A stretch of DNA of 64,000 bases, taken from contig BEXV01000119.1 in NCBI GenBank assembly GCA_003118195.1, positions 250,400 to 314,399 on the forward strand. The letters run 5' to 3'. This DNA comes from Hemicentrotus pulcherrimus (Eukaryota > Echinodermata > Echinoidea > Camarodonta > Strongylocentrotidae). Below are positions 1 to 64,000 of the stretch, in pieces. The position numbers and the translations under genes were made by a program. Numbering within the stretch: the stretch's first letter is position 1; each line of letters opens with the position of its first letter. Under the pieces are notes generated by a model. That model made no database searches, was not told the DNA's origin, and saw only the letters and a program-made list of their open reading frames with translations.

Positions 1-352
1 CCCCCCCCCGAGTTTTACGATAAACATGACATATTTAGAATATGAAGGTATTTGAAGAGCCATGCTTTTCAGGGAACATGTCTTATCTGATGTTCTTCCA
101 CACTTGCATAATAACCAATGATAAAGTTCACAGATTATTTTTCACCTCTTCCCAGAACTCAACCTTCTCTTTAAGGATCAGTGCCTTTCCCAAAGGACAC
201 ATGTGGACTGGCTTGCATACTTCCATCTTATCTCTGTATCAGACATTTTCAAGGCCACTAACAGTGTACTTACCGATGAGTAGTGCAGCTCCATGGATAT
301 CTGTAATGCTGATAAATATTGAACCCCTTTTCATTTCTGTCCTATCCTGCAG
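1..352. other. Intron 3' end upstream of first visible exon
   Basis: No domain-like coding sequence is visible. The region ends in a pyrimidine-rich stretch and the acceptor CTGCAG at 347-352. The open frames here have no recognisable motif. Confidence 0.7.
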
Positions 353-524
353 GTGTTGCGTTTTGTTGAAATATCCCTGCAATCACGTAAGGTCAACCTG
401 CTGTCAACGGACTATGAGCATGGGGCCACTCAAGTGCATCAGGTTCCGATAGACACAAGGATAAACCAGATCACTATCTCTGTCAGTGGTGATAGTAGGA
501 ACGTCACTTTTAGAGACCCTAGTG
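353..524 (+). CDS. HMCN1: Hemicentin exon, post-vWA region part 1
   Basis: The exon opens in frame with [10 protein letters not shown] after acceptor CTGCAG and ends at donor GTAAGG in phase 1. It encodes the start of the conserved segment between the vWA domain and the first Ig. The stretch [19 protein letters not shown] resembles the 'fluctuating beta-sandwich then DPSG' block of vertebrate hemicentins. It belongs to the secreted N-terminal region that is shared by hemicentins and not by other Ig-repeat proteins. Confidence 0.88.
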
Positions 525-3500
525 GTAAGGCCATATCCTCCTTGAGCTGCTTGCTTGAGACAAAGATAGTTTCTCCTTTCAAAATTTGGCTTGTGGCAAT
601 GATTTTAATAATGCAGATGAATGGTGACGGTGATGGTGATGATGATTATGGTGGTAGTGATGATGAAAGAACAAGAGGAATTGTGTCCAAAATTTGAATT
701 TTGTATCACTTCCTCACAATTTTAATATTACCTACCTTCATCTTTTTTCTCTAAGACTTCCATTACTGAGCTCTTAAACAAAAGGATACATTGGTCTTAC
801 CTAATGCCTTAACATTTGAAAGAAAGACAAAATTTGGCCGATTGTGATCCAAACAAAACATTTTAATGCCAACATTACTTAATGAGATGTGCTGCCCACA
901 CAACCCCACGGTCATGGTATGGAAGGGGTAATAATTCTGTTGACTACATGTATTTCAAGATTTAGAGTTTATTCTGCAGTAGGTGTGAGATGTTATCTTT
1001 TTAGTTCTGTTTATGTTTCAATTTCAGTCACTGTATATGTGTTTTCCCTCCCTTTGTGGTGTAAAACGTAACAATGATTTCTGTTGTCCATCTCTTGCAG
1101 GTAGAGACATACCATTGATAAATTCACAAAGATATCACGGTGGGCAGCAGTATTTAGAGGAATTATTAACATTAGAAAATGTGTATGTAGTTGGAATGGT
1201 TGAGCCATCTCCGGGCACCTATGAGCTGATAACAAACTCTAGAGAGGAACACACGGTGCGTGTTACAGCCATCAGTCTTCTGGATTTCGCTTTTGGATTT
1301 GCTAGGAACCCCACGTCGGACTTGAACAATACCTTCCATAGACCCATCAGAGGTAGGTGTAATTTTTGAAGGTTTGTTGTATCCCTATAATTTATGCAAC
1401 TTGGTATTTGATACACTTGAACCTAATTAAATTTGATTACATTAAGTTTGTCAAGCATTGTAATATATGAGACAAATATATATTCAGATCAGGATTTTAC
1501 ACTGATTTTCAAGAAGACTTTGAAAACAAAGCATCTGTGTCAGTGGACACAACTGGAGGAGCAAAAATGAAATCATTTCACAACTCCAGGTTAAAGCATA
1601 TAAGAGTCACTCTGTAATGCCTTGCTTCGGTTGGAGAGAAAGAAAGAGAGAGAGAGAGAGAGGCACACAGTCATTAATTCTATGAATGACAGATAATGAC
1701 ATGCCTTTGTTAAGATATTATGTTTTTATCTCACTACAATACCTAAATCACTGCTTTTTCTATGTTTTTCAGGTGTTCCTTCTAACTTGATGATCGAGGC
1801 CCTTCACCTGAATCCTCCAGGCATCCTGGAGAAGGTGGAGTTCTTGAACCTAAGGGGTGAGACCATCTTTGAGACCCGTCTTACTCAGAGCACAGAGAAT
1901 CCTGATCTTTATATTGCCCCTCGCACCATCCCACCTGATAACTACTTCCACATCATGGTATCAGGTATCGACAGCATGAACTTCAGGTTCCAACGACTCT
2001 CCAAGGCAGCTATCAGTCCTCTTATACCAGGTTAGTGAGTGCTGTCGTGTTTAACAGTGATCCAATGTGTACTCTGACATTAACTTTATGCTTTGTTTTG
2101 TCAACAAAAAAATATGCAAAAAGATGTGTAACATGCTCATGTTTTGAAAGCCTTTTTTTACAATCCTTGTTGCAATGTTTTGAATACACTGTACTCTTAT
2201 TTCTGTAGTCTGCATGTTCGTTGTAAAAACCCAGTAAATCTTTAACGAGTGGCTTATTCAATTTAATCAAAAACTTGAACTTCAGCGATATGACAGCAGG
2301 AGTGTAACTGCAAGAAAAACAAATTTTACCCAATGAAGATTTATTTCACTACACAAAGGTCAGATGAGCTTTAAACCTTGTGGATAATTAGATATGAAAC
2401 AAACAACTTATTTGATAAAGACTTCTCCTCCTCAAATACGAAAAAAACCTATTTTTATGACTAGATCATGACTCAGGAAAATTTAATTATCGTAAATGTT
2501 TCATCCTCTCAATTAAATAGTATCCAAGTCACTGATGAAGTCTGCTTTTGTGCAGAGTGGAAGAAAATGTTTTTCACTATACCAGATGATGTGACAGACA
2601 GACTCATTTATTGTTACTTTGTAATCTTGAATATCTTTAGACCCCCCAACAACCTTCATGCAGAGAAGGACACCAGGTTATTATGGAATGGATGCTGTGT
2701 TGACCTGTGATGTTGAGAGTATGATACCATTCACTGTCCGCTGGATGAGAAGGGGAACTCCCCTAGATGGACCTATTGAATTCATGTAAGTGATTCCTTA
2801 TACGTGTAGATATCTCGGTAAGGTAGCTTAGCAAAATAGTCTAAAGCTCGTTGAAATTAATTTCTTTTTGGAATGAAACTTTGGCTTACATTATGCCTTT
2901 TCAAGATGGTATATCCATTTAACAGCTCTATATGCTAAAAATGTGTTTCTAACTCTGTATGATAAAATTCTGATTGCCAACAATTATGCATTATGCATTC
3001 CGGATGCATCTTTTTTTGTGTGCGTCTACATTTGACTAAGCTATCACACCAATGTGGCTGACACCAGATCAACTACAGACAAACACATTTACATAGCATC
3101 AAATGGTCGAAAATCAGTTGGTATGGAGTTGGTTTTGAGTTGGTTTAGCGGTGTGACTAGGATATATGCATGCTATGTGTCAAGTATTCACTGCTAGGAA
3201 ACAAAGAATACTACAGATATAAATAAATGTATGTCTTAAATTATAAGTAAGGTCTTATAGCTATTCAAAGATATGATCTTGCATGCAAAAATAACTAAAT
3301 GAAAAACTCTGCAGTTTTGTGTGAATCATATTGGTGTATAGGTCATTGTTAAATAAATGCGTTAACCAATAGTGAAGTATTACCCGAAATATTTCCTCAT
3401 ATTATTATGTCACTGTAGATGTGTGCCTCTGTCATGAATCTACATTAAAAGATGCTGCATGTAAATTCTGTGAAACAAGGTCTAGTGTTGAAACTATTAT

Positions 3501-6500
3501 TACTGGTAAGACTTTTCTATAATTTTCTTGATTATCTCCATGTCTTGTCTGTTTACAGGGAATCTGGTAGCGCAACTTGGACCATAAAGAATTCTGATAG
3601 CCGAATAGAAGGGGTGTACTCCTGTATAGCAGAAAATGAAGAAGGAAGTGCCCGATCAGAGACCTACCTCGATATCACAGGTATCACACACTGTCATCCT
3701 TGAACCCAAAAATGTCCTTTCGTTGTAACAGTCATGGATTCAGTTTGTCCTCTCTGATATTCTTTTCCATCATGTATTGAAATAAAAATCTGTCCATGTA
3801 CAGTGGACATGAATATTGACCCAAACTCTTGGAAACCGGCAGAGTCCATTTTTTTGCTTGATTTGGGGAATCCAATTGCTGATTGTCCAGTTGACAAAAT
3901 GACATTAAGGGTGAGATAGAAGTAATACACCATGGTCCAATTTGGAAAAAGTGGGGGTTCAGTGCACTGTATGGAAGGCTGATACAGTCAAACCTGTCTA
4001 TAGCGACCGCCCAAGGGAAACACAAAAAGTGGCCTTTGTAGACAGGTGGTCTTTGTAGACAGGTTCCTTTAGTACATGATTCAATGAGAAACCATTTTCA
4101 AAGGAAACAACAAATGTGGCCTTTGTAGACAGGTGGCCTTTGTAGACAGGTGGTCACTAAAGCAGGTTTGACTGTATAAATTTTTCTTTTATTCATCTTA
4201 TATCCCCTATATATTAAGACTCAGTATTGTGAATTACCAGGAGAACATCGGATCAATGAATGTCCTCCATTTCATTATAGTTTTGCCTTTAGCATTCTCC
4301 ATTTTTAGTCTTGTTCTGTATACATGTACTATGAGTATTAAGAGCTTACCTTTAACTTGAAATCCATGCCCTCTCCTCCTGTTTGTGATTTAGTTTTGTT
4401 TTACTTGGTATGTAGAAGTGTTGTAGTCGAGTGGTTTAAGCACTTAACTTGAAATTCAAAGGTCATGGTTCGATCCCTGACAAGGCATTATTTTTCATTT
4501 GCCACACTCGACCAAGGTGAGTTAAATGGGTACCTGGCAGGAATCAATTCCTTGAAATGCTTTAGCACTGTAATGGCAGCTAGGCTAAAGCCGGGGTAAT
4601 AATCAATACTCCTCGGAATAGAATTTCTAGATAGATGGTGCTATAGACATGCCTATAATTATTATTAATTATTATGCATTGACACACTTTGAGAATAAAT
4701 GAATCAAGTACCAGTTTCATTACTGAATTATGTATAGATATAATGAAGTTGAATGATTTTTTTTGATTACAGAACCACCGCCAGTGATTGCCAGACCTTA
4801 CAACACATCAGTTCTACCTGGTAGTGATGGTGTCTTGTCATGTTTTATCTCCAGCACTGTAGAGTATAACATAACATGGGATAAACCAAATACATTGGTG
4901 TCCCTACAAGGCCACAACAGAGTAAGTTTCCACTGTTTTAAATTTTAAGTTTGCAAAACTTCAAGTTACAAATAATGATCCAATATTAAACAAAGACAAG
5001 TGTTCACACTGGACTGAAATAATGAGTAATCAGAGTTCAAAACTACAAGCCAAGAAAAGATTCATTTAGAATTACAAGCTGAAGTAACCTCAAAGTTAAT
5101 TGTATCGGCACGGCACATACCTTTAGGGATTGGGTATCGTTGCCTCAGATTCTGAAAAATAATCCTGGATTTAGCTCATGCTGCAATCATAATTATAAAC
5201 CTTTAGGTCAGTCAGGAATCCCATGACTTTTACAAGCCGATCACCTGTCTGATTATCAAGATATTTATGACTGGAATTAGAAATGTCAAATACTGTTTGC
5301 CAAACAGTGTTGTACAACACTACAGTCTATTGGGGAAAATGAGTATGATAAAAACCGGTCACTCAAAGATTTTTACTTTTGCGAAGCACTTCATGATCAT
5401 TTTGAAACGCAGTGATTTAAAGGCTTTAATTACACCATAGCACAGACGCTGATAATATGTAGGGCCACGCGTCTCAGATTTGTAAAACTGGAAACATTGT
5501 TGAACAATGCCTTTGAGTATGGAACCCCTGCTGCTCCTAGTTTTGTGCTAACCTGAAGATCGCTTGTGGTTTATAACTTCAAGTGAGTGTGTTCACCTAA
5601 TCCCTAACTATAAGATAAATTCAATGTTAACCACGACCTAAACTTAAAGATACAGGACTGTTGTATGAACCAATCTTATCTAAAATGTATACCACTGGAA
5701 GTCATACTGACTTAATATGGACGTGCATATGGAGGAAAAAGGGAGAGTCGGATCCAATTTATCAAATTTACAGCATTGTAGAGTGTTTCATTACATATAA
5801 AACATTGAAAAACAAAAACAATGTTAAAAAAAACATTCAAATACATGGTGTTGAAATATTAAACAGTGTCCGTTATCTATCTAATAGATAACTTTTAGCA
5901 TAGTGAGGTATGTAGAGTTTATCATCAAATAGAAAACTTTGAAGAAAAGAAAACAGGTTGTTGAAGGTTCCCAATCTTGAGAGTTATTAAGTTATCTATC
6001 TTGTCAATAACCTTTAGAACTATAGGTTGCAGTGACGCATGTATGTACATGTTATGTCAAAAATGAGAGATTTTTTAGAAATAGCATTGTAGAGTGTATC
6101 ATCACATGGAGAAAAAAATGATAAACAAGTATTGAGTTGAAAGTTCACAACAGAGAAAGTAATCTATCTGATGGACTTGTAACTTTTGGCTCTGAATTAC
6201 GTGACTTGAGCATCGCAACAAAGAGTTGCAGTTGTCTTGTGTGTAGCATAGAGTATTATCATCATTAATCATCATCAACTTGTTGAGTAGATTGATAGAG
6301 GTATGTACTCGCATAGAAGGTTCCGTGCATGGGGTTATACATGTCATCCATTATTCTTCATGCTTCTTCACAGTTAAGCTCTAGAATACCAGGGGGTGTT
6401 TCACAAAGACTAAGATAGACTTTAAGTTGGACTTAACAATGACAGGCCGTTCATGCCACTGTTTGCTCTCACCATTAACTGGCATTAGTCTCTCAAGGGA

Positions 6501-9500
6501 TGTACAAATCATGTTCACAAATCTACAAAGTCCTAAAGATCATAGTTGAGAGACCAATGGTGAGAGCAACCAGTGGTATGACAGCCTGCCATAATTAAGT
6601 CCAACTTAAAGATGATCTTAGTCTTTGTGAAACACTCCCCTGGTATTCTATAGCACGTCAACTAGTCTACTCACAAGCCGCTTCTTTGTTATTTAAGAGT
6701 ATATATAAACTTGCAACGTCTTTTGAAATATGTTACAATTGAGACTCACTTTTGCATGTAGTGTAGCAACAAGGAACTGCTAACATACAGGACAAAATAT
6801 TTGTTTGTTGATTGGTACACTTTAAACCATTCCTAAGAAACACATGGTCTACTTCCTATCATGACCTCAATGCAGTGACATGAGAGGGTCTGTACCAAAT
6901 TGTAAACGGAAATCTCAAGGAAATTCAGAATCATGGGTAATCCATTGTTGTATCGGCAATTGCAATATTGGACACACTCCAGAGATATCATATTGGCTGA
7001 TTTGATTTAGGAATTTCAATTGAGTTAGGAAGAATTGGTTATGTACTGATTCCCCTGTAGTGTGGTATGCCATTTGATTTCCTCTTGTGGATAGGCGGAT
7101 ATATGAAAAAGATGTGATAATGAACAAAAGGGAAGAATATGGGATGGGAAAGAGGGAATAGAGGATGGGGATCGACGAGAATAAAGACGAAAACGATGAC
7201 AGTAGAGAGTTATAAGAATCTTGCTGATATTTTGGCATAGAATAAAATGTTGAATAAATGCCAAATGTCATTTTTTATTTGAGTCTTGCCAATTCATTCC
7301 GACAAAACAATTACAATGTATTATTGTTAGATTCACAGCAGACAAAAATAAACTTGTTATCATACTGGTTCATAAATAAAAAATAAAAAAAATCTCAAAT
7401 GTATGAACTTGTGGACATTGACCTCTAAGGATATGATAGATTTTATGTAGATTCTAAATGTCTTTTTTTTTGGTATTCCACTTAAATTTTGATCAAACCT
7501 TATTCCATAGGTAAGCCTGATGAATAATGGCTCCCTTGTTATCCAAGACGTTCACCCTGGTGATGCTGGCTCCTACCGTTGTCGAGCATGGAATGAAGGA
7601 GGAGTCACTGAAGAACATGTCTATCTTTATGTGCAAGGTATGGGATCGAGCCTTGATTCAGCATCCTTCAGCCAGAAGGGCGTTAACCCTGTGTTAAAGT
7701 ATATATGAGTTAACACCCATCTGGCTCCAAACAGATGGTTTAATTGTGTATCTTCTAACTACATCAATTTATGAATAATAATTCATCAGTTAATTAATTG
7801 ATGTATTGAAATTCAGGGCCCCATGTCACAAAGCTAGTCATCAGTAACAAATGACAGTTATTGTTATAAGCTAATGAAATCCTTGCTTCTGATTGGTTAT
7901 CGGCAGATTTTTCACTGATTTTTGTCATTTGTCATTGAAAAAAAGGCTTTGTGAAACAGTACCCAGGACTCTTAAATCATGGACATCACTAAATGTAACT
8001 GTTTTTGCATTACGGATGCATCCTTTCATGCATCTTCATTTTGCTTAGCTACCCTATGTAAGCTGTAGCCTGTGTCTGACTGTTTATACTTGACCTTTAT
8101 CATTCCAATGTAGAACGACCTCAAATCAACGCCTACCAAGGCAACGTGACCTTCACGTCCAGTCAGAACATCACCCTGCGTTGCTCGGCCGATGGCTACC
8201 CACTCCCTGAGCTCCACTGGCTGAAAGACGGCCAGGAGCTGCCCATTGTGCCCGGGACTAGGCGCGGAGAGATCGTCCACCACATCACAAATGCCTCCAG
8301 AGAGGACCAGGGAATATACACCTGCCTGGCAAGCAACACGGCCGGCTCAGACTTACTCAACGTCTATGTATCCTACCACGGTAAGAACGATCGAAGATTC
8401 ATAAGATCCCTAGTCGTCAGTTACCAAGTCCTGATACCTATCTGTTCCAAGCTTTTCAGTTTGGGAGTTGGAAGGGCGTAGACTCATTCTTGTTCAGCTT
8501 GAACTCAACACCCTACTGGCTCTCAGCATACAATAACATGTTTATACCTATGTTTATAATGTATGCAATTATATTATTATGTATGGACAAAACAACTTGA
8601 AAAATAAAAAGAATCTGGATATTGTATAGACCATGTAGGATTCTGACCTGTGTGTACCGGTATCTCTTTTCATGGTGATTGATTAATACCAACTGGTGTA
8701 CCTATCTCTACAAACATAGTTTTCAGCAATATTTAATCTGGTCAATGTGAATATGCCAATTTCTACCTTTTTATTCAGAGAATAGACTTATTTTATTGAT
8801 CCCTAATGTGATTACTGGTAGCAATACATGTAACTTCAGTCAATGTTTATATACCAATAAAGATGACTAGTGTCAGAAGGCCTTCCAGAAGAAGCCTCAG
8901 CTTGTTGTCCTGCAGGGTACCATGTATTTACATTTATATGTCACACTTATCTTGTTTAATTCCAGAGCCTCCTCGCATTCAGATGACACAGTACCGTTAC
9001 CTGACCCCGCCCAGTCAGAAGGCAACCCTCTCCTGCCCTACCTCAGGGGTACCCCCTCCTGAGATCACCTGGTTCAAGGGGGACAGAGACCTCAGCAGAG
9101 TCTCCTACACCAGGATCTGGCCTAACGGGGACCTAGACATCATGGGGGTCCAGGACTCTGACTCTGGTTCCTACACCTGTAAGGCTACCAACGAGGCGGG
9201 CGTGGTCACGGAGACAGTTCATCTAGAAGTTGGATGTAAGTATTTAAATTCTTAATCGCGTTCTCCTCCTATCCATACGTATTGAGATTAATAAGTAATT
9301 TATGTCAATCTTTTTCATATAAATATTTGTTATTAATTGTTCACTTTCTTTACATTTGTGTATGTGTTGTACAAAAAGGTTTGTTTGTGACGAATGACTG
9401 AATTTGTTAAGTTTGTATGTTTTTGTTTTTGAGTGTTTGATGTTGGCATGTGTTCTATGTAACTTGCAGGGTTAGTTCCCTTTGAAATTTGTATGAGTTG

Positions 9501-12500
9501 ATCTGAATATTGTTAATGGTGGTCCACTCTTGTAATATGTCAGGGAGAATTGATTTGTTTTGGTATATAAATGTCATGAAATAACTTCATGTCTTGAAAT
9601 GTTAAGAATCCAGTACCTTTACATACAAGTACTGGCAATATGAATGATCCCTTTCAATTTTAAAACTGAAACTTCGCTGGTCTTTCTCTAAGGGTTAAAT
9701 TTGTCAAAAGTGGCTAGGATTTAGATAAGCATATTGAGGAAAATCAGTTAGAATTGAAAGTAAATACTGTAAAACTGGATTAGAAGAAATGGCATGTGGG
9801 TCAAGGATCACAGAAGTGAAACACTTCACTGTTGCTACAAGTTTCTGAGCCATTGCAGCATGTGAGTTCCTCAGTATACCTACAAACCTACAGGCATCAC
9901 TAAAACTTCTAATGACCCCAGATTGAGGGTAAACTGGATTTGTGGAGTGAATTCTCTGATCGATCGGGATCACGCTGCGGGAAAGTGACAAGTCATGACT
10001 GCCGAGGAGATAATTAGACAGTTTATTAGTCCTAATACCGGCTAAGTGCTACGTGGTGACTTTCATTTCCTACCATCTAACCACCGACACTTATAGCTCC
10101 CAAGCATCACCCTGGAGGGTGATTCAAGAGTCTCGATAGTTTCCTCTGCTAGTGTCCGATGCTACGTCTGGCTATCTCAATGCCTCTGATTGTACACTCT
10201 ACATGAACTTCTTGTACCCTCTATCTGCACTTTATTAACCTACCTGTGTTTAGACTGTCCAAGACGTAAGGTACAGCCTTGTTCCCAAGTGCAGCGGTAA
10301 ACCCTGATATATTTTAGTGATGATGAAAGTGTCATACGCTTCATGTTGCCCATCTTATAACAAAGGGGGAAGTGAACACACTTAGGACCTTTGTTGCACG
10401 TAATTATCATACATTTTCACATTTAATTTGTTGTTGTTGTGATGGTCTACCCGATAACATCTGAACAAGTCTTAACTTGTTCTACGTCTACGCCACCTAC
10501 CTGAGTTTACTCTGTTGAAGACAAAATAGAATATAAGATAAGGGATGAGCTGTGTTGAAAAGAAAAAAAAAATTGAATTATAATGTTTCAACCTCAATTG
10601 GACTCTAGTCAGGTTATTTTCATGCATATGAAATCTACCATAGATGCACACATAAGAAACATTAGGCTTTACATGATGTCAATTGGAGATTTGCTGATAA
10701 ACTTCTTTAGATGAAAGAATTATCTGTGTATGCCATGTAAGGTGGAATAAGTCTGATATTTTTAGAATGACTCAAATGCTGCATTCTGGATTCTCAAGTA
10801 AAATAGATAAATGTGACGTTCATGACAAGAATGGCTAAGTTAAATCAGTAGGATTATGGAAATTTAATAGAACAATAGAGTTATATGTAGTGTTTCTATT
10901 TAATAATTTAATTAAAAAAACGAAGATAGTTGGGCAGCTGACACATACGTGTATGCAATATATATTGAAATACAAAATCATCAGATAATAAATTAGAAAT
11001 TAATTATAGAAAATTAATATTTGTTATCAAATGCACATCTTTTGAACAATCCCTTTAAATTTATCAAAAACACAGTTCTAACAGACAGTAGGGCTCTTGT
11101 TACAATTGATGCAACCTTGTCTGTTTTGACAGCTCTAATTGACAGAACTACCTTGTGTACCCTCCAGTCGCAGGGGCCACTCTTTTCCTGAAATCATGGG
11201 TCTGCTACCTCAGTTGTGTATTGGCAATTTGTAGTGAGAGATACAAAATGAAATTAACTTCCCTGCTGGATGCATGGTCTCGGTACAAGTAAATTCAGAT
11301 TGTATTGCCAGTATGTATAGAAAAGAAAATGAAAGACCCTCTAAAGTGTTGGGAGCCCAACAATTTGATGGCAAAATTTCACTTAAATTGTGTAATAATA
11401 TGAAAGAGAATGTCATTTAAGACACAATTCTGCAAGGATTTTCACAACAAATGTGTTTGAAGTCTACTTAGATATTGATGAAATCATGAAAGTCAACAAT
11501 GAGGGTTTCTGCATACAACAGAAAACCCAAATTATGTATTGTCTTCAAACTTATTTTTTTTCAGGAAAATCTTTGCAGAAGTCTGTCTTATTAAAATGAC
11601 ATCCTCTTTAACATTATGAAACAATTGAAATTTTGCCATCAGATTTTGGGCAAATTTGGGGCTCCCAACACTCTAGAGGGACTATTAGCTACAAACATTT
11701 TGATTGATACCACGTGATATGATTGATTTGTGAGTAACCTTAGGGCCAGTTACCAATTATACTGCTTTATTTTTACATGCAAGCAAATTATTGAACAAAC
11801 ATGTCATGAATTCTTTAAAAAACAAAAATTCCAAGTATAATTAATATTACTGTTTTTTCTTGTGTGTAAATTATGAGGGCTTCACAAAACTGGTTTTCCT
11901 GTTTGACCAATTAATACATGCCTAATTTTAGTGAAAAAGTAGTAGGTTTGTTAAGGTACTGTAATCGTTTTACATATCATATACAAAAGGATTGACGCAT
12001 ATGATAAATTGGGCATGAGATCTGAAAAAGGAAAAAACGGTTACAATTTGTCCTTTACTTCAATCAGGAATATAGTTTCAATGTCACCCTGAATTTATCA
12101 ATGTTAATAGGTTTTTACTTTTCTGATAGAAAGTTTTAATGCACTAGTATTGAAACCTGAATCGATCATTCCAATTCTACTTAACTTCTCTCATGATGCA
12201 CACCCTCCCTTGCTATATTAAGCAAAGCATCATGGGAAGGATCATGTGTCATTTTTCTTGGAATGCTAATCATACAGAGAAGAAATGGCAGTCAGATAGA
12301 TCTACCAGGCTCAGAGCTGTCAATCAAATCTCTCATGATGACAAACACCCCGTCTCATCGTCCCTAACCCGTCTTACATGTAGTTTGCATGCACGAACCC
12401 TCATCAGTCGCTGACTCGCTGTGCGTAAAAGCGTCTACACAGTGAGACTAGGCAGACGGCATAGGCTCTCTGGTTTAGCTGCTCAGAACATGACACAGCC

Positions 12501-15500
12501 AAAGACTGACAGAGCTAGGCTCTGCTCAAGGCCTTAGGAATTGTGGTAAAGTGTCCACTTAGAGTCTGTTCCTGCAGACTATACCCGTCTGTTCACATTT
12601 CCTGTAGGGTTGTGGACTTAAACTCTTCTGACTGTGTCCCTCCAAGAATATACCTAACCCCATGTGGTTTGTGGGTTAACCATCTGACATGTGATCTTGA
12701 CACCATGGGTCTTTCTGGGATATTTATGGATTGTTCAAAATAATAAATAAATAAAGATGAAAATAATACATTGATATCATCTTTCAAATCTATGTACCTA
12801 TTCTCTTAATCTCAAAATAATGTATCTATATATCAATTTCATTTATCCCAAATCATCATTTTGTCATTTTTAATTTTTTTCATTTTATTACCCAGTATTC
12901 TGTATTGTCACTTGTTCTGTTTTTTTATGTAATTTTAAATTGTTCGTATCATTTGCTTATTCTATATTTTCCTATCCAAACTCGGCAGGAATAGCCTTAG
13001 ATAGGCCTAAGGCATTTGTCACTCCCACATATTATATCCTCTGTTTGGAGCTAGAAGGGCATTAACTCCTTTTCTCCAACAAAGGATTAATGCCCTTCTG
13101 GCTCCATGTTCTGAAATTGCTACTTTTTGCATGTATTATGATTTTTCCATGTTTTTTGTTGTTTTAATACTTGATTATATTTAAGAGTCTTTTGTTATGA
13201 TTGTCTTCTGGTAATTTTTTTCCCTGTTTGCCATTTATCTTTGTGACTTATGTTTGATTAAAAACATATGAAATACTTAAAAACTACCTATAGAGAGAAA
13301 ATAATGGAAACTGTAGCTGAATTTTTAAAAAAAATAGTGGAACATTTACTTTCAAAGAACATTTTATCCCAGCTAGCCTCATGCTTCCTGCCATTGCAAA
13401 GATATGATCCTTTTCTTTATTCATAGCACTTCGAGCCTTTAAGTTCCAACTCGAAACATAGAAATACTTTGTTATTGATCCAGTAGATGAGACAGGTTGT
13501 TTTTTGAGCATGACTTTCAATTCTATGATGACATTATTCTCCAGGACTTGTGTCGGATGCGTAGGAAGAAAATCATTTCCCAATTGCATGGGATGCAAAC
13601 ATTGTCCAGAGGAAGTTAGGATTAGGGTATTCAGGTTTGTTATCTTCCAGTAAATTAGGTCAGGACTAGACCTGCTCGACCCACTTTGTCTCATCACCTA
13701 GGTCATCCAGTGCTTTTACAAAACCTTTCCATCAGAAAAAAATACTTCAGGAATATAATTTTTCAGGCCCCCTTTTCTACCCCCCTTCTCTACCCCCCCT
13801 TCTCTCCAGGCTTCTTTTTTCAGGGCCCCCTTTTTCAGTTTGTCAGGTTTTATATTGTACAGAAGTGTGCCGGGCTTGATTATGTCTGGAAATCTACGAG
13901 CTGATCATAACTAAAGGCAGCTGGTATTCCTAGATGATTGTTGGCAAGGGCTGGGAGGGAGTGGAGGTTTCTATTCAGAAAGGTGTCATTTGTCATTTAA
14001 AGCACAAGAAAAATGAGAAAACTTGATCGTCAAGCTAATCAAAGTCTGTCTAATTCCAATGCCCGAGATGTAAGTTGCTTCCAGTTTTCCAAAAATAGTC
14101 TTCACTCTTTACTCATTTATTTATAATGTAAATCAGTTGGAAGGGGGATATGATGGGTGCAACTACACCCCTCTTCAAGTAAAAACAGGCACAAACAATG
14201 ATTATTACCCCCTTTCATTGACAGGCCTGTATATATATATATTTTATATCCCCAAAGATAATAGGGTAGGTTATCAACCCACTTTCTACTATTAATTGTC
14301 CTGTGCCATGATGGTATAATGCCTGGTATCACAGCTATCTTGTCAGTGTCTGGTCTAGCTCTTCTTCCCAAACCACTACTAGTAGAGACAATGCTAGCGT
14401 TTAACAGATTTAATTGTAGTCTCTCTGAGAGCATTGTACTCAAACTGAAGATAACATGTTGGTTGGTCTGGAAGAAACCAGTTTAAACAATCCATTGTTT
14501 TTCATGCTTTTGAAAGTTCAAAATACTAAGTGAAGGTATATGGAAAGAATTTAAAGTGTTTTTGCATCATGCTGACAGCATTTCAGTCTGTTTTTGCTTG
14601 TTAGTGACCACAACTAAGGTACAAATTGATTCAATGTACTAACAATCGTAAATTCTAACCACATTCTGGAAGTGATAAATTGTTTTCAATGTCATGTATT
14701 AAAGGGCACCATACAGTATGAACTATGACTAGTTAGAAAAGTGTTTCGCTACTCCGAACAGTCATTTGTTATAAAAGCAGTCAGCAATAGACTCAAGATG
14801 CACTGTAGACGCTTAACTTGTTTCTGTGCTAATTTTCCCCAAAGACTTATTGTAGAGTTGAATCTTGAACAGTTAATTCCTTTATAATCTTATTTTACCC
14901 TGATATTAAATTAGTTTTAATAAAATCAGATCACTCAATTTAAATCTCAACTCATAAAATCAATGGTAACTATTTGATACATGTAGCTTGTTTTATTGTC
15001 ACTTTGGATCGATGGAGTTCATAATTTCATATGAATTTTTGTGTTCAGAATTGGTGTGCTTAAAAAAAAAAAGATGTTCTCACAACTGTCATCCTGTAAC
15101 TTAATTGAATCAAATCACACTGGTGAATCTTTATTGAAGGCACAGGTGACTGTTTGTGGATCCCTATGAAATAAGAGTGTTCCATCCAACAAGTGGGAAA
15201 TGGTGCCCATCCAGTGTTTGGAATCCTTCTGTATTGAAGGGATTGCCCACCCTAAACTTCTCTCCTTCCCTTCTCTCAACCGCCTAAAAAAGGACTGACA
15301 GAATGTTATAAAAATGTATTGTCTCTTTTGCCTGGTCAGGCAATGAAATATGATGTGATGGGACAGATACTCTAGTCTAACCAAGGTGAAGATCTACATT
15401 TAGTACCTTAATTTAGAAATTTCTTTAGAAGCAGGGATGACTTTAAATCATTCTAAAGTGAGTTCAAAGGAAACGGCACATGTAGTAGGAAGTGATATGG

Positions 15501-18463
15501 AGCCATTAGTCTACCACAAGATTATTGCAATAGATCTTTATTATTTTCTGTTTTCTTTCTGCTCCTGCATTTGTGTTTAATATTATGCAGCATTCTCTTC
15601 TCTCTGTGACTTTCTCTCTTTCTCTGATTGTCCCTCTTTTCTCCGTTTTGTATCATAACCCTTCCACTCACTCTTACAAATAAATGGCATGTATTCCATC
15701 AGAACCCTACTTAGTCATTTAAATGACTACTGAAAGAAGAGATCCAAGTATTTCAGTTTTTTCAGTTCATTTGTAGGAATGAAAACTCTATACACTGAAA
15801 TTATCTCGTCCTTTCCTGCTTTCTGTTTTGTTTAGGAGTTCTACTCTGTACATACCTCTTACAATCCTTTCTTGAACATCAACAGAAAGAATGTTTTGTT
15901 CTTGAAGGTCAATGTTTGTTTGTGTATGACATGATAAAATTGTCTACGTTCTCAGGTACTGTGTTGTTGTTTTTAACTTTCAGTTTGCAAAACCTCAAGG
16001 TTACAAAGAACAGTTCGAACATCGTCAAGTGTTTACAATGGACTGAAACAATAAGTACTAGCTTCTTGTAGTTATCACGCTAACTTAAAGATCTGTCATG
16101 GTTTTGTTACTTTGAGTTAACTTAAATTTTGTAACCATGAGGGCTTCTGCAAAGTTCCTAAATACAAGATAAATTTGTTTAAATGTTTAAAACCATGACC
16201 TAAACTTAAAGTTTATTGACTGTCTTGTGAGCCTCACTATTGTATACAACACTTTCCAGTTAAAGATCAGCTGTTGCTCAGACTAAAGATGCATGCCCCT
16301 GTTTCATGTTTGGAATGCCCTCAGACTACCCTCTGACTGCCCCATCTTAGAATAACAGAAGAAGATTCCCTGTCTGGAGACTGTGACAAAGTCCTTCCTA
16401 TTGCTCTTTGATAAGATCCTGGGCCACGTTCACATGACAGCTAATATCGAGAACCTTGTCTAAGAGGATTGTATTGAGCAGGGATAGCCCAGTACTGTAT
16501 GATGTGAATGCTCTCTGACTGTCCCCTCTTAAAAACAACAGACGGAGAGGTGCATGACTGCGTGTCGAGCACAACTCAGACATTTCACCATATCTTTATA
16601 TCCACCCTTTCCTATGAAAAAAAAACCCATCTTTGATTTTTTTTTCTTGCTACCTTGATGCCACTTGTTTTGTCTTTACACACAAACGTTAGTCATAATG
16701 GTGTTATGTTTAAAATAAAAAGACAACGCTTAATCTTGAAATTGCAGTGAGAATTGATAAAAATGTGTACTTTTCTTTTCTGTAAATTCAAAAGTATGTT
16801 TGCTGTCTTTTTATTAATTAATTGAGAAAGAATATCTGCTACATGTATCTCCTGTTAGATAAAGTTTTTTTGATCTTCTTATTCCACACGCCTACCCTTC
16901 AGCTTCACCCATCATCCTGCAGCCGCCCATTGATCTGGGTGTTAACTACGGGATGAACGTCTCGGTGACTTGCATCGCCATGGGGCATCCTCCACCAGCC
17001 GTTACCTGGAGGAAAGTCGGCCAATCACACCTTGATGTCAACCCCAGGATAACCATGACTGAAGACGGAAATCTGTTCATCAGAGGTATGCACTTGTCTC
17101 AATAACCTTAACTCATTAACTACCGCATCCTCTTATTCCTTTACGTAGACTGTAGACAAGAACCACATGGGCCCATATTTAGTTCTTATCTAAAAGATAT
17201 GGGTATTTTACTCAGTTTTCATTGTAGGTAATAATACTTGGCCAATTTAGGTATTCAGTTGAAGAAGCTATTGGCTAATTATTGTAATTCAAATTTAGGA
17301 CAGCTTCCTAGCTGAAAAAAGAAAAAAGAAATAATTATAGTAATAATAAATAATAAATAATAAATCTGAATTTATAAGGGGCTTAATATGGGATACCGTC
17401 TCTAAGTGCATTTACAGATACTATTGATGATGCATATCCGTAGCCAAAGCTGAGACTCTTGGAAGTTTGACAAATGGCCTACCCCTTTGTTTTCTTGCCC
17501 TTTAGCCAATATGCTGTTAATTAATGTTAGCTAAACCACATGGGGAATGTATGATAATTCTGATAATTCTACTGTCCATTGTCAGCTGTGATGCCGTGCA
17601 AAAAGGCAGCATATGGAATCTGTGAGTCACATCTATATCGTCATACCCAGCCAGGGTCAGTACCGGTCGATGCCCTGTTAACCTGGCTTTCATGTGTGTC
17701 TCGCATCACCTATTAACGCAATTAGGTTTGATCAAGACCATTACATGCTATTTCTATCTCTTTGGCTGAAGTTGTGAGGGATTTAATATTTTCTTGAAGC
17801 CCTTGCCAAAGAACAGCAACCAAGTTGGAAACGGATTTCCATGAAGTCCTATCATAAATGTAAAACCACAATGGATAGTTTTTTTTTTATTTTCATGAAA
17901 TGGGATGTCCTGTTCAATATCTCACCGTAATGTAGCCAGATATATGATTAAATATGCTTATGAAGAATATTAGTAAGGCTCATTAACCCTTTGGCTACGG
18001 GAACCTAGTGGCCCCTGTGTTAACTCTATGGGAATGAGAAAATTCAGTAGTCAACGGGTTAAAGAGCTGACATTTAGTGTATGAAATCCAGTTAAATGTA
18101 GATCAAAGGATTCTGTTGTAAAGTATGTTCCTATATCATTGTAATCATACAATTTTTTTCTTCTCATTCTCATCGTTTGTATTTGTCTCCCTACATGTTC
18201 TTCCCTCTCTCCCTGCCTCATCCCCCTCTATATCCCCTTCTACCCTCTACCCCCTCCCCATTCTCTCTCTCCTTCCCTCTATCTTTCTCTCCCTGCCTCC
18301 TGCCTACCACCCTCTCTATCCCCCTCTCCCTATCTTTCTCCCCCTTCCCCCTCCCCCTTCCCCCGCTCCCTCTCCTTCTGTCCACCCTCTTCGTCTCTCT
18401 CTGTCTCCCCTCCTTTCCCCATTTTGTCTTTCACTACCTCTCCCTCTCACTCCCCTCTCTCTC

Positions 18464-18507
<44 letters not shown>

Positions 18508-19963
18508 CCTTTTACTCTTATGTGTCATACATTTTCAATAGTCATTGTGTCTACCTGGGTTTGTTCCCACATTGTCTTTATATGTACCCATCAGTTCTTT
18601 AATATTAAATGCTACATGTATGTGTGAATTGTTTTGTATATGTACATTCCCTCAATAATATCTCTTTGTACTTTCTGTATTTGCAAGCATGGACCTAACT
18701 ATGCAGTGTATAAGGAACATGTTGCAGGTGTCCATGACTTCTTTTTCTTACTCCTCGCATTCCTCACTTCCTTTTGTCGAAGAATACAATTCTCCTTTTC
18801 CCATTTTTTCACCAGACATGCAAGTGGAGGATAGTGGGACGTACGTCTGCGTGGCCCATAACGAACATGGATCAACTGAAGCATCAGCTCAGCTTCGAAT
18901 CACAAACCTGAGTAAGTAGAATCATCATCAAATGAACAAGGAAGAATACTTCTTTAGACCTTACCTTGACCCTATCTCAACCCTAATACTAATATTTGCA
19001 TTGATACATATTGGATCATTGTGCTGTTTTCAGTTTTATGTGAATATAAAACATCTAAAACATGAGCCAAAGGAACCTGCACATAACAACCACCTGACCA
19101 TAAAGACTTGTCTCTCTGGAGTGGTATTTCTATCTAGGTTTCACTGTACTGTTATCTAAGCCATGCGGTTTGTGTTTCTCCACAGTCCAGCCTCAGATCA
19201 GTGCCACCAGCCAGGAGGAAGTGGTGGTCGTTGAAGACGATGTGGTGGTACGTTGCAACGTGATTTCCGGCAACCCACCTCCGACAGTGACATGGTACCA
19301 CTCCAGCGAGAGACTCTTCCCCGAGTACAGCCCTCGTCTAGAGCTCTTCCCCGATGGTAGCCTGGGAATTAGGGGTGCGGTCATGTCAGATGCAGGCAAC
19401 TACACCTGTGTAGCGGAGAATGCTATCGGCAATGATACCAAGATGACTCGTCTCAGAGTTCACAGTAAGTCTTACTGGGGAATTGGGTGATTATTGTAGT
19501 GCTGGTGGTGTAAAAGTGGTGCTGATGCTTTTGTTTATGAGGATGATGATGAGGATGAGGAGGAGGAGGATGATGATAATGATGGTGATGATAATGGTTG
19601 TGTTGATGGTTATGGATGTGATGTTTATGATGATGATGATGAAGATGGTGGTGATGATGGTGGTGATGGTGGTGATGGTGGTGATGATGATAACGATGAT
19701 GATAATGGTCGTGTTGATGGTGATTGTTGTGATGGTTATGATGATGATGATGATGATGGTGATGATGATAATGATTAAGTTAATATGTATGATAATGATA
19801 GGGATAGTGGTTGTCATGACAACGATAATGATGATGATGATGATGATAATGATAATGATGATGATGATGATAATGGTCGTGCTGATGGTGATGGTTGTGA
19901 TGGTTATGATGATGATGATGATGATGATGATAATGATGGTGTTGTTGATGATGGTGGTGGTGG

Positions 19964-20007
<44 letters not shown>

Positions 20008-20343
20008 NCGTCTCAGAGTTCACAGTAAGTCTTATTGGGGAATTGGGTGATTATTGTAGTGCTGGTGGTGTAAAAGTGGTGCTGATGCTTTTGTTTATGC
20101 GGATGAGGATGATGATGAGGATGAGGAGGAGGAGGATGATGATAATGATGGTGATGATAATGGTTGTGTTGATGGTTATGGATGTGATGGTTATGATGAT
20201 GATGATGGTGATGATGGTGGTGATGGTGGTGATGATAACGATGATGATAATGGTCGTGCTGATGGTGATGGTTGTGATGGTTATGATGATGATGATGATG
20301 ATGATGATGGTAATAATGATGGTGTTGTTGATGATGGTGGTGG

Positions 20344-20387
<44 letters not shown>

Positions 20388-23300
20388 ATGAAGGTGACGG
20401 TGGTAATGATGGTCAAAATGTTGATGACAGTTATCATGCCGGATGATGGCTCTTGTGTGGTGGAGGGGGTGGTTGCAATGGTTGGGGGATAGTCAGGATA
20501 ATAATGATTAAGTTAATAGGTAAGATAATGATAGGGATAGTGGTAGTCATGACAAAGATAATGATGTTGATGATGATAATGATGATGATTGTGATAAATG
20601 ACAATGCTAGTAATTTCTGTTCAGTTCTCACTAATAACTCTTATTGATCTTCATCTTAAAGTGATACAAACTCTATCTTCCCTTTAGATCCACCCAGTAT
20701 ATCAGGCACAGAGACCAGCTACACAGTAATCCATCACGAGTCGGTCACTTTGCTATGTCCGGCAGCAGGACACCCACCACCACTCATTGAGTGGATCAAG
20801 AACGGACAGACGGTACCCAACCTAGGACTGCATCAGAGTGCCCTTACACTAAACTATGTCACCGAACAGGACGCAGGGACGTACATCTGTAGGGTTTCTA
20901 ACGTAGCTGGATTCTCGGAGATCGAAATAACGCTCTTTATTCTTGGTGAGTGAGAGAATATTATTATCTTATTTTCTTTTATTGTGCCAAAAGTAGTAAT
21001 ATTTGTTGGTTGATTATTGGTGATCTGTACAGTGTATTTATTTATCTATTTACTTATGCATTCATTTATATGGTATTATTTCAACAGGGTAGCCCTGTAA
21101 GTAGTTACAAAAATACTGGTGTACAAGGGTCTCTAATGTAAACAATACAGGAGACATAAATGTTTATAATTATCTACATGGTGAAATTTTACAAAATTAG
21201 CTTACATGTACCTTGGGTTTTCTGTATTTCAACTTGCCTGTTTGTTTCAAAATGGTCCAACTGAAATAACAATAATCATAGTTATGATAAAGACTTCTAT
21301 TAATACGCCTAAGTTCTTTTTATATATTACAGAAAGTAGAAAGGTGTATCAATACTAATTGCCTGCACACAAAATACACCTGAGTGGTCAGCATATAAAC
21401 TTATAATGGTATCATTTTCTCTTTTCAGTGCCACCTGCCCATGAGGGTGTCGAGACCACCGGGGTCGTCAACGTGACCCAGGGGGATAGTGTCACCCTGC
21501 CATGCAATGTAAGGGGGAATCCCCCTCCTCAGATCTCCTGGTTCAAAGACAACCTTCCCCTCCCGGAAGCAGGAAGGAACTTCTATGTGAATACGGACGG
21601 CGGCTTGGTCATCCAGCAGATGTCGGTGGCTGAGGAAGGGCAGTATAGGTGTGTGGCCTCTAACATAGCAGGCAATGTCTCAAAGGATGTCCGCATTACT
21701 ATTCTTGGTGGGTGGTCTACTAATAATGTTATGTTTGCTTCTATCTCTGTCAGTCAATCTGGTCTTCCATTAAGCTATCACTTTATACTATCAAGCACTC
21801 CATTTTAAAATGATTCTATTTATCCTTTGAAAAACCTTAATCAGGTTACTTAATGGAAATTTGTAATTTCTTTTTTTTTCCACTTGTCATGCCTCAATCA
21901 GTCCATTAATATTTTTCTTTATTATTAGTTTACTCCAAAGGCCGTCAGTCTTTCTGTCTACTCATGCCTTACCGCATGCAATAACACTTTTCAAACAGTC
22001 AGTAGCAATGCAGCCCAAGATTTTCAAATATGTAAAATATATGTTTGGACTAAGAATAGAAATTTGTTTCCTTTTCAATCTCAAACTGGATATGCAGTTT
22101 GATTTATAAGTGTATGTTTCTAGGTAAGATATTTCATGCTAAATTTTTACCTTTAAATATGAAATTCAAAATCAAAAGGCGACTCTGAAACTTGAACTTT
22201 GTGGCATATATAGGAGGTTAAGTCTGTGTTTATATGGAGATGTAATGCATGTTCATATAGTCATTCAATCTGCATCTCGTGTTCCATTGGAACAGTTCCA
22301 CCAAGCATCCAACCTGGAAACACAGAGTATGCCGTGGTAGCTGGAGGTTCTGTCGTCTTGTCTTGTGAAGCCTATGGCATTCCCATGCCGGATGTGGTAT
22401 GGCAGAAAGATGGAGCTCAGCTGTCCCTAGCTACCAGGAATGTCCGCATCCTGGAGGAAGGCTCGCTCCAGATAGATGTCACTTCGGAGGACCATACAGG
22501 AACGTATACTTGCCTGGTAACCAACGAGGCTGGATCTACCAACAGGTTTATCACTCTTAGTGTGATTGGTAAGTTTCCATAGAGAGAGTGAGAGAAAGAA
22601 AGAGGGAGAGAATGAGGGAAAGGGAGAGAGAAAGAGAGTGAGAGAGAGAAAAGATAAAGAGAGAGAANNNNNNNNNNNNNNNNNNNNNNNNNNNNNNNNN
22701 NNNNNNNNNNNNNNNNNNNNNNNNNNNNNNNNNNNNNNNNNNNNNNNNNNNNNNNNNNNNNNNNNNNNNNNNNNNNNNNNNNNNNNNNNNNNNNNNNNNN
22801 NNNNNNNNNNNNNNNNNNNNNNNNNNNNNNNNNNNNNNNNNNNNNNNNNNNNNNNNNNNNNNNNNNNNNNNNNNNNNNNNNNNNNNNNNNNNNNNNNNNN
22901 NNNNNNNNNNNNNNNNNNNNNNNNNNNNNNNNNNNNNNNNNNNNNNNNNNNNNNNNNNNNNNNNNNNNNNNNNNNNNNNNNNNNNNNNNNNNNNNNNNNN
23001 NNNNNNNNNNNNNNNNNNNNNNNNNNNNNNNNNNNNNNNNNNNNNNNNNNNNNNNNNNNNNNNNNNNNNNNNNNNNNNNNNNNNNNNNNNNNNNNNNNNN
23101 NNNNNNNNNNNNNNNNNNNNNNNNNNNNNNNNNNNNNNNNNNNNNNNNNNNNNNNNNNNNNNNNNNNNNNNNNNNNNNNNNNNNNNNNNNNNNNNNNNNN
23201 NNNNNNNNNNNNNNNNNNNNNNNNNNNNNNNNNNNNNNNNNNNNNNNNNNNNNNNNNNNNNNNNNNNNNNNNNNNNNNNNNNNNNNNNNNNNNNNNNNNN

Positions 23301-26300
23301 NNNNNNNNNNNNNNNNNNNNNNNNNNNNNNNNNNNNNNNNNNNNNNNNNNNNNNNNNNNNNNNNNNNNNNNNNNNNNNNNNNNNNNNNNNNNNNNNNNNN
23401 NNNNNNNNNNNNNNNNNNNNNNNNNNNNNNNNNNNNNNNNNNNNNNNNNNNNNNNNNNNNNNNNNNNNNNNNNNNNNNNNNNNNNNNNNNNNNNNAAAAA
23501 AAAAAAAAAAAAAAACAGAGGATGTAGCAGTAGTTACAATTGTCTTGATACTTTAGGGTTTTAGCCATAAATTTAAACAAGTATTTGTAAACATGCAACT
23601 GTGCCCCAACCTTCTTTTTTTTCCAAAGAAAAATTTATTCAATCATTCTCGAGCATGAACAAAACAATGCATTTGAACAAGATACTTGTTATGACATATC
23701 TTACATAGGTGATTGATAAGAGTTGATGGCATGTTACATTTGATATCAATCACTTTTCTTACATAAGAAATAGGCTACAGAACTTTTTGATAATGACTAA
23801 CTTGTTATCGATTTGTATCAATTATTCTCTTTAAAGGAAAAGGGCCCTTGTCATTAGCGACATCATTTTTGATTGCTGTGCAAGATTTCTGCCCATTAAT
23901 GATTGGAAATTTCTGTTGTGTTTCTGGCACAATGCTCTCTCCTTTAATATACAGCAGTGATAAATGATGATGTAATTCACCGGAATCATGTTTGTTTTCA
24001 CTCAATTTGAGTTTGTCAATATAACCTAGTAAACCACACACCAGAGATGCGGTTGAAGTGGTGTGGTGAAGTGAAGGTTTATGTATTCTCTCAGCAAAGT
24101 TTGGGATCATTTACAGTAAAATCATTATGAAAATAATCTAGACTTTATGAATACTGAATGCTATTAACTTCAATCTTTCTTAAATGTTCTAATTCAGTTG
24201 CACCGACTATTGGGCAGGTTGTCAATGAGACCATATAAAATGTTTTAAACTTAAATCTTTCTTTAATGTTAAACTTCAGTTGCTCCAGTTATTGAGGAGG
24301 CTGTTGAGGAGACCTTTAGCATCACTATAGGCGAGACCGTCTCCCTGCCATGTGAGGTGACAGGCACTCCTCCACCGATAGTCACCTGGTACAAGTCAGG
24401 CAACCCGATCTCGGTCACTAATTCAATGGTCATCACCCAAGACTCACTGGACATCTATAATACTAGACCATTTGATACTGGCATCTATCAGTGTGTGGCA
24501 AGCAACGTTGCAGGCAACGTCACCAGGAACTTCAGGCTCATTGTCATGAGTAAGTAGAAATCTTGGATTATTTGTCTATTTCATATTTCAGCATTGAACT
24601 CATAACATACAGAGCAAAATAGTGTTTTTTTTTTGGTGTGATTGGTATGCTTTAAGTTAGAGTTTCCACATATTTCAAGATTTGCTTTTTAGTAACCAAT
24701 TTGTATCACCTTTCATATATTTGAATGCATGCATGCAGTTGTATCTATATGTAGCAATAGATTAGATCTTTGGCCTCTGTTTTTAGGTTTATGTTTTACA
24801 TTTTACATGTACATAAAAAAGATACATAATCTCTGATCTCTGAGAAGTGTCTAACTTTTGATTTTAAGTGGCCCAAACATTGTGGAGCGCGTGCAGCACT
24901 TTGTAACTGCAAGACGAAAAGACGCTATATCAAATATCTTTTGGATTGGATTGTATCATTTCAAAATGATTTAGGTTGGAGTGTCGAGTTTCAGTTATTT
25001 TAAGTATGCACTTCTTGTTGAATTACGATAAGATTTCAAACAAGATGTGAAACTTCTTATCTCTTGAAACGCATCTTTATCCTTGTTCACCTAGTTCCTC
25101 CAAGCATTCAAGATGGCCCAGCGACCCGTACGACTGAGGTCGGAGCTCATATCGAGTTAGAATGCAGGGCTGATGGTATCCCACTGCCTGAAATAACCTG
25201 GTATAAGGATGGAGAGCCTCTTGGCACATACAATGACCCAAGGTTTGTCTAGTAAAGCATCATGAATTTCTTTCCATTTTAAAACTCCTCTCCACATCAT
25301 ATCACTTAAAGATGTTTTTACTGAGTTGCTGCAAAGTTTTTATTTGTACCAGCTATCCGCCATCCTTAAGACAGCTGTAGGTATAGACTATTGATAAAAA
25401 CACCTAAAGTAACAATTTTATATTTCTAAAAAAAAATTGAATTTAGATGGTAATGAAAGTGTTACGTCTGTTTTTACATTAATTTTTGCTCTATTACCAA
25501 GGACACATGTGATCAAATAGTTTACAACATGTAGAGAGTGATGATAAACTTCTGTAAAACTATAATAGACTCATTGAACCTGAAATTCACAGAATGTTCA
25601 ACCTGTTCAGAGGAGTAAAAAGAAATCTGAGTAAATTTTCCCTTTATTGATCAAATGAAATTCTATCAACTTTGAAATGCATGTCCCAAATAGTAAAATG
25701 TGTCTGATTCCTTTTGAATACTGAAGTGTGTTTCAGGCCTAATGATTTTGCTGAAATTTTTCTTAGATAACCAGGGTGAATGTCATGTCTGTCATGCTAT
25801 AATTGATGGTATGAAACTGTTAAATGGTTTTGCCATTGACTTTTAAATCTTCAGGTTTCGAAAGACCGCCTTTGGTACTCTTCAGATATTGAAAGTAGAT
25901 CAGGAAGATTCTGGAGAGTATGCCTGCTATGTCTCCAACGACGCAGGCAAAGCTTCCAAGTTTGTTACTCTCACCGTCAACTGTAAGTCTTTGCTATTTG
26001 AGAATTCAAACTTCCATTATTATAGACAAGGGTGATTCACTTCTGGGAAAGGTGAACAAAATAATTTGTGAACTTGTTTCATTCTATTTATGTAAGTGTG
26101 GGAATGTATCAGAAAAACGTCTCTTGAAAGGGATGGTTCTTCAAGTTCCCCCATACTCAAAATATGACAAGTAACAGCTAAATTTTGAAGACTGCACTTT
26201 AATTCCTAATGTTTGTGTAGTTCCACATATACACACTTTTGTGTATAGTGCACATGACTTTTAGCAAGACTGGGTAAAATTCTTATCATTTTGATGACTC

Positions 26301-29300
26301 CAAAACTTCACAGTATACACCAATACTTATGTGCTTCATGAAACTTTTTTCAATCGCTTTCACACAGTATATTTAAGGATGCAATATTGCATGACCAGAA
26401 CTTAATTTTATCTTTAATGAAACCAAGTATATTTGCAGATAACTACCGGTACACAAAGTCAGAGTTTACAACACTACTACTTCTTCACCTGAAATGTTAC
26501 ATTGTTGAATGAATTAGTGGGAAAAATTAGTCTGGCTAAGGCACTTCAAAGCAGGTACAAAATGAAAGAGATCTGTACTTGGAAGATATTGGCTTTTATG
26601 CAAGATTGAAGAACATTTCATGTAGAAGGAGCATGTCTTACACAATGTATGTACATTTAGATGACTGTTATTATGTTATATCATCATAAATGTGTAATTT
26701 TGGATAGTAAAATAAGACAATTATCTCTTCAAAATAAAAGATTCTGAAAATGCTAATAAATCACATGTTTCTGGAACTGCACGTCTCATCAAAATTCCTA
26801 ACCTGAGGAGTTAGAATGAGAATAAGTATGACACCAAGATTTAAGTGAGAGGATGATAATTCTCAGAGTAGAAATTTCAATCACAAGACAATTTTCAAAG
26901 AAATGGTAAAACATACTCAAGGTTGATCATGCAGAAAGCAATGACTTATGCCATATAACTCATTGTATGCTATGTTTTTTGTTTTTAACAGTGGCACCTA
27001 TTTTGCTAGATAGTCCTGATTCCTAAACCAGCCTGATACGTAACCCTGTGACCCTTCAGTGTCTAGCTGCTGGCTTCCCTCCCCCTGATGTGACCTGGCT
27101 CAAGAATGGAGCTCCACTGAACCAAGATGATGTCAGGTAGGTTACAGGTCCATATTGGGACTCCTTTGAGACCATGTTAACAAGGTCTAGTCTTAGCTGG
27201 CTATGTTGAATGAATTGAGATCTTCGTTTTGAGCCACTTCTATGATAAAGAGAGCTTATATGTCACATTTTTTACTTTTGTGTTGACTAAAGATGAACTT
27301 GCATCACTTTGTGTAAGATCTTAAACCAATATTTCTTGACTGACTATAGGGTGTGTGTGTGTTTCCGTAAGTTTTAATAGTATGTTGTTCTATAAACCCA
27401 TATATACAGTTAAAAACTGAATTATTCATACCCTGACAAAGTTCTGCAATTTTTAAGTATGTAAACAAAATTTATTTGTCCCAATTTATTTTTTGTGAAC
27501 ACAAAAAAGTATTTGGAAAAGGCCCTAATTCAACCAGTCTACAATTCATTCTTGAGTTAAAAAAAACATATCCATTGAGAAATGTATATAAATGTCTGAG
27601 AGTAGGCCTACATGTATTTATTTACATATTTGTAAAGTATCAACATCAATCATTTCCTCTCCCCTCCTATCCCTTCCTATCCAGGTACTACATAACTCCC
27701 AGCAACTCACTTCTCATAGCTTCCACCATGAGGGAAGATAGTGGCATCTATACCTGTAACGTAACTAATACCGCTGGATACCAATACAAGCACATGGAGC
27801 TAACAGTTTACCGTAAGGATTCTAAATGCTTGCAGAATTTTATAACAATAAGTCATCAACAGTATAAGAAAACACAGGAAATTCTCCTTGAATTTCCTTA
27901 CCAATACCACTTGTTGTGGAACTTTTCCCTTCCTTTCAATTTGCTCGTTTCTGTATGTATGGACTGTTCAAACAATAGTCTGAGTTATAATTAGTATAAA
28001 TTATTAATGTAGATCGATGCATAAGGAAATGAGAGACTTTTGTTGGTATCATTTTAATGATGAATAATAATATTATTAATATCTATAATATTACGATTTA
28101 TATCCGTGTTTGCATAAAAATATATCATTGTACATTTGTTACTGTGTATTATCTATTTGTGTATATCATTTTCTACTGTATATTGTTCATGTGCCTATGT
28201 AATGCCAACAACTGAATTTCCGAATGGACCAATAAAATTAATCTGAATCTGAATCTGAATCTGAANGTTAAGTCTCAAATATGATACAATGGATCCTGTT
28301 TAGCCAGGGATGTGGCTGTACTTGTCGCACATTTCTTAGGCAACTCAAGATGTCTATTAAATCAATGTAAATCTTTTCAACGATTGATTGCTTGTATTTA
28401 TTATTGTTATTATTATTATCATTTGTTTGTTTTATGTTTGGCTTTCCCTGGTTCGCTTTCATGAATCTGTGGGAAAGCCAAATGGTCATAGGAAATCCAT
28501 AACTTGTGGAAGTGCAGCACAGAAAGCTGAATCATTTGTTCTTTATTATGTTTCTATCGTATGATATTTCTGGAATGTTGAATAAATAATAATAATGATA
28601 ATAAATTCATTTATGTTGTTCAACTTTTCTTATGTTGACAGTACCTCCAACATCCATCAACAGTGGAGATACCAGCTACGATGTTACCCTTAACAATCCT
28701 GTCTCGCTACCATGCGAGGTGCAAAGTTACCCCCCTCCTACCATTACATGGCTCAAGGATGGACGGGTGATCCCTTATACCAACTCCCATTACCGCATCC
28801 AGCCATCTTCTCTTGATATCCCCATGGCTGTGGTGAGGGACTCCGGGGTCTACACCTGCATTGCTACTAACATCGTCGGCAACATTTCTAGGAATTATCA
28901 AATCAACGTTCAAGGTTAGTCTCTGAATGATAGTAAATGTTGGTTTTCTATTTTTACTTTCATTTGGTTGTTTACTATCTTGGAGAGTTTGTGATTTGAG
29001 GAAGAGCAAATAAGGATCTATTTAGTATCATGGTGTCATGCTGTAATTCAATGTCAAGTCATTACTGATTTGAGAATGGAAATAAGGTGTGGAAGTCATG
29101 ATTAAGAGTTATTAATGTTGATGTTCTTGTCATAATTTAAATCTTAATGATAAAGTGAGTAATTATCTATTTTCCAATTCTTCTGTCTCTACTTCTGCAT
29201 CTTTTCCAAAGTTATCTTATCCCTGAACAGTCCAAATCTCATCCTTGGTTACCTTGTTGCTATCTATTCTTGACATAGTTTTATGCTAAATGATAAAGTG

Positions 29301-32300
29301 AATAATCATTTTGTTTCACCGCATCTCTCTATCTGTTTTCTGCATCTTTTCTAAGTTGTCATATACCTCAACAGTCCAAGTCACATCGCTGGTAACCTTG
29401 TTGCCTTCTATACCTGTTGTATGTTTCAGTTCCCCCATACATCAGTCCTGGTCCTGACACCATCACTGCCTACCTGGGCCAGAACGTGACCCTTCCATGA
29501 GACTCTATCGGTGTTCCCACCCCAATGACCATGTGGGATAAGGGTGGACTGCAGCTCAACTACGACAACTCTCGATTCCACAAGCTGGATGAAGGTTCTC
29601 TGATCATCAGTGATGTGCGGGAGTTGGATGCTGGTGTTTATTACTGTCTCGTGGTCAACCAAGCGGGCTCTGATACCAAGAGGATCACTCTTACTGTAAA
29701 GGGTATGTCTCCATACTCTCGGGGGGAGTGTTTCACAAAGACTAAGATTAACTTTAAGTTGGACTTAACTATGGCAGGCCATCCATGCCACTGGTTGCTC
29801 TCACCATTGGTCTCGCAAACAGTGGCATATATAGCTTGCCATAGTTAAGTTCAACTAAAAGTCGACCTTAGTCTTTGTGAGACACTCCCCTGATCTCTTG
29901 TGACAATTATCAATTGATTCACCAGTCAATTACCCTAAGAAAGTAGTAATGGAAGTTGTGATTTCAAGCTATTGGTGTTAAAGTTCTTGTCATGATATTA
30001 AGCTAAATAATGATGATGCTCCTTGCATTATCAACGAGCAACCTGAAGTACTCATAGAAAAGAAAAGGTGCATTAGACATAAAAGGTTCATAGTTTGGGA
30101 TGTGAAAGAAAAGTTATTTCCGTAGGTCAAATAATTATTTTACATCACCAGTTTAGTTGTTTATTAATTTTATCAGATCAGACTATAACATTTTGCGATT
30201 CTTGTCATTCTTTATCATGATAGATGCTCCTCGCATCATCAATGAGCTTCCTGAGGTGATGGAACAGATAATGAACACAGAGGTACGGATACCATGCCAA
30301 GCCACAGGGACACCTAGACCTCAGATCAGTTGGTTCAAGGATGGACGTCCCATAGAACAACTCAGAGGCTACACGGTGCTTGGAGACAATACCATGCTGA
30401 TATCTAGTCTGCAACCCTATGATAATGGCCGATACGAGTGAAGAGCACAGAGTGAGAGTGGGTTCGATTCTATCGATGTCTTCATCGATACACAGGGTAA
30501 GTTTTCTTGGAACATTTGTTTGAATAGTGAGCCCTTATATTGCTGGTGAGAACATAGCCAATGATCCTGTGATGATATTTACTGCAGACAGTCGTTTTAG
30601 AATGCAATGTCACCGACTACCATCCTCCTGCCGAGGTTACATTATGAAAGTTTTGAGAATATTTTTAATAGTTGATGAAGCATGGAGGTTGGATATGTGT
30701 CATACTAAATCTTATCAATATATGAATGGTTTAATCCCAGAAGGAGCTAAATCCACTTTTGATGAAAATTAAGTCATTGATATCAGAACATTGTTCATTT
30801 AAGTACCCGTCATTCAACAAAAGTACTTACCTAAATTTTAGGAGCAATTATGAAAAAAATTTACCTTGTAATATCACCTTTCCATAGACACCTGTGCAAA
30901 ATCTGGTAAAAAAACTTTTTTCTCTGAAGTTACAAAAATGGATTTAGCTCCTTTTGGAATTAAACTCTTGATATTTCTCTTGTTTGTGTAGTGCGCCCTC
31001 ACATTGCTGGTGAGAACACACCGGACGATCCTGTGGTTGTCTTCACTGAAGAGGATCAGACGGTCATCTTAGAATGCAACGTCACTGACTCTCACCCTCC
31101 TGCCGAGGTCACATGGTACCAGAACGGTCAGGCCATACTGGCCAGGGCAGACATCGGGATTCACTTTGAGACGGGTGATACCAGTCTCAGGTTACCATAC
31201 CTAAGGCCAGAGGATGCTGGTCACTACCATTGTGAGGCAACCAATGGACAGGGGTCCAGTCAGCGCCACTTCTCCTTGGAAGTCCACGGTGAGTAATGAT
31301 TAACACTTTGGTTACTTTCTTGGCCTCTCTCCGAGTTCACTCGTTAGCCACACATGCAATTTTGCACAAAATGATAGGTACCAATTGACTGAAAAATTGC
31401 TTTGTGCAACACAGTGACTTCGCAAAATTACCCATTTGTGGTCTTGATCAGCTTCATGACAATCTTTTTAACACTGTTTAGATCAATCTTGCACTGTAAA
31501 CAGTTCAATAATCTTTAAGCCTTTGGTATATCCATCCCATGATAAGTATAATTGGCATATAAAGAGATGAGGATGTTTTCTATACATTTAGTTGTTGGGA
31601 TTTAGTGGTTTAGGTTTGTGGAGTGGTTTAGTCACTTGACTAAAAATGTGGGGGTCCTTGGATTAAGTCCTAGCATGGCATTTACATGTATATCTTTCAG
31701 GCATTTTATCTACATTGCTTTGATTGACTAGGATGTATCGATAAGTAACCAGTAGGATGCAAAGGACACTAAGGCATGAATCTGTGTGTGGCAAGGTGAA
31801 TCTTGATTGATAGAATGCCCCTGAAGGAAAGTGAGCTCTTAAATGTGATTGAATCCAAAAGAGAATGTAATCATACTATTTAAATACTTTGATCAGCTGC
31901 TGGTAGGAGAGAGATGTATGATTTAAAAAGAAATATTACTTTTTATATCTTGATTTATAACACAAACTGAATTACAAATTACATGAATATGATATTAGGC
32001 TGTTAGTGCTCCCAGATGCTTATAATGATCTCAACTTGTTCCACCAAACACAGTCGGCCCGGTGATAAGGAACCGACGACAGGAACAGGTCACGGTGCAG
32101 GTTGGTCACAGCGTCACCATCCACTGTGAAGCTAGTGGGGTACCCGACGCCAGGATTCTTTGGATGTTTGGAGATATCGCCATCTCCAGTCAGAACAGCC
32201 GTTATCACATCGCTAGCAATGGCTCCTTGCAACTCAGAGAGGTACAGGTCATTGACTCGGGCATGTTCACTTGTATCGCAAAGAACTCAGCTGGAAACGA

Positions 32301-35300
32301 CACCAGAGTGGTCAATATAAATGTGATTGGTGAGTATGATGTTGGTATGCTTACAATCTTTCAGTGATTTCAGGTGTGTTAACATGGACTTCGGCCTTTT
32401 TTTAATCCCCCTTATGTATTTTACTGTAATTTCAAGTATATACCTGCGTTTATTAATTCCATGTTTTTGTCCTCACCGTAATAATTTAATGTCTTTTTTC
32501 ATAACCTTTTATGTACATATTTGACCCATTTAGAAATTTTCCCTTTCCATTCTATTTGTCTCCTCAGTGCCCCCATCTATCAATGATGGCACGTCTGACA
32601 TTGTCCGCACACTCTCCAGCTCAGTCATCCTCCCTTGCGAGTCGGCAGGAGTACCTTTCCCTGAGATCACTTGGTACAAGAACGGCGCACCTCTGAACCT
32701 CTCCAACCCCAACCTGGAGAAGCTCTTCTCAGGCTCCCTGAGGATCCGTAGCGTGGAGGAGCAGGATGCCGGAGAGTATCGGTGTGTGGCCGTCAACCAG
32801 GCTGGCCATGATTAAAAGATGCTCACGCTTTGGATACACAGTAAGTTTCGCTTTCCATTTATGAAACCATGAAACAGGGATCATAGTTGAATGTGACTGA
32901 GAAATGAAAAAAGCTAGAAATGTTTTTTTGAGTTCCGATTAATTTTTTCATCCTTTCATACTTCATAGTCTGAAAGGTTTTGTTTTGTTTTTGCAATTGT
33001 CTTTCTCTATGATAGTCAACTTTGAGTTAGTACAATGCCATAGAAAAATATTGTTTGTGAACAAAACAATTTTTTTCTTCAAAAGGAAGTCAAGTCAATG
33101 CTCTTTATAATGCTTTGACTATATTTTATTTCTTTTTTCAATTGCATGTAGATTTAAAATCTTGGGTTTGACAATTTTATTTCCAGTTCTGCATATTTTC
33201 TCCATAAAAAACGATGTTGTATATATAGAGAACAGTGCATTCCAAAGCTGATGATGTTGTCACTTACAGTTTGTTTCAATGTTATTTATATATATATTGC
33301 CTGCTTAGAGCCAGAGGGGCATTATCATATGTGCTCATATTGTATCATCTCTTTCTTTCTCTCTCTCTTTCCCACACTCTTTCTATCTCTCTTTCCTACA
33401 CTCTTTCTCTCTCTCTTTCCCACACTCTTTCTCTCTCTCTTTCCCACACTCTTTCTCTCTCTCTTTTCCACACTCTCTGTGTTCTGCAGCCCCGCCTTCT
33501 CTGCAGCCGGATGCATCCAGGAACGTGTCAACCGGGGTGGACGAGAAGGTCATTATCCCCTGCAACATCAGCGGTAGCCCCAAGCCGCAGTATCGCTGGC
33601 TAAAGAACAACCGCGAGCTGCTGATGAACTACGGCAAGATGGAGCTGCTAGAGGACGGTTCCTTGATGATCAGGGACGTGCAGTCGATGGATAGGGGCTC
33701 CTACACCTGTGAGGCTACTAATGCTGTCGGGGTGCTCAGCAGGGAGGTTAGGCTTGAAGTGTCAGGTAACTTTAACACTTCTGCTGCTTTCTTTGCCTCC
33801 CTACACCGTTGCTTGTTTGCCGCATGTGCCATTTTTATGCCTATGCTACAAAGTAGTCGGAGGCATTATGTTTTCTGGTTGTCCGTCCGTCCGTCCGTAC
33901 GTCCCGTTCTCGTGATCGCGTTATCTCAAGAACCAGTCGATGGATTCCTGCCAAACTTGGGTCATGTATTTATCTATCAGAGCTTATGAACTGATTAGAT
34001 TTTGGGGTCACAAGGTCAAAGGTCAAAGGTCGCAGGGCTCATTACGTATACAAAAATAGCTTGTGATCGCATTATCTCAAGAACCAGTCGATGGATTCCT
34101 GCCAAACTTGGGTCATGTATTTATCTATCAGAGCTTATGAACTGATTAGATTTTGGGGTCACAAGGTCAAAGGTCAAAGGTCGCAGGGCTCATTACGTAT
34201 ACAAAAATAGCTTGTGATCGCATTATCTCAAGAACCAGTCGATGGATTCCTGCCAAACTTGGGTCATGTATTTATCTATCAGAGCTTATGAACTGATAAG
34301 ATTGTGACAAATAGCTTGTGATCACATTATCATGAGAACCAATAGACAGATTACTATCAAACTCAGGACATGTATATATATATCCTGAAGAGCCAATTAA
34401 CTGATTAGAGTTAAGGGTCATCAGGTCAAAGGTCATGGGGCTCATTATGTATGACTATAAATAGCTTGTGAATGCATTATCATTAAAACCGACATGGATT
34501 ACAATCAAACTTGAATTCTAAAAATAGCTTCCGTTTTGGTATTAAAATTGCTCTTTAGCGGAGACATCATTTTTGAATGCAAGCAGTCTAAATTCCATCT
34601 AGTTCACAATACAATGGGCACCGATCGACAGACACTAAGAACATGACAGACAAAGAAAGCGGACAAAATATACAGTTCCTCAGGTAGACAAAGGAACATC
34701 CCTTCACTGCTATTGTGTAAAAAGTGAATATGCAAGTGCACCTGTTCTACACATATTTACATGAAAGCAGTAGTGAAGGGATGTTCCTGTGTTAACCTGA
34801 GGAACTGTATATTTTGTCCTCTTTCTTTGTCAGTCATGTTCATAGTGACAATGGCTTTGCAAATTTACCAATATCTGGTTTGATTAGTGCCATGGCAAGC
34901 CTTATCCAGCATTGTAAACAGTTAAATAATCTTGAAGCCTTTGGTATATCTTTCCCATGATTGATACACTGTAGTACAGAGAGATTATTTGTATGGCAAA
35001 AAAGAGTTCATACTCTTAGGTCTCTCTCTTTCTGTAGATACTTGGATATAGCTAATGTATATGTGTCTCTCTGTCCCCTTTTTCCTTTTTAGTTTCCATT
35101 TATATCCCTCACTCTCTCTCTTCTCGTCACTCCATCTCTTATTCTAGCAAAATAATACAATATAACCAATACCCTACTAAACTTGAGTTACAATCACTGA
35201 TCTTGCGATCTGTTCAACTTACCGAATTCTTAATTTAAGAGAGTATATTTCTTATCCGCTTGTTCTTTGAACTGTCTTGAAGACCGGTATGTCGCACTGG

Positions 35301-38300
35301 TTTTGTCCTCTCCTTCCTGTATCGTAATGCTGTTGAACTTGAATACTCTTTGTCCCAAACAGATCACATTGTGGCAATTTGATGGTGCCTGTTTAAAGTA
35401 CGTTGTGATTTTCAACGCCAAATAACTCAATTTTATGTTTATGAAATGCTTCAATGCGAGAGGTAGAGAGATGATGATGATCAATCTTTTCTATCTATCT
35501 ATCTAAGTATCATCTCCCAGTTGATTGCAACATTTCACTCTTTCATCTTCTGCCATTCCGGTGCACTCTTGCAGTTTTAGTCCACTCCAGTTCTTGACAT
35601 TCTCTCCCAGTTGATTCTGTGTCTCCCTTTTGGTCTAGTTCCTCCCACTCTTACCTCAATCTTCAATCTTTTATCACTTTATATTGTTCTTATATAGTTG
35701 CTCCAAAGATTCCAGGTTCCAAGACGCCTGTAGAGTACCCAGTAGGGCAGTATGATTCCATCGAGCTTCAGTGCATGGTAACGGATGCCTTCCCACCACC
35801 CATCATCAAGTGGTATAAAGGAGATGAGACGTTGACTGGCCAGGAGGAGGCGGTCACTATCAAAGACCAGGGCATCACCCTGGAGATTGGGTCTGTTAAC
35901 ATAGCCAATGCTGGGGAGTACTACTGCACAGCAACCAATGATGCTGGTATGGCATCTATGAACTGGACAATCGACGTACAGGGTAAGAACATCTTGAATA
36001 TTGACTATGTGGAGACTCTTTGTAACTTGAGCCCTGAGTTTTATAAATAACCCTGGTGCAAAAGTATATTATTGTAATCTGATCTATATTAATGTAAAGC
36101 TATATAATGTAATTATCTGTTTATTTATTTACAGTAAAGGTTTCTAGAATTGTCTTCATTATTATATAGTGCTTTGAAACACTTGTGCAAAATCTCCACT
36201 CCCTGGGGAGCATTCCATCCAGGAGTTACTTGACGCTCACAAACTGTTTGACCAACGATGAAGGTGGCATCCTACCAGGTACCCATTTAACACCTGGGTG
36301 GAGAGTAGCAAGTGTAGGTTAATATCTTGCCAAAGGATATTAGTGCCATGTTGGGAGTCAAACCCTAGACTGGAGAGTCAAGCACCTTAAACTATGACAC
36401 TCCTGATCAGACACACTATTATATCATTATTTTTACAGTTACACCCAGCATCTTGAATGGACAGGACGAGTACCTGACCACGGTCCAGAACGTTGACATC
36501 ACCCTCCTGTGTGAGGCCGAGGGTAACCCAGCGCCCACCATTACATGGGAGAGAGACAACAAACCCTTGGAGCTTAGAGACAGTCACTACCTCATAGGAG
36601 AAGACGGTTCCTTGAGGATCACCGCTCCGCAGCACACCGATAGCGGGGGCTAAGTTTGTGTGGCGTCCAACAACATTGGATATGCTATCAAGAACTTCCA
36701 TCTTGTTGTAAAGAGTGAGTATGTAGGATTTTCAAGCCTATCTGCACTAGTTTGGCCAGGAGGGATTAGACCTCCCTGCATGGTTAATGGCAAGTGGTTA
36801 TCTCATCAAATCAGCTCTCAATTAACATAAGAAAAAGGGGACCATGGGGGATGAATGGGTACCGCTTAGGCATTGTTGGCTGTATAGAGGGCGCAAGTAG
36901 CTACAAGTAGTGCAGTCCCGCTTAAAAAGAAGAAATGTTGAAGAAAACTTAATGGAATAAATACTTGGTGATTTAACATATTTTGTTACCCATGTTGAAA
37001 CATACAGAGCAAAATACTGCCCACCTCGGCCAGTTGTTGTTGTTCTTAGGTTTTAAGGCTGACCAATCTAAAAAGATTATTTCATGGTCTGATAACCACA
37101 GTGTGTGCATTTTATATTGGTTCGTCAAACCCAATTCTTGCATTTCAGGTTATACTACCAATGTGCATGCACAGGCATTTTTCACTTACTGCTAATGGTT
37201 GGCTATGTATATGATGTCTACATGTAGGCCAATAAGATGCAAAATTACCATGAATGAGAATAAGAGGACAGTATTATTCACTTTGATCCATGTCAACTCC
37301 TTCCTTTATCTTTTCTAAATCCCATAAATAGGCTTGTTTCAAATCCTCTCAGTCCGTGTCCCCATGTCTATGGAACAAACTTTCTACATTTCTAAGAAAT
37401 ATTACTTCATTTAACTTCTTCTAAAACCATTTGAAAACATACCTCTACAATTCTTGTTAATTTGTTGATAGACTACAAAGGGACAACTTTTTGTATCCTC
37501 TGGAAAAGGTGCTATATAGATCCAATCATAATTATTTGTGTTGGTATTGTTATTATTATTATGTTGTGCACTTTTTGTATTTCCTTGCTATCCTAGTTCC
37601 TCCTAAGACGAGCACGCAACAAGAGGTAGTGACCATAGGTTTACGTCAGTCGGTGACCCTACGATGTCAAGCTGCAGGATTCCCAGCACCAACCATCAGC
37701 TGGAGAAAGAACAACCTACCAATCCCTCTCAGTACCCGAGCCTTTAGCATCAGCAGCAATGGAGGCAGCCTGACCATCAACAGCACACGAGAGGGCGACA
37801 GTGGCATCTATTCCTGTATCGCTTCCAACGAGGTGGGCGAACAGTCCTTGGACATCCTGCTGAAGGTGCAGGAACCACCCATCATCCTAGGAGAACTTGA
37901 GGTCAATCGTATGCAACATGTCCAGCTGGTAGAAGGTGATGACATCGAGCTGCCCTGCCCAACCACCGGTTACCCTAAACCAAGAGTGGCCTGGTTCAGA
38001 GACAACCGGATTCTGTCTCCTCCAGAGTATAAGATAAAGGATGATGGAACATTGGTCATTCCAGGAGCCATGCCGTTTGATGCTGGTGTGTATACTTGCA
38101 GCGCAGTGAATGAAGCTGGAAACTCAAGTATATCCATTAATGTCACAGTAATGGGTAAGTCTGCTTTCATACCATCTATGCCAATAGTAAAAGCTCTCAG
38201 TATAAACTGATGTAAAACAAATGCACTCCACTAGCGACTTTGAACAGAAAGGTGAAGGAAGTTGGAAGGAAAAGTGAAACGATAGTGGTGAAAATGTTTG

Positions 38301-41300
38301 ATCGTGACAAGACTTTTAATCAACCATCAGGATACCTCCTTATAACATGTTTATTTTTCAGTGTACATGAAATATAGGAACACAAAATTTGTTTCTTTCA
38401 AATTTTGATTTGCCTTTGTGTTTTGTCCTTTTCAGATCAGAGATTGACTGATCTTTGACAGATGTCATATATACATGTATGTTACTTCTTGATGCCAAAG
38501 CAATTATTCTTGATCTTTGAAATCTCTTTGTATTTGATTCCATCAATTCTTGATTTTCAGTTCCCCCACTCATCGTGGATGCTTACAGACCTGTGGACAT
38601 CATAGTCATTCTAAACAATCCTGCAAGGTTGTACTGTGAGATTGACATCTCTATCCCCATGGCAACCATCGTCTGGCAGAAGGATGGCATCTCTCTTCGG
38701 GAGGATTCAAACATCCGCATCTCTCGGGACGGTCAGATCCTTGAGATTAATCAGGTACAGGTCAACAACGAGGGTCGGTATACCTGTATAGCAACAAACA
38801 ATGCAGGAAACGCCACCAAGTTCTTTGGTCTTACAGTCCATGGTAAGTATGACCCAGACTTCTGAAACAATCTTGCTTTCATATACTTGTGGACATTGTG
38901 GTACAATCCTGCCAGCTTTGTTGAGAATACAATAATGAAATATAACTAAAGTAACTAAGAGTCTGGGTACCACAAGGGAGTGTACTTGCCCCTGTCCTAT
39001 TTCTTGAACACATTTGAAGGCAGACTGATCCTCTTAAAAAAAAAATGATATGATAAAAAAAAAAATGATATAGCCTAATAGTCCTCTCCAAATTTTATTA
39101 AACCAAAACGGAAAATTCTTTTTGCCCAACTGATCGTGAGCCCGGCAGCCACTGTTCAGCGCCAGATCGACGTTGCTCTATCCCTTATTGTTGAACGCCA
39201 AACAAGGTAGCAACAACTCGCATCTTTTAACGTCTTTTGGTATGACGCGGCTGGGGTTTGAACCCACGACCTCCCGGTTGTGAGGCGGACGCTCTACTGA
39301 CTGAGCCAACACTCCACTCTTTGTAGCAAAACAGGATTTTTAGATAATTCGTACAGTATAGAAGAAAAGTATGATTAGCACCATTAAGCGTTTTCAGAAA
39401 GATGCAGATAACCATAATATCATAATCCCAAATATTGTTATGAAAGTTGTTATCATATGAAAACCTAAAAACTTAAAATGCAAGTCATTCATGCTTTCTT
39501 TCTTTGCCCAGTTCCTCCTATTTTCCCTGATGGTAACCCTGTGAACCCCATGATGATGAGCATCAATGAAGATGACTCTACCCAGCTTAGTTGCCATGCC
39601 AGCGGGTACCCTCCACCCACCATTAGATGGTACAAAGATGGCCGCCTGGTAACCCACAATGAGCCGGGCGTGGCGGTGTCCAATGCCGGAGAAGTTCTAA
39701 GGATTAACAGGGTGAATAGAATACATGCTGGGCAGTTCACCTGTGTCGCAAGCAGCATCGTAGGGAACATCTCCAAGAGTTATGTGCTCAATGTTAGAGG
39801 TGGGTTGTAAGAATTTAGAGAATGGTGGATTATTATTGAAGAAATAGTGTTGATTGTGCAGTCTCTGTAGTTGTTGATATTTGTATAGTCATTTTCGTCA
39901 ATGCTCATGAGAGTTTGATTTCCTATTCTGCAGCCTCAAATGAAAGAAGTATAGAATGGTTGCCAACATTTTCTTTTAACTACCACTTTAAATTTTACCT
40001 ACCCTGAATACAATTAACAGTCTTTGCCTGGTTTATAAGTAACATAGAAAATGTTCTATCCTAGCAAAAAAATGGAACAAAATACTTGTATCACTGACCT
40101 CATTTATTCACTGTACTATAAAAATGATGACCAATATACCTTGGAAAGACACGTTGAAGCAAATTAAAGTGTGTACACAAATCCTTTCTTCCCCCCAAAA
40201 CAGGGACATTTGTAAGAAAACATGATAATATGATTTCATTAATTTGAGCTTAGTAATACAGATGAACAATAGTTAGTATAAGGTGATACAGATTTGTGTT
40301 GATTATTTAGAGGAGCAATAAATAATAAAGCCTTCGATGGATCTTTCCAATTCTTATAGTGAGGCCTGAGATTGAAGGAGCAGAGTTCCCTCACAATGTA
40401 TCTGTTGTTAACAACATGGGTATTGAGCTGCGCTGTCCAACCGTAGCTATCCCCGTCCCGGAGATTGTTTGGTACAAGGACGGTCACCGACTTCACCCCT
40501 TCCAGAGCGGAGTCCTCATCTCTCCCGATGGCACCACTCTGAGAATACCCAATGCTCAGCTCCACGATGAGGGCGTCTATCAATGTGTTGCGACCAATGT
40601 GGCGGGAGAAGAGATGAAGCTGTTCAATTTACAGATTGATGGTTTGTACTTCTGTGATTTATTCTTATTATTTGTTAGAGATTGGGCTATGTGATGGGGT
40701 TAATGTTTTTAGAGATGTCATGGTCTAATGGATAAGTCACTGAGCTATGAATAATAACAATGATGCAGTAGAGGAGAATGCTTAATCGCAAGCTTTTTTT
40801 GTTGTTGAGTGGTTAACAAAGGCCACTGACAATTAGTATAAAGTTATACTTTTCATCTTTTGTCTCTTTTTTTTCTCGTACCTACAGTTCCACCTGTCAT
40901 AGTATCTAGGGAGCCTAATCAGATTGCCGTCATAGCTGGTGGCTCAACTACTATTGACTGCGAGAGCTATGGTGTCCCCAAACCAACAGTGACATGGACA
41001 AAGAATAATGCCTTTATATCACCAGCTAGCATAAGGTGAGGTGTCTGGATGTTTTCATGGTCACTATCTTTTTGCGCAATTCTTTTTTTGTTTGTCCTTT
41101 CACCTCCTAACTCTTTATTTAGTCCAGTTACTTTTGCAAATTATTCTTATCTCTTAGTGAATTAAGAAGAGCAATGTATATGGAACTTTGAAAATTAACC
41201 AATATTATGTTCACATTTATATAGCATCAGGTTTGATAAATGAATGTACAATTTTAGCATACATGGTCCGGTGAATTTTGTAGATTACTGTAACTCTTAT

Positions 41301-44300
41301 CAGGATTAGGTTTAAGAATCTAATCTATCCTGATTCAAATCAAAGATATGTGGTAGGAAATTTGACTGGTTTAAATTGACAATAGCAGATCCATGAACCT
41401 GCTGTGAAGTTTTACTAAGATGAATTAAATTGAATTGATATTGACTGCATGTAACATGGCTAGAAGTTAGAAGGCATTCTTAAGGTCAAGATCGGAAAGG
41501 GCCTGTGGCATCAAAGAGGCTGCAGCTGTCACATAATGAAGATGAACATGGCCAGACAAAGCAGTCTTTGAATGCCTTTAAAGAACTTTGAGTGAAATTA
41601 TTTAAAATTTAATTTCAAATTATTATTGATCAGATTGAATTTAATTGAGTTGATTTTGACTATAAATTGTAGCAAAGCTTTGGTGATAGTGGTGGTGATG
41701 GTGGCGGCAAACGATGCAGGCTTTTAATACTTTGAATTGACTCAGTGAAATTATTTTAATTTGATTTGAATTAATATTGATCAGATACGACATAGACCCA
41801 GCTGGATTGCTCCATATAGCTACAGTGACAGTAGCAGATGAAGGTGTCTTTGAATGTTTCGTCTCCAACTCTGCTGGCAATGTGACAAGAAGAATAGATC
41901 TACAGGTTCAAGGTAAGATTCCATTGGTTTACTGAGAATCAAAACAGTTTTAACCCATGACAGTCTAGTATCAATGTTTAGAGATTTATCAAAAATTCTT
42001 ATCTTTTGATCCAGTATGCTCTGAATTGCAAATCATACATGAGCAGAAAAGAGTACACCAATTGTTAGAAGACTTGAGGCCATTTCTGTTGCACGACATT
42101 GTTTTGTTCATGAATAAGAGTGATTGAATTAAAAATAATCATTAAAGTATCTAAATTTAAAAGTTTGATTGTCAAGCTGTTTTTATTTTCTTCTTTGATA
42201 TGTTAGTTCAACCAACCATCACACCAGGGCGTGGTAGGGTGACTACCCGAATAGGTCAGTCAGTGCGCCTCTTCTGCGATGCCACCGGTGTCCCTACCCC
42301 AGAGATCCTGTGGCAGAAGGATGGTCAGAGGGTTTATCCCATGGAAGGATTCCTGATCATCAGTGATGGTATGTTGCAGATCAATGATGCACAGCCCTCA
42401 GATGCAGGGCGATAAGACTGCATTGCTAAGAATGGAGCCGGAGCGGATGTCTTCAAGGTCATTCTTGAGGTTCATGGTGAGTTTCCTGGGTACCACATAT
42501 AGTTGATGTTAAGATTAAAGTCTCTTAACCCATTGTCTTCCTGATTGTTTTCTTCCGTTCGGCATGTACAAGAATCACCTTTTTTTCTGTAGGCATTGGG
42601 ATAATAAAGTTCTATGATTGGAAAGAATTAAACTAAAATTTAGGCCATGTGGGTGCAAGGTTGCTCTAACTTCATGTTGAGTGTTATGATACCAGATTAT
42701 TGATTAAGGGGTAAAAGTCTTTCTATCCACCCTAGGTGGGGTTGTTTAACCCTAATAAGGCCGAGGAGGGGGGGGGGGCACTATGGCCCCCACCCTATGT
42801 GATTTTTCTGATTGTTCGGGAATGCATACAGATGCGCCCCGCCGCTCACAGACTTTTCTCTCTCTCGCTCGAGTCTTGCACATATTTTAAGACATTTTTT
42901 TTTAATCGGACGTACAGTTACAAATGTCAGGCAGAAAAGTGCTTGTTTTTGTGATTTGTTTACAAAACATATGGAAATGTCATTTTCCTAAAAAGAGATA
43001 AGAACATTGGTTATTTGGTCTTGTTTAAACTTTAGAGTTTGTGTTGGGGGTTAAAATAGTTGAATTGTCATTTATTTGCATAAGTTACCATAAATGTGCA
43101 AATGAATGAATTTTTCAAAAAATTGAATTTACCATAGTCGCGGCGATCGGCCGTTTCACGCCAGAGATCATAGAAAGATCTGAAATACCCCGGCCTCATT
43201 AGGGTTAAGTGATCATATTGGAAGAACTGCATACTTGACCACAACGATCCACAGAAGGATGCATGACCATTTTCTTGTTTATTATCGCAATCACTTTTAA
43301 GAAGCAAGTACTACATTTACCTGTTCAAATATAATGTAACTGATGCATATGTATTAATGAGATGGAACCAATTTTTTTCATTTTTTCCCTTCATAGAGCC
43401 ACCTCAGATCGCAGAGACCACTCAAACATATGAGATCAGAGTAGATGCTTCTGTTGAGTTGGAATGCCGTGTCAGTGGGATTCCCAAGCCAAACATTCGC
43501 TGGCTATTCAATGGACAAGAACTGGGAGCCCAGAGTCTGAAGCTTGCTAATGGAAACCTCAAGATACCTGTTGTGAGGGCAGAGGATAGTGGGGCTTACA
43601 CTTGTCTGGCTCAGAATGATGCTGGATTCGCCCAAGCAGAGAGGATTCTTGTAGTGCTAGGTAAGTAGCCATGGCTTATAAACGATGGCTCAAAATGATG
43701 TTGGGTTCGCCCAAGCAGAGAGGATTCTTGTAGTGCTAGGTAAGTAGTCAAGGCTTAGAAATGATGGCAGAATGAGTGTGGGGTTCGTCTGCCAGACTGC
43801 TGTTTCTTCTCTCATTCTGAACATATTCTGTTCTAATCCTAAATATCTTCTGGTTTTCCCTCTTATAGATGTTCCAAGGCTTCCAAGACCACCTCGTGAG
43901 CAGTCCGAGATGACCATTAGTGTGAATCGACGAGCAGTGTTGACCTGTCCAGCTGATGGCTATCCACCCCCTGAGGTCACTTGGAGGAAGGATGGAATCC
44001 TCGTTGAACCTGCCGGTAGAATCACAATGACTGAGAACCATGAACTCATCATTGACAGAGTACAGGTAAAGCAAGGTCATCCATCGAATGATAATGATAA
44101 TGATGATGATGATAATAAAATTATGGGTTTATATAGCGTTTGATACATCAACAAATCAACAATGTCTCTATGCACACACAATATGTGCACATACTCCACT
44201 CCCTGTGGAGCATTCCGGCCAGGCCTCATTATACATAAATTAACAGTACAGAGCAAACTACAATGACCAGGTCCCCATTTAACTCATGGGTGAAGAGAAG

Positions 44301-47300
44301 CCACATAGAAAAAATGCAGAACCAATGACCTCTTTCAGCACCTCTTCCTCATGAAAATTAATCATTGAAATTACAACAAAAAAACATCATTTGAGATGTT
44401 GGTGATAGGGATAGGCATTTGAATGGATGATCATATAACAGTTTGAAGATCATATTCAAAAACATGCTTAATCTTTGTTTTGAAAGAAGAATGATATTTT
44501 TAGACTGGTTTTCAACTTTTCCTTCTTTTCTTAATGTTTCTCCTCTCCATTTTTGTTTTACTTCATGTTATATTCTGTTTTCTTATTTTTGCTGCCCAAG
44601 CAATCTTATCATATTAACTATATATATTTCAATACTGAAAAATCAATTGTAACTGTATTTCATGTTTGAAATAGGCAATGAGTCTTTTAATTTCACACAT
44701 GACCAATTCAGCCATTGGGCTGTGACACATTAAAAAACAACAACCTTGAATTGAATTGAATTGAATTAATGTAGTAATAAACAATGTATATTAATTGAAA
44801 ATTAATTTGATATGATGTTATCTGCAATTACTTCAAAGTGCAAAGAAAGTTGTGCACAAATTTATGAATATCTTTGTAATTGGATTATTATTAGCAAAAA
44901 TAACTTAAGTATGCCATTAATTTATTTTGTTGTTGACAATCATAAAAAAATACAATTGACACAGATCGTGGATGTAGATTGATGTAGATGTGTTGTGTTC
45001 TGTTTTGTTTCACCAGGAAAGTGATAGTGGTACCTATACATGCGTGGCTACAAATTCTATTGGCAGTAACAGACTAAATTTCTACCTCACAGTACAAGGT
45101 ATGCCATGGGTTCAATTATTGCATTTCTAAAGTTCTGTAGCTTTGGTTTAAGATATGCATTTAAGACATCAGTAAATGAAGATGAAATTTCAGCAAGGTA
45201 GCTGGTAAAATCGGTAAAATCATTAAAAAAATGAGAAGGGACAGAGGGAATGCATTTTGAAATAGGACTCTTCACAAGTTAGTTTGCTATTTTTGTATCC
45301 TGATTTGTAAACATTTTTGTTTAAAAAAATAATAGAACATCAGTTCGAAACATTCACATTCGTAGTCAAAAGACTACATCTTAATAAGCATTACAATAAC
45401 ATTAATATTAGTCATGTACAAAAATATAAATACATTTTACTAGCTTCAATGATCATTAAATATTTTGATTTCATATGAGAAGAAGGAGCAAGAAATTAAT
45501 GGGATTTGATATTTGATATTGAATATATGCTATACAGATAAATCAAAGTACAAAGCCATCGAAACAGAAACTTATAAACATTCTCTTTGCACATATTTAA
45601 GAAATACCAATTATTGATTGAAAATTTTGATAGTCTGACCATGTGTTTTAATTGTGTTCATTTTCAGTTGCTCCAACATTCACCCACTTCCCAAATGATG
45701 TAGAGCTAGCAGCTGGTAACAGACTGGAATTGATTTGTGAAGCTATTGGTGTGCCTATGCCTGATATTACATGGCTGGTCAATGGGACTGAGATGATTCC
45801 AAGTAAGGAACATGATTACCCTGATATTATTCAATATATTCAATACTAGTAATTGTAGGATTCCAGAATGAACAGCATACTGTACACTTTGCTAAATGCT
45901 TACTCATGGAGACTGTTGTCGGAGCAAATAGGCAAGGAAGACCAAGGAAGAGATGGAAAAGTGACATTCTAATAAGGAGCACCTTCCAGAAGTCATATAG
46001 AATCGCTTAAGACAGGAATACATGGTTTGAATATGTTTGTGGAGCCAACTTCTTTAGGGACACAGTGACAGCTTAGGTTAAATTAGTTTAGCTTAGCTTG
46101 GCTTAATTGTAGTAGGTTCTTGTGTGGTGCTTTTATGTGGCACACTTGCCACTCCTGATGCTTCAATATTTTTACCCTAGCTTTAGCATGACAGCCATTA
46201 CAGCGCTCAATCATTTGAAGGAACTGATTCCGACCGAAATACAATTTACATGTACCTCACCTTAGATGAGTGTGTAGCAAATTTTAGATTGGTGTCTTGC
46301 AAAGGAGATAAGTTCTGCAACATTTTCACTTTTCACTTTGTTTTTCAACTTATAATTGCTTTTATTAATTGAAAGGATAATTATCCTACCTTTTTCTGTA
46401 TCACTATCATTTACACCTGTACATACATACATCTTTTCATCATGTAGACCCACCTACTTTTGATGGTCGTAGTGTGCTTGCCATTGGGAATGTACAGAAG
46501 AGTGACAGTGGAACGTACATGTGCCGAGCTGAAAATATTCTTGGTGTGAGGACAGCCATCACTGCTGTACGCGTTAGGGGTGAGTTACTACATTTGAGTC
46601 AGTTTTAATATGTTAATTGCACATGTATATTGCACATTTATGAGTGTAGTTCAACCAATGTTTGTTATTGTGTATGGTGTGTTTACATTCTGAGCATAGA
46701 AGCAGATCCAGAGATTTTTTTTGTTGGTAGCGTGTATTTACATCCCATCGCTGCCATCCCTAGAATAAGGAGCTGATTGGAATTCAATTTGAGAGATTTT
46801 TATCTTTATTTTCCCTTTCAAAAGAGATGTGTTTATAAACCTACATCGGACACCTGCAAAAAAGGAGTCAAAATCCAAATGATTTTCCAGTTTATATTGT
46901 CAATATAACAATTAGAGTATTTATCACTAAAGGGCATTTAGCAAGGACTTTTATCTGTAGTGTTAACATTGAACATTGAGTAAAGGCTGTAAAGTAATAA
47001 GTTTTAAATGTCTTAATTCTGGACAAACGTTTTCTGTATTTATTAAATTTTTTGTTTGTTCCCCCTTTCTCAATTCTCTATGTATCTCATACTTATTCTA
47101 TCCCTCTGCGCCTCAGAATAGTTTACTAGATCGATGGCGCATAATAAATGCTGTATTATTATTAGTATTATTCTTTGAACACCATTATAGCAACTTGAGT
47201 GGGTAGTGAAATTATATAAACACTCATGTTCCCTTACCAAGTAGGGCCAGATGAAAATTCTAAGTTATCATTATGAACTACTGTACAATCTTTTTGCAGT

Positions 47301-50300
47301 GCCACCCAGGATCCACCGCATCCCATCAGACACTACCCTGACCCTAGGGGAGAGGGCAGTGTTGAACTGTGCAGTGAACGGTGACCCCAAACCAGAGGTG
47401 ACGTGGCTCAAGAACAACCGTCCTGTAGCCCTGACTGACACCATGCAACAGAGTTCTGATGGTTCTCTCATTATAGCACCCACTGCTGTAAGTCTCATTA
47501 TAAAACCCTGAATGGTTTCTTTCTATCTATCAAGGTATCTTCTCCAAGCTCAGAGGTTGATTTCAACATATTTCCACACACCTCTGTTTTCTGCTATCCT
47601 AGTACACTTTTGGAGTGTCATTCTACTCCATGACTTATTATTCCCTTCCCAGTTAGTTCCTGGTTTCCCTCTTGGTTTATACAATTTGTGTTAATCAGAA
47701 AGTGAAAAAAGAATCTTCATATTGGAAACTTGAAAGGGTATTGACTGAAAGTAAACATATCTGTTTAAATCAGTTTCAATTGACAACATATATGTAGATA
47801 CTAGTAAAAGAAAATATGAATCGAAAATATGAATTGTACCTTTGTTTTCACTCTCAGTTGAGTGAATAACGGAGTGTGTGGATAGCAAATTAGTTTATAA
47901 TTCTCTGTGGGGAAAATATCTTTGAGTTATATTTTCTGCAGTTCATAAGCATTTGTGCATAACCTTAGAAATAAACTTTGATAGCACCTTTACTCTAAGG
48001 CAATACCTCTTTTTGGATTAAAAAAATAAAAAAAGTAATATATTCAGTCACACATCCAATCTGTTCTTAGCCAGTGTATCCCCTTTCTGTTGAAGATGTA
48101 TTACTTGGTCACTTTTGTTTTCATTTATGTATTTGCATTTGTTTTCGTTAGATATCTGATGCCGGTTTATACAAATGTCAAGCCCTTAACCTCTATGGCC
48201 TTGATGAAGTCAGCTATCACCTTGAAATACAAAGTAAGCAAATCTCAAGACATCTTTTAAATATAACAAAGATACCTGCCCATGCTATCAGATATGTTGA
48301 AACTTTTGCCGAGATGTAGACAAGAATTACATATGGTATATGGTCTATGACTTAGAGGGTCTAATCCATTAAAAATTGATTGATTTAAGGGTTATTTGTA
48401 CCTCAATGCAAACAAAAAATTGTTCCAGTGAAAAATTAATATAAAATTTTCCCTTGTTTTGTTTTGATAACTATTTAATCTTGTTTTCTGAACATTCTTA
48501 TCTAAATGATGTCTATTTTTGGGCCTATTTGAACATCATCCCTTAGGAATTCACTGAGTTCCAAGATACAGAAATGTGTAGACTATTACACTTTTCATCA
48601 TCGTAAAAAAATATGCTGCCATTTTGCCACATCATATATTAAAGAAGGAGACTACAATGATTTTGTTTGCAGGTCGTCCTATGTTTGTGGTGGAGCCACA
48701 GAACACCACAGTATCCCACGGTGAGAACGTCCTCCTGGACTGCATAGCTCAGGGAGAGCCTGAACCGTCCATGAGATGGCAAAAAGAAGGCTTCAGGGTG
48801 CTGCCTGTAGGGCGTGTTGCCATCCTACCAAACAATACCCTCAAGATAGTGGCCGCACAGCTGACCGATAGTGGAGCCTACATGTGTCTTGCTGAAAACC
48901 AGATGGGTCGAGCTGTGATGACCATCCATCTGACCGTCATGGGTGAGTGATTGACTAAGAAACTAACCACTTTTAAATTGACAAGTGTTTTCATTATGAG
49001 GGACTATTGACACCTTTGCATTGTGCGTTTAGGTAATAACAAGCTAGTCTGACACAAATCTTTGTTATGTGCAATGGATTAGGAATCATGAATTATGCAT
49101 GACTTTGAATTTGCATCTTGTGCATATGCAAATATGTTTTGTGAATGATTTAGTAGTATATTAGATTATGCACTTACCATAGATGTGTTGTTTCTGGCAT
49201 CAAATAGTTGGTTGGCATAAAGATCAAAGAAGATGTTGGAATATTCAGACTGCAATTGAAGATAATGCATAATCTTTATCAAACGATAGAGAGATGCAAA
49301 ATGGAGGGACATACCACATTCATAAAGAACATGAATTGACAGTGTGTTATTGTCTTTCCTCCTTTAATTTACATTGCATTCATCAGCGTGCAAATGGCAA
49401 ATTGTAATAAGGTATTTATGTTATCAACAGTTTGTTGTGTCTGTGTTTACTTTTAGATAATTAGAGTTGATATTGGGTTTTGTGATTCTGTCTTTGTCAC
49501 TTTTTCACTATCATGAAATTGTTATTCCTGTGAAAAACTAAAAAATCAAGAAGTGAGGATAATCAGTTCATAAAATTAGAATAGAAGAAATATATTCAGC
49601 AAGTGCATTAAATCAATTTTGAAAAATTTGATTAAAAAAAATGTAATTAATTTTCGTATTCCAAAGCTCCACAACTGTTTTCAACGGATCTTTAAAAAAA
49701 GGAAATGTTTATGTTGTGTTGTCCTTGAAATATTAATTGTGCACAGCTTTCAGGAGTGTAGTGCATGGTAAAAGTTGACTGGGAATCAATGGTTGTAGAT
49801 ATTTGTACGATTAGTTTCATATGGGGCATTCCACAAATCATTTGTAACATGCATGTCTTTATTATTTGTTTACTTGTACTTTCTGTTTTCGTTTTCTTTT
49901 TCAGACATAAGTTGTTGCATTCTGGTTGCTCTCCTTTGTCTTTCTTTTTATGATTTATGTGATTTTTCATTTTTCATTTTTTTAAAATTAATATTTCCTC
50001 ACAGTAATTTCTGCACATCTTATTCATGGCAAATGATCAGTAATTATCACATTTTCTACTAACTTATGTAAAGAGTTGTAACATTTTATGAGCATACTTT
50101 CAGTTTTTCTTTGAATTTTATGTTTTATTAATAATTTATTATCATCTTCTTTTAAAGAAGAGATATAAAATTTCAAAAAGAATTTACTGGGCAGATTTAA
50201 AAAATAGAATTTAATGATTTTTTTTTTCTTTGACAATAAATATTTCTATCCCTCCTTTTTTCTTTCATTATTATTTGTGTCTGAGCGTTTTGTACTGTTT

Positions 50301-52816
50301 GTTTTTCTTTCTTTGGTTAATGAAGTACTTGTTTGATATCAAATGTGCTCTCTGTATTTATTCCTAAATGTTTTTTGTTTCAATGTCTTAAAAGTTACAA
50401 TAGTGTTGCTGTTATTGTTTCAACTGTTATATGTGTCAAACTTAATCTGAAAGATAGTTACAATTATTTGCATGATCCAGGTAGTCTGCCATCAAAAATG
50501 TTCAAATTATTTTGGAGTGTTTGTATTTAAATTAGCAGGATTGAAATTCTATTGAAACCCTACTCTATTATTTATAGGCACTTTTCTGTCAATATACAGA
50601 TCAGAGTTACTATTTCCATTATTTTTATAATTCACATTTGCACCATTTAATATGGTTGAAACAAGAAGCAAATCATCTTCATATTTAAATATGTGGTAAA
50701 AAAAACTTATGTTTTAAATGAAAAGGTATTATTTGAATAAGTGGGAGGGGGATATAGAAAAAAAATGTGTTGAATTAGTAGTTAGCCACTATGAATTTTT
50801 CATTTTAAACAAGAACAAGTAATTGAGAATTATTCCAGAAAACTCTGCTATGGATCATTTGGCTTTTTCAACGGTGCTTTTTCATTTTCTAGATTCACTT
50901 TAATACTTTCTCTCATATTGGTTCAGAGTTTCTCAAGTCTTAGACAAGAGGTTTTTTTTAGAAAACATCCTTGGCATATAAAGTTCACCATTATCAGCAA
51001 ACTAATTCATTTATGCTTTGAATGAGTGGAAGACTGAATAAGGGGATTTTTAGATTGAGAAAAGCCCAAGATTTACAATGATTATGATTCTTGTTTACTC
51101 ATCAATCAATTGAACCAGAAGCCTCTGGAGCCCATCAAATCTGCTAGTCATTTGAGACCTAATTTTGAAGGTCTTCTTTAAGTCCCAAAGCAAAAGTTTA
51201 TCCGTTGACTTGAGAAACTCAGAACCATGTACATTATTTGTAAGTTGCTTCTTGCTTGATTTGCATTGCATGATGGGATGCTTCTGTCTGACAGTGCATG
51301 GCGGCTGGTCAGAATGGACCGAGTGGGGGCAGTGCAGTAAGACATGTGGGCGGGGCATGAGGATACGCACACGTCGCTGCGACAGTCCGTCCCCAGCTCA
51401 CAATGGACTGCAATGCACAGGGCCAGAGGTAGAACAGAACTCATGCCATTTGGATAGTTGCCCTAGTAAGTGCTGGCTATCTTGTGTGGGTGCATGTTTG
51501 TGAGAGCTTTTGTGTGTGTGGGCTTGAGGATGGAGTTCACAGGTAGGTGATGAGATGAAAATGAAAGATGGACTGCAGTACATTAGTTTATATTCATTAC
51601 AAGCTAAGGTATTCTGACCATATTTTGTGCATGACCAAATTGTGGGTACAAAGTCAAACTATACAAAATCAATCAGATTTTAGAAATCTTTCTTTACCAG
51701 ATATTATATCATCACAAAAAAGGGACAATAGGCAATAGTTTCATCCAAATTGGTTGGTATGTTGGGTTACTAATCCAAAACATATTTCCATTATTAGATC
51801 ATTGCGTCTTCTTTTGAATATAATATCCGCTTAGAGCCAGAAGGGGATTTATGTGAAATTATATTCAGTGGACAATATAACCAGTCTATTCCTCTTTCAT
51901 TTTATCTGAACTAAATTTGTTGACATTACAATAACTCATTCAGTCATTCACACTTGTCAGTCATAAACCTATTGCCTAGGAAACATTTTTCATTTGATCA
52001 TTATTGTTTGAAGTATGATTTGCGATTTATTTCTTGATTTGCATGACCTCTGCTTTTTATTCAATGCAGTTTGGATTTTGCAACTTGTAAGTTTTTTAGT
52101 GCCCAATGTGTAATGTTGATTCCCAGTACCAGTACGGCAATAACTTTTGCTGTTTTTCATTTTGTGCCAGATACGGCAATAAATTTCGCTGTTTTTCATC
52201 ATAATCATAACATTCTTTGAATAAAATGAAGTCCTCATGATCAGAACCTACCGTTTGTATCATCTTTGTGGAGCCAACCGCTATCATGTAATTTAGAGTT
52301 AATACTCTTGTGGTTCCAAAGAGACAGTATCTTCTTCTCTATCATAAACTGGCTATAGTTGCTCAATTTTGTGTGTTAAGAAAGAGAAAAGACACTTATC
52401 CTCAGGGAATGCAGACACTTCATAAGAAAAAACCTATTCTCATAACATGAATCTTTTTGGAGCCAGAGCCTATGGTCATGAAATGATGTTCACAATCTAA
52501 TTGATGTTCTTGCCTCTCTGTTCAGTCCATGGTCGATGGGGTGAATGGCAGCCGTTTGAAGAATGCTCTGTAACCTGTGGGTTTGGTGTCCGTGTAAGGC
52601 GGCGATTCTGCGACAACCCACCGGTTCAGTACAGAGGAAGGGATTGTGAAGGCGAGGGTATCCAGCAGGACGAATGCTTTGCAGGACAATGCCCAGGTTA
52701 GTGATGAGGATGACAATGATGATGATGATGATGATGATGGTGAGGAGGATGGTGGTGGTAGTGAGGAGGAGGAAGAGAAGGACGAGGTAGAAGATAATGG
52801 TGATGCTGATGAATAT

Positions 52817-52851
<35 letters not shown>

Positions 52852-55800
52852 AAATATAATTAAAATGATCATGAAGATGGTGATGATCAATGGTGGTGAT
52901 GATGAGGAGGAAAGTGGTGATGGTGGTGGTGCTCATTATGATGATGAAGACGTTTATGAGGATGGTGATGATGTTGGTGGTGATGATCAAAAGGCTTTTC
53001 TTTTCTGCAAAGAGTATGTTACATGTGTTGGGTCTCTTTCTTCCTGCTCACAGTGGACGGTGGCTGGGGACCTTGGTCGTCATGGCAACTATGTGATCGA
53101 ACCTGCGGCAATGGCAATACTATCCGTGAGAGGATATGTAACAACCCTGAGCCAAGGTATGGTGGCAGGGACTGCAATGGCCTATCCAGAGAGACTAGAG
53201 CTTGTAACGTTCGACCGTGTCCAGGTATGTTCAACTGCCCTTTCGTTCTGTTATGGCAGTGGCCTTTGTTCCATAACTACCTTGCATGATTTCTAAGGGA
53301 AATTCTCAAATTTCTTGTTCATAGAGCAGGGCTCTTTGGGGAGAACAGTGTTAATACTGATGAGGTTACCCAGGGTTAACAATTATTACCATATTACTAC
53401 CTTGATGTAATTAGGCTCATTAAGTTACAATAAAAATAGACACACATATTGTTAAATGATGTGAAAAGGATGGCCCATTTGCAATTAATCCACAAACTGC
53501 AAGCGTAGGCCCTACATACAGAGACACTGTTCCAACCATTTATATCAATAAGGAATGATTTCTACTTTGAGGCCTTGAAATCAATGTGTATAACTTTAGA
53601 TTCATCTTTTTTTCTTAAAAAAAATAGTTTAAGAGTGCACTGGATTATTCTGTTTGCTTGAGAATTTCTTACATCCGATGTTGAAGATAGAAAAGTTATA
53701 TGATCATTGAAGGTTAGGTTACGCAAGTTGGTGTGTATAAATTCATAAAGGTTGCGGTTTCATCATGTGGGTAGTCCTCAAACGGACCGTCAGGTTTGAA
53801 AGGGGAGAGAAAATAAAGGGAGTCTGAGAGAGGTATTCTTTTGATTTTGTATTCTTGGTATTTAACAGCAGAGAAATAAGAGAGGTATTCCTTCACAAAA
53901 GGAGTCCTGGCGGATGAGGTAAAGAATTGATGCTCCAAACATGGTGAAACTTCAAACTTGTGAATTGATACAAGAGTTTGAACGCACTGTTAACCTGAAT
54001 CTATTTCTTTCCTCCCCGTTTGTATAGTGGATGGTGTATGGGGATCCTGGAGTATCTGGTCTACCTGTACAGTGTCCTGTGGTGGAGGACAACAGACTAG
54101 GACCAGGACCTGTACTGGACCACTTCATGGTGGTCAGCCCTGTGAGGGTAGGAGTGAACAGACCATACGGTGTAATGCAGAGCAATGTCCAGGTAAGGGT
54201 TCGTTGTTGGTCTACATTAGTGTAACATTTTTTTAGTTTGAGGCAATGAAAATAAATGTGATTAACTCTTTAAATGTCACAAAAATAATCTGTGCCCCAT
54301 TGTATTAAACGTGGAATAGATATCAAAGGCTTCAAGATTATTTAACTGTTTCCAGCACCTGATTAATCTATACCGGTGTTAAATGGGTTGCTATGGAGCT
54401 AATCAAACAGGAAGTGAAGCCATACAAAGCAAAGTGTGAAAAAATGCTGAAATTTGTCAAACAAAATATTGTTCATTAAATGTTTCCGACCTATTCAGGA
54501 GCCTCTCATTAAAATGTAGACATTCATTTGTCCATTTAAAATAGAGCTTTTCACATTTGTTGTTGTCCTACGAGTCATGACTGATCCTTTGTGACCGCGT
54601 TGATGATGGTTCTCCGCAGAGTGTTCTACCTTGAGCCATGCAATAAGATGGAAACTAGTGATAGTCTGTTACTGTCTTGTACCATTGGTTTCTTTTGACC
54701 TTTAATGCATCCTTGCTTGATCTTTTCAATACTATCATCATTCCATCTACAAACATGGTTAAAGTACTTCCATTTGCTGTAATCAATCTTCTGACAGCGT
54801 GCTTTCCGAGCTTATTTCTAACAATTTCATTGGTTCTATGTTCTATCCAAGATGTTCTCAGCATTTACCTCCACCACCACATCTCAAAAGCTAAAAATCC
54901 TACTTTTATCTGCCATTCCACCTGACTATGTTTTGTAACCATACAAATTATGTAATTGTTATACTCGATTCTTTCCTTCAATCCAGTACACGGTAACTGG
55001 TCCGACTGGGACGTGTGGGGTATCTGTTCAGCAATGTGCGGTGGAGGAATAAGACAGAGGTTCCGCTCCTGTACCAAGCCAGCACCATCCCCTACAGGTA
55101 GACCCTGTGTAGGTGACAGCATCGATACAGAACCATGCAATCAACAGCCATGCCAAGGTAGGAGAGGTCACATTGGTATTTTTTTCTTTGATGACTGTTA
55201 GTCCTAACTTCATTTAGTCAAACATACTGTATAGGTAAGGGTTAATGTTTCAATTGGCTTTAAGTTTAGGTTTCAATGAATGATCAAAAAATAATCAGCA
55301 TCCCGCCCTAGACTGCACATTATTAAGTACAAAATTCATATAACTTAGCAGGGCTAATTGTGAATATGCACTAATGATTGGCAAGCTTATATGTCAATAG
55401 ACATCTTCAAAATTTGTTTCTTTATAAAACGTTTAGTAATATACAATGATGTTTTCTAGTCTGTTCGCTCCTTTTGCTATACGATGATTCTTTAAATGAG
55501 TTTCATATAAATTTATAAAACGTTTATTAATATACAATGTTGTTTTCATAAATTTTGATATTTATGTGTATTTGATATGTTAGAACTTCCTAACAATTAT
55601 CTTCTTTTTCCTGACAGTTGATGGCAAATGGACCCCCTGGTCGCCATGGAGTGAATGTTCAGAGACCTGTGGAGAGAGTAGTAGACGTAAAACCCGAGAG
55701 TGTAGCAACCCTGCTCCAGCCCATGGTGGCAGACCATGTATAGGGGCAGCTGAGCTCATTCAAGCATGCCATACACCTCCTTGTATAGGTACCTCATTTT

Positions 55801-58800
55801 GCTCCTAAAAATCTTATACAAATGTTTCTTCTATATATATATATATAGAACGATGGTAATATGATGATGGTAATTTAATGATGGTAATATAATGATGACA
55901 TAATAATAAAATAATGAATATTTCAGAGTGCACATATAAAGATGATTTTGGATGAGATGAGAATAAATCGGAATCGAAGTACAGATAATCATAATAAGGT
56001 GCTTATAAAGTGCTTTCCACCATGCAAGGTGCTTAAATATTACCTTGGTTCCGCTAGACTATCAATTACGGTGCTCACACCGTTCAAGTAAATTCCTTCT
56101 ACCAGTACACATTTAACACCTAGATGAAGAGAGGTAAATGAAGATTAATGTCTTGCGAATGGACATTAAAGCAATATTGATGACTTCCTGCAATAATAAC
56201 AGTACTGCAAATTATTTGCTGTCATGGCTGCTATTGCCTTTTTACAGACAGTTTGCGATATAGATAATGTGTACATGTATTTACATTGCGGTTATGTGCT
56301 GTATATATTGTAGGTGCTCGCCCAGTATACATTATAATTACAATGGGTTGAGCTGACCAGCAATATTGCTGGAAGCATGTCAAACAATTTCTTTCTACCC
56401 CGATTTGGCATTTACCGGTAGTATCATTGGGTCAAGGAATAATCCCTAATGCCTTGGTTATGAAGTGAAATAACCACTCACCCAAAACTTTATCACCCAG
56501 TGCTAAGGTACATGAATGTATTTCATCACCATAATTTGAAAATTCCTTTTTTCTTCCAGTTGGTCCAAGGACAGCCATTGCCATGGTAACAGGTAGCATC
56601 AATGGACAGACATTGAATGGTCAACTCTTTGCCAACATCAGTGTGGACAATGCTGGTTACACCATGGTCAGTGCCAGTATGGACAATGTACCTGAAGATA
56701 TTGGTAAGTCATCAACAACATTCCTGATGAGAAAGACCATTATTCTATACAGGCCCATCATGGTTTCAATTTGATTGATGTAATTGTACACTTAACTTGA
56801 TAATACTTGATATCATGAAAAAAGTATCTAACTAATACCAGATAAAAACAGAAGCTACATTTTTACTAGATCTGTTATACTTTAATGGATGTTTGATGTT
56901 ACTGAGCTTCTGTAGCTCAAGAAACACAGGAAAAGTGGTACTTCTTGGGAGGTGGTATTTACAACTATAAAGCAACCTGCCAGTTTCCATATATATTTCA
57001 TAACTATATTGGTGATATGGCTTTCCAACCTCATTGCCATGAGTGTGTGAGCTATATCTGGAGAAGCTGTCATGAGCAGTTTGGGTTTAACAGCCTTTAT
57101 TTCCTCCATATCGTTTCAATATCCCACAGCTGCCACTATGTTTCAGTATAATTTTAGTTGCATTGAGGTGTCACAAAACAAAGGATAGATCACACAGCAT
57201 ATGTGAAGTGTACAAAAGTAATTCATTCAGTGAGGCTGTATGCTGCCCTCTTTTGATATACCGTAAACATTATAAGTGCCTTTCTACCTTAAAGGACAAG
57301 TCCACTCGAAAAATAACTTACTTTTAATAAAAGCAGAAAAATCAGACAAACCAATCAAAAAAAGTTTGAGCAAAATCGGATAACTAATAAGAAAGTTATG
57401 ANNNNNNNNNNNNNNNNNNNNNNNNNNNNNNNNNNNNNNNNNNNNNNNNNNNNNNNNNNNNNNNNNNNNNNNNNNNNNNNNNNNNNNNNNNNNNNNNNNN
57501 NNNNNNNNNNNNNNNNNNNNNNNNNNNNNNNNNNNNNNNNNNNNNNNNNNNNNNNNNNNNNNNNNNNNNNNNNNNNNNNNNNNNNNNNNNNNNNNNNNNN
57601 NNNNNNNNNNNNNNNNNNNNNNNNNNNNNNNNNNNNNNNNNNNNNNNNNNNNNNNNNNNNNNNNNNNNNNNNNNNNNNNNNNNNNNNNNNNNNNNNNNNN
57701 NNNNNNNNNNNNNNNNNNNNNNNNNNNNNNNNNNNNNNNNNNNNNNNNNNNNNNNNNNNNNGTTGTTTTATTTCATTTCCAACTATAATTCAACTATTTT
57801 GACCCCAAAATAAACACCTGAACTATAAACAAGACCAAATAACCAATGTTTTATCTCTTCATTTGAAAAATGACATTTCCATATGTTTTGTACACAAATC
57901 ACAAAAATTTTCGATTTTCGGGCTGACATGCAAAGACAAAAGGTCACGTGACTTTGTAACTTTTCAAAAGATGCGCAAGACTTGAAAGAAAAAAGTCACA
58001 AAATTTCAGTGCAAAATTTTCTTGCGTTAAAAAATTATGGCGAAAAATGTCGAGGGGGGGCAGGAGGGCTTCTAAAGCCCCCCGCCCCGGGCTAGATAGG
58101 GTTAATGCTCATATCATCTGTTTGGAGCCAGAAGGACATTAACTCATATACTGTAACACAGAGTTACCCCCCTTCTGGCTTTGAACAGCCAATATCTTTT
58201 TTGGAAAGAGAGTAGTGATCATTCATGTTGATATTCTTATTGGGAAAGTTTGTACATTAATTGCGTCTTCACCATGCCTTCAGGTAAGGCTAGTAGCCTG
58301 TAGTGCCTGTTCACGTGTGATTTTAAAATAATGTTTTGTAGCTAGAGTGTCAGATCAGGTCAGATCGTGAAACACATCATCCCAGCTGGTATCTCCATTA
58401 GGGCAGGGATCAGTATATAAACAGTGAGGTAGATCTAACTCTTTGAAGACGATTTTATTTCACAAAGAGACATGCAGTTTCCATGGACGCTGCATTTAGC
58501 TTGTGTTATTTCTCTGACATACTAAAGAGCAGGTTAAGTGGACTACCTGGGTCCTGTATTATAAAGAGTTGCGATTGATTGAAACCAATCGCAACTTGAT
58601 ATAAATCGCAACTGTGTACTTACGAGAAAGGAGTTGGATTAATTTGAACCATCCGTAACTTTTAATAAGATGTGGCCATGATATCGTAATGTGATGGTCT
58701 AACATTTATATAAATGTTAATGGTGATTATCATATTATCTATTTGATAATGATAATGAAACATATATTTATTGATGTACACATATGAAACCCAACTCACC

Positions 58801-61800
58801 TCATTTTATGCTTGAAATGCTACCAAAAACAAATTATATGCACTTAAAGCCCTGTTTAAATATGACGTGTCAACATGATGACATGTAGTGTAAAATGCTT
58901 TAATTTTATAAACGACTATGCACCAGGCCTTCATTTTCATTTATTTACATGTAAACAAAACATCTGAATGAGCCTTAAGAGGTACTAATGCTGCTCAAAC
59001 AGCATGTGATCATCTAGAGTGAACTCCATTTTTTAAATATATCCAGATTACACTGCACAGAATTGAAGTTTATCATGTCATAATATATCATTTCATAATA
59101 GCAGAGATCCCTTTCTTGCATTGCTTTTACAGGCGAGCAGCTCACCATGGGAATGCATTCACTAGGAGTAGATGAAAATGGAGTCTTGCAGTTGACCATC
59201 CTCCTGACCGGAGACACTCCCGAGATCTTCCCAGAGGATCAGGTCATCACACGCAACTACCGAGAGGACTACATTCAGACAGGACCAGGAGAGATCTACG
59301 GCAAGTCATCACGTCATGTCACTATTGATGGAACGGCTCTTCTATATGCTTGGAACCATACTATTCTCTATGATGATGCAGGCAGCCAGATGCCCTACCT
59401 TGTGCAGACTCTCAACACAGAGGGCGCTACAGTGGAATACAATCCTGTTGATGGGTCGCTGACTTACACAATACGAGTCTACTTTACTAGAGGTCAGTAC
59501 TTGTCTTGTAAAAGTTGACTGATAAAAAGATTTATGGAGGAATATTTGCATTATGGAGAAGCAAAACCTCTGTCTTTGGTAATAGTTTGTTCTTTTGTTT
59601 TGCCTCATTTATTTATTTTGAGATGCTGCAGTGCACCAATTGATTGTCCTGTCAAATCTCTCAGTGAGATGCTGCTGTTCCAGCACATTGAACAATTTTA
59701 TAAACTGTTAAGTGATGCTATTCATAAATGCAACTAATCAAAAATAAAATCACCATGTGAAATACTTTTAAACCTATGAATGTTTTTTTACAGGTGAACC
59801 ACGGAATAGATGCCCTTCAGGATTCTTGTTGGATCCAACCGGACCATATTGCAGAGGTAAAATCATCATTGGCTGAATCCTTGCGTCCAATCATTATCGC
59901 TGTTATAGCTCATTTTGAATACCCTGGTAAAGAATATATCAAATTAAGGGTTACTGTAGAAAGGAATGAAATCACAACTGAATTGAGACTTAAACAACGA
60001 TGCAAAAGTTTTGAAGCTTTTGAAATATATTATTCCATTATCCTAGTATCTGCCAAGGAAAAAAAAATATATGTAATTTTGGCTTTGCCAATGATTTTTC
60101 ATCCCAGCTGGTATCTCCATTAGGGCAGGGATCGGTACACTACAGTACGAAGGTGCTGAAATCAAGGAATAACAATTATTATAATTAGTAGATGAATTAA
60201 ACTAGATAATAATCATAATAATAGTAATTGAAGATGAGTTGTAATAATTATAATAATGATGATAATAATAATGATAAAAACACCAACAACAACAATAAAA
60301 TAAAAAACAATAAAAAGATTCCTCCTTATCAAAATTATTCAAAGGTTCTGAAAAGAAGTGCTTCTTCAACAAAACTTTATGGAGAGCAACATTTGGAGCT
60401 TTTCTTATGAAGTAAAATATATATTTCAACTTGTTGCTCATCAACTTTCACAAAGTTTGCAAAACTTTTTCTTCGTGCAGATATTAATGAGTGTCTGCAG
60501 AGGAATACTTGTTCCCATTTCTGCCAGAACTATTACGGCGGTCACGTTTGCGCCTGTCCCACCGGTTTCAGACTCAACAGATTCAATGAACGCACCTGTG
60601 ACGGTAAGAATGAAAATGTCTTACAGTAGATGTGAATGATGTAATTGTTGGACTGTAACTATGGCTACATATACATAAATACCACTGATCGGAAAGTTTA
60701 ATAAGGCAATAACCTCTGCACAGAAACTTTTAACAGTAATTATGGTGAAAATTACCTATACCACTGTGCAATTACAAAATAATTTACCTACCTCTCCGTT
60801 ACTAAATCTTCTCTTTTTCTTGTTGCTGTAGACATCGATGAGTGTCGGTACAACAATGGAAACTGTCCGTCCAGTGAAGAGTGTCAGAATACAGAAGGGT
60901 CTTTCCGATGTGTGCAGCATTGCACTCGAGGAACACGCAGGATACCAGGCACCACAAGCTGTGGCGGTAAGTCAACATTAGTTTGGGTATAGGAGATGGT
61001 GTATTGTCCTTGGTAGATGATTTTGACTACCAGTGTATCAGATCAATATTTTGTATTTGTTTATTTTAAAGATAAGCTTGAGTTCTGGTAATGATGAAAA
61101 TAGATTCTCACAGAATCCTACAAAATTTACTCTGAATGTTTAAATTTACATATAAATGACATGTGCCAAACAATTTTGGTGGGGCTGAGTAATGAGCATA
61201 GGAAGATAAGGAAATCCAGGTTGCCATGGTAATAGCCTTCTCTGTGATGCACTTTCAGATATTAATGAATGCCAGGAGTCTCCCAACATCTGCTCCCATC
61301 AATGCAGCAATACTCAAGGAAGCTACCAGTGTTACTGCAATAAGGGATACCGTCTTAGGGGAAAGAATCAATGTGAAGGTAAGAATCATCCTTTTATTAT
61401 TCATTCATTTGAGTGGAATGAAGAGAAGAGAAGAGGATGAGGGGGAGGGGTAGGTGAATTCAGGCTATGGTTGGGGATGGAGCTACCAGTGTTGCTGTAT
61501 AAATTGTCTTAGGGGAATTAATCAATGTGAATGTAAGAATACTCATTTTCATTCATATGAGTCAAATGGAGAGAAGAGGATGGGGGAAAGTAGGGGATGT
61601 AGAATAATAATTGTGAAGTCAAGCGGTCTCCCTTGGTTATTAATTCTGTCATTTGAGTAAGATGGCAAATGACATTTAAATGTAATATCAATCAAGATTC
61701 TTTCTTTTTATGTAATCAGAGGGTGTTTCACAAAGCTTTTTTTCAACAACGAATGACAAAAATCAGTGACAAATCTACTGATAACCAATCAGAAGCAAGG

Positions 61801-64000: not shown

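What the first reader, a model, noticed from the sequence alone, without database searches (positions are those of the whole stretch)
27024..42415. Cluster of six in-frame stops in otherwise intact Ig exons
Ig 12, 14, 15, 18, 21 and 28 each contain one in-frame stop; the other 53 exons contain none. Four stops replace an invariant Cys or the Y-x-C Tyr, and all six can arise from one substitution to A (for example TAC to TAA, TGC to TGA). Splice sites, phases and flanking motifs are intact, which argues against an old pseudogene. Explanations are consensus error, a nonsense haplotype, or tolerance through skipping of symmetrical exons. Translational recoding is the least supported.
Basis: partly seen in the sequence, partly recalled or inferred. 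Interest (0 to 1): 0.8.

Follow-up and report, generated by a model that had tools for sequence, protein, structure and literature searches.

The report
Six stray stops in urchin hemicentin
An ordinary giant sea-urchin matrix-protein gene (hemicentin) carries six single-letter stop codons that its closest relatives lack, most likely wrong letters in this sequence record and not a new way of reading genes.

Summary
The window carries a hemicentin gene of a Lytechinus-like sea urchin on the + strand. My model of Ig3-Ig33 (37 exons, 2844 codons) stays in frame and holds exactly six stops: 27024 TAA, 29498 TGA, 30439 TGA, 32813 TAA, 36651 TAA, 42413 TAA. A 98%-identical protein, P0121 (source masked by the tool, probably the same species), reads Tyr or Cys at all six; so does Diadema setosum, and L. 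pictus except His at 32813. Three more database proteins read Tyr at 42413. So all six stops, not four, sit on Tyr (TAA) or Cys (TGA) codons.

The window shows no missense excess (20 window-only against 38 P0121-only) and no frameshift, which speaks against a decaying pseudogene. Stop contexts are poor for readthrough, downstream folding is ordinary, and one stop exon is not symmetrical.

Best reading: wrong letters private to this record. No reads or second DNA copy could be examined. Errors blind to the reading frame should also have left more missense changes, so an altered record, a real null allele or, remotely, recoding are not excluded.

The parts
353..63999 (+). hemicentin gene, partial: upstream exons, tandem Ig domains, six TSP1, G2F and EGF exons; it begins before and runs past the window
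   Evidence: P0121 98%, Lytechinus pictus hemicentin-1-like 86%, Diadema setosum hemicentin-1-like 69% over the searched region
8114..48942 (+). Ig3-Ig33 as modelled: 37 exons, 2844 codons in frame, six stops
   Evidence: aligned
27024..27026 (+). TAA in exon Ig12a (26992-27136, 145 nt); Tyr in P0121, L. pictus and Diadema
29498..29500 (+). TGA in exon Ig14 (29430-29702); first invariant Ig Cys in the three relatives
30439..30441 (+). TGA in exon Ig15 (30224-30496); second invariant Ig Cys in the three relatives
32813..32815 (+). TAA in exon Ig18 (32568-32840); Tyr in P0121 and Diadema, His in L. pictus
36651..36653 (+). TAA in exon Ig21 (36439-36714); Y-x-C Tyr in the three relatives
42413..42415 (+). 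TAA in exon Ig28 (42207-42476); Y-x-C Tyr in the three relatives and in P0241, P0242, P0243
22668..23495 (.). run of N where P0121 has one more Ig exon (92 aa) between Ig9 and Ig10

Best explanation
The gene is an ordinary, constrained sea-urchin hemicentin. The six stops are single-letter differences private to this sequence record among the sequences I could compare, and most likely are wrong letters in the record (a consensus or assembly error, or a later change of the letters), so the animal's gene is probably intact and read in the normal way. Shown: six stops, sense residues at the same sites in relatives, no missense excess, no frameshift in the model. Inferred: that the animal's DNA has sense codons there; no reads and no second DNA copy of this locus could be examined. 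An error process blind to the reading frame fits only if the six stops are a lucky draw picked out by the scan; letters changed with the frame in view (for example a test edit) would fit without luck, but I have no direct evidence for that.
For: P0121 (98% identical, 4653 aa, on one 35.9-Mb contig, flagged by the tool as encoded by the window) has Tyr/Cys at 6 of 6 sites, Diadema at 6 of 6, L. pictus at 5 of 6 with His at the sixth. P0241 (source lgn, 4 member sequences, 2 contigs), P0242 and P0243 (source ena) read Tyr at 42413. Of 2800 codons aligned to P0121 and L. pictus, 20 are window-only missense and 38 P0121-only, so the window allele shows normal constraint. At sites conserved in all three relatives the window differs at 2 of 61 Cys and 3 of 71 Tyr, all stops and no missense; Trp 33 of 33, Gln 57 of 57, Lys 39 of 39 and Gly 170 of 170 are kept. 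No frameshift in the 37-exon model.
Against: A frame-blind error process should leave many missense changes beside six stops: 128 expected with equal rates against 33 seen, 73 against 6 for C-to-A only; asked the other way, P(at least 6 stops among the observed changes) is 7e-3 (equal rates), 1e-4 (C-to-A) or 1.5e-2 (C/T-to-A at codon position 3). Window-only missense changes are not significantly biased towards A (10 of 20 against 10 of 29 unambiguous P0121-only changes, P 0.38), so no independent sign of a to-A error is seen. No reads were examined.
Confidence: 0.7

Rival explanations
1. Real nonsense allele: the sequenced animal carries a null hemicentin haplotype, or several nonsense variants merged into one consensus, and the stops trigger truncation and mRNA decay.
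For: The stops are in an otherwise normal allele that differs from P0121 by 71 missense changes, so the window is a distinct haplotype (77 differences in 2844 codons, 6 of them stops). C-to-A changes alone would put all six stops on Tyr/Cys codons with probability 0.12.
Against: After the first stop the haplotype should gather missense changes and frameshifts; 20 window-only missense against 38 P0121-only and no frameshift. Missense in stop exons is not raised (5 of 503 against 15 of 2297, P 0.38).
Confidence: 0.18
2. Tolerance by exon skipping: stop exons are skipped and the repeat protein loses whole Ig domains in frame.
For: Five of six stop exons are multiples of three and start and end in phase 1.
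Against: Ig12a is 145 nt, so skipping it alone shifts the frame; the stop exons keep normal missense constraint; P0121 and L. pictus proteins include these regions.
Confidence: 0.03
3. Diverged duplicate: the window is a pseudogene copy of hemicentin.
For: Two partial exon duplications exist in introns (30528-30642, 75.6% identical to the start of Ig16; 43686-43739, 94.4% identical to the end of Ig29).
Against: 2844 codons in frame, intact splice sites, full TSP1/G2F/EGF tail, no missense excess. Whether the assembly holds a second copy could not be asked: the genome search was unreachable.
Confidence: 0.03
4. Recoding: UAA is read as Tyr and UGA as Cys, so the six changes would be silent.
For: It alone predicts stops only at Tyr (TAA) and Cys (TGA) codons with no missense change. 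Natural readthrough is reported to insert Gln, Tyr or Lys at UAA/UAG and Trp, Arg or Cys at UGA (PMC7764779, passages).
Against: Relatives have sense residues there. All six stops are followed by a purine, two of them in UAAA, which the review calls the most accurate termination signal, pyrimidines favouring readthrough (from yeast). No unusual structure in 80 nt downstream (z from -0.15 to 0.89). No TAG among the four Tyr sites (chance 0.06). The one tRNA-like hit reads as a CAC anticodon, not a stop-reading one (my reading).
Confidence: 0.02

Closest known systems
Hemicentin-1-like of Lytechinus pictus (P0122) and the masked Lytechinus-like P0121
   Same: Same domain order over the searched part, 86% and 98% identity
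   Different: No stops; Tyr/Cys at the six sites except His in L. pictus at 32813; one more Ig exon where the window has an N gap
Vertebrate hemicentin-1/fibulin-6
   Same: Long Ig tandem array followed by TSP1, G2F and EGF (recalled); about 31-34% identity to the searched part
   Different: Longer Ig array (about 5500-5650 aa proteins listed)
Stop-codon readthrough at near-cognate codons
   Same: Tyr at UAA and Cys at UGA are among the residues reported to be inserted (PMC7764779, passages)
   Different: Poor contexts, no structure, and sense codons in relatives
Variant nuclear codes of ciliates and other protists (for example UGA = Cys, recalled from the NCBI tables)
   Same: Formally the same reading of the codons
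   Different: Known from protists in the listings seen (abstracts only); nothing suggests it in a sea urchin

Membership tests
Hemicentin | long tandem array of I-set Ig domains | tested here: met
   Ig3-Ig33 modelled, Ig1-Ig2 seen
Hemicentin | TSP1 repeats, G2F and calcium-binding EGF domains after the Ig array | tested here: met
   six TSP1 exons, a G2F-region exon and EGF exons; P0121 carries PF00090, PF07474 and PF07645 (family names recalled)
Hemicentin | N-terminal VWA-like domain | not tested
   would lie upstream of the window's first matched exon (P0121 residue 246)
Pseudogene | frameshifts and splice-site decay | tested here: not met
   37 exons in frame with AG/GT ends
Pseudogene | relaxed missense constraint | tested here: not met
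   20 window-only against 38 P0121-only missense
Programmed readthrough | leaky 3' context or downstream structure | tested here: not met
   purine at +4 at six of six stops, z-scores near 0
Selenoprotein | SECIS element | tested here: inconclusive
   no SECIS among Rfam gathering matches, but the 3' end of the gene is outside the window; four of six stops are TAA anyway
Variant genetic code (TAA = Tyr, TGA = Cys) | stop codons at the same sites or at other Tyr/Cys sites in relatives | tested here: not met
   relatives are recorded with sense residues; only protein sequences could be compared, and the other genes of the assembly were not tested (genome search did not complete)
Assembly or consensus error | raw reads disagree with the consensus | not testable with these tools
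   no reads available

The most novel reading that the evidence does not exclude
This animal or its population reads UAA as Tyr and UGA as Cys by relaxed third-base discrimination, so that TAC/TAT-to-TAA and TGC/TGT-to-TGA changes are silent; it would explain why stops occur only at Tyr and Cys codons and without missense change.
Probability: 0.02. Interest if true: 0.95.

Novelty: not a real feature. Interest (0 to 1): 0.15.

Why it matters
If the letters are wrong, the practical lesson is that this record would make gene finders break or truncate a large, constrained matrix gene, and that stop codons in a single assembly should be checked against a second one before any claim of recoding. 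If the stops were real in the animal, a gene under normal constraint with six stops would demand suppression or recoding in a sea urchin, which would be very surprising.

Tried and rejected
Tried without result: the genome search for the window's own assembly, the same request seven times, never answered; paper reading for an L. variegatus genome paper by DOI, not held; ARAGORN found no tRNA; paper searches listed no paper whose title or abstract start reports stops in a sea-urchin hemicentin (listings only; 15, 9, 10, 8, 12 and 8 papers shown). One search failed by an error of my script and was mended.

First homology search: I cut the query short (2394 aa), which limited candidates by length, and it gave only about 26-33% identical hemicentins; with 3519 aa found the close relatives. 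Both scored a capped set of candidates and listed 120 of 958 and 120 of 1055. I aligned 3 of these 240 proteins (those of 69% identity or more).

First difference table used tblastn pieces, counted codons at exon edges and missed exon Ig12a (5 stops); I dropped 21 edge or intron rows and replaced the table by the spliced alignment (2800 of 2844 codons aligned to both relatives).

Rejected: old pseudogene, exon-skipping tolerance, selenocysteine (cannot explain TAA), a suppressor tRNA in the intron at 39243-39315 (anticodon reads CAC), a general to-A error (P 0.38). Viral, prokaryote and phage collections were not searched, since they should not hold sea-urchin DNA.

Full report
What the locus is. 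The + strand carries one gene from about 353 to the end of the window: upstream exons, 33 recognisable Ig domains, six TSP1 exons, a G2F region and EGF exons. The best named database relatives are hemicentin-1-like proteins of Lytechinus pictus (86%) and Diadema setosum (69%); the closest protein, P0121 (98%), has its source masked because the tool counts it as encoded by the window. The organism is therefore a Lytechinus-like sea urchin; L. variegatus is my inference. P0121 is not the same haplotype: it differs at 77 of 2844 codons, six of them the stops, and at 38 sites the window agrees with L. pictus against P0121.

The observation. Joining the 37 exons of Ig3-Ig33 gives 2844 codons in one frame with exactly six stops, TAA at 27024, 32813, 36651 and 42413 and TGA at 29498 and 30439. 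Nineteen further matched stretches outside that span carry no stop. The total of 59 exons was not reproduced. One Ig exon (92 aa in P0121) is missing at the N gap 22668-23495.

What the relatives say. At the six sites P0121 and Diadema have Y, C, C, Y, Y, Y and L. pictus Y, C, C, H, Y, Y. Three shorter database proteins of 76-96% identity (P0241, P0242, P0243) all read Tyr at 42413; that search scored four candidates and three passed. The stops are thus private to the window among the six proteins I compared, three of which cover one site only. All comparisons are with protein records; no DNA of a relative was available, and annotation pipelines translate with the standard code.

Pattern. Among sites where all three relatives agree, the window keeps 59 of 61 Cys and 68 of 71 Tyr, the five exceptions being stops; Trp 33 of 33, Gln 57 of 57, Lys 39 of 39 and Gly 170 of 170 are kept, while Glu loses 2 of 82, Arg 2 of 77, Leu 1 of 142 and Ser 1 of 110 to missense. 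Under equal substitution rates only 18% of nonsense paths run through Tyr or Cys to TAA or TGA, so six of six has probability 3.3e-5; under C-to-A alone it is 0.12. Yet C-to-A alone should bring some 73 missense changes with six stops, and 6 compatible ones are seen. The milder question, how often six or more stops would occur among the observed number of changes, gives 7e-3 (equal rates), 5e-3 (transitions favoured), 8e-4 (any to A), 1e-4 (C-to-A) and 1.5e-2 (C/T-to-A at third positions). The finding was selected for its stops, so these numbers overstate the surprise. Window-only missense is not biased towards A (10 of 20 against 10 of 29, P 0.38).

Reading. Decay of a null allele or pseudogene should raise missense and indel counts; it did not (20 window-only against 38 P0121-only missense, no frameshift; 5 of 503 codons in stop exons against 15 of 2297 elsewhere, P 0.38). 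Exon skipping meets a 145-nt exon. Readthrough meets six purines at +4, two of them UAAA, and no unusual downstream structure (context rules from passages of PMC7764779). What remains is that the letters of this record are wrong at six places. A frame-blind error process is strained by the missing missense changes, so either the scan picked a lucky draw or the letters were changed with the frame in view; I cannot tell these apart, and neither can be shown without reads. A true null allele keeps a real share of probability. Recoding of UAA as Tyr and UGA as Cys would predict the pattern exactly but has the evidence of relatives and context against it.

Verdict. Interest is low, with a small chance of something very surprising that read mapping would settle.

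Noticed in passing
window 30528-30642: Intron copy of the first 123 nt of exon Ig16, 75.6% identical: a decayed partial exon duplication.
   Followed up: partly
window 43607-43787: 79-bp tandem repeat that duplicates the end of exon Ig29 and its donor into the intron; 54 nt at 43686-43739 are 94.4% identical to the exon end.
   Followed up: partly
window 39243-39315, - strand: tRNA-like sequence inside an intron (Rfam tRNA, 36.6 bits; not called by ARAGORN), anticodon reads CAC by my reading, with several mismatched pairs; perhaps a tRNA-derived short repeat.
   Followed up: partly
window 33912-34303: 151-bp tandem repeat, 2.6 copies, 99% identical, in the intron after Ig19.
   Followed up: no
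window 19537-20391: Long degenerate ATG/GAT trinucleotide repeat between Ig6 and Ig7.
   Followed up: no
window 4029-4064 and 4116-4153: Two short arrays of the same 17-bp unit.
   Followed up: no
window 32762-32774: Three neighbouring codons of Ig18 differ among the window, P0121 and L. pictus, a small variable patch upstream of the stop at 32813.
   Followed up: no
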